This document shows positions 1-45,601 of a stretch of DNA of 45,601 nt, one piece after another (position 1 is the stretch's first letter; every line of letters starts with the position of its first letter). The notes under the pieces were generated by a model. That model searched no databases, was not told the origin of the DNA, and saw nothing but the letters and a program-made list of their open reading frames with translations. Position numbers and translations under genes: made by a program. The DNA comes from a virus: the IMG/VR virus record IMGVR_UViG_3300030202_001209, positions 1 to 45,601 of that record. One strand, 5' to 3'.

Positions 1-1
1 T

Positions 2-733
2 GGAACACTTCCTCAAGTAACAGACACTCCTTCTAATAATTTTGCTATATTAAATCCATACAGCAGACGTCAAACTAATAATGCTCCTAATTATGCTCAC
101 GGTAATTTATTTTTAGATAATCAAGATCAAGATGGTCAAGGTAATAACTGGTGTTCTAGTTTGGGAGGTTTAACAAAAGGAAAATGGTATTGTGAAATAA
201 CTCCACATGTAAATTCAGCAGCAGTTTCTGCAGGTAATGGTCCATTGTTAGGGGTCATAGCTACCCAAATGGATATGAATGCAGCTAATGTTAGCTCCGA
301 CAAAGGTACAGGATACAGTTATCTTTATGGGGCAAACGGACAAAAATTTTTAGGAAATGGTACAGGTTCTCTTACAGGTTCGTCTTATGGTAATTCTTAT
401 GCCACTGATGATATTATAGGAATGTTTTTAGATTTAGATAATGGAACATTAAAGTTTTCTAAAAACGGTACAATACAAAATAGTGGTACGGCAGCTTATA
501 CAAGTTTAAATACATATAAAGATTACAGTGGATATATGTTTGGAGGTAGAGTTGGAACTGGTGGACAATATCAACAATGTCAAATTAAAGGAGCTAATTT
601 TGGTAATCCAAGATTAGCTATTAGTTCAAGTCAAGCCGATGCAAATGGTCAAGGAAGTTTTGAATATACACCTAATGATGGGTCGTATAATTATTATGCT
701 TTATGTACAAAAAATTTACAGGAGTTTAACTAA
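2..733 (+). CDS. SPRY-like tail/adhesin protein (5' end missing)
   Basis: The frame is open from the first bases of the window, so this is the C-terminal part of a longer protein and its true start lies upstream. The residues after the window edge (DTPSNNFAILNP, then GGLTKGKWYCEI) match the middle of the protein at 2626-4017, which reads ENNFCTLN and then TSGKWYWETKF. Both end in an FGNP segment, then a DANGxGSFEY segment and YALCTKNL. The KWYxE pattern suggests a SPRY/concanavalin-like beta-sandwich, common in receptor-binding tail proteins of marine phages. Its stop overlaps the next start (TAATG). Function as an adhesin is inferred from family and context. Confidence 0.72.
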   Translation, partial: GTLPQVTDTPSNNFAILNPYSRRQTNNAPNYAHGNLFLDNQDQDGQGNNWCSSLGGLTKGKWYCEITPHVNSAAVSAGNGPLLGVIATQMDMNAANVSSDKGTGYSYLYGANGQKFLGNGTGSLTGSSYGNSYATDDIIGMFLDLDNGTLKFSKNGTIQNSGTAAYTSLNTYKDYSGYMFGGRVGTGGQYQQCQIKGANFGNPRLAISSSQADANGQGSFEYTPNDGSYNYYALCTKNLQEFN

Positions 734-1788
734 TGGCTTATGCAACAATAGCTGACGCTTCAGCAAATTTTCAATCAACTAAATATACAGGATCCTCTTC
801 TTCTGTAACAGTTACTAATGAGGGTAACTCTAATCTACAACCCGATTTAATTTGGGTTAAAAGATTAAACGGATCAAATGATCATAATATATTTGATACA
901 AATAGAGGTTTAGAAAATAGACAATGGCCAAATCTAGCAGGATCATCAACCACAGGAGCAAATGGTATTACTTCTATAACTGATGGTTTTACTACAGGTA
1001 CATATTATGGTGATGTAAATTCAAATGGAAATACTTTTACAAGTTGGCAATGGAAGGGTAACGGCGGGACTAATAGTACTAACAATACTGGGTCTATTAC
1101 TTCATATGTTCAAGCTAACACAGCAGCGGGATTTAGTATTGTTAAATGGACAGGTACAGGATCAAATGGAACTGTTGGGCATGGTTTAGGTGTAGCACCA
1201 GATTTTATACTTTTTAAAAATTATACAGCAGCTGAAAACTGGACTACTTATCATTCAATTTTTGGTAATAGTGGAGGTATGTATTTAAATTTAACAAATG
1301 ATTTTAACACAGCAAGTAGTTGGTATTCAGACACCTCTCCTACATCTAGTTCTTTTTATGTAGGAACAAACTCTAAAACAAACGGCGGTACTATGGTAGC
1401 TTATTGTTTTGCTAATATAAAAGGCTATCAACAATCAGGAAAATATATAGGAAATGGTACAAGTTCTAGTGGAACTTTTGTTTACACTGGTTTTAGACCT
1501 GCGTATGCACTTCTTAAAAGAAAAGCTAATGGAGGGGGTGTTTGGGCTATAAAAGATTATAGACGTCCTGGACATAACCAAGTTACAGGGAGATTAGATG
1601 CTAATGATGCTGATGCAGAAAATGTTGATCATGTATGTGAGTTTTTTGGTAATGGATTTAGAGTAATGGACGGTGGTAGTGCATTAAATGGTAATGGAGA
1701 AGAATATTTTTATTATGCTGTTGCTGATCAATCAATAGTTTCTACAAATAATTTACCTTCTAATGCTGGAGTCATGAAAGCAGAATAA
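733..1788 (+). CDS. DUF7483-type tail protein, copy 1
   Basis: A 351-residue protein rich in Gly, Ser, Thr and Asn, as expected for exposed beta-structure. Recognisable family blocks are LQPDLIWVKR near residue 37, NTAAGFSIVKWTGTG near 128, then VGHGLGVAPDFILFKN, then FVYTGFRPAYALLKRK and a YAVADQS end. I recognise these as the DUF7483 family of marine phage tail-region proteins. It is paralogous to the 351-residue protein at 4021-5076 (same length, same block order). Start ATG overlaps the upstream stop. Likely part of a tail fibre or adhesin complex; no enzymatic motif is visible. Confidence 0.72.
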   Translation: MAYATIADASANFQSTKYTGSSSSVTVTNEGNSNLQPDLIWVKRLNGSNDHNIFDTNRGLENRQWPNLAGSSTTGANGITSITDGFTTGTYYGDVNSNGNTFTSWQWKGNGGTNSTNNTGSITSYVQANTAAGFSIVKWTGTGSNGTVGHGLGVAPDFILFKNYTAAENWTTYHSIFGNSGGMYLNLTNDFNTASSWYSDTSPTSSSFYVGTNSKTNGGTMVAYCFANIKGYQQSGKYIGNGTSSSGTFVYTGFRPAYALLKRKANGGGVWAIKDYRRPGHNQVTGRLDANDADAENVDHVCEFFGNGFRVMDGGSALNGNGEEYFYYAVADQSIVSTNNLPSNAGVMKAE

Positions 1789-1789
1789 T

Positions 1790-2626
1790 ATGTCAGAAAT
1801 AAAAGTAAATGCATTAAAAAAATATTCAGGGTCAACAATTACGATTGGTGAATCTGGCGATACAGTAACTATACCTGCGGGAAATATAGCTGTTGATGGA
1901 AAAGTACTTATTTCTGCACAAGACACTACAAGAAACTATATACAGTCAAAAATAGTAGCTGGTACAAATATAAACATTACTTTGAATGGTTCGGGAGGTA
2001 ATGAATCAATAACTTTTTCTTCATCAGCAGCAGAAGTTAAACCAACTATCACATCTATTTTACCAACTGTTATTGATAATACAGCTACTAATGTAGTTAT
2101 TACTGGAACTAATTTTGTATCAGTTCCTTATGTTGATGCTATATCTTCAACTGGAGCAATCACTCCAGCGAATAGTGTTACTTTTACTAGTGCTACTTCT
2201 ATTACAACTAATTTTACTTTACCAGTTGATGGCGTATATTATATTCGTATAGAAAATAATGATGGTAACGCAGTACGATCAAGTAGTGCTTTACTTACAG
2301 TCTCAGATGCGCCTGCGTGGACTACTTCTGCAGGGTCACTTGGAACTATTGAAGGAAATTTTTCAGGGACAGTTGCTACAGTAGCTGCTAGTGGAGATAC
2401 AGTAACATTTACAGAAACAACAAATGTACTAACTAATGCATCACAAGCAAATTGTTCATTATCAACAGGGGGAGTTATAACTACTAGTGATTTTGGTGGA
2501 AGTTCTACATCAGCTACAACTTATAGTTTTACTTTAAGAGCTACAGATGCACAAGGACAAACAAGCGATAGAAACTTTACGTTAACATCATCTTATGGTA
2601 TAGCTAATTCAGGAAGGTTTGATTAA
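1790..2626 (+). CDS. Ig-like (IPT/TIG-type) tail protein
   Basis: 278 residues. The N-terminus (MSEIKVNALKKYSGSTITIG) resembles short virion-attachment modules of marine phage fibres. Residues about 84-170 (PTITSILPTVIDNTATNVVITGTNF, quoted in part: ITSILP...VVITGTNF) fit an IPT/TIG immunoglobulin-like fold. The C-terminal part (FTLRATDAQGQTSDRNFTL) resembles the end of a cadherin or putative-Ig domain. It lies exactly between the two copies of the duplicated adhesin module and overlaps the next start (TAATG). Likely a surface-exposed fibre component; receptor unknown. Confidence 0.62.
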   Translation: MSEIKVNALKKYSGSTITIGESGDTVTIPAGNIAVDGKVLISAQDTTRNYIQSKIVAGTNINITLNGSGGNESITFSSSAAEVKPTITSILPTVIDNTATNVVITGTNFVSVPYVDAISSTGAITPANSVTFTSATSITTNFTLPVDGVYYIRIENNDGNAVRSSSALLTVSDAPAWTTSAGSLGTIEGNFSGTVATVAASGDTVTFTETTNVLTNASQANCSLSTGGVITTSDFGGSSTSATTYSFTLRATDAQGQTSDRNFTLTSSYGIANSGRFD

Positions 2627-4017
2627 TGGCAACTCAGTTATCTAGAACAGCATCAAGTACAACAGATGCACAAAGAAAAACTTGGACTCTTAGTTTTTGG
2701 TTAAAACCAGCAAACATGAATGGAGATGATGGCTCTAATGCTCAAGAATATCATTATGTGTATCAAGCAAGTGGCGGTTCTAGTGGATACTTTAGAATGG
2801 ATAGTAATCAAAAGTTAAGATGGAGAGATTACACAAATGGAGGTTCTCCTGATTATTTAAAAATAACAGATAGATTATTTAGAGACACTTCAGCTTGGTA
2901 TCATATCGTTTTAAGATGTGACACCACACAATCAACAGCCGCAGATAGAATAAGATTATATGTTAATGGTGAATTAATCCCATGGCAAAATACAAACTAT
3001 CCAGCACAAGATCATGTTACTTTTATAAACTCTACATTTCCATATCAAATAGGTCAATCTGGTACTAACGTACTTGATTCAAGTTATCTTTCACAATATA
3101 TTATGTGTGCAGGACAATCATATGCTCCAACTGTTTTTGGTTCAACAAATGCAAATGGTGTTTGGGTTGCTAACAGTCAGCCCTCTGTTACATATGGAGC
3201 TAACGGTTTTAAATTAGATTTTGCAGGTACAGGAACTTCCGCTGATGCCAGTGGATTTGGTGCAGATACTTCTGGTAATAATAATCATTTCGCTACAGTA
3301 GGATTAGGCACAAATCCTAATACAAAAGATACACCAGAAAATAATTTCTGTACACTAAATGGTGTAGCTAAGAATAGATTTGTACCTTCACAAATTTCAA
3401 AAGGTAACTTATCAATTTTTGATACTAACAATGATACTTTACGATTATGCGGAACTACACATGGTTTTACGTCAGGTAAATGGTATTGGGAAACAAAATT
3501 TACAGGAGGTACTAATAATGTAGTAACTGGATTTTTAGATGTTAATAATTATGAAGCAAGTAAAGTATATGCTTCAGGAGCAAATTCTTATCCTGGAAGA
3601 TATACAGGTAGTAATAGTTTTGGTTACAGAAATAATGGAGCTGTATATTATAATGGAAGTAATGTTACTAAAACAGCTTGGACTAATAATGGAGATATAT
3701 TAGGTTTAGCAGTTGATATGGATAATAAAGCTGTTTATGCTCATATCAATGGAACATATGTTGATTCAGGAAATCCAACAAGTGGAGCCTCAAGAACAGG
3801 TTCTTTATTTAATTTTAGTACACCGGCACAGTACATATCACCAGCTGTTTCAGTTCAAGCAACAGCATATAACGGTGCTGATATGAATTTTGGTAATCCT
3901 AATTTCTCTCTTTCTAACACACCTGAATCAGATGCTAATGGATATGGTAGTTTTGAATACGCTGTACCATCAGGGTATTATGCGTTATGTACAAAGAACT
4001 TAGGGCAATACGGATAA
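2626..4017 (+). CDS. LamG/SPRY tail adhesin protein
   Basis: 463 residues. Residues about 15-200 begin TWTLSFWLKP, include WYHIVLRCDTTQS and RLYVNGELIPW, and end FDFAGTG; these are hallmarks of a LamG/concanavalin-like lectin domain. From about residue 236 (ENNFCTLN) the protein resembles the truncated protein at the window start, with a SPRY-like block (GKWYWETKF, DILGLAVDMDN, FGNPNFSLS, GSFEY). This is a two-domain carbohydrate-binding-type protein, probably in the tail tip. It is followed after 3 nt by a DUF7483 copy, the same gene pairing as at 2-1788. Confidence 0.75.
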   Translation: MATQLSRTASSTTDAQRKTWTLSFWLKPANMNGDDGSNAQEYHYVYQASGGSSGYFRMDSNQKLRWRDYTNGGSPDYLKITDRLFRDTSAWYHIVLRCDTTQSTAADRIRLYVNGELIPWQNTNYPAQDHVTFINSTFPYQIGQSGTNVLDSSYLSQYIMCAGQSYAPTVFGSTNANGVWVANSQPSVTYGANGFKLDFAGTGTSADASGFGADTSGNNNHFATVGLGTNPNTKDTPENNFCTLNGVAKNRFVPSQISKGNLSIFDTNNDTLRLCGTTHGFTSGKWYWETKFTGGTNNVVTGFLDVNNYEASKVYASGANSYPGRYTGSNSFGYRNNGAVYYNGSNVTKTAWTNNGDILGLAVDMDNKAVYAHINGTYVDSGNPTSGASRTGSLFNFSTPAQYISPAVSVQATAYNGADMNFGNPNFSLSNTPESDANGYGSFEYAVPSGYYALCTKNLGQYG

Positions 4018-4020
4018 TAT

Positions 4021-5076
4021 ATGGCATATACATCAATCAACGATCCTTCAGCACAATTTCAAACGCAACTTTATACTGGTACTTCTGCAACGCATTCTGT
4101 TACTTTTGGGGGAAATTCTAATTTACAACCAGACTGGGTATGGACAAAATGTAGAAGTAATACTTCTAATCATTTTTTATTTGACAGCACAAGAGGAGTT
4201 ACTAAACAAATTCACTCTGATACTACTGATCCAGAAGGTACTAATGCAACCGGTTTGACATCTTTTAATTCTGATGGTTGGACTATGGGTAATACTGGGG
4301 GTATGAATTTTAGTTCTCAAACATATGTAGGTTGGGGATGGAAAGCAAATGGCGCAACTACTGCTAGTAATGGGTCTGGCTCAATTACTTCTACTACACA
4401 AGCAAATACAACTGCTGGATTTAGTATAGTTACTTACACAGGTAATGGTGTTAACGGAGCTACAGTAGGGCATAGTTTAAGTGCAATTCCACAAATGATT
4501 ATTGTTAAAAGACTTGATTCAGCGGCAAATTGGATGGTTTATCATGAAGCAATGGGACCTACAAAAGCCATGTTTTTAGATTTAACTGCAGCATCAGATA
4601 CAGACGCCAGCTATTGGAGTAATACTGCGCCTACTACTGGCATTTTTAATTTAGGAACTAACACTAAAGGAAATGCAAATGGAGGAACTTATGTAGCATA
4701 TTGTTTTTCTAATACAAAAGGTTACAGTAGTTTTGGTTCTTACATGGGTAATGGCGGGTCAAATGGTCCTTTTGTGTTTTTAGGATTTAAACCAGCATTT
4801 GTTATGATAAAAAAAGTAAATTCAGCAGAAGATTGGGGCATGGTAGATGATAAAAGAAGTTCGACTAATGGATTTAACGTTATTGATAGATTCTTATATG
4901 CAAATCAAAACTATGCAGAAGCTACTACTCAAACACCTGTAGACCTTTTATCAAATGGTTTTAAAGGTAGAAATACAGATGGTAAATGGAATACTGATGG
5001 TTCACAGTATATTTATATGGCATTTGCTTCAAGTCCTTTTGTTTCTTCAGCAGGCGTTCCTACGACAGCGAGATAA
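4021..5076 (+). CDS. DUF7483-type tail protein, copy 2
   Basis: 351 residues, paralogue of the protein at 733-1788. Shared blocks in order are NLQPDWVWTK, ANTTAGFSIVTYTGNG, VGHSLSAIPQMIIVKR, YVAYCFSNTKGY, FVFLGFKPAFVMIKK and YMAFASSPFV. The copies have diverged considerably in sequence but have identical length, so the duplication is old or each copy came from a related phage. Probable tail fibre/adhesin component. Confidence 0.74.
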   Translation: MAYTSINDPSAQFQTQLYTGTSATHSVTFGGNSNLQPDWVWTKCRSNTSNHFLFDSTRGVTKQIHSDTTDPEGTNATGLTSFNSDGWTMGNTGGMNFSSQTYVGWGWKANGATTASNGSGSITSTTQANTTAGFSIVTYTGNGVNGATVGHSLSAIPQMIIVKRLDSAANWMVYHEAMGPTKAMFLDLTAASDTDASYWSNTAPTTGIFNLGTNTKGNANGGTYVAYCFSNTKGYSSFGSYMGNGGSNGPFVFLGFKPAFVMIKKVNSAEDWGMVDDKRSSTNGFNVIDRFLYANQNYAEATTQTPVDLLSNGFKGRNTDGKWNTDGSQYIYMAFASSPFVSSAGVPTTAR

Positions 5077-5079
5077 AAT

Positions 5080-5844
5080 ATGTTATTTGGCTCTACTGCA
5101 TTTGCTGAAGCACCGTTTTCAGCGACAGGGTCTCAGTCAATAGAATTTTTAGTTTCAGGGCAAGAATTAACTATAAGTGATGGAAACCTTATTCCAAAAG
5201 GTGGAGTAATATTAACTGCAGGCGGGCAAGAATTAACTGTAAGTGTAAACGATACTATACCTAAAGGATCAGTTTTACAAGTAGCTGGAAGTCAGTTAAT
5301 TACAATAGGAGAAGGTGATATAACTGCGAATACAGCTCAAGGTATAGTTGTTCAAGGACAAAATATTAATGCTTCTGCTTCTGGAAATTTTTCAATAAAT
5401 ACTGATCAAAAAATAGTTAGTTCTGGTTTACCAATAACTATTAATGAAGGTAATGTAAATGTTGCAGTAGCAATTTTTGTTCCAGTTACTGGAGAAGAAT
5501 TAACTGCTACTTCAGGGACTGTTACTTTATCTACAGGAGTGAATGTAATTCCTACAGGGATTAATGCAGCTGTTAATGTAAGTGGCGTAACTATTAAAAC
5601 TAACATGTTTATCTTAGCTGAAGGCCAAAGTTTACATGCTCTAACTGGAAATGTTTCATTAAATACTGATCAAATACTGTCAATTTCTGGAAATTCTGCT
5701 AATATAAGAGTTAGTTCAGCAATTTTCTGGGATCCAGTTGTACCTGGTGTAACTAATACTTGGACGAATGTGAACGCAAACAGTGGTAACACTTGGAGTA
5801 ATGTTAACGCTGCAACGACAAATACTTGGACTAAAATAAATTAA
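5080..5844 (+). CDS. repeat-rich tail fibre-like protein with WTNVN repeats
   Basis: 254 residues. Residues about 20-210 contain repeated beta-type units around GQELTxSxGN, as in SGQELTISDGN, GGQELTVSVND, GEELTATSGTV and EGQSLHALTGN, with spacing of roughly 20-35 residues. The C-terminus carries three near-identical Trp repeats (NTWTNVNA, NTWSNVNA, NTWTKIN). Such proteins are common next to tail fibres in marine phages. The repeats suggest a beta-solenoid or stacked fibre segment; the Trp tail may be an assembly or docking motif. No known function can be assigned. Confidence 0.6.
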   Translation: MLFGSTAFAEAPFSATGSQSIEFLVSGQELTISDGNLIPKGGVILTAGGQELTVSVNDTIPKGSVLQVAGSQLITIGEGDITANTAQGIVVQGQNINASASGNFSINTDQKIVSSGLPITINEGNVNVAVAIFVPVTGEELTATSGTVTLSTGVNVIPTGINAAVNVSGVTIKTNMFILAEGQSLHALTGNVSLNTDQILSISGNSANIRVSSAIFWDPVVPGVTNTWTNVNANSGNTWSNVNAATTNTWTKIN

Positions 5845-5855
5845 GGATAAATAAA

Positions 5856-6839
5856 ATGGCATCAACATACACTGCAAGACTAAAAATGGAAGTTATGGAA
5901 GCCGGTGCCAATTCGGGTACTTGGGGAAATAACACTAACGATAATTTAAAAGTACTAGACGCATCAATAGGGGGTTATTTAAGTAAATCAGTATCTGGTA
6001 GTGCTAATGTAACTTTAACTACAGCAGATAAAGACCCTGATGTAGAAACAACTAATGAAGCTGGAAATAAAGTAATAGATTTTAATGGATCATTATCAGG
6101 AAATATTTATGTATTTTTACCAGCTGTAGAAAAAGAATACACATTATTTAATAATACTTCAGGCTCTTTTACATTACAAATAGCACCAACTGGTCATGCT
6201 GCAAATAATATAACTTTAACTCAAGGTGGAACTACTTCTGTTTATGTACAAAATGGAGATAAAGTTGTAGATACTATGGGAGCAAATGTAGGAACTTCTT
6301 CAACTACTTACATAGGAAATGGAGCTAATTTAACTGGCATACAACCTTTTGTTGCGGGCACTAAAATGTTATTTCAACAATCTGCTGCTCCAACTGGTTG
6401 GACAAAAGAAACTACTCATAATAATAAGGCAATAAGACTTACTACTGGATCAGTAGGTACTGGAGGAAGTCAAACTTTTACTGACGCATTTACCAGTCAA
6501 ACTGTAACTATATCAGGGACAAGTGGATCAACTCCAGTAACGATAACTGGAAGTACAGGAAGTCATACTTTAGTTTTAACAGAAATACCATCGCATAGAC
6601 ACTTAGAAGGTGGACACGTTGAGTTTGGTACTGGGGATAGTCAAAGTGCAGGAGTTCGAAATACTGGTAATGCTAGTGGAGCAAAAAGATTTTTCACTGA
6701 TTATCAAGGTGGAGGAGACCCTCACTCTCATACTAATGGTACATTAGCTGGAGCTACGCATACTCATTCTTTCTCTGATACCGATACTGTCGACTTAGCC
6801 GTTCAATATGTAGATGTAATTATAGCAGCTAAAGATTAA
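5856..6839 (+). CDS. tail fibre / collar-domain protein
   Basis: 327 residues. The N-terminus (MASTYTARLKMEVMEAGANSGTWG) is a characteristic marine phage fibre N-terminus. The C-terminal half starts GTKMLFQQSAAPTGWTKET and contains IPSHRHLEGGHVEF and later a HSHTNG/ATHTHSF stretch. This PTGWT...HxH pattern is that of phage tail-collar domains, where histidines can coordinate metal ions along a trimeric fibre tip. RBS AAGGAT lies just upstream of the ATG. Probably a trimeric distal fibre, based on family resemblance only. Confidence 0.68.
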   Translation: MASTYTARLKMEVMEAGANSGTWGNNTNDNLKVLDASIGGYLSKSVSGSANVTLTTADKDPDVETTNEAGNKVIDFNGSLSGNIYVFLPAVEKEYTLFNNTSGSFTLQIAPTGHAANNITLTQGGTTSVYVQNGDKVVDTMGANVGTSSTTYIGNGANLTGIQPFVAGTKMLFQQSAAPTGWTKETTHNNKAIRLTTGSVGTGGSQTFTDAFTSQTVTISGTSGSTPVTITGSTGSHTLVLTEIPSHRHLEGGHVEFGTGDSQSAGVRNTGNASGAKRFFTDYQGGGDPHSHTNGTLAGATHTHSFSDTDTVDLAVQYVDVIIAAKD

Positions 6840-6840
6840 T

Positions 6841-7128
6841 ATGAAATTAGAGGTAAAAGACAATTGTCCTTTAAATAATTTTGAACCATGTAAAAAATTT
6901 GACTGTGCTTGGTTTATACAAATAAAAGGAATGCACCCTCAAACTGGAGAAGATATAGATGAATACGGTTGTTCTATGGCTATGCTTCCAATGTTAATGA
7001 TAGAAAATTCTAGGCAAACTAATCAAGCTGGTGCTGCAATAGAAAGTTTTAGAAATGAAATGGTGCAAGCTAATAAAGATTTAAATATAAAGATAATTGA
7101 GGCTAATAGTAAGAAACAGATAAAATAA
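6841..7128 (+). CDS. small cysteine-containing protein of the tail module
   Basis: 95 residues. The first 45 residues hold four cysteines (NCPLNNFEPCKKFDCAWF, then EYGCSMAM), a spacing that could bind a metal or form disulfides. The C-terminal half is predicted helical and charged. It directly follows the collar protein (1-nt gap) and its stop overlaps the next ATG (TAATG). Similar small proteins recur between fibre and tail-hub genes of marine phages. Chaperone or assembly factor is a guess; function unknown. Confidence 0.55.
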   Translation: MKLEVKDNCPLNNFEPCKKFDCAWFIQIKGMHPQTGEDIDEYGCSMAMLPMLMIENSRQTNQAGAAIESFRNEMVQANKDLNIKIIEANSKKQIK

Positions 7129-8978
7129 TGACATATACTAACGTAAAATTTATTGGTGGAATTAATAAAGAAACGACAGAATATGGTGCTGAAGGTCAAT
7201 GGGTTGACGGAGATAAAATACGTTTTCGTTATGGACTTCCTCAAAAAATAGGAGGTTGGGTTAAAGCTTCTACTTTTGCTTTAATCGGAGTAGCAAGAGG
7301 TTTATTTAGTTGGTTTGATTTAAGTGGTATTCGTTTCGCTGCTATTGGAACTAATAGAAAAGTTTATTTATTTGAAGGCGATAACTTTTATGATGTTACG
7401 CCAATAAGAACAACTAAAGCAAGTCAAACTAATTGTTTTACAAGTACTAATGGTTCATCGACAGTTACATGTACAGTCGTTAATCATGGGTCAGTCCCTG
7501 GAGAAGTTGTTATAATTTCTGCAGTATCCAGTTTAGCTGGCTCTACTTCTTTAACTGTAGCTAATTTTGAGAATCAATTTGAAATACAAACAGTAATAGA
7601 TTCAGATAATTTTACTATTACTATGCCAGCAAGTGAAACAGGAGCTGGAATAACTACAAATGGAACTGCTACTTTTGCTTTTCAAATAGAAGCAGAACCT
7701 GCAACTCAAACTTTTGGATATGGTTGGGGAACTAATACTTGGAGCACTTCAACTTGGGGTACAGCTCGTTCTACATCTAATGTTATTCTTGATGCAGGGA
7801 TATGGCATTTTGATAATGCCGGTGAAGATTTATTTGCATGGTTAAAAAATGGTGGATTATATAAATGGGATACTAGCGCAGGAGTAGGAACTCCATTAGC
7901 GATAGTAACTAACGCTCCTACTAAATCTGTAACGGGATTAATTTCTACTCCTGATAGACATGCTATTTGTTTTGGAACTACTTTAATTGGAAGTAGCACT
8001 CAAGATAAAATGTTTATTCGTTGGTCTAGTCAAGAAAATTTTACAACGTGGACTCCGGGAGTTACTAATACTTCAGGCTCTCAACGATTAGGAGAAGGAA
8101 GTAGAATCATCGCAGCACAATCTACACGTGGTGAAATATTAGTATGGACTGATACCGCATTACACTCAATGCAATTTATTGGTCCTCCATATATTTTTGG
8201 ATTTAGATTATTAGGAACAGATTGTGGACTCGTTGCTTTAAACGCAGCAGTAGTAGTAAATGATAAAGCTTACTGGATGGCCGATGGTAGATTTATGACT
8301 TATGCAGGAGCAATACAAGAAATACCATGTAGTGTAAAACAATATGTATTTAACGATATTAATAGAACACAATATTCGCAAGTATATGCGGGAGAGAATA
8401 ATCAATTTAATGAAGTAGTTTGGTATTATTGTTCTGCTAGTAGTAGTGAAATAGATAGATATGTTATTTATAATTATGTAGAAAACGTATGGTATATAGG
8501 TAATCTAAATAGAACTGCATGGATAGATAATGCAGTTTTCCAACAACCTATGGCGTTAAATTACGAGCCTACGTCTACTGCCGCAACACAAACGATAGTT
8601 TATGGAGCAAGTGCTGGACGTTCATATCTCTATAATCATGAATCAGGAACATCAGATGACGGTGCTATTTTAGAATCAACTTTAACAAGTGGTGATGCTG
8701 ATATTGCAGATGGTGATACTTTTACTTTTATTAGAGGGATAATTCCTGATTTTAAAAACTTATCTGGCACTGTAAAAATGGTTGTTCAATCTCGTGATTT
8801 TCCTGCGGATTCTCAGACGACTACGAATAACTTATCAGTTACTTCTTCTACTAGATTAGTGAATATGAGAGCACGTGGACGGCAAGTTTCGCTTAAAATA
8901 TTTAACGATACTTCTACTAGTGATAACTGGAGATTTGGTACTTTACGAATGGATACAAAACAAGATGGTAGAAGATGA
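7128..8978 (+). CDS. tail hub / DNA-stabilisation-like virion protein
   Basis: 616 residues. The N-terminus (KFIGGINKETTEYGAEGQWV, then DGDKIRFRYGLPQKIGGWV) is a conserved start of large beta-rich structural proteins of marine podovirus-like phages. Blade-like repeats follow, each with a Trp/Gly-rich motif (WGTNTWSTSTWGTA; LFAWLKNGGLYKWDTS; RWSSQENFTTWTPG; EVVWYYCSAS), suggesting a beta-propeller. Placement before the fibre genes would suit a P22 gp10-like tail hub, but that identification is tentative. Overlaps the next gene by 4 nt. Confidence 0.6.
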   Translation: MTYTNVKFIGGINKETTEYGAEGQWVDGDKIRFRYGLPQKIGGWVKASTFALIGVARGLFSWFDLSGIRFAAIGTNRKVYLFEGDNFYDVTPIRTTKASQTNCFTSTNGSSTVTCTVVNHGSVPGEVVIISAVSSLAGSTSLTVANFENQFEIQTVIDSDNFTITMPASETGAGITTNGTATFAFQIEAEPATQTFGYGWGTNTWSTSTWGTARSTSNVILDAGIWHFDNAGEDLFAWLKNGGLYKWDTSAGVGTPLAIVTNAPTKSVTGLISTPDRHAICFGTTLIGSSTQDKMFIRWSSQENFTTWTPGVTNTSGSQRLGEGSRIIAAQSTRGEILVWTDTALHSMQFIGPPYIFGFRLLGTDCGLVALNAAVVVNDKAYWMADGRFMTYAGAIQEIPCSVKQYVFNDINRTQYSQVYAGENNQFNEVVWYYCSASSSEIDRYVIYNYVENVWYIGNLNRTAWIDNAVFQQPMALNYEPTSTAATQTIVYGASAGRSYLYNHESGTSDDGAILESTLTSGDADIADGDTFTFIRGIIPDFKNLSGTVKMVVQSRDFPADSQTTTNNLSVTSSTRLVNMRARGRQVSLKIFNDTSTSDNWRFGTLRMDTKQDGRR

Positions 8979-9229
8979 CTTTTAAACCACCTCCGAGTTT
9001 ACCTATCGCAATAGAAGGTCAAGATATAATAACTACTATAAATGTTACGAGTAGCACATTAGAAAGATACTTAACTCAAATAAATCAAGCTGCAGCAACT
9101 GGTTATTCAACTTCGAATATAACTGAAACAAAGACATTAAATGGCTCTACGGCAAGTTTAAATGACGTTATTAATGTACTTGGAACACTAATAGATGTAT
9201 TAAAAACTAAAGGATTATTAGATGATTAA
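8975..9229 (+). CDS. small hypothetical protein in tail module
   Basis: 84 residues, starting in an ATGA overlap with the upstream virion gene and overlapping the downstream GNAT-like gene by 8 nt. The sequence (PPSLPIAIEGQDIITTINVT, then LERYLTQINQAA) has no motif I recognise. The C-terminal 30 residues (NDVINVLGTLIDVLKTKGLL) look helical and amphipathic. Translational coupling suggests it is made with the virion proteins. Confidence 0.5.
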   Translation: MTFKPPPSLPIAIEGQDIITTINVTSSTLERYLTQINQAAATGYSTSNITETKTLNGSTASLNDVINVLGTLIDVLKTKGLLDD

Positions 9230-9665
9230 ATTAAGAATAGCTAAAGATACCGATACACATGAAATAAGAGAACTTTTAAAAAAATGGCTAATTGAAACAA
9301 AACTTAATTTTGGACAAACAAACAATAGTAAAGCAAGTGAAAATATATTAGAATACATACGTCAACACTTTGTTGTCGTAGCAGAGCAAGACGATAAGAT
9401 TATTGGAAGTATAGCAATGGCAAATTGTGATACTTGGTACACTGATAAAGCTTTTTATAGAACGTTATGGTTTTTTGTAGATGAAAAGAAAAGAAATCCT
9501 AATATCGCTAAAAGTTTATTGGATTTTGCAAGAGAGTACGCAAAAGGAAGAAATACACCAATGATTTTAGAGATTATGCAAGGTAAAGATATGGAGAGAA
9601 AACATCAATGGGTCACACGACAAAATCTTAATTACCTTGGCGGAACTTATTCAGAGGGGCTATAA
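9222..9665 (+). CDS. GNAT-like acetyltransferase
   Basis: 147 residues. The N-terminus KLRIAKDTDTHEIRELLKKW is a typical GNAT beta1-alpha1. FVVVAEQDDKIIGSIAMANC forms the beta2-beta4 hairpin, and WFFVDEKKRNPNIAKSLLDFAREYAK matches motif A, although the canonical Q/RxxGxG/A pyrophosphate loop is degenerate (KRNPNIA). Similar proteins lie among virion genes in many marine phages and their substrate is unknown. Acetyl-CoA binding is uncertain because of the degenerate loop. Confidence 0.6.
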   Translation: MIKLRIAKDTDTHEIRELLKKWLIETKLNFGQTNNSKASENILEYIRQHFVVVAEQDDKIIGSIAMANCDTWYTDKAFYRTLWFFVDEKKRNPNIAKSLLDFAREYAKGRNTPMILEIMQGKDMERKHQWVTRQNLNYLGGTYSEGL

Positions 9666-10564
9666 TGGGAAGTATATTTAAACCACAATCATCAGTTGTA
9701 GCGGCAGGTTCTTCTGGAGAAACTAAATACGAAATTCCTGAATATTTTAAAAAAGCACAAGAAGCATTATTTAAAAGAGCTGAAGCTGAATCTAAAAAAC
9801 CATTTGAAGCTTATGGCGGTCAACGAATAGCAGACTTTACTCAAGGACAACGAGATGCGATGGAAGTTGCTCAAAACAATTTAGGAGCGTTTGCAAAATC
9901 AGGTGCTACTGAAGAAGCTCGAGGAATGATGGATCAGATGCGAGCTGTTGGACAAGAAAGATTTGAAGGAAAAACTGTAGACCAATATATGAATCCGTAC
10001 ATTGAAAATGTAGTGAATAGGTCAATGGCAAATTTAGGCGAAATAGCAGGACAACAAAGACAAGGCAGAGATGCTACTCAAATAGGAGCAGGAGCTTATG
10101 GTGGATCAAGAGCAGCAATTGAAAATGCATTAGCACAAGAAAGAGAAATGAAAGCTGGTGGAGATTTAACAGCTTCATTAATGGCTTCTGGTTTTGAATC
10201 AGGAAGAGGTGCTTTTCAAACTGATAGAAATGTAAGAATGAATAATCTTGGTCAATTAGCACAAGCAATACCTGGACTTCAATTACAAAAACAAGGAGCG
10301 GCAATGAACGAAGCGCAAGCTGCTATGCAATATGGTGGACAAGAACAAGCTCTTAACCAAGCTAATTTAAATGAGTTGTATAAAGACTTTATAGAAAAGC
10401 AAGGATTTGGAAGAGGTCAACTTGGTTTCTTATCGCAAATAATGGGAGCGGCACCTATAAGAAGTTATGGACAGTCATCTACTGGTTCACAAGATAATGT
10501 TATTGGTGGAACTTCACCATTTGCTCAAATAGCTGGAGCTGCAATGACTGGAATGAACTTATAA
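9665..10564 (+). CDS. virion-associated protein, Gln/Ala-rich
   Basis: 299 residues starting in a TAATG overlap. EIPEYFKKAQEALFKRAEAE near residue 24, then GQRIADFTQGQRDAMEVAQ, is a motif I associate with conserved proteins preceding the internal virion proteins in marine podovirus-like phages. The middle is helical and Ala/Gln/Gly-rich (IGAGAYGGSRAAIENALAQE), with a Gly-rich C-terminus. A role in DNA ejection or the internal core is inferred from position upstream of two very large proteins. Confidence 0.55.
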   Translation: MGSIFKPQSSVVAAGSSGETKYEIPEYFKKAQEALFKRAEAESKKPFEAYGGQRIADFTQGQRDAMEVAQNNLGAFAKSGATEEARGMMDQMRAVGQERFEGKTVDQYMNPYIENVVNRSMANLGEIAGQQRQGRDATQIGAGAYGGSRAAIENALAQEREMKAGGDLTASLMASGFESGRGAFQTDRNVRMNNLGQLAQAIPGLQLQKQGAAMNEAQAAMQYGGQEQALNQANLNELYKDFIEKQGFGRGQLGFLSQIMGAAPIRSYGQSSTGSQDNVIGGTSPFAQIAGAAMTGMNL

Positions 10565-10576
10565 ATTTAAATTAAT

Positions 10577-12961
10577 ATGGCAATAGCTAATTTTTTTAAC
10601 CCTAATGGAACTGCTACAGACGATATAACTCAATTAAAAATGTTATCAGATGATAATAATGGAGAGTTAGAAACAGTTGTTAATGAACAACTTGTTAGTA
10701 AATATGGAAGTTTAGATAAACTTTACGATCAATATCAATCTGAACAGTCAGCTGGAGCTGGTGCTGGAATGGGAGCTTTACCAGAAAGTGATGTAGCTTA
10801 TAATGAAAAAATAGCTAGATTAATTGCAGAAAGTGGCGGTGGTACTGGAAATGATATGATGGTTGATTACTTTGATGAACAGCCTAATGCTGTTGGTCAA
10901 ATGCAAGCTCTTGTAGATAAATCAGGAACTGGAGGAGAAGTTATAAAAGCTTCTGCTGAAGTTGATACTAAAAATGAAGATCCACCAAAACCTCCTGATC
11001 CAAAAGAAGATTTAACTTTTGGTAAAGTAGTTTCAAAAATAGCAGGGATACCTTTTCAAGCTGTTGAAGGAATGTATAATAAAGTAGGAAGTGCATATGA
11101 AACTTTAACTGACGAAGATAAATTTGCTGCATTTTTACAATCTCCTCAAACACAAGCTGGATTACGAATGATACAAGAAGGTGGAACACCAAGTTTCGCT
11201 TCACCTTTTGCTAAAATGTCAAAAGCTTTAATAGATACGTCAACTTATTTATCAGCTGCACAACAAGCAAAAGCTGGAAGTAAAGGGACTACTAAATCAA
11301 CTGATTTATTATATATCCCGGGACAAAATCCTGTTGTAGATGCTTTATTAAAATCGCAAATGCATAGTGAAAGTAAAGGAACAATGTATGATTTCTTAGT
11401 TGATGAATCTATGAAAAATAATTATTTTAAGATTGGAATGCTTACTAACAATGGTCAACTTGTAGGAGTTGATGGAGTGTTAAAACCAAACGATGCTAAC
11501 TATAGTGATGAAACATTTGAAAACTATGTTATAGGAGATAATAAAGAAATAGATAAATTAATTGAAAAAGCTGGACTTACTGAAAAAATTACTAACAGTA
11601 AAACTAATAAATTAAATATTACTATGGGTCCAATGGATTCAATGTTTGCTATTGAAAATATAGAAACTGATGGTGTAGAATATAAATCAAGTGAGTTCTT
11701 TGAAACATACGATCCAAATACAATTTTAGGTAAAAAAATAGAAACACGTTATCCAGGTCAATTTAAAAAAGGCGACCAAATAAAAGTTGAAGCTTTCACA
11801 GGAGAGATTGCAGGATCAGTTCAATATGGAGATTTAATTTCTGTAGTGAACGCAGCTAATCCAAAAACACAAAGTACTTTAGATTCTTTAGCAGATATGC
11901 CACGTTCTATAAATGCTAGTGAAAAAGTTAATACATTTAAAGATTCATTAGAATCTAGTAGACAGCAAGCTGTTTCATTAAATAATGCAACTGGCGCATT
12001 AATGACATTAGATAATCCTGAACAAACTTTAGGTGCATTACAAAATTTCTTTACTCCTTTTGCCAATGTTGTTGATAGATTGATAGGTGGAACTGCAACA
12101 GGAGATTTTATTTTAAATGCATTAGTTGGAGCACCAGATGCATTTAAAGCACGAGAAGAAGCTTCTGCATATTTAAATAGAACTGTTATTCCTAAATTAA
12201 AAGATTTATATCCGGTTTCAGATAAAGACGTTGAATTTCTTAAATTAACGATGGCTAATCTAGGAACAAAATCTTACTTTAAACTCGCTTCTTTTTATAA
12301 TGGTATGTATGCATTTGATGAAAGAATGAACGATGGGCTTCAAGTATTTTACCAAGGTTTAAAAGAACAAGGTATTACAGGGTATGACTTTAGCCCTGAT
12401 GGAATAGAATTAGACGGAAAAAATTATCAAGAAGCAATGAGATTTGCTCGTGCATGGGCTAATAAAAGTATTGAAGATGAATGGAAAGAACTTATTAAAG
12501 ATCAATCAATTATTGATGCCGCTAGAGAGATGAGAGGTGTTAAAAAAGAAAATTTATTAAGTACCGATATTGGAAATACAACTAAACTTGCTATTATTAA
12601 TTATGCAAATTCAAAAAGTAAAATGGAAGTAGATTCTGTAAAAATTAGAGCAAACAATAAATCTGAACTTACGCAAATATTTATGGGAGCAGGAACTGCT
12701 GATAGAGCACAAGAATTAGCTGTTAAAATAATGGATAGAAGATTTGCTATTAACGCATTAATAGAAACATATAAAGAAAAAGATGTTCTTAATAAAGACA
12801 ATCAATGGGCAATAGATCAAGTTACACAACAAATAGAATCTTTTGAAGATACTTATGGGTTAGATTATTATGGGCCTAGTGGTACAGAAGAATGGCTAGG
12901 CGTAGAAAAAACTCCTGAAAATTTCTTTACTTATGTATTTAACGAGCTAAGAACCTCATGA
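10577..12961 (+). CDS. large internal-virion-type protein
   Basis: 794 residues, the first of two consecutive giant genes; it overlaps the next by 4 nt (ATGA). No enzymatic domain is recognised. Visible features are an acidic, low-complexity region (residues about 55-75, then PPKPPDPKEDLTFGKV near 136) and long helical stretches. Two consecutive large helical proteins between tail and lysis genes are the usual arrangement of internal core/ejection proteins in podoviruses (T7 gp15/gp16 equivalents), which is the basis of this call. No lytic transglycosylase motif is seen. Confidence 0.5.
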   Translation: MAIANFFNPNGTATDDITQLKMLSDDNNGELETVVNEQLVSKYGSLDKLYDQYQSEQSAGAGAGMGALPESDVAYNEKIARLIAESGGGTGNDMMVDYFDEQPNAVGQMQALVDKSGTGGEVIKASAEVDTKNEDPPKPPDPKEDLTFGKVVSKIAGIPFQAVEGMYNKVGSAYETLTDEDKFAAFLQSPQTQAGLRMIQEGGTPSFASPFAKMSKALIDTSTYLSAAQQAKAGSKGTTKSTDLLYIPGQNPVVDALLKSQMHSESKGTMYDFLVDESMKNNYFKIGMLTNNGQLVGVDGVLKPNDANYSDETFENYVIGDNKEIDKLIEKAGLTEKITNSKTNKLNITMGPMDSMFAIENIETDGVEYKSSEFFETYDPNTILGKKIETRYPGQFKKGDQIKVEAFTGEIAGSVQYGDLISVVNAANPKTQSTLDSLADMPRSINASEKVNTFKDSLESSRQQAVSLNNATGALMTLDNPEQTLGALQNFFTPFANVVDRLIGGTATGDFILNALVGAPDAFKAREEASAYLNRTVIPKLKDLYPVSDKDVEFLKLTMANLGTKSYFKLASFYNGMYAFDERMNDGLQVFYQGLKEQGITGYDFSPDGIELDGKNYQEAMRFARAWANKSIEDEWKELIKDQSIIDAAREMRGVKKENLLSTDIGNTTKLAIINYANSKSKMEVDSVKIRANNKSELTQIFMGAGTADRAQELAVKIMDRRFAINALIETYKEKDVLNKDNQWAIDQVTQQIESFEDTYGLDYYGPSGTEEWLGVEKTPENFFTYVFNELRTS

Positions 12962-15900
12962 GTGAACTTTTAAATAATTTAGATAAATCTCTTTTAGATG
13001 AAGATACATTAAAGTTATTAGAATTAGATGTAGATTCCATAGAACAACAAAAAGTTATACCTGGAGAGAATCTTACTGAAGCAGAAATTATAGAAAATGA
13101 TAATCAATATGTACAAAATGAATTGGGAATCAGTATGGACGCAATTCAAAGTGGTCTTGATTTACGAGCTAAAAGAGAAGAAGAAGGATTAGATGCATAT
13201 TATGAAGATGTATATACAAATATAATTAAACCTAATAAAAATTGGAGTAATACAATATATCAAGATGGATTAAAATTACTCAAAGAAAGAAAGCAATTTG
13301 TGACGCCGGGATTTGTTGATCAAGACACTTTATTTGAAGTTGCAAAACCATTTATTGATAACATGTATGATTATAATCCAGATGTTCAATCAGCTTTTTT
13401 AAATTATAAAAAAATGATTGAAGATACTACCTCTGGAAAAGAAGCAATGCTTTTAAGTGGAATTAGTGACGAGGTATCTATGGATGTTTTACCTAGACTT
13501 ATAGTTGAAACATTAGGGCCTAATCAAAGCATAGATTTAAAAAAATCTTTACTTAATACTGTACTTCAAAAGAATAATCCAGATTCTTCGGTAGAAGTAG
13601 GAACATTTGCAGAGTTAAGTCAAGGTATATATAAAGGAGACACTCCTGATGCATTAGCTTATCGAATTGATGGAGGAGCTATTACTCCAGTAAATGTTCC
13701 CGGGTTAGACACTAAAGATTTATCTCTTTTTTTAAGAGAGTTACCGAACGTAACGGCGAGTATTGCAGCAGGGGCTACTATGATTGCTTCAGGATACGGA
13801 ATACCAGCTACAGCAGCAGCGTCAGCGTCAGCAGTAGCAATAACAGAGTTAGCTACTAATGCATATGGATTTGCTTATGAAAAAATGTATACTACAGGAG
13901 ATGTTACTAAAGAGGAAATAGAAGCTTTTTTAAAAGACGCTTCTAAAGATGTTGCTTTTGCTGCAGCATTAGAAGGTACATTTGGAGTAGTTATTCCAGG
14001 GTTAGCAACAGTAATAAAAAGAACAATGAAAAGAGGAGCGGTTGCTCCAGGTAAATTAAGAAAAGCATATGAAGATGGCATAAAAGCAGGGGATAAAGGT
14101 GGTGAAAAAGCTGCAAAAGATTTAGCTAAAATAAATAAAATAATGACAGATAGATTAGGAAAAAATCCAAATAACCCTGATGGCACTTGGATAGATTTAA
14201 ATATTCTTCAAGCATTTAAAGGATCAATACCAGCAACTCAAAAAGCTTCTCAAGTTTTAAGTAATAAAGGATTAACGGCTATTGACTTAGCAGCTACGAA
14301 TATAGTAAAACAAACTTCTGAAGCATTTCAACAAGTATTCGCAAAAAATATTGATGAAGGTATGATTACTCCAGGGATGCTCCCTGATTTTACCGCAAGC
14401 CCTTCTATTTTATTTGGAGATGCTTTTCAAAAAATAGCTGGTCAAATGGGAGAAGCAAGTCTTAAAGATGTTGATGCTTTATTTACTAAACCACTAGATG
14501 AATTAACTGCTATTTTAAATGTCCTTAATAAAAGTGACGTACTAGAAAATCCAAATGCAGTGTTTGATAAAAGTATGATTAGCGGTAGTGGTCAAGAAAT
14601 TTTAGAAAAACTTATTCAAAATGGAAATACAAATATAGCTTCTATATTTGAAGTAGCTGGAGTTAAACTAACTGACGAAGTTATTAGGCCGTTAAATTTA
14701 AGAACTACAGCATACCAGTTTTTAAAAAGTATTGATGATGGTCTTTTAAAAAATTTAGATGAACCTCAACAAAACGCTTTAAAAGAAATAGTTAAAAAAC
14801 TTTCTGTTTATACAAAAAGCACTCCGGGACCAGGTAAGTTAAAAGATTTATCTTATAATCAAGTAGATTCTATTTTAAATCAATTAAATGAAATGATAGA
14901 TAATCCTTCACTTTATGGAGGATTAGGAAAAAATAATAAAACTTTAGTAATGGCAGGAGCTTTACGAGAAGATTTAGAAAAAGGATTAAGAAAAGCTTTA
15001 GGCGATGATAACTGGTTAAAAATAAAAGGGCAACGTTCTGAACTAAAATCAGTAAACGATTTAAGAAAAGGAGAGTTGTTTAAAAAAATACTTAAATCAG
15101 ATGAATTTTTTACTGATCAAAATGGAGGAGCTTTTTTCAAAGGTGTTAAAAATAATTCTAAAGTTTTAGCACAAATGAATTCTGTCTTTAATAGAATGCC
15201 TTCTTTGTCAGATCAAAAAAGATTATTTAAAATGGGGATTCTTGAAGATTTAACTGATGCTATTAATGGTCCAACTGGAGACGCATTAGAAATGGCGATT
15301 AAAAATAAAGATTTTAAATTTATTAATGCAGCATATAAAACTTGGATGAAAGCTAATAGAAAAAATATATCTCAATTTTTTACTAAAGAAGAAATGAAGT
15401 TATTAGATACTAACGGAATTAAAGCAACTAATTTATTAGAAACTCTTACAAAAAAAAGAGGGGCTGAAATGGATCACGTTAAACAATTCACTGGAAAATT
15501 ACAAGCAATGGATGCTCAAGCTCTTTTAGGTTTTTTTAAGAAAAGTCCAGAGCAATTTAAAAAATTTTATGAAGAAGGTATAAAAAAAGGAATCTTTGAT
15601 AAAGAAGCTATGACTAACTTTAAAAAATATGTTGCTATGACTTTTAATAATAAAACTATGGCAAGTCAAGGTGATGGTTTATTTTTATATGACCCTGACT
15701 TAATGATTAAAGAAATTTTAGATGCTCCTGATTTTTATAGAAATGTATTTGGAAAACAATGGTTAGATGACGCATCAGAAATGGCTAAGTTTTTACAACA
15801 GTATTACGCTCCTATAAAAAGTTTAATTAGTGGTGGGGATAATCAAGCTGCAAGGGCGGCTTTGCAAAATGTTTTTATGGGGCAACTTGATAGAAAAAGA

Positions 15901-16200
15901 ACTTTTATAAGAGGTACTTTAAATTTACTCGGTATGTTTGATGCTAGAGATTTTGCTAAGTATGTAAATTTTAAAGATTTTAAAAAGGGATATGATAATG
16001 CTTACTTATCTAAAACTGCTAGAACAATACTTGAACCGCTTAACTCTATGTATGCAAGTGATCAAAGAATTAATGAAGAAAAAGGTGAAGCTACATTAAC
16101 TAATATGGGAGAAAAAGCAGTTCAACTTACTGGGTTAGGAATAGGAGCAGTAGATAAATTAGCTGGTGTTGGAGCAGATATATTAGGGTTAGGTGAATAG
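12958..16200 (+). CDS. giant internal-virion/ejection-type protein
   Basis: 1080 residues, the longest gene here. Residues about 270-330 are an Ala/Gly/Ser-rich hydrophobic stretch (VTASIAAGATMIASGYGIPA, then TAAASASAVAITEL) that could insert in membranes, followed by another hydrophobic patch (VAFAAALEGTFGVVIPGL). The rest is Lys/Asp-rich and helical. Ejection proteins that form a trans-envelope channel often combine long helical regions with such segments. Function is inferred from size, position and this segment; no catalytic motif is recognised. Confidence 0.5.
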   Translation: MSELLNNLDKSLLDEDTLKLLELDVDSIEQQKVIPGENLTEAEIIENDNQYVQNELGISMDAIQSGLDLRAKREEEGLDAYYEDVYTNIIKPNKNWSNTIYQDGLKLLKERKQFVTPGFVDQDTLFEVAKPFIDNMYDYNPDVQSAFLNYKKMIEDTTSGKEAMLLSGISDEVSMDVLPRLIVETLGPNQSIDLKKSLLNTVLQKNNPDSSVEVGTFAELSQGIYKGDTPDALAYRIDGGAITPVNVPGLDTKDLSLFLRELPNVTASIAAGATMIASGYGIPATAAASASAVAITELATNAYGFAYEKMYTTGDVTKEEIEAFLKDASKDVAFAAALEGTFGVVIPGLATVIKRTMKRGAVAPGKLRKAYEDGIKAGDKGGEKAAKDLAKINKIMTDRLGKNPNNPDGTWIDLNILQAFKGSIPATQKASQVLSNKGLTAIDLAATNIVKQTSEAFQQVFAKNIDEGMITPGMLPDFTASPSILFGDAFQKIAGQMGEASLKDVDALFTKPLDELTAILNVLNKSDVLENPNAVFDKSMISGSGQEILEKLIQNGNTNIASIFEVAGVKLTDEVIRPLNLRTTAYQFLKSIDDGLLKNLDEPQQNALKEIVKKLSVYTKSTPGPGKLKDLSYNQVDSILNQLNEMIDNPSLYGGLGKNNKTLVMAGALREDLEKGLRKALGDDNWLKIKGQRSELKSVNDLRKGELFKKILKSDEFFTDQNGGAFFKGVKNNSKVLAQMNSVFNRMPSLSDQKRLFKMGILEDLTDAINGPTGDALEMAIKNKDFKFINAAYKTWMKANRKNISQFFTKEEMKLLDTNGIKATNLLETLTKKRGAEMDHVKQFTGKLQAMDAQALLGFFKKSPEQFKKFYEEGIKKGIFDKEAMTNFKKYVAMTFNNKTMASQGDGLFLYDPDLMIKEILDAPDFYRNVFGKQWLDDASEMAKFLQQYYAPIKSLISGGDNQAARAALQNVFMGQLDRKRTFIRGTLNLLGMFDARDFAKYVNFKDFKKGYDNAYLSKTARTILEPLNSMYASDQRINEEKGEATLTNMGEKAVQLTGLGIGAVDKLAGVGADILGLGE

Positions 16201-16424
16201 TGGCAACTAAATTAGAAATACATGAAGCAAAAGAGAACGAGAAATGGACTCGCCAGAACGAAATCAACGATAGACTTGAGGAATTAGTCGAGAAAAATAC
16301 CGAAGCTATTAACAGTTTAAATATGACTATCGCTAATAGTAGAGGTACACTAAAAGCTTTAGGCATAATCAGTTTGATAGTAGGTATACTAATATCTGTA
16401 TCAAACATGTCATGGTTCAAATAA
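16200..16424 (+). CDS. XhlA-like hemolysin/holin-accessory protein
   Basis: 74 residues, starting with GTG that overlaps the preceding TAG. The N-terminal 50 residues form a charged coiled coil (KENEKWTRQNEINDRLEELV), followed by one TM helix (ALGIISLIVGILISVS) and a short tail. This layout matches XhlA-type holin-associated proteins of lysis cassettes. It overlaps the next gene by 13 nt. Probably an inner-membrane lysis accessory or tail-associated membrane protein. Confidence 0.58.
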   Translation: MATKLEIHEAKENEKWTRQNEINDRLEELVEKNTEAINSLNMTIANSRGTLKALGIISLIVGILISVSNMSWFK

Positions 16425-16723
16425 GCAAACTTAGATTAGGAATAAGTGCGGAACATTATGCAATTCAATGGTTATTGAATCAAGGACATCAAGTATTTCA
16501 TAACGTTGTAAATACTGGACCAATAGATATAGTTATATTAGAAAACAATAAGTTAGTTGCTATCGATGTTAAGATAGTAAGCCTTAGAAAAAATAAAAAT
16601 TTACTGGATTCTCAACGTAGAGTATTTAGGTCTCCTAATGAAAAACAAAAAGAGATAGGAGTTAAAATTTTAAACGTTGATTTAATCAATAATTTATGTT
16701 ATTGGAACGAAAATAGTGTATAA
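16412..16723 (+). CDS. PD-(D/E)XK nuclease, Holliday junction resolvase-like
   Basis: 103 residues. LRLGISAEHYAIQWLLNQGH (Glu14) followed by GPIDIVI (Asp39) and KLVAIDVK (Asp52-x-Lys54) fits the E...D...(D/E)xK core of archaeal-Hjc/UPF0102-type nucleases. Length fits a minimal single-domain enzyme. It would cut branched DNA, for example replication or packaging intermediates. Its place inside the lysis cassette is unusual. The end of the gene includes TATAAT (16719-16724), a possible -10 box for the next gene, without a convincing -35. Confidence 0.6.
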   Translation: MVQISKLRLGISAEHYAIQWLLNQGHQVFHNVVNTGPIDIVILENNKLVAIDVKIVSLRKNKNLLDSQRRVFRSPNEKQKEIGVKILNVDLINNLCYWNENSV

Positions 16724-16748
16724 TCAAACAACAACAAAGGAGGTTTCT

Positions 16749-16877
16749 GTGAAACTTTTATCAGACGTTTGGGCATGGCTCAAAGAGTGGAATGATTGGC
16801 AAATGAAAGATTGGATTAAAGCTGGTATTGTAGCTGTTATTATAATAGTGGTTTTAAGTAAAATGACAGGAGCATAG
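16749..16877 (+). CDS. 42-residue single-TM peptide of lysis region
   Basis: GTG start preceded by a perfect AAAGGAGG Shine-Dalgarno about 6 nt upstream, the strongest RBS in this region. The peptide reads VKLLSDVWAWLKEWNDWQMK and then DWIKAGIVAVIIIVVLSK before its end: an amphipathic Trp-rich N-terminus plus one TM helix. Located directly before the three-TM holin (3-nt gap). Probable membrane lysis effector, pinholin or antiholin, by position and shape only. Confidence 0.6.
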   Translation: MKLLSDVWAWLKEWNDWQMKDWIKAGIVAVIIIVVLSKMTGA

Positions 16878-16880
16878 AAT

Positions 16881-17270
16881 ATGTGGGGGCTACTCGTTAA
16901 ACCTTTATTAGGAATAGCTGGAGAAACAGTAAAAGGTATAGTCGAAACTAAAAAAGCTAAAGCTGAACAAAAAATAACAAAGATTAAAGCAGAGACAGAG
17001 TTATTAAACAAACAGATAGCAGGAGAAGTTGACTGGGAAAAATCTGCAGTTGGTCAAATGCAAGGTTCATGGAAAGACGAGGTAGCCCTCATTGTTTTGT
17101 TAATCCCGGCAGTACTTGTGTTTATTCCAGGTATGACAGCTCATGTAAAACAGGGATTTATTGCTTTACAAGAATTACCACAATATTACCAACATTTATT
17201 ATACATAGCTATTAGTGCTTCTTTTGGTATAAAAGGAGTAGGCGGAGCTGTTAAAATGTTTAAGAAATAG
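16881..17270 (+). CDS. holin, GTA three-TM type
   Basis: 129 residues. N-terminal WGLLVKPLLGIAGETVKGIV, then a Lys/Glu-rich helix, then VALIVLLIPAVLVFIPGM and a C-terminal membrane segment (YLAISASFGIKG-like; LYIAISASFGIKGVGG). This matches the holin family described from gene-transfer agents (three TM segments). It would permeabilise the inner membrane to release the endolysin encoded 2 nt downstream. Family identification is from the domain order and the conserved SWKDE motif before the second TM. Confidence 0.7.
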   Translation: MWGLLVKPLLGIAGETVKGIVETKKAKAEQKITKIKAETELLNKQIAGEVDWEKSAVGQMQGSWKDEVALIVLLIPAVLVFIPGMTAHVKQGFIALQELPQYYQHLLYIAISASFGIKGVGGAVKMFKK

Positions 17271-17272
17271 TA

Positions 17273-17701
17273 ATGGAAGATTTAGAAAAAAGGATCAAGC
17301 ATCATGAAGGTTATAGAAACATGGTCTATAAAGATACTCTTGGAAAAAGAACAATAGGGTGGGGGCATCTATGTCGTTCAGATGAAACATGGGAAGATGA
17401 TATTGAATATAGCCAAGATGTTCTTCAACATTATTTTGACATTGATTTTGATTTGGCCATTTCTGGCGCTGATAGTCTTTGCGGCAATATGGGTATTGAT
17501 GAAAGAGCTGAAGAAATACTTATTGAAATGTGTTTTCAATTAGGAAAAACAGGTGTCTCTAATTTTAAAAACATGTTAAAAGGATTAGAAGAAAAAGATT
17601 ATAATAAAGCTGCGGATGAAATGTTAGATTCTAGATGGTATAAACAAACACCAAATAGAGCTAAAGAATTAAGCGATATGATGAGGAGTATACATGGCTA
17701 A
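17273..17701 (+). CDS. endolysin, T4-type lysozyme (GH24)
   Basis: 142 residues. The catalytic triad of T4-like lysozymes is visible at the N-terminus: Glu12 in HHEGYR, Asp21 in YKDTLG and Thr27 in RTIGWGH (Glu11, Asp20, Thr26 in T4). The C-terminal lobe contains MCFQLGKTGVSNFKNML and WYKQTPNRAKELSDMM, equivalent to the conserved FNMVFQMG...RWYNQTPNRA block. It cleaves peptidoglycan after holin opening. No signal peptide or signal anchor is seen, so export depends on the holin. Overlaps the next start by 8 nt. Confidence 0.93.
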   Translation: MEDLEKRIKHHEGYRNMVYKDTLGKRTIGWGHLCRSDETWEDDIEYSQDVLQHYFDIDFDLAISGADSLCGNMGIDERAEEILIEMCFQLGKTGVSNFKNMLKGLEEKDYNKAADEMLDSRWYKQTPNRAKELSDMMRSIHG

Positions 17702-17834
17702 ACGAGGACTATATGCAAATATTAATGCAAGAAAAAAAGCAGGGACAAGTAGAAGTAAATCTAAATCCACTATAACACCTAAAGCATATGCTAATATGAA
17801 AGCTGGGTTTCCTAAGAAAAAGAAAAAGAGTTAA
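17694..17834 (+). CDS. 46-residue basic protein (MAKRGLYANI family)
   Basis: Begins inside the endolysin end (ATG at 17694). The sequence starts MAKRGLYANINARKKAGTSR and ends GFPKKKKKS. MAKRGLYANI-type peptides recur in unrelated marine phages. Strongly basic, so nucleic-acid binding or virion/nucleoid association is plausible; the function is unknown. First of four tandem tiny basic genes. Confidence 0.65.
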   Translation: MAKRGLYANINARKKAGTSRSKSKSTITPKAYANMKAGFPKKKKKS

Positions 17835-17836
17835 TT

Positions 17837-17950
17837 ATGGTAAAAAAATTAAAAGGTAATCAAAAAAAAATAGACGCAAATAAAGATGGCAAGATAAGTA
17901 AAGTAGATTTTAAAATATTAAAAAATAAGAAAAAGAAAAAGAAATCATGA
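17837..17950 (+). CDS. 37-residue peptide with single EF-hand-like loop
   Basis: The peptide is MVKKLKGNQKKIDANKDGKI followed by SKVDFKILKNKKKKKKS. The segment DANKDGKISKVD has the D-x-N-x-D-G-x-I-x-x-x-D spacing of a calcium-binding EF-hand/dockerin loop, ending with Asp rather than Glu at position 12. It is followed by a Lys-rich tail. Two nt separate it from the upstream stop, and it overlaps the next start (ATGA). Calcium binding is inferred. Confidence 0.58.
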   Translation: MVKKLKGNQKKIDANKDGKISKVDFKILKNKKKKKKS

Positions 17951-18093
17951 AAGGCGTACCTCATTATACAAAAGATGGAAAACTTTATAAAGGCAAAACA
18001 CATAAAATGCCTAATGGGTCTTTACACACTGGAGCTAAACACACAAAAAATTCTCAAGTATTAAGTCATAAAAAGCCTAAGAAAAAGAAGTAA
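17947..18093 (+). CDS. 48-residue basic peptide
   Basis: Starts in an ATGA overlap and ends in a TAATG overlap, so it is tightly coupled to both neighbours. Sequence MKGVPHYTKDGKLYKGKTHK, then MPNGSLHTGAKHTKNSQVLS and a Lys-rich end. His and Lys rich, no Cys. Similar small proteins occur beside the DUF6321 gene in marine phages. Function unknown. Confidence 0.6.
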   Translation: MKGVPHYTKDGKLYKGKTHKMPNGSLHTGAKHTKNSQVLSHKKPKKKK

Positions 18094-18359
18094 TGAAGAA
18101 GATACATAAAAATCCTAAGGGAGGTTTATCAGCTAAAGGTAGAGCACACTTTAATTCTAAAGGTGCTAATTTAAAACCTCCTGTTAAGAAAGGAACTAAT
18201 CCTAGACGAGTTTCATTTGCAGCACGTTTTGCTGGCATGAAAGGGCCGATGAAAAAGCCCAACGGAGAACCTACGAGAAAAGCTTTAGCCCTTAAAAAAT
18301 GGGGATTCGGTAGTGTAGAAGCTGCTCGTAATTTTGCAAATAAAAATAAAAAGAGTTAA
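18093..18359 (+). CDS. DUF6321 basic protein
   Basis: 88 residues. GGLSAKGRAHFNSKGANLKP, then a conserved block with RRVSFAARFAGMKGPM and ALKKWGF near the C-terminus matches the DUF6321 family, widespread in marine phages. Very Lys/Arg-rich with conserved aromatic residues. Possibly a DNA-associated virion or nucleoid protein; the role is not established. Confidence 0.75.
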   Translation: MKKIHKNPKGGLSAKGRAHFNSKGANLKPPVKKGTNPRRVSFAARFAGMKGPMKKPNGEPTRKALALKKWGFGSVEAARNFANKNKKS

Positions 18360-18361
18360 TA

Positions 18362-18808
18362 ATGATTAAATATCTTGCTTCAATACCAGTGGTGTTGTCT
18401 GTATTAGCAGCTACTTATGGAGCATTTAATTATACAAGTAAACTTACTGCACAAATTGATGCAAGCACTACTACTATTGCATTATTAGAAGTAGAAATAA
18501 AAAACTTAGAAAAACGTCTTTATGGCGATATAGATAACATACACACTATTTTTAATGATAAGACAGGCAGAAATTCTAACAACTATGCTTCAGCTAGAGA
18601 AGAACTTGTAAAAGAAATGGCAGACATGGCATCGTGGGTTGGTCGTATTGAGGGTATCGTTTCAGCATTACGTGATGCTTCTTATAAAATGGCGGCAGAT
18701 TCAGAACTAAGAGCATTAGAAGAACTTGTAAGAAATAATTCTGATTCTATAAGACAATACAAATATGACTTGGAGGAAGTAGAAAGAAAAGCGACCGGAG
18801 GATATTAA
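18362..18808 (+). CDS. membrane-anchored coiled-coil protein
   Basis: 148 residues. One N-terminal TM helix or signal anchor (YLASIPVVLSVLAATYGAF) is followed by a long coiled coil (TIALLEVEIKNLEKRLYGDI and later LRALEELVRNNSDSIRQYKY). Its stop overlaps the next ATG (TAATG). With the following genes it forms a run of small envelope proteins after the lysis cassette, which suggests spanin-like or superinfection roles, but no lipobox is seen. Function unknown. Confidence 0.58.
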   Translation: MIKYLASIPVVLSVLAATYGAFNYTSKLTAQIDASTTTIALLEVEIKNLEKRLYGDIDNIHTIFNDKTGRNSNNYASAREELVKEMADMASWVGRIEGIVSALRDASYKMAADSELRALEELVRNNSDSIRQYKYDLEEVERKATGGY

Positions 18809-19227
18809 TGAGGACTCTCTTTTTAGTATTGAGTTTTATACTTATTGTATCTGCTATTACTAGTGAAGCGCACGGTATTAATCAATATTTAGGTTCAAGT
18901 AATAGTAGTTGTGAAAGAGGGCGAATAGAACTATACACTGAATTGAGAGGTGAAGATGGAAAATATTCGTATCATGATGGCGATAATGATCCTAATAATA
19001 GTTATAATACCTACGATGATGATATTAATGGAACTATCGGGTTGCGTTTTTCGTGGCCTTTACAATCTACTTGTAATAATGATACAATAGATTTACTGAG
19101 AGAAAATGATAGATTAAGACAAGAATTAGAATTATTATCTGTTTGTGGTAAATATAAAGAGTTAGAATTAGGTGCGGAGTTTTCTACAGTAAGAGAAATG
19201 TGTAAAGGGGTAAATAAAATTCAATGA
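18808..19227 (+). CDS. small secreted protein with signal peptide
   Basis: 139 residues. N-terminal signal peptide (MRTLFLVLSFILIVSAITSEAHG, cleavage likely near SEA-HG). The mature part has an Asp/Asn/Tyr-rich segment (YSYHDGDNDPNNSYNTYDDD) that could bind calcium, then GLRFSWPLQSTCNNDTIDLL and a Leu/Glu helix. Four cysteines follow the signal. The IGLRFSWPL motif resembles the last strand of an outer-membrane barrel or a spanin-type protein. Overlaps the next gene by 4 nt. Candidate periplasmic partner of its membrane-anchored neighbours. Confidence 0.55.
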   Translation: MRTLFLVLSFILIVSAITSEAHGINQYLGSSNSSCERGRIELYTELRGEDGKYSYHDGDNDPNNSYNTYDDDINGTIGLRFSWPLQSTCNNDTIDLLRENDRLRQELELLSVCGKYKELELGAEFSTVREMCKGVNKIQ

Positions 19228-19625
19228 AAGTTAGTGATAGTACTTCAATAGCAATGCCAGTTAGAAACTTGCTCAGCATCGTAGCCGCAGTGGCTTTAGG
19301 TGTATGGGCTTATTTTGGCGTGGTATCAAGAATTACGACTATTGAAACATCATTAGTTTTAGCTGAAAAAGATTTAGAAAAAAATACTGAGTTTAGAATT
19401 AAATGGCCACGTGGTGAGATGGGTAGTTTACCAGCGGATAATGAACAGTATATGTTATTAGAATTCATGGCAGAGCAAGTTGAAAGTATGCAAGAAGAAA
19501 TGGAATCGATGATGTCTAATACTGTAAATATAAATTTTTTAAAAGACCAAGTATTAAAACTTCAACAAGATGTTGAATCATTAAAAGATAAAGTAAGGGA
19601 GAATAAAAATGGAACCGGTCATTAG
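19224..19625 (+). CDS. membrane-anchored coiled-coil protein
   Basis: 133 residues. Short cytoplasmic N-terminus, then a TM helix (NLLSIVAAVALGVWAYFGVV), then a periplasmic coiled coil (SLVLAEKDLEKNTEFRIKWP; QEEMESMMSNTVNINFLKDQ; VLKLQQDVESLKDKVRENKN). The TM-plus-coiled-coil shape fits an inner-membrane spanin or phage envelope protein; the gene at 18362-18808 has the same plan. It overlaps the downstream start by 17 nt. Confidence 0.58.
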   Translation: MKVSDSTSIAMPVRNLLSIVAAVALGVWAYFGVVSRITTIETSLVLAEKDLEKNTEFRIKWPRGEMGSLPADNEQYMLLEFMAEQVESMQEEMESMMSNTVNINFLKDQVLKLQQDVESLKDKVRENKNGTGH

Positions 19626-19848
19626 TGTAGTTTTTTCTCTGTGTATGTTTGTCAATGGCTCGTTAGATGGTCACATGATGACAGATGGTTTATCAAAATG
19701 TTTAAAAGCAAAAAGAGAAGCCGAACGTAATCTATCGCAGGGAAGAGAAAATGTTATTCGTTATGAGTGTGGACAAGTTAAAGCAGAGCTTAGACCTGAT
19801 TCAGAAGGTAATTTAAAAATCTATAAAATTCTTGAAGATAAATACTAA
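19609..19848 (+). CDS. small exported protein
   Basis: 79 residues. A short hydrophobic N-terminus (PVISVVFSLCMFVNGSL) is compatible with a signal peptide or anchor. The rest is polar with two Cys (SKCLKAKREAERNLSQ; YECGQVKAELRP). Similar in plan to the 83-residue protein at 44878-45129. Last + strand gene before the convergent helicase; no convincing terminator hairpin is visible in the 57 nt between the two stops. Confidence 0.5.
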   Translation: MEPVISVVFSLCMFVNGSLDGHMMTDGLSKCLKAKREAERNLSQGRENVIRYECGQVKAELRPDSEGNLKIYKILEDKY

Positions 19849-19905
19849 TGCTAGGAATAGCTTATTATTATACTAAACAAAGTAGGAACTATAAAAATTA
19901 TAGGC

Positions 19906-21375
19906 CTAAATCCATTCTTTCCAGTTATCGCCAGTTATTGAATTGGCTAAAGAAAGTTTGTTTTTTAAACTACTAAATATTTTTTCATCAATAGTTTTAG
20001 GAGTTACAAAGTCAATGTATGTTACATTATTTTTTTGACCAATTCTATGTGGTCTATCTTCTGATTGTAATCTAGCTTCTAAGTCGTATGTGTTAGCATA
20101 ATATATTACAGTTTTAGCTGCAGTTAAAGTTATGCCATAACCACCCATACGAGGATTAGCTATAATATATTTAAAAGTACCGTTTTGAAAATCATTGATA
20201 ATTTTTTGTCTATCTTCCGATTTAGTTTCTCCAAAATAAGTTGCTACTGGTATTTTAAAATGTTCTATTAATTTAGATTGTATTTCTTTTATAGACCTTT
20301 TGTAATTAGCCCATATTATTACTTGACCTTCGGTTTCTTCTAGTACTTGAACTAATTCGTTTAATCTAGGATTAACTCCAGGTATTGCTTCTTCAGTACC
20401 GTCATCGTGTTTAACAAATCCACATAAGACTTGATGAAGTCTTAACAATCTAGTTATAACTAAAGGAGCAGTTATAGATTTTTCTTTAGATAACTCAACA
20501 TATGCTTTCTTACGAAGTGTTTCGTATATTCTTTTTTGATCAGGGGAAAATTCTATTTCTCTTTTTTGGTATAATTTATCTGGTAAATCTAAACAATCAT
20601 CTTTCGTTACTCTAAACATATGTGCTTTAATAGATTGCTGAAGTTCATCTAAGTTTTGATAATCGACTACTTCGTGAAATGTTTTCATGTTAATAGTTCT
20701 TCTTCGTAACACGCAGTACCTATTTCTAAATCCATAGAAGCTACAGTTTAAAACATACTCTGATAAAAAACTCATTTGAGTATAAATATCAATAGGACTT
20801 TGTGTTATTGGAGTCCCTGTTAATACTCTCCTGAACTTAGATTGTTTTGATAATTTTAAAATATTTTTAGTTCTTCTCGCAGTTCTATGTTTAATAGTAC
20901 TTGACTCATCAACTACAACTAATGCTTTATGGACGTTAAGAAAGCGTTGAGTATAATTTAACCCTTTAGTTGTACTAAAAGCTTCTACATTAATAATAAA
21001 TATTTTTAACTTATGCGTATCTTCTTGTAAAAAATCTTTTAATCTTTTAACATTAGATTTAGTTTCAACTGGTTTCCAAAGTTCTATATGTGAATATTCT
21101 ATTACATCATTTGGCATATGAATTGGTATTTCTGATTGTTCCCAGTTTCTATATACACCTTTAGGTGCTATAATTACTGCCGAATTAATTGAACCTTTTC
21201 TATATAGATAAGCTATATTATCTACTATTACTTTAGATTTACCAGTACCTTGTTCCATAAACAAAGCGTAATATTCTTTATCCCTACTAATATTAAAAGC
21301 ATCAAGTTGATGTTTAAACGGTTCAGTTTTAAATTTAAAGTCCTTAACTTTATCGTCACTAAATATGATTTTCAT
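19906..21375 (-). CDS. SNF2/DEAD-type superfamily 2 DNA helicase
   Basis: 489 residues, the only convincing minus-strand gene. Helicase motifs are in order: PFKHQLDAF (Q-motif region), Walker A EQGTGKSK at 41-48, DESS at 156-159, TGTP at 186-189, then NPRMGGYGITLTAAKTVIYY and RLQSEDRPHRIGQKNNVTYI (motifs V and VI of SNF2-type ATPases). It lacks an accessory nuclease domain. It may act in replication fork processing or as the phage's replicative translocase, since no DnaB-like helicase is visible here. Start ATG is preceded on its strand by AAAGAAAG. The promoter would lie in the 77-nt AT-rich divergent gap at 21376-21452. Confidence 0.9.
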   Translation of the reverse strand: MKIIFSDDKVKDFKFKTEPFKHQLDAFNISRDKEYYALFMEQGTGKSKVIVDNIAYLYRKGSINSAVIIAPKGVYRNWEQSEIPIHMPNDVIEYSHIELWKPVETKSNVKRLKDFLQEDTHKLKIFIINVEAFSTTKGLNYTQRFLNVHKALVVVDESSTIKHRTARRTKNILKLSKQSKFRRVLTGTPITQSPIDIYTQMSFLSEYVLNCSFYGFRNRYCVLRRRTINMKTFHEVVDYQNLDELQQSIKAHMFRVTKDDCLDLPDKLYQKREIEFSPDQKRIYETLRKKAYVELSKEKSITAPLVITRLLRLHQVLCGFVKHDDGTEEAIPGVNPRLNELVQVLEETEGQVIIWANYKRSIKEIQSKLIEHFKIPVATYFGETKSEDRQKIINDFQNGTFKYIIANPRMGGYGITLTAAKTVIYYANTYDLEARLQSEDRPHRIGQKNNVTYIDFVTPKTIDEKIFSSLKNKLSLANSITGDNWKEWI

Positions 21376-21452
21376 TTTTTACTTTCTTTAAAAATATATT
21401 TATATATAAAAGATAATTATTATAAAGTAAAATTTTAATAGAAAGGAAAGAA

Positions 21453-21794
21453 ATGAAAAAAGGTAAAGTATATGTTGTTCAAGAGAATCCTAAGTTTAGT
21501 GTTCTTACTGCTGGGCAATATGGAGAATTAAGTGTTCTACTTCCTTTTGGCTCTCAAGTCGTTTTAAGCGTAGCACCTACATTACATGTGATTAGAAAAA
21601 AGTTAAAAGATTTTTCTGACGATGATTATCTCGTTGCTATCGGCGACCCTACTGCAATAGCTATTGCATGTATGGTAGGCGCAGAAGTAAATAGAGGTGT
21701 AGTTAACATGCTTAAATGGGATAAGCGAGAAAAGATGTATTACCCAGTAACAATTGATATGTTAGGGCGAAAGGAGAAAGAGAAAAATGGCTGA
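21453..21794 (+). CDS. hypothetical early protein, first gene of replication operon
   Basis: 113 residues, first gene of the rightward replication cluster, with RBS GAAAGGAAAG. Sequence KGKVYVVQENPKFSVLTAGQ and later VAIGDPTAIAIACMVGAEVN then KWDKREKMYYPVTIDML. No domain is recognised. In the upstream gap a TATTAT (21418-21423) could serve as -10. The gene overlaps the next by 8 nt, so it is probably co-translated with the replication proteins. Confidence 0.6.
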   Translation: MKKGKVYVVQENPKFSVLTAGQYGELSVLLPFGSQVVLSVAPTLHVIRKKLKDFSDDDYLVAIGDPTAIAIACMVGAEVNRGVVNMLKWDKREKMYYPVTIDMLGRKEKEKNG

Positions 21795-22368
21795 TGTAGA
21801 TATTTTTCAATCACTAGAAGAAGATGCGAAAAGTCAGAAGGAAATTCCTAATGACGAAAAGTTTAAACAACTCAATACTCTTGCGAAACGTTTTATTGAT
21901 ACTAAAGACGATATTTATGTAGCAGAAGAAAACGTAAGTAAGTTAAAAGAGAGTTTAAAACAGATCAAGGAGAATGACCTCCCTGATATGATGAGTTCTT
22001 TAAATATGGATCAGTTTAAATTGACAGATGGTACAGTTATCTCAGTAAAAGATGACGTATTTGCTTCAATTAAATCTGATAAGAATGTCGAAGCATTACA
22101 GTGGCTAGACGATAACGGATTAGGAGATATTATTAAACATAAAATCTCTGTATCTTTTAATCGTGGAGAACATGAAGATGCTGAGAAGTTTAAAGATATG
22201 TTCGATAAATCATTTAAACAAGAGTTAGATGAGAAGTCAACAGTCCATCCTCAGACATTAAAAGCAACAGTTAAAGAAATGGTCCATAGTGGCCAAACTT
22301 TACCTGATAATCTTTTTAATGTATATGAGGCTAAGATTGCTAACGTAAAAATACCGAAAGGAGAATAA
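21787..22368 (+). CDS. hypothetical replication-associated protein (DUF7173-like)
   Basis: 193 residues. An internal coiled coil (FIDTKDDIYVAEENVSKLKE) precedes LPDMMSSLNMDQFKLTDGTV, then HPQTLKATVKEMVHSGQTLP near the C-terminus. This block order is conserved immediately upstream of the SSB-like gene in many phages, and I associate it with DUF7173. It ends 1 nt before the SSB-like gene. A role with single-stranded DNA or replication proteins is inferred only from this linkage. Confidence 0.6.
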   Translation: MADVDIFQSLEEDAKSQKEIPNDEKFKQLNTLAKRFIDTKDDIYVAEENVSKLKESLKQIKENDLPDMMSSLNMDQFKLTDGTVISVKDDVFASIKSDKNVEALQWLDDNGLGDIIKHKISVSFNRGEHEDAEKFKDMFDKSFKQELDEKSTVHPQTLKATVKEMVHSGQTLPDNLFNVYEAKIANVKIPKGE

Positions 22369-22369
22369 A

Positions 22370-23128
22370 ATGGCTGATACGCAAGTAGCGAAGAAAGCAA
22401 ACTCAGCACTGAGTATTCCTGCAGAGGATTTACTCGCTGACGTTGGAAGAGGACTTGAAAAAGTTTCTTCTGACGATATGACGATACCGAGGTTAGCTAT
22501 CATACAAAGTGGTAGTCCTCAACGAAAAAAGAAAGACGATAAATATATAGACGAAGCAGATGAGGGAATGGTATTCAATACAGTTTCTAATGCTCTATAT
22601 AAAGATACTTTCTATGTAGTACCATGCGAATTTGAGAAATTATTTATCGAATGGGTACCACGAGAAAGTGGAGGTGGTTTAGTGACGATGTACAACACCT
22701 CTAATAAACCGCAGGCAAAAAAAGAAGAAAATGGCAGACGTTTTTTACTAGAAAATGGTAATCAATTAGTCGATACTGCTCAACATTACGTTATGGTAAT
22801 AGGCAAAGATGGTTCATATGAGCCAGCAGTAATGTCAATGTCATCTTCTTTATTAACAGTGTCTCGTAATTGGGTAACTAGAATGAAGTTACAACGAGAA
22901 AATGTTAATGGAAAGTTAATCGAGCCACCTACTTTTTATTACAAGTGGCCAGTAACTACTATTGAGAAAACAAACTCAGACGGCTCGTGGTTTATTTATA
23001 AAATAGGAAACCCCGAACCAATAGGAGATGCTGATTTATATCAAGCAGCTAAAAGTTTATCCGATTCTGTAAGAAAAGGAACAGCTACTGCTGACGTAAA
23101 TACTGATAACGATAATATACAATTTTAA
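22370..23128 (+). CDS. probable single-stranded DNA-binding protein
   Basis: 252 residues. A central beta-rich region contains conserved aromatics (TFYVVPCEFEKLFIEWVPRE; TFYYKWPVTT; GSWFIYKIG). The end is acidic and finishes with Phe (DVNTDNDNIQF), like the protein-interaction tails of bacterial SSB and T7 gp2.5. It lies between a DUF7173-like gene and the primase, the normal place for an SSB in such phages. I do not see a classical OB-fold signature, so the call rests on the tail and context. Confidence 0.55.
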   Translation: MADTQVAKKANSALSIPAEDLLADVGRGLEKVSSDDMTIPRLAIIQSGSPQRKKKDDKYIDEADEGMVFNTVSNALYKDTFYVVPCEFEKLFIEWVPRESGGGLVTMYNTSNKPQAKKEENGRRFLLENGNQLVDTAQHYVMVIGKDGSYEPAVMSMSSSLLTVSRNWVTRMKLQRENVNGKLIEPPTFYYKWPVTTIEKTNSDGSWFIYKIGNPEPIGDADLYQAAKSLSDSVRKGTATADVNTDNDNIQF

Positions 23129-24628
23129 ATGTTATCTCAAGAGTTCTTTGACTTATTCAGAGGTCTTGAGCGTGCTCATGGCCGTTACGATTTAGCGACA
23201 GAAAATCAAGACGGCCAAAAGCAAGGAGGAACTGCACGTACAGTTCAAGAAACACTTACATTACACGAATGGGATTTACACTTAAAAGGTGAACGAGGTC
23301 TCGGAGTTATACCGATTCGTGATGATAATAAAGTTTATTGGGGAGCAATAGACATTGACGTATATAATTTAGACTTAGAAGAATTTAGCAAGAGCCTAGG
23401 CTCATCACCAATTATACCATGTAGGACTAAAAGTGGAGGATTACACTTATATGTTTTTTTTAAAGAATCAATATTAGCTAAAAGTGTAGTTCCTAAATTA
23501 AGGGAAATAGCTACATTATTAGGACACGCTAGTGCAGAGATATTTCCTAAACAAATTAAAATAATATCTGAAAGAGGAGATGTTGGTAACTGGATAAACA
23601 TGCCATATTTTGGTGGAGAATATTCTACACGATATGCTTTTTATAATGGCAAAAGATTAAGTTTAGAAGAATTTATAAGTACGGCAAAAGAGAAAAGATT
23701 AAATAATGTTAACGAAATTAAAATACCTAACTTTAAAAAAGAAAATAGTGAGTTACTACCTGATGGTCCTCCATGCTTACAGTATTTAGTTAAAACAGGA
23801 ATACCAGCAGGTTCAAGAAATAATGCATTATATAATTTAGGAGTATATGCTAAAAAAGCTTATGCAAATGATTGGGAAGAAAAAGTAGAAGATTATAATT
23901 TAGACTTTTTAAATCCTCCATTAAAATCAAGAGAAGTACAGACTGTTATAAGTTCTTTAAATAAAAGGTCTTACAATTATATGTGTAGCGAACCACCTAT
24001 TCAACCTTTCTGTAATAGGTCGCTATGCGTATCTTGTAAGTTTGGAATATCTGAGAATGGAACTATGCCTAGAATAACAGGGATAACTAAAATAGTCACA
24101 GATCCTCCTACTTATTTTTTAACTGTTGACGATTTAAGAATTGGTCCATTAGAATCAATAGATATTCTTAATCAAAAAAACTTTCAACGTGTGGTATTTG
24201 AGCATATAGATAAAGCTATTCCTTTAGTTTCTCCTCATTTATGGATTGAAATGATGAACGATTTAATTGCTAAAGTAGAGATAGTTGAAGCAACTGCTGA
24301 TTCTTCTAATAAAGGTAGACTATGGGAGTTATGCGAAAGATTTTGTACTGGATCAAGTTCGTCAGATGCTATGGAAGATATATTAAGAGGTCAAGCTGTT
24401 ACAATAAATAATAAAACTGTATTTAGAATTAACGATTTTATGGAGTTTCTTGAGAAACATCGATTTAAAGAATTTAAATTGCATGAAGTTACTGCACATT
24501 TAAAAGAACGAGGAGCCAAACATGAAGCTAAAAAAGTAAAAGGTAAGCATGTTAATATATGGATTATTCCAGAGTTCGAAAAACAACAAGAAGATTTTAC
24601 GGAGCCAAACATTGAGGAGGTATTTTAA
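23129..24628 (+). CDS. archaeo-eukaryotic-type DNA primase (AEP/PrimPol)
   Basis: 499 residues. The AEP catalytic signature is visible: GAIDIDVYN (Asp75, Asp77) and CRTKSGGLHLYVF (His106), with the third acidic residue probably further on. A PriCT-like helical segment (GSRNNALYNLGVYAKKAYAN) follows, then a Cys cluster (MCSEPPIQPFCNRSLCVSCK) that may bind zinc, and a C-terminal winged-helix-like region. No helicase domain is fused. It would make primers, or act as a PrimPol, for the PolA encoded 8 kb downstream. The ATG directly follows the SSB-like stop. Confidence 0.82.
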   Translation: MLSQEFFDLFRGLERAHGRYDLATENQDGQKQGGTARTVQETLTLHEWDLHLKGERGLGVIPIRDDNKVYWGAIDIDVYNLDLEEFSKSLGSSPIIPCRTKSGGLHLYVFFKESILAKSVVPKLREIATLLGHASAEIFPKQIKIISERGDVGNWINMPYFGGEYSTRYAFYNGKRLSLEEFISTAKEKRLNNVNEIKIPNFKKENSELLPDGPPCLQYLVKTGIPAGSRNNALYNLGVYAKKAYANDWEEKVEDYNLDFLNPPLKSREVQTVISSLNKRSYNYMCSEPPIQPFCNRSLCVSCKFGISENGTMPRITGITKIVTDPPTYFLTVDDLRIGPLESIDILNQKNFQRVVFEHIDKAIPLVSPHLWIEMMNDLIAKVEIVEATADSSNKGRLWELCERFCTGSSSSDAMEDILRGQAVTINNKTVFRINDFMEFLEKHRFKEFKLHEVTAHLKERGAKHEAKKVKGKHVNIWIIPEFEKQQEDFTEPNIEEVF

Positions 24629-24786
24629 TGACTGAAAGAAAAGATGTAGTAGTGAAAGTCAAAGGAATTTCACTATTTGGAGAAAATAAATCTAAACAAA
24701 AGGATAAAGATGGTGAGCACGTTAACACAAGCGATGATAAGAAAGACAGTACCGAGAAAAAAGAGCCTACACCTGGGAAAACATAA
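24628..24786 (+). CDS. 52-residue charged protein
   Basis: ATG overlaps the primase stop (TAATG) and is preceded by a strong GAGGAGG RBS 8 nt upstream. It reads MTERKDVVVKVKGISLFGEN followed by a highly charged, disordered tail ending TPGKT. The last 77 nt overlap, in another frame, a second small gene (24710-24859). Function unknown; codon choice and RBS support translation. Confidence 0.58.
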   Translation: MTERKDVVVKVKGISLFGENKSKQKDKDGEHVNTSDDKKDSTEKKEPTPGKT

Positions 24787-24859
24787 TCCTGTCTATACAA
24801 AACATAGAAAAGAAAAAGGACAATTTAAAAGAAAGAAAAATCATTGGAGCCAATTATGA
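24710..24859 (+). CDS. 49-residue basic protein, overlapping gene
   Basis: ATG at 24710 follows AAAAGGAT with about 6-nt spacing. Product starts MVSTLTQAMIRKTVPRKKSL and ends with HRKEKGQFKRKKNHW then SQL. It overlaps the 52-residue gene upstream and the DnaQ start downstream (ATGA). The Lys/Arg/His-rich C-terminal half is unusual for a random frame and resembles small basic phage proteins. A TTG start at 24677 is possible but lacks a good RBS. Moderately supported. Confidence 0.45.
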   Translation: MVSTLTQAMIRKTVPRKKSLHLGKHNPVYTKHRKEKGQFKRKKNHWSQL

Positions 24860-25644
24860 AATATTTATTTTTTGATGTAGAAACGACTGGATTATGGAGG
24901 AGAGATTTAGAAGCAACTGATCCTAAACAACCTAAAATAGTTCAAATTGCTGCTCAATTAACTGACGAAAGTGAGAAAGTTCATGCACAATTAGCTTGTA
25001 TAGTACAACCAGATAAGTGGACTATACCTAAAGAAGCTTCAGACATTCATAAAATAACTGATAATATAGCTTTGCAACATGGCGTTCCTCTGGTAAATGT
25101 ATTAGCTATGTTTAATTCTTTAGCAGCACAAGCTGACGTATTAGTTGCTCACAACACATCATTTGATTTACAGATGATACTAAGAGAGTTTAATGCGATA
25201 GGAAAAAGTTTTAGAATTCCAAAAGAACAGCATTGTACGATGATGACTGCTAAAGATATTTTAAAATTAGAAAGTGATTTTGATGACTATAAGTTTCCTA
25301 AGTTAGAAGAAACATATAAACATTTTCTAGGATCAGGAGGTTATCATAATTGGCATGATGCTTTAACTGATATAATAATATGTCGAATAATTTACTTCCA
25401 CATGAAAGCGAAAGGAATAAAAATGGAAAAACCACGTGCAATGCCTAAAGCATTAATTAAAAATCTTGACGAAAAAATATACAAAGAGTTTTTAAATATT
25501 ATAGAATCTATCAATGAAGATAATTTAAATGACTGGGAAAAAGGTTTTTTAAATGATCAAAAAGAAAGACACGAAAAATATAAAGAAAAAATACTTATGA
25601 GTGATAAACAAATGAATATTTTAAGAAAGATGAAAGACAAATGA
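24856..25644 (+). CDS. DnaQ-like 3'-5' exonuclease (DEDDh)
   Basis: 262 residues from ATG 24856 (a TTG at 24844 would add four residues but is less likely; the ATG directly precedes the conserved strand). ExoI FFDVETTG (Asp7, Glu9), ExoII HNTSFDLQ (Asp104) and ExoIII HDALTD (His167, Asp172) form a complete DEDDh set. It is a proofreading- or repair-type exonuclease or RNase T-like enzyme. The polymerase downstream has its own exonuclease domain, so this one may process ends or degrade host DNA or RNA. Overlaps the next gene by 4 nt. Confidence 0.85.
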   Translation: MKYLFFDVETTGLWRRDLEATDPKQPKIVQIAAQLTDESEKVHAQLACIVQPDKWTIPKEASDIHKITDNIALQHGVPLVNVLAMFNSLAAQADVLVAHNTSFDLQMILREFNAIGKSFRIPKEQHCTMMTAKDILKLESDFDDYKFPKLEETYKHFLGSGGYHNWHDALTDIIICRIIYFHMKAKGIKMEKPRAMPKALIKNLDEKIYKEFLNIIESINEDNLNDWEKGFLNDQKERHEKYKEKILMSDKQMNILRKMKDK

Positions 25645-26591
25645 ACATATTAGTAACTGGCTGTGCTGGTTTTGTAGGGTCACATCTTACAGAACATTTA
25701 CTTAATAAAGGGCATACTGTTTACGGTATAGATAATTTATTAACGGGACAAGAAAAAAATGTAGGCAATATTCATAGATTTATTGCAGGAGATATATCTA
25801 ATTCTTCTGATGTAAATAAAATAGATATGGGAGGTCCTATTGATTTAATTTATAATTTAGCTTGTCCTGCAAGTCCTGATCACTACATAAAACATTCCAT
25901 AAAAACTTTAGACACTTGTTATATGGGAACTAAAAATATTTTAGAGTTAGCTAAAAAACATAACTCAATAGTTATTCATACTTCTACATCAGAAGTATAT
26001 GGTAACCCTGATCATACACCTCAAGAAGAAGATTATTATGGAAGTGTAAATTCTTTTGGACCAAGAGCGTGTTATGACGAGGGAAAGAGAGTGGCAGAAG
26101 CACTTATTTATGAATACATAAGATTATATAAATTAGATATTAAGGTAGCAAGATTATTTAATACTTACGGACCTCGTATGTCTGTTAACGATGGACGTGT
26201 CGTATCTAATTTTATATGTGCTGCATTACAAGATAAAGAATTATTACTTTATGGTAATGGCATGCAATCTCGTTCTTTCTGCTATATCTCTGATACAATA
26301 CATGCTTTATTAGATTTAGCACAGACTACTAAATTAAATAAGCCTGTTAACATTGGGAATCCTGATGAGAAAAAAATATACAATATAGCAGAATTAATTA
26401 TAAGAATGACTAATTCTAAATCAGGAATCATGACAGTAGCACATAAAAAAGACGATCCATTACAACGATGTCCTAATATAGAAAGAATTAATATGTTAAT
26501 AGGTTGGCACCCTAAAGTAACATTATCAGAAGGACTAGAGAAAACCATAGAGTATTTTAGAAAATGTTTAACAGATCAAACACAAACGTAA
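25641..26591 (+). CDS. UDP-glucuronate decarboxylase-like sugar-nucleotide enzyme
   Basis: 316 residues, extended short-chain dehydrogenase/reductase. Visible are VTGCAGFVGSHL (GxxGxxG, NAD binding), LACPASPDHYIKHSIKT, TSTSEVYGNP, and the catalytic Tyr146/Lys150 in CYDEGK. The LACPASP...IKT...TSTSEVYG...GPR(A/S)CYDEGKR signature is that of UDP-xylose synthases (UDP-glucuronate to UDP-xylose), more specific than general epimerases. Product would be UDP-xylose, a pentose donor. Placed among replication and base-modification genes rather than with capsule genes, it suggests a donor for DNA glycosylation. Overlaps the next gene by 28 nt. Confidence 0.82.
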   Translation: MNILVTGCAGFVGSHLTEHLLNKGHTVYGIDNLLTGQEKNVGNIHRFIAGDISNSSDVNKIDMGGPIDLIYNLACPASPDHYIKHSIKTLDTCYMGTKNILELAKKHNSIVIHTSTSEVYGNPDHTPQEEDYYGSVNSFGPRACYDEGKRVAEALIYEYIRLYKLDIKVARLFNTYGPRMSVNDGRVVSNFICAALQDKELLLYGNGMQSRSFCYISDTIHALLDLAQTTKLNKPVNIGNPDEKKIYNIAELIIRMTNSKSGIMTVAHKKDDPLQRCPNIERINMLIGWHPKVTLSEGLEKTIEYFRKCLTDQTQT

Positions 26592-28078
26592 TATTAGGTC
26601 CTCCAGGAACTGGTAAAACTACTTCATTACTTAATAAGCTTGAGGCTGAAATAGAAGGAGGAGTTAAACCTCGCACTATTGGTTTCGTTAGTTTTACTCG
26701 TAGAGCCATTAAAGAATCAAGAGAAAGAACTATTGCTAGATTTGATATAAATGAAGAAACAGATTTAGATTATTTTAGAACACTTCATAGTATTTGTTTT
26801 CGTTCTTTAGGATTAAATGGAGAACAAATATTTAAAGGAAGTCATGTTACTGAGTTTAAAAAGCTTTTAAAAATAGACATGTCTGGTGGAATAGAAGAAG
26901 ATGAAATAGTTACATCAGGAATTAAAATAGGTGATAAGATGTTGTTTTGCGATCAATTAGCTAGAGCAATGATGAAACCTTTAAGAGATACTTGGAGAAG
27001 TTTAGATTGCGAATACTCTTGGAAAGAACAAGAATTATTTTCTAATACATTTAGAAAGTTTAAAGAAAAAAGAGGTCTATCAGATTTTACTGATATGCTT
27101 ATAACTTTCTTAAAAGATGGCGTAGCACCTCCACTAAAAGTTTTATTTGTTGACGAAGCACAAGATTTAACTATACTGCAGTGGAAAGTAGTAAGTAAGT
27201 TAGTTGAGAACTGCGATAGATTATATATTGCAGGAGATGATGATCAAACTATTTATAAATGGGCAGGGGCAGATATTGATACATTTTTAAATCTTCAAGG
27301 TAATATTGAAGTGCTTCCTTATAGTTATAGGTTACCTTCTAAAGTTTATGATTTAGCAATCGAGATTAGCTCACGTATTAAAAACAGATTTGCAAAAGAG
27401 TGGAAAAGCAGAAAAGAAGAAGGCACTGTTAATTATGTATCTGCAGTAGAATATATAGACATGAAAGAAGGATCATGGCTCATCCTCTCTCGGTATAACT
27501 ATCAACTTTATGCTATACAAAAGTTTCTAAAAACTCAAGGATTTGTGTTTGAAAATAAGTACGGAGGGTTTAAAGCTAATAAACATGTTCAAGGAATTAG
27601 AGCATGGAAGAAATTAATGAATAGTGAAAAAATTGTATACGAAGAAATAAAAAAATTATATTCTTGTTTACGCACAGGAAGTGGTATAGAAAGAGGATTT
27701 AAGAATTTAAAGACAGTTGATCAAAAAGAAGAATATAACTTAGAAAGTTTAAAAATGAGTCATGGATTAAAAGCTAAAGGTAAATGGCAAGAAGCATTAG
27801 AGATGATTCCAGAAGAAGATAAATATTATTATGAAGCTTTAGAAAAAACTGGGGATATAAATGAAGATAATCCTAGAATTAGATTAAGCACTATACACGG
27901 AAGTAAAGGAGCAGAAGCAGATAATGTAGTTTTACTTACTGATGTTTCTTATAAAACTTGGAAAAATTTAGTTAAAGATGACGATGATGAGCATCGTGTT
28001 TTTTATGTTGGAATTACAAGAGTAAAAAATAATTTATTTATTGTAAATCCTCAAACTGAATATAGCTACAGGATATAA
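26564..28078 (+). CDS. UvrD/PcrA-like superfamily 1 helicase
   Basis: 504 residues. Motif I GPPGTGKTT (12-20), motif Ia SFTRRAIKE, motif II FVDEAQD, motif III GDDDQTIYKWAGAD, motif IV near EVLPYSYRLP, motif V STIHGSKGAEADNVVLL and motif VI FYVGITRVK are all present. At 504 residues it lacks the long 1B/2B insertions of full-length UvrD (about 720). Likely 3'-5' translocation with a role in replication or recombination. It starts inside the upstream gene and ends 1 nt before the methyltransferase. Confidence 0.9.
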   Translation: MFNRSNTNVILGPPGTGKTTSLLNKLEAEIEGGVKPRTIGFVSFTRRAIKESRERTIARFDINEETDLDYFRTLHSICFRSLGLNGEQIFKGSHVTEFKKLLKIDMSGGIEEDEIVTSGIKIGDKMLFCDQLARAMMKPLRDTWRSLDCEYSWKEQELFSNTFRKFKEKRGLSDFTDMLITFLKDGVAPPLKVLFVDEAQDLTILQWKVVSKLVENCDRLYIAGDDDQTIYKWAGADIDTFLNLQGNIEVLPYSYRLPSKVYDLAIEISSRIKNRFAKEWKSRKEEGTVNYVSAVEYIDMKEGSWLILSRYNYQLYAIQKFLKTQGFVFENKYGGFKANKHVQGIRAWKKLMNSEKIVYEEIKKLYSCLRTGSGIERGFKNLKTVDQKEEYNLESLKMSHGLKAKGKWQEALEMIPEEDKYYYEALEKTGDINEDNPRIRLSTIHGSKGAEADNVVLLTDVSYKTWKNLVKDDDDEHRVFYVGITRVKNNLFIVNPQTEYSYRI

Positions 28079-28079
28079 T

Positions 28080-28748
28080 ATGGATATAAAATTAAAATAT
28101 TTAAATAATTTTGAAAAGAAAATAAATAATGATATTTATAGCGAGCCTAAATCTCAATTACATTATAGCGTAATAGAGCCACAAGCTCAAAACTTTTTAA
28201 ATCAATTTGGAATTAAAGAAGATAAGTCAGTTATAGATGTAGGTTGTGGAGATGGTTATTTTTTATCTCTTTTACAAACAGCAGGATTTAAAAATTTAGT
28301 TGGCATAAATAAAAATGACGAAGATATAAAAAACTGTGCTAACTATGAATTAAAAGATATTAGAAAAACTGATATGACTTTTACAGGGATAAAAGAAAAT
28401 TTTGACGCTTTATGGTGTAGACATGTATTAGAGCATAGTCCGTATCCATATTTAACTTTACATGAATTTAATCGTTTAATTAAAATGAATGGTCATGCTT
28501 ACATAGAAGTTCCTGAAGCTGAAGGATATGTTAAACACGAGAATAATGCAAATCATTACTCTATGTTAACGAAAAGAAATTGGGTATCTTTAATTTTACG
28601 TTGTGGATTTGATATAAATAAAATACAAGATATTGATTTAAGTATAAAAAATCCAGAATTTCAAGATGGGAATCCTTATCCAGAACAATGGTGGGCTTTC
28701 TATTTAACTAAAACAGTCGAATTAAACTTTATGAAAGGAGAGTTATGA
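28080..28748 (+). CDS. class I SAM-dependent methyltransferase
   Basis: 222 residues. Motif I VIDVGCGDGYFLSLL and the post-I loop INKNDED, then FDALWCRHVLEHSPYPYLTL (Methyltransf_11-type) are clear. The C-terminal HYSMLTKRNWVSLILRCGF block is typical of small-molecule or sugar methyltransferases from surface-polysaccharide clusters. Substrate unknown. Between a helicase and a cytosine methyltransferase, close to the sugar-nucleotide gene, it could methylate a sugar or modified nucleotide, which is speculative. Confidence 0.75.
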   Translation: MDIKLKYLNNFEKKINNDIYSEPKSQLHYSVIEPQAQNFLNQFGIKEDKSVIDVGCGDGYFLSLLQTAGFKNLVGINKNDEDIKNCANYELKDIRKTDMTFTGIKENFDALWCRHVLEHSPYPYLTLHEFNRLIKMNGHAYIEVPEAEGYVKHENNANHYSMLTKRNWVSLILRCGFDINKIQDIDLSIKNPEFQDGNPYPEQWWAFYLTKTVELNFMKGEL

Positions 28749-29803
28749 AAGCAATAGGAAGTTATATATTTGCCGGTGGATTTACTATCGGCGTTAAAAA
28801 ACATTTTGATATTGAAGCACATTTAGAAGGCGATGGATATGGAGCTGATACATTTAGTTTAAATTATCCAGAAATACCAGTTTTTGTTGGTCCAGAAGAT
28901 TGGCCTACAGAAAAATATAAAGATAAAATAGATTTTGTATATGGTAATCCTCCGTGCGCTCCTTGGAGTACATTAGGTTCGGGAAGTAAAGGTGCAGATG
29001 GTTGGAAAACTGACCCTCGTATTAGTTGTTGGAATGATGTATTCTCTTTACTTTATAAAATAAAACCTAAAGCTTTAGCGATTGAGTCAGTTCCCCGTGT
29101 TTACGCAGAAACAGGAGGTAGACCAATGATAATGGATTTTACTAGAAAAGCTAATGAAGAAGGATATGCAGTTACACACTTATTGATTGACGGGCAATAT
29201 ACTGGGTTACCTCACTCAAGAAAAAGATTTTTCTTTATAGCACATAAAGGAAATTTTAATCCTCCTGCCCCTAACTGGAACCCTGCACCAAATGTAGGAG
29301 AAGTATTAGATGAATTAAAAGCAGATGGAATTGACGCAGGGCACACAGCAAGTTTAAGTGAAAGTGAAATGAAATTAACTAAACTGGCTAAACCTGGTGA
29401 ATCATTAAGAAATATATGGGAAAGTCTAAATCCACCAGAAACTTGGAAAAGGTCAACTAAAGGAAGAAAAGGAGTTATAGGCAGACCTCAATTTATGAAA
29501 TGGAGATTAACTAGAGAACAGATAATGGGAGTTATTGCTGGAAGTTTTTCTATACATCCAGAAGAAGATAGGCTTTTAGGAATACAAGAATTATGTGCTT
29601 TCTCTGGCTATCCGACAGATTATAAATTTGCTGGAGCAAAATCAGGGTGGCCTAGTTTATTAGCTAGAGGAGTGATGCCGCCAGTAGGTGAATGGGTAGC
29701 TAGAAATGTAAAAACAATGATTGAGTCAAATCAACCTTTTGAAGTTAATCACAAAATTATTGATTACCGTAAACCAACAACAGGAGATTTATTTAATGCT
29801 TAA
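28745..29803 (+). CDS. C5-cytosine methyltransferase-like protein
   Basis: 352 residues. The fold order of Dcm enzymes is recognisable though divergent: N-terminal IFAGGFTIGVKKHFD (motif I region), motif IV YGNPPCAPWSTLGSG with the nucleophile Cys71, motif VI AIESVPRV (Glu114), and motif VIII DGQYTGLPHSRKRFFFIA. Motif IX/X are weak. It would methylate cytosine C5 in DNA. In a phage that also seems to make 5-hydroxymethyl-dCMP this is paradoxical. It may act on host DNA, on residual cytosine, or on another base. Starts in an ATGA overlap with the upstream methyltransferase. Confidence 0.72.
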   Translation: MKAIGSYIFAGGFTIGVKKHFDIEAHLEGDGYGADTFSLNYPEIPVFVGPEDWPTEKYKDKIDFVYGNPPCAPWSTLGSGSKGADGWKTDPRISCWNDVFSLLYKIKPKALAIESVPRVYAETGGRPMIMDFTRKANEEGYAVTHLLIDGQYTGLPHSRKRFFFIAHKGNFNPPAPNWNPAPNVGEVLDELKADGIDAGHTASLSESEMKLTKLAKPGESLRNIWESLNPPETWKRSTKGRKGVIGRPQFMKWRLTREQIMGVIAGSFSIHPEEDRLLGIQELCAFSGYPTDYKFAGAKSGWPSLLARGVMPPVGEWVARNVKTMIESNQPFEVNHKIIDYRKPTTGDLFNA

Positions 29804-30176
29804 AGATATTGAAGAATTCCATAAAAAATTTGGATTTAAAAAAAGACAGGGTATCAAAAATAATAAAGATTTGGTAGACTTTCGGATTAAATTCTTAGAA
29901 GAAGAATTAAGAGAATTTAAAGAAGCAATTAAAGAAGAAGATGATGCGAAGGCATTAGATGCTTTAGTTGATTTAACTTATGTGGCTATCGGGACGGCTT
30001 ATCTATTTGATTATCCTTTCTGGGTTGCATGGACAGAAGTACAGAAAGCAAATATGGCAAAAGTAAGACAAGAAAGTGAACGTTCTAAATTTGATGTAAC
30101 TAAACCTAAGGGTTGGAAAGCACCTAATATAGAGCAAGTTATTAAAACATTTAAAAAGTGGAGTGCATGGTCATGA
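29796..30176 (+). CDS. MazG-like NTP pyrophosphohydrolase
   Basis: 126 residues from ATG 29796, which overlaps the upstream stop and has the RBS CAGGAGAT; an in-frame earlier start would add 25 unrelated residues. An all-alpha NTP-PPase core is visible: FRIKFLEEELREFKEAIKEE and DALVDLTYVAIGTAYLFDY supply the ExxE...DxxD metal-binding set. This superfamily includes MazG and T4 dCTPase (gp56). Next to a dCMP hydroxymethylase-like gene it may remove dCTP, or clean the pool, so that modified dCTP is used; substrate is inferred. Confidence 0.72.
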   Translation: MLKDIEEFHKKFGFKKRQGIKNNKDLVDFRIKFLEEELREFKEAIKEEDDAKALDALVDLTYVAIGTAYLFDYPFWVAWTEVQKANMAKVRQESERSKFDVTKPKGWKAPNIEQVIKTFKKWSAWS

Positions 30177-31219
30177 AAGTATTAGTAACAGGATTTACTG
30201 CGAAAGGTATAGGTAGTGGTAAAAATGTATTAGAGATTGCAACAGCAGCTAATTGTTTACCTAGAGCATTAAGAGAATGTGGAATAGAAGTTGATCATAG
30301 ACCAGTTACTCCTGGAGACGATATATCCGAATACGATAAAGTAGTTGTATTTGCTTTTGCTCCTAATTCTTTACCATCATCTTATTTATATGGAGGTCTT
30401 TATACTTTATTAAAAAGACCTGACGCATACATAGCATTAGATGATTGGCAAACTAAAGATATAAAACAAGGGTGCGGTACTTTTGCACGTGATGGCCATT
30501 GGCGATTATGGAAAAGAGTAAGTAAAGCAGGTAATTCTGTTGGTAAAAAATTCTTTAATGAAGCACAGCCCTATAAAAAAGAAATGGAAGATTTAATTAC
30601 TCAATTAGCTTTTGAACAGTGGCCATACAGAGTTCTAGCACCAGTTTATAATGGTGGAGATGTATGGCAATTAGGAATAGATTCCACAGAAATTATACCG
30701 TGGGATCCAACTCCTGTTACTGATAGTTATAAAGCAGGAAGTAAATATGATCAATCTTTATTTTCAAGAATAGATAAACATACAGGTCCTAAAAGTAAAG
30801 AATGGATAATGGCTTCGTTAATTCAAAAACAAAGTTGGTTTAAACGTCAGCATTTTGATTGGAAAGTAACGTGTTATGGTAATCCTAATCTAGGTCAAGA
30901 ACGATTAACTGAACCCGAATTATATAATGAATATCTAAGAGTAAGAGGAATATTAATACCTCCTCATTATCATACGATAAAAGGTAGCGGTTGGTGGAGA
31001 GTTCGTTATGGAATGATAGCAGACGCAGGTTGTATTGCTTATGGAGAACAAGAAGAAACTAAACTTTTTGGCGATTCATATAGAATTCATCATAGCGATA
31101 TAGAGAGAATGACCGATAAAGAATTAGATGATTTAGCTAAAGCGCAAAAAGAAGATTTTAATTTTACAGTATGGAATAAAAATAGATTAAATACGTTTAT
31201 CGGAGATTACTTTTTATGA
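30173..31219 (+). CDS. GT-B glycosyltransferase resembling T4 DNA beta-glucosyltransferase
   Basis: 348 residues from ATG 30173 (ATGA overlap; a GTG at 30158 is less likely). The layout matches T4 Bgt. An N-terminal MKVLVTGF strand is followed by a helix (NCLPRALRECGIEVDHR, compare LFKVISEMGLNVDI). Then come ISEYDKVVVFAF and AYIALDDWQTK, whose Asp90/91 is in the position of the Bgt catalytic Asp100. In the C-terminal half, CYGNPNLGQ resembles FFGNA, and WWRVRYGMIADAGCIAYGEQ resembles LRVWETMASDAVMLIDEE. The equivalent of Bgt Glu272 is not conserved. This is my motif-level comparison, not a computed alignment. Substrate probably hydroxymethylcytosine in DNA, donor unknown. Confidence 0.5.
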   Translation: MKVLVTGFTAKGIGSGKNVLEIATAANCLPRALRECGIEVDHRPVTPGDDISEYDKVVVFAFAPNSLPSSYLYGGLYTLLKRPDAYIALDDWQTKDIKQGCGTFARDGHWRLWKRVSKAGNSVGKKFFNEAQPYKKEMEDLITQLAFEQWPYRVLAPVYNGGDVWQLGIDSTEIIPWDPTPVTDSYKAGSKYDQSLFSRIDKHTGPKSKEWIMASLIQKQSWFKRQHFDWKVTCYGNPNLGQERLTEPELYNEYLRVRGILIPPHYHTIKGSGWWRVRYGMIADAGCIAYGEQEETKLFGDSYRIHHSDIERMTDKELDDLAKAQKEDFNFTVWNKNRLNTFIGDYFL

Positions 31220-31821
31220 AAGACACGGAGAATATAGTTAAAGGTATAATTATAGTAGAAGGTGCAGACTGTACTGGTAAAACTACTTTAACAAATTTAC
31301 TTCGTAAAAAATTTAAAGCACGTTATATGCATTTACGAATCCATAAGAAAATGGAAATATGGCATAGAGCAACTGTTCGTAGAGCAATAAGATTAGCTAA
31401 AGATGAGTTAGTTGTAATAGATAGACATTGGCCATCAGAAGAAGTTTATTCTTACGAAAGAGCAGATGGTCCAGAATATAATCCTACTAAGTTGTATAAA
31501 AAATTAAAGAAAGCAAATACTTTATATGTATGGTGCGCACCAGAAGATAGTGCTAGAGTTATAAAAGTACATAGAAAAAAGAAAGAAGAACGGCATGAAG
31601 AATATAGTGATATTACTCGAATTGTCGATAGATACAAACGTTCATGGTATGGTTTAAACTATGAGCATGATAACTTTCTTAAATCTCTTGGAGAGTTAAG
31701 ATGGCGAAAAAACTTCATACGATATGACGTTTTTAAAGAAGGTCATAAGATTGACGATAAGTCTTATGATATAATTAATCGACTACGATATTTGAGAGGA
31801 GAATCAGTATGGACGGTTTAG
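31216..31821 (+). CDS. deoxynucleoside monophosphate kinase (thymidylate-kinase-like)
   Basis: 201 residues. P-loop VEGADCTGKTT (16-24), DRHWPSEEVYS equivalent to the DR motif of thymidylate kinase, and a Lys/Arg/Glu-rich lid (RKKKEERHEEYSDITR). Next to the hydroxymethylase gene (13-nt overlap) it fits the role of T4 gp1, which phosphorylates hydroxymethyl-dCMP on the way to the triphosphate; it could also be an ordinary dTMP kinase. Confidence 0.72.
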   Translation: MKDTENIVKGIIIVEGADCTGKTTLTNLLRKKFKARYMHLRIHKKMEIWHRATVRRAIRLAKDELVVIDRHWPSEEVYSYERADGPEYNPTKLYKKLKKANTLYVWCAPEDSARVIKVHRKKKEERHEEYSDITRIVDRYKRSWYGLNYEHDNFLKSLGELRWRKNFIRYDVFKEGHKIDDKSYDIINRLRYLRGESVWTV

Positions 31822-32609
31822 CAGCAGATAATGTTTGGAACGATGCTATTTTAGACATTCAAAGTGGAATAGAATCCGCACCTCGTGGTATGAAAACACG
31901 AGAAAAAATAAATCATACTACGATGTGCGATATGAGATACCCTATCGTTACTAACACAAGAAGATTATTAGGCTATAAATTTATGGCACAAGAAGCTTAT
32001 TGGATATTAAGTGGTGATAATAGATTAAGTACAATAGAGCCTTACTCTAAGATGATTGGTAAATTTAGTGATGATAAGTATTTCTTTCGAGGGGCATATG
32101 GTCCTAAAATTATAGACCAACTTCAGTATGTATGCAGATCATTAAAAGAAGATAGAAACACGAGACAAGCAGTTATAAATATTTGGAGAGAAAGTCCTTA
32201 CGATACTAATGATATACCTTGCACGGTATCTTTTCAGTTTTTAATTCGTCAAGATAAATTACATGTCATAGCTAACATGAGGTCTAACGATTTATGGTTA
32301 GGTTGGCCTTATGATAATTTTAATTTTTCTATGCTTGGCGCATACGTTGCTTTATTATTAAAAGACATTTATAATATAGAAGTAGGATTAGGAATAACGA
32401 CTATTAATGCAGGGTCCCGTCATCTATACGAGCCTGATTTTGAATCAGCAGATATGTGTACTCGTTCTAATTATGAAGATTATGTGAACTATAAACCATT
32501 GAATTTAAAGGAATATAATAGTGCATCTGATTTCGTACATTTTTTAGGACAAGCTAATCATATGGATTATAGTGGGTTTGGACATGAACTTTTCAGCAAG
32601 GCCAAGTAA
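31809..32609 (+). CDS. thymidylate-synthase-family enzyme, predicted dCMP hydroxymethylase
   Basis: 266 residues. TS-family motifs are complete: EAYWILSGDNR (Glu62), IPCTVSFQFLI (nucleophile Cys138), NMRSNDLWLG (Arg158, Ser159, Asp161) and INAGSRHLY (His205, Tyr207). The residue that reads the pyrimidine is Asp169 in WPYDN, where thymidylate synthases have Asn (PFN; E. coli Asn177). Asp here is the hallmark of dCMP-specific enzymes such as T4 gp42, and NMRSND and the GSxH(L/V)Y segment also match gp42. So the product is probably 5-hydroxymethyl-dCMP, or 5-methyl-dCMP. A good RBS (GAGGAGAA) precedes the ATG. Confidence 0.72.
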   Translation: MDGLAADNVWNDAILDIQSGIESAPRGMKTREKINHTTMCDMRYPIVTNTRRLLGYKFMAQEAYWILSGDNRLSTIEPYSKMIGKFSDDKYFFRGAYGPKIIDQLQYVCRSLKEDRNTRQAVINIWRESPYDTNDIPCTVSFQFLIRQDKLHVIANMRSNDLWLGWPYDNFNFSMLGAYVALLLKDIYNIEVGLGITTINAGSRHLYEPDFESADMCTRSNYEDYVNYKPLNLKEYNSASDFVHFLGQANHMDYSGFGHELFSKAK

Positions 32610-33045
32610 ACACGAAACTTTTTTAGACATCGCTAAGACTGTCTCGGAACAAGCAACATGCATCCGGCGTAACGTTGGATGTGTGTTAGTCAATTCTAAA
32701 AATCATATTCTTGCTACAGGATATAATGGAGTTCCTGCAGGAGCAGTACACTGTTTAGATTTACCATGTAGTGGAGCAGAGTTTCCATCAGGAGAAGGAT
32801 TAAATTCTTGCGAAGCGATTCACGCAGAACAGAATGCATTACTTCAATGTAAAGATATTTATGATATTGAAAAATGTTACTGCACAGTAAGTCCATGTAT
32901 GACGTGTGTAAAATTATTATTAAATACTTCTTGTAGTATTTTAATTTTTCCTACTTTATATACAGACGTAGAACCATTAGAACTTTGGAAAAAATCAGAA
33001 AGAGAGTATATTATTTATGAACGACCTATTCAAACCCGCCAGTAA
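32584..33045 (+). CDS. dCMP deaminase
   Basis: 153 residues from ATG 32584 (a GTG four codons upstream is also possible). N-terminal RPSKHETFLDIAKTVSEQAT then RRNVGCVLVN are standard. The zinc site HAEQNAL (His80, Glu82) and PCMTCVK (Cys105, Cys108) is intact. It converts dCMP to dUMP, feeding thymidylate synthesis, and in hydroxymethylcytosine phages it balances the C/T pool. It starts within the hydroxymethylase gene (26-nt overlap), consistent with coupled expression, and overlaps the polymerase by 29 nt. Confidence 0.92.
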   Translation: MNFSARPSKHETFLDIAKTVSEQATCIRRNVGCVLVNSKNHILATGYNGVPAGAVHCLDLPCSGAEFPSGEGLNSCEAIHAEQNALLQCKDIYDIEKCYCTVSPCMTCVKLLLNTSCSILIFPTLYTDVEPLELWKKSEREYIIYERPIQTRQ

Positions 33046-34888
33046 CTGGAGACCTCTTGAGGTTTTAATTAATTACAGCGACTCAAAAGCTTTAGCTATT
33101 GACACTGAAACGTATGATCCTAATTTAAAAAAGAATGGACCTGGTGGATTTCGTAACGATGGATTTGTAGTAGGTATTTCTCTCTGCGATGAAGGAGGAA
33201 GAAAATGTTATTTACCAATAGCGCACCAAGATGGCGGTAATCTTCCTAAGGAACTAATCGTATCGTATTTAAAAAACGCACTGGAGACGCCTAAAACGAA
33301 GATTTTCGCTAATGCACTATACGATTTAGAGTGGCTATCTACTTTAGGAATAAATACTCAAGGAAAAATATATGACGTTCAAGTAGCAGAAACTTTACTG
33401 AATGAGAATCGTAGGTCATTCTCTTTAGATAATATATCAGCAGATTATTTAGGTGAGCAGAAAGACGAATCACTTTTAGAAGAAGCTGTTCGTTCACACT
33501 TCTCTGGAAGAGCAAATGTTAAAAGTAATTTGTGGAGATTACATTCGTCATACGTTGGTCCTTATGCTGAGAAAGATGCTGAGCTGACTATGGAAGTTTT
33601 TAAAAAACAACACCCTTTATTAAAGCAAGAAGAATTACTTCCCGTACTTGATATGGAATCTCGTATGATTCCTTTACTGTTATCGATGAGAAAGAAAGGT
33701 GTTCGAGTTGACATTGAGAAAGCATCGAAGCTAAAGGATACGATTTACTTAAAACAAGATGAAACGCAAAAACAGTTAAACCATATTATAGGTGGAGAAG
33801 TAAATGTATGGGCTAATGAAAGTATAGCGAGAGCATATGATTCACAGAATATTAAATATACATACACGGCCAAAGGATCACCATCATTTACACAAGAGTG
33901 GTTAAACACAGCAGAAGATAATATTAGTCCTTTAATTTTACGAGTGCGAAAACTGTATAAGTTAAGAGGTACATTTATTGAGAATATGATTATGGAAAAA
34001 TCAGTTAATGGAAGATTGCATTGTCAATTACATTCTACGGGAACAGTAACAGGTAGATTTAGTTCGTCACATCCTAATCTTCAACAAGTACCAGCACATG
34101 ATCCTGAGTTAGCACCTTTAGTAAGAGGTTTATTTATTCCTGAAGAAGAACACGATTGGGTATGTGTAGATTACGCACAACAAGAGCCACGCTTACTCGT
34201 TCACTTCGCAAGTAAGACGAATAATGAATCAGCAAAATTGGCACAAAATCAGTACAAAACTGATACACAAACTGACTTTCATAAGATGGTTGCAGAGATG
34301 GCAGGAATCAAGAGAAAACAAGCAAAAACTATTAATCTTGGCTTGACTTATGGTATGGGAAAAAAGAAATTAGCAGCAGAATTAGGGTTAAGTTTTGATG
34401 ACGCAGAATCTCTCTTTGAGAAGTATCATCGCAACGTTCCTTTCGTTCAAGCATTGAACAATCAAGCTATCGCATTCGCTTCGACTAAAGGTTATATTAA
34501 AACTTTATTAGGAAGGCGCAGACATTTTAATTTATTCGAACCGACTGGTTGGGATAACTTTGGGAAGCCAGCATACCCAATTGAGAAAGCGAAAGAAGTA
34601 TATAAAGGAATGATATTGAAAAGAGCACAAACGCATAAAGCTTTAAATTGCTTGATCCAAGGATCAGCCGCTGATGTTACAAAAGCAGCCATGTTAAAAG
34701 TATGGGATAGTAATATTATGGATATAGGATTAACGATACATGATGAGTTAGACTTCTCAGTGCCTCGCACTAAAGAAGGTGAAGAAAAACTTAATGAAGT
34801 AGTTAATCTTATGAAGAACGCAGTTGAGTTAAATGTTCCACTAGAAGTAGACGTTGAGAGAGGAGCAAGTTGGGGAGAGATTAAGTGA
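33017..34888 (+). CDS. polA: family A DNA polymerase with 3'-5' exonuclease domain
   Basis: 623 residues. Exonuclease motifs: AIDTETYD (Asp29, Glu31), FANALYDLEWL, and YAEKDAEL (Tyr-x3-Asp, DEDDy). Polymerase motif A is DYAQQEPRLL (Asp385), motif B RKQAKTINLGLTYG (Arg433, Lys437, Leu441, Tyr445) and motif C IHDELD. Leu441 is in the position of E. coli Phe762, the Leu762 variant reported to be common in marine viral PolA. No 5'-3' exonuclease domain. It would replicate the genome with the upstream primase and must accept modified dCTP if cytosine is replaced. Overlaps its neighbours at both ends. Confidence 0.95.
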   Translation: MNDLFKPASNWRPLEVLINYSDSKALAIDTETYDPNLKKNGPGGFRNDGFVVGISLCDEGGRKCYLPIAHQDGGNLPKELIVSYLKNALETPKTKIFANALYDLEWLSTLGINTQGKIYDVQVAETLLNENRRSFSLDNISADYLGEQKDESLLEEAVRSHFSGRANVKSNLWRLHSSYVGPYAEKDAELTMEVFKKQHPLLKQEELLPVLDMESRMIPLLLSMRKKGVRVDIEKASKLKDTIYLKQDETQKQLNHIIGGEVNVWANESIARAYDSQNIKYTYTAKGSPSFTQEWLNTAEDNISPLILRVRKLYKLRGTFIENMIMEKSVNGRLHCQLHSTGTVTGRFSSSHPNLQQVPAHDPELAPLVRGLFIPEEEHDWVCVDYAQQEPRLLVHFASKTNNESAKLAQNQYKTDTQTDFHKMVAEMAGIKRKQAKTINLGLTYGMGKKKLAAELGLSFDDAESLFEKYHRNVPFVQALNNQAIAFASTKGYIKTLLGRRRHFNLFEPTGWDNFGKPAYPIEKAKEVYKGMILKRAQTHKALNCLIQGSAADVTKAAMLKVWDSNIMDIGLTIHDELDFSVPRTKEGEEKLNEVVNLMKNAVELNVPLEVDVERGASWGEIK

Positions 34889-35283
34889 GTGAGAAAAATC
34901 TTTGGACTGCATGTCGAAAGAAATGGCCTGACATATTTCTTCAACGAATAGAAACTGCAATAGAAAGAGGAATCCCTGATTTGTTTTATTGCCATGATGG
35001 CGTCATGGGTTGGGTCGAAGGCAAATACATCGATAAGCCAGTTCATGAAACCAGTAAATGTCGGACGAAAGTATCAGTAGAACAGATAGCTTGGCACAGG
35101 TCTTTTAAACGAAATAAAGGTGCGGTATTTCTACTAGTAAAAGTATCGAGAGAAGTTTATTTATTCGACACAGACGAAGCAGAGAAGCTAAATTCTGGCG
35201 TTGTTTATACTAAATTAAAAGAATTAGCTTTAGCTGAAGGGTGGGAAGATATTAAAGAATATTTGATAAAAAAGAATAATTAA
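34885..35283 (+). CDS. VRR-NUC domain nuclease
   Basis: 132 residues, GTG start overlapping the polymerase stop. IERGIPDLFYC (Asp32), GWVEGKYID (Glu45-x-Lys47) and VEQIAWHRSFKRNKGAVFLL (Gln) give the PD-(D/E)XK core of the VRR-NUC family. Virus-type members cut branched or flapped DNA and often sit beside phage polymerases as resolvases. It is the last gene of the replication operon; a promoter-like sequence follows immediately downstream. Confidence 0.82.
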   Translation: MSEKNLWTACRKKWPDIFLQRIETAIERGIPDLFYCHDGVMGWVEGKYIDKPVHETSKCRTKVSVEQIAWHRSFKRNKGAVFLLVKVSREVYLFDTDEAEKLNSGVVYTKLKELALAEGWEDIKEYLIKKNN

Positions 35284-35288
35284 CTGTT

Positions 35289-35317
35289 TTTTTGTTCTTA
35301 AAAATAATTAATATAGT
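35289..35317 (+). promoter_or_regulatory. promoter-like sequence, repeated family (member 1)
   Basis: TTTTTG at 35289-35294, 17-nt spacer, TATAGT at 35312-35317, followed by an AACAGAAAGGAAAA leader into the ATG at 35341. It is the weakest match to the family seen upstream of 37012, 39802, 40625, 41306, 42019, 43507 and 44163. Confidence 0.45.
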
Positions 35318-35340
35318 AAAGTAACAGAAAGGAAAAATTT

Positions 35341-36102
35341 ATGGATAATAAAGAATCTATAAAAAGCAAAATACAGAAGCTATTAGCTTTATCTCGTGAC
35401 GAAGGTGCGAGTGAAGCAGAAGCTGCTTTTGCATTTAAGAAAGCGCACGAACTCCTCTCAACTTATAATTTAGATTTATCAGATATTAAACAAGTTAATG
35501 CTGACGAAATTCTACATGAAAAGTTAATAGAAGCCATGCGAGATGAATGGATTAAAACTTTATACACTGCTACTTCTAAATTATATTTTTGTAAATATTT
35601 TTATGGTACGAAAAGAGTAGTAGATGATATGTATAAAGAATCAACTAAGATAGAACATCATATAATTGGTAGAGACCATAATATTGAGATTACTAAAAGT
35701 ATGGTAGCTTACTTTATTGATACAGTTAAACGTATGGGAGAATCACATATCGCTCCTTTACCTGGCGATGGTAGACAGTTAAATAAAATAAGACGAAATT
35801 ATGAATTAGGTATCGCTCACCGATTGCGTGAACGTATTATAGAACTCTGGGAAGCTAGTGTTCGTCATGATCCCTCTGATAAGATAGAGAATCAAAATAA
35901 AAATCTTCCTGCTCTATATAGAACAGAACTACAACTCTGCGAAGATAGATTAAAGAAAGATGGAGTAAGGTTATCTTCAAGAAGAAGTGGCTCAAGTATA
36001 ACTGCTGGCGCAGCTTACAATAACGGTAGGCGTGACGGTAATAAAGTTAATCTAAGCGGTCAGATAACTGGAGGGAGAGCATCACGTCATCTTTTAAATT
36101 AG
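35341..36102 (+). CDS. DUF2786 domain protein
   Basis: 253 residues. The N-terminal 55 residues (SIKSKIQKLLALSRDEGASE, then AEAAFAFKKAHELLSTYNLD) are a textbook DUF2786 domain. The remainder (residues about 60-240) has a conserved helical block (TKSMVAYFIDTVKRMGESHI-like; YELGIAHRLRERIIELWEAS) and a Gly/Arg-rich C-terminus (AAYNNGRRDGNKVNL, then GRASRHLLN), possibly nucleic-acid binding. Function unknown. It has its own promoter-like sequence and a GAAAGGAAAA RBS, so it starts a new transcription unit. Confidence 0.78.
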   Translation: MDNKESIKSKIQKLLALSRDEGASEAEAAFAFKKAHELLSTYNLDLSDIKQVNADEILHEKLIEAMRDEWIKTLYTATSKLYFCKYFYGTKRVVDDMYKESTKIEHHIIGRDHNIEITKSMVAYFIDTVKRMGESHIAPLPGDGRQLNKIRRNYELGIAHRLRERIIELWEASVRHDPSDKIENQNKNLPALYRTELQLCEDRLKKDGVRLSSRRSGSSITAGAAYNNGRRDGNKVNLSGQITGGRASRHLLN

Positions 36103-36119
36103 ACATAAATAAGACACCA

Positions 36120-36383
36120 ATGGTTCGTATCACGTGGTTAGATGCACGTGATACGGAAACTGGTTGGCTCGATATAAAAGATGTTATCGATGCGCCGTTA
36201 GCAGTATGTCAAGAAGTTGGTTGGCTCGTAGTTAATAACACAAAGAAAGTAGTTATTATGCGTTCTTTTAGTAAAGACAAAGAAGAATACAGTGGAGGCG
36301 GTGCGATTGCTATTCCCAGTGGTTGGGTTAAGAAGATAGAATATTTACAAGTATGGTATACTGAAAGAGAGGATAAAACATAA
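36120..36383 (+). CDS. hypothetical protein with hairpin-forming start
   Basis: 87 residues. VRITWLDARDTETGWLDIKD and SGGGAIAIPSGWVKKIEYLQ are the recognisable blocks; similar small proteins occur in other phages but I cannot name the family. Codons 3-12 form a perfect 11-bp inverted repeat (36126-36155). No clear RBS: the upstream 17 nt are AGACATAAATAAGACACCA, giving weak initiation unless coupled. Confidence 0.55.
   Translation: MVRITWLDARDTETGWLDIKDVIDAPLAVCQEVGWLVVNNTKKVVIMRSFSKDKEEYSGGGAIAIPSGWVKKIEYLQVWYTEREDKT
36126..36155. repeat. perfect 11-bp inverted repeat at gene start
   Basis: Arms CGTATCACGTG (36126-36136) and CACGTGATACG (36145-36155) flank an 8-nt loop GTTAGATG. It lies inside the first dozen codons of the 87-residue gene, so the mRNA would fold strongly just after the start codon. 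Each arm contains the palindrome CACGTG. Confidence 0.8.
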
Positions 36384-36421
36384 CCTATATACTTCATTAG
36401 AAGTTTATATTATAGTGAGTG

Positions 36422-36658
36422 ATGTCGTTTTTAGTCGCTCACAAAGTGAAAGTTACTTACACGGATTTTACAGATAAAGTAAAAACATATAGTTTTGAAG
36501 AATACGATAGTCCTTTATTGTACCCTCGTATTTCTTATATTGTTAATCTTATCGAAGATGTTAAGTACATCATGGATATTAATATCGTTCCAGATATTAG
36601 TAAGAAAGTTAAAGACCACCCGTTTGATGAATTAGATGGGAGTCCCACAATACATTAG
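36422..36658 (+). CDS. small hypothetical protein
   Basis: 78 residues from ATG 36422; a GTG one codon upstream is also possible. Sequence SFLVAHKVKVTYTDFTDKVK, later SYIVNLIEDVKYIMDINIVP. No domain recognised. TATTAT within the upstream gap (36384-36421) may be a -10 element, but the -35 is poor. The RBS is weak (GTGAGTG). Confidence 0.5.
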   Translation: MSFLVAHKVKVTYTDFTDKVKTYSFEEYDSPLLYPRISYIVNLIEDVKYIMDINIVPDISKKVKDHPFDELDGSPTIH

Positions 36659-36669
36659 GAGAAAAGAAG

Positions 36670-36948
36670 ATGAGCAATATATTTTATGCAAGTAAAGAGT
36701 TACTGCAAACGTACAATCAATATAACAGAGATAATTTTAATCATGGCTATTCTGAGAAAGAATTTGACGATTTAGATGATAGTGTTATGTATCCTGTATC
36801 TAAAGTTGATAAAAGTAAAAAAGATAATAATCATAGAGTTTACCAGTTTTTATTAAACGATAAGGGTAAATTTTGCGTTTTCTATTTAGATGAAGATAAT
36901 TCAGCGAAGCTTCAGTCAGTAGAAATACCGAACAATTTAATTAACTAA
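36670..36948 (+). CDS. small acidic hypothetical protein
   Basis: 92 residues with an AGGAGAAAAGAAG leader. Sequence has an Asp-rich middle (SEKEFDDLDDSVMYPVSKVD) and a C-terminal FCVFYLDEDNSAKL strand. No family recognised. Followed by a strong member of the repeated promoter family (36952-36980). Confidence 0.55.
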   Translation: MSNIFYASKELLQTYNQYNRDNFNHGYSEKEFDDLDDSVMYPVSKVDKSKKDNNHRVYQFLLNDKGKFCVFYLDEDNSAKLQSVEIPNNLIN

Positions 36949-36951
36949 TTT

Positions 36952-36980
36952 GTTTAACGTGTTTTAAAAAAGTTTATTAT
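36952..36980 (+). promoter_or_regulatory. promoter-like sequence, repeated family (member 2)
   Basis: GTTTAA at 36952-36957, exactly 17 nt, TATTAT at 36975-36980. The spacer contains CGTGTTTTAA, as in members at 39749 and 41960, and the initial transcribed region reads AAGAAATAACC, followed by a GAAAGGAAAA RBS for the gene at 37012. Confidence 0.62.
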
Positions 36981-37011
36981 AAGAAATAACCATAAAGAAA
37001 GGAAAAACATT

Positions 37012-37359
37012 ATGGCAGAAGAAAAGATGAGAAGATACCTTGTAATCCACGAATCTGGAGGGGTTACGCACGAAGCCGTTCCCTTTAAAAAGAAATGGGA
37101 CTTAGCTAAACTTCAAAGTAAAGTTCAAGGCGATACACCTAAGGGATACATCGAGAGTGTAAAACTTAGAATTCAAGGTAAAGCATATCAATGTTGGGCT
37201 CACGAAGAAGCTTTATTACATCGCATGAAAGTTAACATTAAAGCCAGTAAATACTATAATGCCTATCACACAGGAGAAGAAAAAGTAGCTGCTGGCACGT
37301 TAGGTATTTGCGGACCCGTTATCGTAGAAAACTTTAAGGGAGACCACTTATCGGTATGA
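37012..37359 (+). CDS. hypothetical protein
   Basis: 115 residues with strong GAAAGGAAAA RBS and own promoter. Sequence KMRRYLVIHESGGVTHEAVP and later YQCWAHEEALLHRMKVNIKA, then GTLGICGPVIVENFKGDHLS. No domain recognised. ATGA overlap with the next gene. Confidence 0.6.
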   Translation: MAEEKMRRYLVIHESGGVTHEAVPFKKKWDLAKLQSKVQGDTPKGYIESVKLRIQGKAYQCWAHEEALLHRMKVNIKASKYYNAYHTGEEKVAAGTLGICGPVIVENFKGDHLSV

Positions 37360-37529
37360 CACGAGAAGAAAGAAAATTAATTGTAAAAGTCGACCTCTTA
37401 GAAGGTCGGCTCGCCGTAAAAGACCACGAAATCAAAGGACTTAATCGAGTGTTAGAAGATAAGATAAAAGATTTGATTCACATTCGAAGAGAGTTATTTA
37501 AACTTAGGAAAACACAAAATGATAACTAA
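37356..37529 (+). CDS. 57-residue coiled-coil protein
   Basis: ATG in an ATGA overlap with the upstream stop. Heptad-like sequence KLIVKVDLLEGRLAVKDHEI then LNRVLEDKIKDLIHIRREL predicts a continuous coiled coil. It overlaps the next start by 11 nt. Function unknown. Confidence 0.58.
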   Translation: MTREERKLIVKVDLLEGRLAVKDHEIKGLNRVLEDKIKDLIHIRRELFKLRKTQNDN

Positions 37530-37623
37530 CATTTTATTAGGACTAATTTTATTATCTTTAATTGCTATCGCTTTCATGGTATTTGTACTTGGACGTATGA
37601 TAGACGAGAGGAGTAAACAATGA
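37519..37623 (+). CDS. 34-residue single-TM peptide
   Basis: MITNILLGLILLSLIAIAFM then VFVLGRMIDERSKQ: one TM helix with a short charged C-terminal tail. It overlaps both neighbours (11 nt upstream; ATGA downstream), supporting coupled translation. Small membrane peptides of this type are often host-takeover or superinfection factors; no specific function is assigned. Confidence 0.55.
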   Translation: MITNILLGLILLSLIAIAFMVFVLGRMIDERSKQ

Positions 37624-38033
37624 TTCCCTTCTGCGAGAACTGCAAAGATTTATATACAATAAAAGTCGTATTCGAAGGTGAAGAAAGCGAGGTAGATTGC
37701 AATAAGTGTACTTATGACCGTCTATCTCGCCAGTTACAAGAAGGACGTATCACTAAATTATTTGACGTGCATGAAGGACAACGCATCCAGTTTCTTGATC
37801 ATTGGCACGCAATAGACGATGGTGAAGAAAGTTACGCATTCGAAGATGGCATAGTCAAAGAATACAATCGTCATTATAAAAACGGACATATTGTAGGATA
37901 TTCGATAGAAATACAACTTGATAGATATCACGGCGAGTTAGATGAGTGGGATAATAAATTAATCTTTACGGACGCTGACGCAAACTGGCACGATAAGCTT
38001 TATGAAAACATGAAAGTTATTGTTTATGAGTAA
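37620..38033 (+). CDS. hypothetical zinc-ribbon-like protein
   Basis: 137 residues. An N-terminal CENC (5-8) and CNKC (27-30) pair form a probable four-Cys zinc ribbon. The rest is acidic with a conserved-looking SIEIQLDRYHGELDEWDNKL block. Overlaps the next gene by 8 nt. A small DNA/RNA- or protein-binding regulator is plausible but unproven. Confidence 0.58.
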   Translation: MIPFCENCKDLYTIKVVFEGEESEVDCNKCTYDRLSRQLQEGRITKLFDVHEGQRIQFLDHWHAIDDGEESYAFEDGIVKEYNRHYKNGHIVGYSIEIQLDRYHGELDEWDNKLIFTDADANWHDKLYENMKVIVYE

Positions 38034-38124
38034 AAAGAAAAAAACTAAATTTGTATTAAATCAACAGACTACTATCATTATATTATTATTGTTATTAGTA
38101 TTAAAACAATACGGAATATTATAA
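38026..38124 (+). CDS. 32-residue basic TM peptide
   Basis: MSKKKKTKFVLNQQTTIIIL then LLLLVLKQYGIL: a Lys-rich cytoplasmic N-terminus plus one TM helix. It overlaps the upstream stop by 8 nt and shares TAATG with the downstream start. Confidence 0.5.
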   Translation: MSKKKKTKFVLNQQTTIIILLLLLVLKQYGIL

Positions 38125-38594
38125 TGAGTGATGACATCTTAGAAATCCCTGAGTTCTTACGCAACTTAGATGACGGACCGAAAGTTAAAAAAACATGGGT
38201 CGCTCCTATCTTTGAAACGAGAGAAACAAAACGAGATGATGGCACTATCCTTATTCGTCATATCACTGTAGAAGAAGGATATTACATGGTCGATGGAGTA
38301 AGAGAGGAGAAAGAAAAACCTAAACCTAAATGGACTGATAAGAAACCTAAGAGGAGTAATGGCAAGAAACGAGAGCAATGGCTCACGGACATCATACGAA
38401 TTAATCCTGATTTAACTCGTGTCGAACTGTATAAACATATTAGAGATAATCAATTAGAGCCTCATGAAGGATTTGTTAATCATAAGAATTTCCAAGCACA
38501 TTTACGAAGTATTTTGATAAGATTAAAAAAGAATGGTATCTTAATGCTAAAGAATAATAGATATTTAATTAGAAACAGAAAAAATAGCGTATGA
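38124..38594 (+). CDS. putative winged-helix DNA-binding protein
   Basis: 156 residues. The N-terminal part is extended and charged (PKPKWTDKKPKRSNGKKREQ). Residues about 95-150 (DIIRINPDLTRVELYKHIRD, then KNFQAHLRSILIRLKKNGIL and NNRYLI) have the helix-turn-helix plus beta-hairpin pattern of a winged helix. Could be a phage transcription regulator. The 273-nt structured non-coding stretch follows directly. Confidence 0.52.
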   Translation: MSDDILEIPEFLRNLDDGPKVKKTWVAPIFETRETKRDDGTILIRHITVEEGYYMVDGVREEKEKPKPKWTDKKPKRSNGKKREQWLTDIIRINPDLTRVELYKHIRDNQLEPHEGFVNHKNFQAHLRSILIRLKKNGILMLKNNRYLIRNRKNSV

Positions 38595-38618
38595 CTAGTT
38601 GTTATTGTAACGTTTTTA

Positions 38619-38849
38619 GCTAGAATCAAAATTCTTTTGATCAAAGTTATTTGTATTCTAGCGAAACTGGCAGCGTGGTACGGGTGTTGAAGGTATACGT
38701 CCTTAATTCAAGCCAGTATAAAAATGCTATGTAAGTAGCAATGAAGCAAAGCGAAGAACCTTACTTGAGCAGCTGAGACACTGCGCAAGATAGAGTGGAG
38801 TAAGTCAATTAATTATAAGCTAAGTGATTGTTTATTCCTTGCTCCACTC
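38619..38849 (+). ncRNA. candidate structured RNA 1, with 16S-rRNA-like segment
   Basis: Fills the 273-nt gap between 38594 and 38868. Helices visible on the + strand are GCTAGAAT (38619-38626) with ATTCTAGC (38655-38662), around or alternating with ATCAAAA/TTTTGAT (38625-38641), and ACTGGC (38666-38671) with GCCAGT (38712-38717). Further helices are TGCTA/TAGCA (38725-38740), CTTGAGCAG (38764-38772) with CTGCGCAAG (38781-38789), and a 12-bp stem GAGTGGAGTAAG (38793-38804) with CTTGCTCCACTC (38838-38849). Positions 38743-38764 end in GCGAAGAACCTTAC, the conserved 16S rRNA helix-31 region sequence. No ORF of note. Strand is inferred from neighbours. Confidence 0.55.
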
Positions 38850-38867
38850 ATTAAAAGAAAGGAAAAT

Positions 38868-39065
38868 ATGACAGACTCACATCAGATTATTGACGCACTT
38901 GAAGATAAGATAACGATGTTAGAAAAAGATAATAAAAAGCAACGTGATTTACTTATTTTTATCCTTCGTGACTTAGATAAGCACTATAATGTAGAAGTTA
39001 ATCACACTGATAGTATTTTAGGTATAATTAGGTATAAATTAGATTATATTTTAAATAAACAATAG
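38868..39065 (+). CDS. 65-residue coiled-coil protein
   Basis: Strong GAAAGGAAAA RBS. Sequence SHQIIDALEDKITMLEKDNK then QRDLLIFILRDLDKHYNVEV predicts a coiled coil. It directly follows candidate RNA 1 and may share its promoter. Function unknown. Confidence 0.58.
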   Translation: MTDSHQIIDALEDKITMLEKDNKKQRDLLIFILRDLDKHYNVEVNHTDSILGIIRYKLDYILNKQ

Positions 39066-39076
39066 AAAGGAAAATT

Positions 39077-39253
39077 ATGTTAAAAGTTACAGCAATATTT
39101 AGTGTTAGTATAACAATGTCGTTATCAATATATTTATTTAGTTATGATATATTTAATATTACTTCAGTAGCCTGGATTCATTATATTATACCCTTTACTG
39201 TAGGCGTAGTATTCGCAGCGAGTAGTGTAATGTTATTCTTAGATAGGTCATGA
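39077..39253 (+). CDS. 58-residue two-TM protein
   Basis: RBS GAAAGGAAAA. The peptide has two hydrophobic segments (VTAIFSVSITMSLSIYLF and YIIPFTVGVVFAASSVMLFL) separated by a short loop, ending LDRS. ATGA overlap with the next gene. Probable inner-membrane protein of unknown role. Confidence 0.55.
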   Translation: MLKVTAIFSVSITMSLSIYLFSYDIFNITSVAWIHYIIPFTVGVVFAASSVMLFLDRS

Positions 39254-39744
39254 ATATATTTTACTTACATCCACACCCTTTAGTCGCAGCACATTATCAT
39301 TGCGATAAGCACGTACCGAAGATGATATTAGAATCAGCTCAGATGTTAAGTATAGTCGCACGTTCTAATGGCTTTGACGTTGGCTATAACATGAATGTCA
39401 ATGGCGCTTTCTCCAAGCATCCCGCTACATTATGGACAGGTCAATCTCGTAGGCACTACGATTTCTTATGCGAATTAGCAGATTACTTATGTGACGAGTT
39501 CTACATACGATTTAATTCTAAAGAACATAAAACTAGACCTCTTATCGCAGAACTTACTGCAGACGATATACGCCAAAAAATACCAGATACTGGTTGGCAT
39601 GCTCCACCTCAATGTATGCCAGAAGAATATAAAGGTGCTGACTCTGTAGAGGCTTACAGAAAGTATTATCAAGCAGAAAAGTCTTATTTCGCTAAATGGA
39701 ATAAAGGTCGTAACGCCCCATATTGGTGGGTAGATATAGAATAA
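39250..39744 (+). CDS. pyrimidine-dimer-glycosylase-like phage protein
   Basis: 164 residues. NIFYLHPHPLVAAHYHCDKH then KMILESAQMLSIVAR, HPATLWTGQSRRHYDFL, PPQCMPEEYK and EAYRKYYQAEKSYFAKWNKG are conserved blocks of a protein widespread in marine phages. The plan resembles the T4 endonuclease V (Pyr_excise) family in the spacing of helices and the YxKYY end, but the catalytic N-terminal Thr2 of T4 endoV is not evident. DNA repair function is therefore tentative. Confidence 0.5.
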   Translation: MNIFYLHPHPLVAAHYHCDKHVPKMILESAQMLSIVARSNGFDVGYNMNVNGAFSKHPATLWTGQSRRHYDFLCELADYLCDEFYIRFNSKEHKTRPLIAELTADDIRQKIPDTGWHAPPQCMPEEYKGADSVEAYRKYYQAEKSYFAKWNKGRNAPYWWVDIE

Positions 39745-39748
39745 ATAG

Positions 39749-39778
39749 GTTTTTAGTGTTTTAAAAAAATAGTATAAT
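39749..39778 (+). promoter_or_regulatory. promoter-like sequence, repeated family (member 3)
   Basis: GTTTTT at 39749-39754, 18-nt spacer containing AGTGTTTTAA, consensus TATAAT at 39773-39778, then AAGTTTAACC and a GAAAGGAAAA RBS for the gene at 39802. Confidence 0.65.
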
Positions 39779-39801
39779 AAGTTTAACCAGAAAGGAAAAA
39801 T

Positions 39802-40140
39802 ATGTTAGAAGTAAAGAAATTATCATTCAAAAAATTATTAGAATTGAATGCTAAAGCAAAATATGGAGATAAAAATAGGTATATCTCATTAGATTGGCTT
39901 AAAGATAACGAAGATAAAATGTTTCCCACAGGTAAAGTAGATGGGATTATGAGTTATTCTAAGTTATCAGACATTACATTCTTAATACCATGGAAATTTT
40001 GTCATAACGATAGTCACTGGCGATGTCAAATAATGTATTCTGATAACGAAAGCGATACACCGTTATCTTTAGACATGGACTTTAGCGATTACAATAAACT
40101 TAAATCAGCAATTAGAGGAGAAAAACATGAAATCAATTGA
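39802..40140 (+). CDS. hypothetical protein
   Basis: 112 residues under its own promoter-like sequence. Sequence LEVKKLSFKKLLELNAKAKY, then SLDWLKDNEDKMFPTGKVDG, FCHNDSHWRCQIMYSDNESD. No family recognised; mixed alpha/beta character. Overlaps the next gene by 14 nt. Confidence 0.58.
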   Translation: MLEVKKLSFKKLLELNAKAKYGDKNRYISLDWLKDNEDKMFPTGKVDGIMSYSKLSDITFLIPWKFCHNDSHWRCQIMYSDNESDTPLSLDMDFSDYNKLKSAIRGEKHEIN

Positions 40141-40279
40141 TAGATTTTGGAAACATGTATCTATTTTGCAAAGAGCAATAGATAATTCAAATTCAACACA
40201 GCAACGTAACTGGTGGCTCTTGCGACTTGCTAACTTTATGTTAAAGTTAGAATGTTATGAGAAAAAAGCATTAAATTAA
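40127..40279 (+). CDS. 50-residue hypothetical protein
   Basis: ATG with RBS GAGGAGAA, inside the end of the upstream gene. MKSIDRFWKHVSILQRAIDN then QQRNWWLLRLANFMLKLECY; Trp-rich and helical. Followed by the second structured non-coding stretch. Function unknown. Confidence 0.52.
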   Translation: MKSIDRFWKHVSILQRAIDNSNSTQQRNWWLLRLANFMLKLECYEKKALN

Positions 40280-40285
40280 CCTGTA

Positions 40286-40480
40286 TATATAGAGGGCGAA
40301 ATGATTTTACTGATTTTTCATTTTACTAAATGGCAATCCCTAATCCCAATCGTTGATTCTATATATCCACTACTAAAAACTAGGGATTACTAGTGATATT
40401 TACAAGTAATCCCTCTAATCTCCCGAGGCTAGACGCAATCTTAGGTCACTGACTCTGAGTTGTGAATTGGTCTCTATATA
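40286..40480 (+). ncRNA. candidate structured RNA 2
   Basis: Occupies most of the 215-nt gap 40280-40494. The ends pair: TATATAGAG (40286-40294) with CTCTATATA (40472-40480), 9 bp perfect, closing the whole element. Inside, AGGGATTACT (40382-40391) and AGTAATCCCT (40405-40414) form a perfect 10-bp hairpin with a 13-nt loop, and CATTT/AAATG (40319-40332) forms a small hairpin. No ORF. The right end overlaps a possible -10 (TATAAT 40477-40482) for the 21-residue gene, so a regulatory leader is an alternative reading. Confidence 0.5.
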
Positions 40481-40494
40481 ATAAAGGAAAAACA

Positions 40495-40560
40495 ATGGAT
40501 TTTTTTACTATTTTGACTATCTTAATTGTCGGCGGTATCATATTAATGCTTAATTCGTAA
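40495..40560 (+). CDS. 21-residue hydrophobic peptide
   Basis: ATG with a strong AAAGGAAAA RBS. Peptide MDFFTILTILIVGGIILMLN then S: a single TM helix. Same plan as the 18-residue peptide at 44163-44219, each preceded by the standard leader of this region. Translation is supported by the RBS; function unknown. Confidence 0.5.
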   Translation: MDFFTILTILIVGGIILMLNS

Positions 40561-40567
40561 AATAAAG

Positions 40568-40597
40568 GTTTTAAATGGATTTAATAAATTTTATAAT
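40568..40597 (+). promoter_or_regulatory. promoter-like sequence, repeated family (member 4)
   Basis: GTTTTA at 40568-40573, 18-nt spacer, consensus TATAAT at 40592-40597, then TAATTATACGCAGAAAGGAG leading to the ATG at 40625. Confidence 0.62.
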
Positions 40598-40624
40598 TAA
40601 TTATACGCAGAAAGGAGAATCAAT

Positions 40625-41002
40625 ATGCAAACACAATCTGCTATAACTAGCTCCGGACAAAAACCCGCAGTTAGAAAGACTACTCCAGAGGCTAAAAAAG
40701 CCAACGGTAAGGCAAAACCAAAAGTAATTAATACACCTAGTGATAAGACTGGTGTTTTAAAGTACGATGGCGATGCGAGAATACAACTACTTGCTCCTAA
40801 AAACCCTAAACGAGTAGGGTGCGAGGGCTGGAAAAGATTTAATCTTTACAAAAATGGCATGAAGATTAAAGATTTTGTAAAAGCAGGAGGTAAGACAATA
40901 GATTTAGACTGGGACAGAGATAGAGGCTTTATCGCTACTGAAGATAGAGACAAAGTCGGGTCGCAGAGTAAGTCGCCTAAATCAACTTTCAATATGAAAT
41001 AG
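40625..41002 (+). CDS. basic hypothetical protein
   Basis: 125 residues with RBS AGAAAGGAGAA. The N-terminal 45 residues are Lys/Pro/Ala-rich and probably disordered (RKTTPEAKKANGKAKPKVIN). The C-terminal domain (GVLKYDGDARIQLLAPKNPK, then GWKRFNLYKNGMKIKDFVKA) resembles a small beta-alpha phage domain seen in other marine phages. Function unknown; nucleic-acid binding is plausible from its charge. Confidence 0.58.
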   Translation: MQTQSAITSSGQKPAVRKTTPEAKKANGKAKPKVINTPSDKTGVLKYDGDARIQLLAPKNPKRVGCEGWKRFNLYKNGMKIKDFVKAGGKTIDLDWDRDRGFIATEDRDKVGSQSKSPKSTFNMK

Positions 41003-41042
41003 TTGTGTACATGGCGTCAAAACATATTAGTCTTGTTTTGTT

Positions 41043-41066
41043 AAAGGTATACTACTGTACCTTTTT
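41043..41066 (+). terminator. probable intrinsic terminator
   Basis: AAAGGTA (41043-41049) pairs with TACCTTT (41058-41064), 8-nt loop, followed by a short T run (to 41066). Located 40 nt after the basic-protein gene. Low GC stem, so efficiency is uncertain. It also begins candidate RNA 3. Confidence 0.5.
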
Positions 41067-41071
41067 CCTCC

Positions 41072-41189
41072 GTAGAGTAGGGGGTTCCATGGTGGAGCCC
41101 TCTACAATTAGAGATTCGCAAGAAACTGTGCTTGCGAGGTCATGAGCAACAGACGTGTTGTTAGCTGAAAAATGGAGGATAGTCCATTT
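41072..41189 (+). ncRNA. candidate structured RNA 3
   Basis: The 303-nt gap 41003-41305 has four successive hairpins and no ORF. GTAGA (41072-41076) plus GGGTTCC (41082-41088) pair with GGAGCCC (41094-41100) plus TCTAC (41101-41105). TCGCAAG (41116-41122) pairs with CTTGCGA (41131-41137). CAACA pairs with TGTTG (41147-41160). AAATGGA (41170-41176) pairs with TCCATTT (41183-41189). Local GC is higher than the surroundings, as expected for a folded RNA in an AT-rich genome. The first arm-pair region includes a GUUCC/GGAGC stem with one G-U. Confidence 0.52.
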
Positions 41190-41249
41190 GACCATTAGGC
41201 AAGTTGAAACGATACATACTACCTATAAAAGCTCCGAGATTTAATTTTG

Positions 41250-41278
41250 GTTTTAGTTGTTAATAAAAAGTTTATTAT
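41250..41278 (+). promoter_or_regulatory. promoter-like sequence, repeated family (member 5)
   Basis: GTTTTA at 41250-41255, 17-nt spacer, TATTAT at 41273-41278, then TAATAATAACAATAGAAAGG leading into the RBS. The TATTATTAA...ATAAC stretch is shared with the member at 41960. Confidence 0.63.
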
Positions 41279-41305
41279 TAATAATAACAATAGAAAGGAA
41301 AACAT

Positions 41306-41587
41306 ATGGCTTTATTAGTGTTTAGAAAGATTTCAAGAGTTACTATTTATGAACAGCATAAATTACCTCGCCATGTCTTTAATATAGAATTTTATGACGG
41401 TACTCACGGTACTCTCACTGAAGAAGATTTTGATAAACTTAAGGCTCAGCATACTAAGCAATTAGATAACGATAAGAAAAAGGCTGATAAGATTTATCAA
41501 GAAGATATGGAAAGAGGCGAGATGGCTGCAGAAGCAGGAATGCTACACGGTATCGATGCTTATAACGAAATGAATGGAGATAGCTAA
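41306..41587 (+). CDS. hypothetical protein
   Basis: 93 residues, RBS GAAAGGAAAA. N-terminal beta part (LVFRKISRVTIYEQHKLPRH, NIEFYDGTHGTLTEEDFDKL) followed by a charged helix. No family recognised. The stop lies 1 nt before the following ATG. Confidence 0.56.
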   Translation: MALLVFRKISRVTIYEQHKLPRHVFNIEFYDGTHGTLTEEDFDKLKAQHTKQLDNDKKKADKIYQEDMERGEMAAEAGMLHGIDAYNEMNGDS

Positions 41588-41588
41588 T

Positions 41589-41957
41589 ATGGGATATACT
41601 AATTACTGGCACCAAAAAAGAAGTTTCACTGATGCCGAGTGGAAAGAGTTAACAGAAGAATATGACTACTTAAAAGAGTGTGGTAGAATAAAACCTTTAG
41701 ATGATAATACCGACCAAATAGCTTTTAATGCTAAAGGTGATGGTTGCGAGACCTTCGTGTTAAATAAAAATTTAGATGAGTATTTTAATAGTGAGCACAT
41801 GGGCTCTTATCGCAAAGAGAAATACGAAAAAGATGGTTATCATTTTGATTTCTGTAAAACTCGTATGTTTCCCTACGATATAGATGTTTGGCATATGTTA
41901 ACGGTAGCACGTGTAGTTGCTCCAGAAAGTATAATTGAAATATCAAGAGATAGATAA
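41589..41957 (+). CDS. conserved phage protein of unknown function
   Basis: 122 residues from ATG 41589. The start MGYTNYWHQKRSFTDAEWKE is a conserved N-terminus of a widespread phage family, which favours this ATG over one 15 nt upstream. Other blocks: IAFNAKGDGCETFVLNKN, FCKTRMFPYDIDVWHMLTVA. This family is often found with early or nucleotide-metabolism genes. No catalytic residues recognised. Confidence 0.65.
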   Translation: MGYTNYWHQKRSFTDAEWKELTEEYDYLKECGRIKPLDDNTDQIAFNAKGDGCETFVLNKNLDEYFNSEHMGSYRKEKYEKDGYHFDFCKTRMFPYDIDVWHMLTVARVVAPESIIEISRDR

Positions 41958-41959
41958 TG

Positions 41960-41988
41960 GTTTTATAGTGCTTTTAATAGTTTATTAT
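41960..41988 (+). promoter_or_regulatory. promoter-like sequence, repeated family (member 6)
   Basis: GTTTTA at 41960-41965, 17-nt spacer TAGTGCTTTTAATAGTT, TATTAT at 41983-41988, then TAACTATAACAAAAAGAAAG into the RBS of the gene at 42019. Confidence 0.65.
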
Positions 41989-42018
41989 TAACTATAACAA
42001 AAAGAAAGCGAGAATGAT

Positions 42019-42294
42019 ATGAAAGAAGGACGATTAAAATATGCCGAACTTTCTAATTATGACGAAGAAGCCGGACCTTTACTTTTTGAGGGACAAGTCG
42101 TTGGAGATTGGAGAGAAGAACACGATAGTGCTTTAGGAACATATAAATATATTAGCCTTAACACTGAATTACCCATCAGACCTGGGGATAATATACAAGC
42201 TCAATTTCACGATCATTACTTTAGTGAACAAGATATTATTGATAACATCTTAAAAATAAGAAAGAGAGGAAAACCAAATGCCCTTAACAGATAA
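42019..42294 (+). CDS. hypothetical protein
   Basis: 91 residues with RBS AAAGCGAGAA. Sequence GRLKYAELSNYDEEAGPLLF then PIRPGDNIQAQFHDHYFSEQ. No family recognised. Overlaps the next gene by 17 nt. Confidence 0.55.
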   Translation: MKEGRLKYAELSNYDEEAGPLLFEGQVVGDWREEHDSALGTYKYISLNTELPIRPGDNIQAQFHDHYFSEQDIIDNILKIRKRGKPNALNR

Positions 42295-42487
42295 ACATAT
42301 AAAACCTAAATTAACTGAAAAGCAACAAGATGATGCTTTCGTTTGGTGGTGCAATAAAAATGAAGAAGAACTTAATGTACATTTTGATAAGATTAAAATA
42401 ACAGATGTAGGCCAAATGAAAATCATTTCTAGAGGGATGTGGCTAACTAAATTAGAGGAATTAGGATTAAGGAGTTGTAACTCATGA
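42278..42487 (+). CDS. small hypothetical protein
   Basis: 69 residues with RBS AAGAGAGGA. PLTDKHIKPKLTEKQQDDAF then WWCNKNEEELNVHFDKIKIT; helical, Trp/Asn/Glu-rich. Overlaps both neighbours. Function unknown. Confidence 0.52.
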   Translation: MPLTDKHIKPKLTEKQQDDAFVWWCNKNEEELNVHFDKIKITDVGQMKIISRGMWLTKLEELGLRSCNS

Positions 42488-42801
42488 AAGCAGAAGAAAT
42501 ACAAAAATTAGTTGTCGTTGATATAAAAGAAAGCAAATTTGGTATCACTAAGAAAATAGGGATGTGCAAAGAACTTGGACATTTTGCTACTGTATATCAT
42601 ATTCTAAATCCGTATCCTGGAAAAATCACTCCTAAAGAATTAACAAAAGTAGAATTATACGATGGTTGGGAGGACACTATAGTTTATATTAAAGGTCATT
42701 TAACTTTGGATAACATCTCCACTTACCTTACTTACTTAACAAACTGTGTAGAAGATGATACAGAATTCCAATTTAAATCTCCCGATTTATTCAAGATGTA
42801 A
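42484..42801 (+). CDS. hypothetical protein
   Basis: 105 residues starting in an ATGA overlap, RBS AAGGAG. EEIQKLVVVDIKESKFGITK, then YHILNPYPGKITPKELTKVE, GWEDTIVYIKGHLTLDNIST. No family recognised. Last gene before the packaging module. Confidence 0.54.
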   Translation: MKAEEIQKLVVVDIKESKFGITKKIGMCKELGHFATVYHILNPYPGKITPKELTKVELYDGWEDTIVYIKGHLTLDNISTYLTYLTNCVEDDTEFQFKSPDLFKM

Positions 42802-42817
42802 ATAAAAACCTATACAT

Positions 42818-42848
42818 TTAACCTCTGATAAGCTAAATTAGAGGTTAA
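42818..42848 (+). promoter_or_regulatory. hairpin that hides the small-terminase Shine-Dalgarno
   Basis: TTAACCTCT (42818-42826) pairs perfectly with AGAGGTTAA (42840-42848). The 3' arm contains AGAGG, the only Shine-Dalgarno-like sequence before the ATG at 42853, so a folded leader would block initiation. Could alternatively be a protein operator. Confidence 0.55.
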
Positions 42849-42852
42849 TTAT

Positions 42853-43290
42853 ATGGATAACATTATAGAATTTTCTGAGGTTGAGAATAAGATTTTATCA
42901 GACAAAGAAAAGAAGTTCGTCAATAACATTATATCAGGTTTAACCAAGAAAAGAGCGGCATTAGAAGCTGGTTATGCCGAATCGTCAGCTCACGTACAAG
43001 CCACCCGCCTACTAAAGAAGGATAAAATCCTGAGGGCGGTGAGCCGAGGGCGGGCGGTCCATGCCCAACAGTCCATTCACACTCTCGACAAGGAGGTTGA
43101 GAAGCTTGACGTGTTGTATGAGGCGGCTGTTGCGAAGAAACAACTCGGAGCAGCGGTGCAAGCTGCACGGTTGAAGGCCCAACTCTTGGGGTACTTGGTT
43201 GAGAAGAAGGAAGTCAAGCACTCCGTCCTTGACACGATGAGTGATGATGAGTTGATCACCTACCTTGACAAGTTAGCCTCCGCAGGCTGA
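42853..43290 (+). CDS. terS: terminase small subunit
   Basis: 145 residues. LSDKEKKFVNNIISGLTKKR then AALEAGYAESSAHVQATRLL is the N-terminal helix-turn-helix typical of the Terminase_2 family; a coiled oligomerisation region (LDKEVEKLDVLYEAAVAKKQ) follows. It recognises the packaging site and regulates the large subunit encoded about 2 kb downstream. Composition changes abruptly inside the gene: the first ~140 nt are AT-rich like the genome, the rest is about 60% GC (37 of 60 bases in 43021-43080), using GCG, CGG, AAG and GTG codons. This suggests a chimeric gene joined at about 42995. Confidence 0.82.
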   Translation: MDNIIEFSEVENKILSDKEKKFVNNIISGLTKKRAALEAGYAESSAHVQATRLLKKDKILRAVSRGRAVHAQQSIHTLDKEVEKLDVLYEAAVAKKQLGAAVQAARLKAQLLGYLVEKKEVKHSVLDTMSDDELITYLDKLASAG

Positions 43291-43390
43291 GTGTTGTTGC
43301 GGGAGGCAAGAGCCACGGGCTCAGCAGCCTTCCTCCACCGTCCGCCCGCCTGGCGGCGGTATGATGCGGCGTGAGGCGGCGGCCTTTATA
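43291..43390. other. GC-rich non-coding tail after terS with hairpins
   Basis: The GC-rich block continues about 100 nt past the terS stop and ends sharply at GGCC followed by TTTATATATA (near 43386). It contains GAGCC-acg-GGCTC and CCGCC-tgg-CGGCGG stems and repeated GGCGG units. No T run follows directly, so it is not a standard terminator. Possible packaging signal or remnant of the imported segment. Confidence 0.5.
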
Positions 43391-43434
43391 TATATTTCAT
43401 CAAACAAAGTTATTAACATTTATTATTTTTAATT

Positions 43435-43463
43435 GTTTTATTTTGCGTAGAATAATATATATT
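43435..43463 (+). promoter_or_regulatory. promoter-like sequence, repeated family (member 7)
   Basis: GTTTTA at 43435-43440, 17-nt spacer, TATATT at 43458-43463, upstream of the gene at 43507 with its weaker AGAAAGAA leader. Embedded in the AT-rich stretch that follows the GC-rich block. Confidence 0.5.
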
Positions 43464-43506
43464 TATACCATAGCAATTAAGCTATAAAAAACAGAAAGAA
43501 TAATTT

Positions 43507-43893
43507 ATGACTCAGAATAAAAAGTTCCCAACATCTCTAAAAGTATTAGAGAACCGTGCAATCATATTTCTTTATATTAACCAAAAGAAACCATCAGGAA
43601 AAGCCTGGGCACGATACGACCGATATAAAACAGCGCATAGTATTACAGAGGCCGTGGACCGTGGCTTCACAGCTTTGGACATGCAATACGAAACGAAACA
43701 AAACAACCGTTTCAAGAAGTTCGTAACCATGTGTTTTATCGAGGGTGTTAATGTTACCAAACAAACTAAAGACATCTTAGAGGTCGTCCTTAAAAAGAAC
43801 AAAGAAGTTCTCAAGGATTTACCGAAAGCTATTCAAGCCAAAGCACAAGCCAACATCGATAAATTCGAAAAGCTTGCAGCAGCTATAAAATAA
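43507..43893 (+). CDS. hypothetical protein, paralogue of the 44264 gene
   Basis: 128 residues. N-terminus QNKKFPTSLKVLENRAIIFL, middle DMQYETKQNNRFKKFVTMCF and C-terminal helices (VVLKKNKEVLKDLPKAIQAK) correspond to the protein at 44264-44659 (NKKFPSSLKVL; YDTKENNRFSTI; IIEENKKYLNDKENTI). The gene is noticeably richer in G+C (22 of 60 bases in 43741-43800) than its paralogue. No domain recognised. It ends just before a strong terminator. Confidence 0.6.
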   Translation: MTQNKKFPTSLKVLENRAIIFLYINQKKPSGKAWARYDRYKTAHSITEAVDRGFTALDMQYETKQNNRFKKFVTMCFIEGVNVTKQTKDILEVVLKKNKEVLKDLPKAIQAKAQANIDKFEKLAAAIK

Positions 43894-43900
43894 CATTATT

Positions 43901-43932
43901 CGGGGGCGTCACACAGGCGCCCTCGTTTTTTT
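43901..43932 (+). terminator. strong intrinsic terminator
   Basis: CGGGGGCG (43901-43908) pairs with CGCCCTCG (43918-43925) through one G-U, with a 9-nt loop, followed by TTTTTTT (to 43932). The best Rho-independent terminator in the window, closing the gene at 43507-43893. Confidence 0.88.
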
Positions 43933-43943
43933 GTTATTGAGCC

Positions 43944-44008
43944 TTGAGCATCCGCACTCCGCCGCCTTGCGGTTGAGCATTAAGATTAAGTCATTGAGCA
44001 TTGAGCAT
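43944..44008. repeat. four TTGAGCAT direct repeats (iteron-like)
   Basis: TTGAGCAT occurs at 43944-43951, 43973-43980, 43994-44001 and 44001-44008; the last two share one base. A related TTGAGCC lies at about 43936. CCGC/GCGG segments lie between copies. Such clustered direct repeats near terminase genes or origins often bind an initiator or the small terminase. Function here is inferred. Confidence 0.72.
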
Positions 44009-44020
44009 CAACCCTCCGCC

Positions 44021-44042
44021 TTAGACTTACGTGTAAGTCTAA
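44021..44042. repeat. near-perfect palindrome, 10-bp arms
   Basis: TTAGACTTAC (44021-44030), GT, GTAAGTCTAA (44033-44042). No T run follows, so an operator or recognition site is likelier than a terminator. Directly downstream of the TTGAGCAT repeats. Confidence 0.75.
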
Positions 44043-44112
44043 CAATAAATAAATACAGATAATAAAAATATAAAATACTAAACCAAACTAAAATTTTAAC
44101 GATTTTATAATT

Positions 44113-44142
44113 GTTTATAGTGATTTTTAGATAGATTATTAA
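44113..44142 (+). promoter_or_regulatory. promoter-like sequence, repeated family (member 8)
   Basis: GTTTAT at 44113-44118, spacer 18 nt beginning AGTGATTTTTAG, TATTAA at 44137-44142, then TAGATATAGAAAGGAAAA to the ATG at 44163. Confidence 0.52.
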
Positions 44143-44162
44143 TAGATATAGAAAGGAAAAAT

Positions 44163-44219
44163 ATGACGATTATTATAATTATTATCGCTTATTTCTTAGT
44201 TTTAAGCTTTACTTTTTAA
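44163..44219 (+). CDS. 18-residue hydrophobic peptide
   Basis: ATG with a strong GAAAGGAAAA RBS and a promoter-like sequence upstream. Product MTIIIIIIAYFLVLSFTF, entirely hydrophobic: a minimal TM helix. The short length makes this uncertain, but RBS and spacing match the real genes of this region, and a 21-residue analogue exists at 40495-40560. Confidence 0.42.
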   Translation: MTIIIIIIAYFLVLSFTF

Positions 44220-44263
44220 TAAATAATCTATAAAAATATAGATAGAAAGGAGAAATATAGAAA

Positions 44264-44659
44264 ATGGAAAATAGTAATAAAAATAAAAAATTTCCTTCTT
44301 CGCTTAAAGTATTAGCGTCTAATAAAATTCTTTTTAGATTAATAAATATAAAAAGAGAAAATACTAGATCGTACGATATATTCGAAGAAAGTAAATTTTC
44401 GACTACTATTAAAGATTTATTTACTTTAACTAATTATCGTAAAGTAGATTATTCTTACGATACTAAAGAGAATAATCGCTTTTCTACTATACGTTTAGTA
44501 GTAGAAAATAAAAACGATACTAAAGAAAATAAAGAAGAAATTAAATCTATTATCGAAGAAAATAAAAAGTATTTAAACGATAAAGAAAATACTATTCGTA
44601 ATAGAAAAGCTATCGAAGAAAATATTTTATTCTTCGAAGAAAAAATTTCTACTCTTTAA
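44264..44659 (+). CDS. hypothetical protein of restricted amino-acid alphabet
   Basis: 131 residues, RBS GAAAGGAG. Paralogue of the protein at 43507-43893 (NKKFPSSLKVL; YDTKENNRFS; helical Glu/Lys-rich C-terminus). The protein has no Gly, Gln, His, Cys or Trp, one Pro, and Met only at the start; Thr is always ACT and no codon contains TG or CA after the start codon. About 17% GC (10 of 60 bases in 44521-44580). So the coding sequence obeys a dinucleotide constraint. Function unknown. Confidence 0.6.
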   Translation: MENSNKNKKFPSSLKVLASNKILFRLINIKRENTRSYDIFEESKFSTTIKDLFTLTNYRKVDYSYDTKENNRFSTIRLVVENKNDTKENKEEIKSIIEENKKYLNDKENTIRNRKAIEENILFFEEKISTL

Positions 44660-44682
44660 TTACTAAATATATATTTAATAAT

Positions 44683-44718
44683 AAATCTCTCTAATTAATT
44701 TTAGAGAGATTTTTTTTA
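44683..44718 (+). terminator. intrinsic terminator
   Basis: AAATCTCTCTAA (44683-44694), loop TTAATT, TTAGAGAGATTT (44701-44712), then a T run to 44718. Perfect 12-bp stem 23 nt after the stop of the 131-residue gene. Confidence 0.85.
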
Positions 44719-44748
44719 TTTTTAGAATTAGTAATCTAGTAAAAAAAT

Positions 44749-44801
44749 AAATCGTATTAAGTTTATACTAAAAAAAATAGTATAAGTTTCTTTTACGATT
44801 T
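44749..44801. repeat. nested inverted repeats
   Basis: Outer arms AAATCGTA (44749-44756) and TACGATTT (44794-44801); inner arms TTATACTA (44763-44770) and TAGTATAA (44778-44785) around a run of seven A. The non-coding stretch 44719-44877 also holds AAGC-gtaa-GCTT and a possible promoter (TTATCA at 44831-44836, 17 nt, TATAAA at 44854-44859) for the terminase genes. Confidence 0.6.
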
Positions 44802-44877
44802 CGAAAAAGTTGGTGGATTAAGCGTAAGCTTTATCACTATTGACTGTTTTGTGTATAAATAAAATATATAATAATTT

Positions 44878-45129
44878 GTGATTAAAGTGTGGTTTCTATT
44901 AGTGTTATTAAATTTTCCTGAGTATCCTATGATATATTATAAGGGAGCTAAAGGGTTTCTTTCTCTGGAAGAGTGCGAAGAACAGAGAGTGCCTATAGAA
45001 AATTATATGGAAAAGCAAGAACTAAACCGAGGAAGAACTGCTATATCAATTGAAAGTTATTGTTTACCTTTCAATGTATTTACGTTTAATAAAGGAAATA
45101 ATGAAACAGGAACTGGTACAGAAAGCTAG
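44878..45129 (+). CDS. small secreted or membrane-anchored protein
   Basis: 83 residues, GTG start with poor RBS. N-terminal IKVWFLLVLLNFPEYPMIYY is a signal-peptide-like or anchor segment, followed by a short Cys-containing region (LSLEECEEQRVPIENYMEKQ; SIESYCLPFNVF). Same general plan as the gene at 19609-19848. It overlaps the large terminase start by 29 nt. Role unknown. Confidence 0.5.
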   Translation: MIKVWFLLVLLNFPEYPMIYYKGAKGFLSLEECEEQRVPIENYMEKQELNRGRTAISIESYCLPFNVFTFNKGNNETGTGTES

Positions 45130-45601
45130 AAACATTCTTTTAGATCCGAAAGTATCTAAAAATGTAAAAGAACAAGTTTTCGAAATATTAGAAAAACAAA
45201 GAACTAAAGCTACCAATAGTGCCGCAAAATCTGGAATTTTGGATTATGCTAAACATATGTATCCAGGGTACAATGATCCTGCGCATATAAAACTTATTGG
45301 ACAAAACCTAGAAAGTTTAGAGAAAGGTGAGATTGACAGATTAGCTATCTTTATGCCACCACGACATGGCAAGTCCATGCTCTGCTCTGAATTTTTTCCA
45401 GCGTGGTATCTTGGACGTAACCCTAGAAATTTTGTAATTCAATCCACTTATGCTCAAGAACTAGCTGATGATTTTGGACGCAAGGTGCGTAACCAATTAA
45501 AATCAGAAGATTTTATGAGAGTCTTTGAAGGTGTAGGTCTAAGAGAAGATTCAAGCTCAGCGAAACGTTTTCACACAGTACATGGCGGGACGTATAGCGC
45601 C
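45101..45601 (+). CDS. terL: terminase large subunit (3' end beyond window)
   Basis: ATG 45101 with RBS AAAGGA; the frame is open for all 167 remaining codons. After an N-terminal helical region (FEILEKQRTKATNSAAKSGI, then DYAKHMYPGY) comes the ATPase Walker A PPRHGKSMLCSEFFPAWYLG (86-105) and the adenine-motif/strand FVIQSTYAQELADDFGRKVR, typical of terminase large subunits. The Walker B and nuclease domains lie outside the window. It is the motor that packages DNA with the terS product. Confidence 0.92.
   Translation, partial: MKQELVQKARNILLDPKVSKNVKEQVFEILEKQRTKATNSAAKSGILDYAKHMYPGYNDPAHIKLIGQNLESLEKGEIDRLAIFMPPRHGKSMLCSEFFPAWYLGRNPRNFVIQSTYAQELADDFGRKVRNQLKSEDFMRVFEGVGLREDSSSAKRFHTVHGGTYSA

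Follow-up and report, generated by a model that had tools for sequence, protein, structure and literature searches.

Restriction-site avoidance in early regions is known from phage T7, in the DNA before ocr, and from phage T5, in the first-step-transfer DNA. Phage T4 is transcribed by the host polymerase despite its glucosylated DNA. Leading regions of plasmids carry anti-defence functions (PMC11541004), and hypermodification with a dinucleotide context (TG/TC) has been described for the 5hmdU-derived phages M6, ViI and phiW-14 (PMC6449724). Modified cytosine occurs in T4 (glucosyl-hmC), RB69 (arabinosyl-hmC, PMC6024577) and the Shewanella phage Thanatos (pentose on C, PMC12838424).

The current study concerns a tract in a 45.6-kb virus record (the window, i.e. 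the whole analysed stretch of 45,601 nucleotides) from a group of uncultured, marine phages, in which the four words TG, CA, GG and CC are nearly absent. The nearest known kind is restriction-site avoidance in first-acting DNA: here, too, a word is significantly under-represented in one region, and the tract would share with T7, T5 and the plasmids the clearing of a first-needed region that may encode counter-defence. What sets it apart is that the word has only two bases, that the purge is near absolute and confined to one unit, that the coding strand matters more, giving a strand order, and that cytosine-modification genes co-occur with it. With M6, ViI and phiW-14 the shared element would be a phage modification with a dinucleotide target, but theirs is on T, with no purged unit reported, whereas here the enzymes suggest cytosine and the context is read from what is absent. 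T4, RB69 and Thanatos have a similar hydroxymethylase-type enzyme, kinase, dCMP deaminase and UDP-sugar epimerase/dehydratase-like gene (here at 25641-26591); unlike in those phages, the module includes a C5-methyltransferase, and no glycosyltransferase was found in it. We know of no other natural gene under a near-absolute dinucleotide ban that extends across coding and non-coding DNA, and a literature search, outside which most subscription papers lay, found no similar case.

Extent and composition of the tract

The original prediction described positions 44267-44810 as lacking TG, CA and GG, with one CC and common CG, and both counts and shuffles bore this out. Over these 544 bp TG, CA and GG were each found 0 times and CC once (at 44294), and in 20,000 mononucleotide shuffles of the same sequence TG and CA together came to 42.5 on average and never to fewer than 23 (observed, 0). 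The longest TG/CA-free gap in the window was this tract (546 bp); the runners-up measured 101 and 81 bp, the former being the left portion of the same tract. The predicted interval was purged as described, and the true start lies approximately 145 bp earlier, at 44122. For the full tract (44122-44810, 689 bp, no strand assigned), which was delimited by word counts and is kept in relatives, observed and expected numbers were 2 and 27.1 for TG, 0 and 25.6 for CA, 3 and 8.4 for GG, and 1 and 4.7 for CC. Summed over the 689 bp, 2 occurrences of TG and CA were seen against approximately 53 expected, which counts against chance.

The few words that remained have a recognizable function. Both TGs belong to ATG starts (44163 and 44264), the GGs are those of two Shine-Dalgarno sites (44155 and 44249) and an ATGG start (44266), with no others, and the sole CC lies in a conserved proline codon, TTT-CCT (the Pro of KKFP). 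The exceptions sit at indispensable words (ATG, Shine-Dalgarno, the KKFP proline), which is selection with functional exemptions.

When the same protein was encoded with synonymous codons according to the codon usage of the genome, the four words occurred 28.8 times on average (minimum 17 in 2000 runs) compared with 3 observed, and amino acid composition and ordinary codon usage are therefore excluded as the cause. In a per-gene scan the purge was unique to the gene of the tract (ORF2; z about -5 for TG and -4.7 for CA) among 64 genes of the window and 106 of a complete relative (G002). TG and CA reappear immediately past the tract toward terL, and the DNA flanking it on both sides was unpurged in all relatives. 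Chance and base composition were ruled out by the shuffles, the synonymous simulation and the genome-wide gene scan together.

CG occurred 19 times in 44267-44810, i.e. 3.6 times the base-composition expectation, and was considered as an independent signal. This was rejected: approximately half of the enrichment is forced by the avoidance of T|G (8 of the 16 CGs in ORF2 are C|G codon junctions), and CG is raised in the neighbouring paralogue as well. Across the window, CG counts were several-fold lower in the structural half (1-8500) than in the early half (33000-44000). A second site poor in TG and CA, the divergent intergenic region at 21373-21454, was also discarded, as it merely has a GC content of 10%.

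Organization of the locus

The tract lies between the two terminase genes, in agreement with the predicted location near the packaging site. From left to right the locus consists of terS, a 128-aa gene, a GC-rich terminator, a TTGAGCA array, a candidate promoter, ORF1, ORF2, a terminator, a direct repeat, a promoter-like element and terL. The small terminase gene terS is found at 42853..43290 on the plus strand (PF03592, E 4e-9), as are the features given below with coordinates of this form unless stated otherwise. The 128-aa gene (43507..43893) is a paralogue of ORF2 (33% identity, E 3e-16) with ordinary dinucleotides, and served as an internal control: the four words occurred 72 times where 53 were expected.

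The TTGAGCA array (43940..44011), recognized in the sequence between the paralogue and the tract, is a candidate terminase-binding (pac) or packaging site, or alternatively a set of replication iterons. In one relative (L014:942-1032) there are 13 copies of the 7-bp repeat TTGAGCA/CATTGAG with 97% matches, and copy number differs among relatives. At the left edge of the tract, alignment points to a putative promoter (44111..44146) with a -35-like TTGTTT, a spacing of 17-18 nt and an AT-rich -10 element. The TTGTTT element recurs in most relatives (by alignment, and also in L014, L018 and L020); a consensus promoter scan did not call the putative promoter, which is weak by consensus. Downstream of it, ORF1 (44163..44219) encodes an 18-aa hydrophobic peptide, MTIIIIIIAYFLVLSFTF, and has its own Shine-Dalgarno site (AAAGGAA), which is kept in relatives together with the start.

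ORF2 (44264..44659), identified as a paralogue of 43507-43893, encodes 131 aa without Gly, Gln, His, Cys or Trp. The suggestion that these residues are missing as a consequence of the purge is plausible, given that all five occur in the neighbouring paralogue, whose dinucleotides are normal. An AF2 model of the protein reached a pLDDT of 85, and searches for its fold or family in Pfam, PHROG, PDB and BFVD gave no match, nor were relatives detected among 84,980 bacterial and archaeal genomes searched for hosts and prophages. An Rfam search, and a DNA blast of the tract region against phage records, gave no match either.

ORF2 is followed by a predicted intrinsic terminator (44683..44712), the stem of which (CTCTCTAA/TTAGAGAG, then a T run) is built without GG or CC; the equivalent terminators in L014-L018 are likewise free of both. 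At the right edge of the tract, between this terminator and the terL promoter, lies a direct repeat, TCGTATTAAGTTT ... TAGTATAAGTTT (44752..44789, no strand assigned), which is kept throughout the clade, has its exact unit nowhere else in the window, and is a candidate operator. Just outside the tract, a conserved promoter-like element with normal TG and CA usage, TATTGACTGTTTTGTGTATAAATAA (44838..44862), precedes the terL operon. The large terminase gene terL (45101..45601) is truncated by the end of the window (MKQELV...PPRHGKS) and is homologous to the 503-aa terL of G002.

According to sequence features and alignments, the boundaries of the tract coincide with those of a transcription unit. 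The tract is best explained as one small predicted transcription unit consisting of ORF1, ORF2, sometimes a third ORF, the terminator and the operator-like repeat.

Conservation and rank of the avoided words

A comparison of related phages had been proposed, and in these the absence of TG and CA persisted while the protein diverged. The rule was kept between terS and terL in more than 20 independently assembled relatives, with protein identities down to approximately 34%. In 11 relatives with 88-96% protein identity the TG/CA-free run was kept, and in six others with 57-61% identity it was kept equally strictly. The remaining members of the clade were recovered by a scan anchored on terS, and every lineage covering the locus was depleted there, down to approximately 34% ORF2 identity. 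Free use of the words by relatives, which would have spoken against the rule, was not found for TG; CA was tolerated in three lineages. That several contigs stop within the tract or close to it could suggest an assembly or sequencing artefact, but this was refuted by the independent relatives: more than 20 assemblies made separately from different samples concur, and their coding evolution is coherent. Artefact or chance can be given next to no probability.

In two relatives (L016 and L017) an extra, unrelated ORF of 89 aa (ORF3) lies inside the tract. After its ATG this ORF contains 0 of the four words where 15.5 were expected, and the whole tract, here 0.86 kb long, has no GG and no CC, its sole TG being the ATG of the extra ORF. 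The non-coding 3' DNA is also purged (shuffle P of approximately 0.001 or less in 8 of nine 3' segments, the exception being the CA-tolerant L072). In two-fold and Ile codons the third-position pyrimidine followed the next base without exception: all 49 that precede a G were C, and all 139 that precede an A were T. Because an unrelated ORF, non-coding 3' DNA and codon choices all obey the rule, the purge is tied to its location and not to the gene, works at the level of nucleic acid and is selected. A composition driven by the protein was ruled out by the codon-junction words, the 3' DNA and the unrelated ORF, all of which obey. The original claim that the constraint spans a gene, a terminator and non-coding DNA, and acts on nucleic acid rather than on protein, was upheld.

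The position between terS and terL, beside the TTGAGCA array and with a direct repeat at the right end, would suit a sequence-specific protein coating or special DNA mechanics near the packaging site. This explanation is improbable: with an inserted gene the purge lengthens to 0.86 kb, it is deterministic at the dinucleotide level with no requirement for periodicity, and the exemption of start codons and Shine-Dalgarno sites points to expression. CG and TA, which are flexible steps like CA and TG, are free or enriched, which the earlier suggestion of special mechanics leaves unexplained.

A mutational process that destroys TG and CA had also been considered. In fungi, RIP acts on CA/TG in duplicated DNA, and a locus-specific mutation of this type, e.g. 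C deamination in CA and CC on both strands after duplication, would be consistent with ORF2 being a paralogue of the neighbouring gene, with the loss of CA/TG in a duplicated gene and with the AT-richness of the tract. It is nevertheless very improbable. The tract is in a phage, the non-duplicated, unrelated ORF3 is equally purged while the adjoining paralogue is unmutated, functional words are kept, and the adjacent DNA is untouched in all relatives. Replacements at third positions frequently run from T to C (TT[T>C]|GAA), against the direction of C deamination, and the difference between template and coding strand is opposite to that of R-loop mutagenesis. The deterministic T-to-C before G, the retained functional sites and the confinement to one unit are left unexplained by such a process.

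Some further observations were made on ORF2. Between the window (43850-44960) and L003 (900-2050) the DNA flanking the tract is nearly identical and ORF2 differs by several per cent, in part through codons swapped at more than one base, as if the gene had been exchanged or were diversifying. The 5' parts of ORF2 in L001 (3001-3137) and L071 (2909-3270) lack TG and use CA, and the 3' parts are fully purged, a pattern that points to mosaic recombination within the tract gene.

The lineages differ in which words they avoid. All four were absent in the window group and in L014-L019, L075 and L076 have no TG and no CA and keep one GG, and in L078-L086 most TG and CA are gone while GG and CC are used. 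CA-tolerant segments were found in the 5' third of L001, the 5' part of L071, and the ORF2 body and 3' DNA of L072. When the three were pooled, TG was seen 0 times against approximately 32 expected and CA 33 times against 53 expected; in the 3' DNA of L072 the observed and expected numbers were 0 and 2.7 for TG, and 5 and 4.0 for CA. On the coding strand the rank of avoidance is TG > CA > GG/CC. As coding-strand TG is always avoided while CA and GG/CC are tolerated in some lineages, template-strand CA is the core target. The rule had been described as strand-symmetric. CA and CC are indeed purged as well in many lineages, but coding-strand TG is purged where CA is kept, and a pure double-stranded-DNA rule is too simple.

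The strict avoidance of TG on the RNA strand, together with edges that match the transcription unit, could indicate that it is the transcript that avoids UG (then CA, GG and CC), and so escapes an endoribonuclease, or else spurious starts and ribosome binding. TG and GG are start-codon and Shine-Dalgarno words, and the exceptions are exactly the true ones. An effect at the RNA level is nonetheless unlikely. CA and CC are the exact reverse complement of TG and GG, which would be a coincidence for RNA, is expected for DNA, and points to DNA. T|G is avoided (49 of 49) even at junctions that could not give rise to a start or a Shine-Dalgarno site, and the purge does not stop at the terminator. We know of no ribonuclease with the set UG/CA/GG/CC.

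Cytosine-modification genes and a proposed role of the unit

Next to the DNA polymerase gene, the window contains a module for a C5-methyltransferase, a MazG-like pyrophosphohydrolase, a phrog_14998 protein, a kinase, a thymidylate-synthase-like enzyme and a dCMP deaminase. The C5-cytosine methyltransferase (28745..29803, PF00145, E 7e-27) has the catalytic PPC. Its motif VI reads ESV instead of ENV and it sits in a hydroxymethylcytosine-type module; since C5 is expected to be occupied, the enzyme could have an unusual reaction. The conserved phrog_14998 protein (30158..31219), homologous to Aeromonas and Gordonia phage proteins, is a candidate second DNA-modification enzyme; searches bearing on a glycosyltransferase identity gave no match in Pfam, NCBIfam, PDB or by fold (AF2 pLDDT 55). 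It is followed in the cluster by a nucleotide kinase of the thymidylate-kinase-like type (31216..31821), the thymidylate-synthase-like enzyme (31809..32609) and the dCMP deaminase (32572..33045). The best solved (PDB) match of the thymidylate-synthase-like enzyme was the CMP 5-hydroxymethylase MilA (E 1.3e-19), and in the alignment it has Asp at the position of Asn177 of thymidylate synthases. Asn177 is the residue of dUMP-specific enzymes, and we take Asp in its place as a rule pointing to a cytosine substrate. The protein is a probable dCMP hydroxymethylase. In the replication region, a sugar-nucleotide epimerase/dehydratase (PF16363/PF01370), resembling UDP-xylose synthase and dTDP-glucose dehydratase models below the cut-off, could supply a sugar for DNA modification.

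The C5-methyltransferase, phrog_14998 and hydroxymethylase genes were present in all six long members of the clade (G000, G002, G007, G010, G013 and G014). In G010 (L040, 9129-10179) the C5-methyltransferase lies in two frames and contains a TGA, owing to a real disruption or an assembly error. The presence of module and tract was compared across one clade and four outgroups: no comparable tract was found in HTVC119P, AXL3 and MW202510, where the hydroxymethylase is present and the C5-methyltransferase and phrog_14998 are absent, nor in 023Pt_psg01, which has a related polymerase and primase and lacks the module. HTVC200P and S0112 also had no comparable tract; positions 17829-18163 of S0112 are CA-poor but contain TG and GG, and were rejected as just AT-rich.

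Avoidance of a modification or nuclease target was the best of the options originally listed, and is here sharpened to a template-strand CA context. Our tentative reading, held at somewhat less than even confidence, is that the unit stays readable because its template cytosines are not in the context that would lead to their modification or damage. The phages would carry modified cytosine through the predicted dCMP hydroxymethylase, the C5-methyltransferase and the conserved partner enzyme. If placed on template-strand C, more strongly in a CA than in a CC context, a bulky modification would hinder the host RNA polymerase, or alternatively would expose the DNA to modification-directed attack. 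Selection would have cleared the unit of 5'-CA-3', and more weakly of 5'-CC-3', on the strand read by RNA polymerase, and in many lineages the non-template strand as well, start codons and Shine-Dalgarno sites being the unavoidable price. The unit could then be read whether the DNA has just entered or is fully modified, and would make small proteins before others are expressed well. We infer from the sequence evidence that the agent may be a cytosine modification in CM context, that it may act via transcription, and that the unit may be needed early. Bacterial RNA polymerase is known to be stopped by bulky modifications of pyrimidines, and T7 RNA polymerase is more sensitive to them on the template strand (PMC11550810).

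A modified or attacked CA context is the simplest model that fits the rank, strand, edges and exemptions. Against it, T4 is transcribed although its DNA is glucosylated, a fully hydroxymethylated C would leave the C5-methyltransferase little to do, a second, weaker effect must be assumed for the coding-strand purge seen in most lineages, and in the lineage of the window the purge runs approximately 95 bp beyond the terminator.

The same facts would also fit an anti-defence unit without the CA or CC target at which a host or phage enzyme cuts, nicks or excises, e.g. a nickase recognizing a very short word or a glycosylase acting on modified C. The unit would encode the counter-defence and would have to stay undamaged as long as the enzyme is active. 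The locus is a small variable cassette, with an optional ORF3, a mosaic ORF2 and a changing ORF1, as anti-defence loci often are, and a template-strand lesion would likewise give the TG-first order. To our knowledge no dinucleotide-specific nuclease of such a kind has been described. Glycosylases that excise glucosyl-hmC and leave abasic sites are a known defence (PMC11078745). We regard this explanation as possible and doubtful. There are thousands of CA/TG sites elsewhere in the genome, and shielding 0.7 kb would therefore be useful only if the unit acts first or alone. In addition, G002 (64,233 bp, loci L048-L051) assembles as a complete-looking circle with 96-bp identical ends and its junction inside the purged tract; a fixed first-entering end is thus unsupported.

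Under the preferred reading of a unit kept readable amid modified cytosine, the tract may be a 'plaintext' unit, rewritten codon by codon, that would be expressed first and would open the genome or disarm a modification-directed defence, a proposal that we hold at somewhat less than even probability. The tract is a natural experiment in which selection recorded the recognition rule of an agent, with its strand and rank order. As the rule is recorded, the agent becomes testable, whether it is a modification enzyme whose context is a dinucleotide or a defence that recognizes two bases. Other phages can also be searched for the same signature, a single unit locally purged of dinucleotides. If the transcription reading is true, hypermodification has a cost, in that a readable page must be kept, and the tract names the proteins that open the genome.
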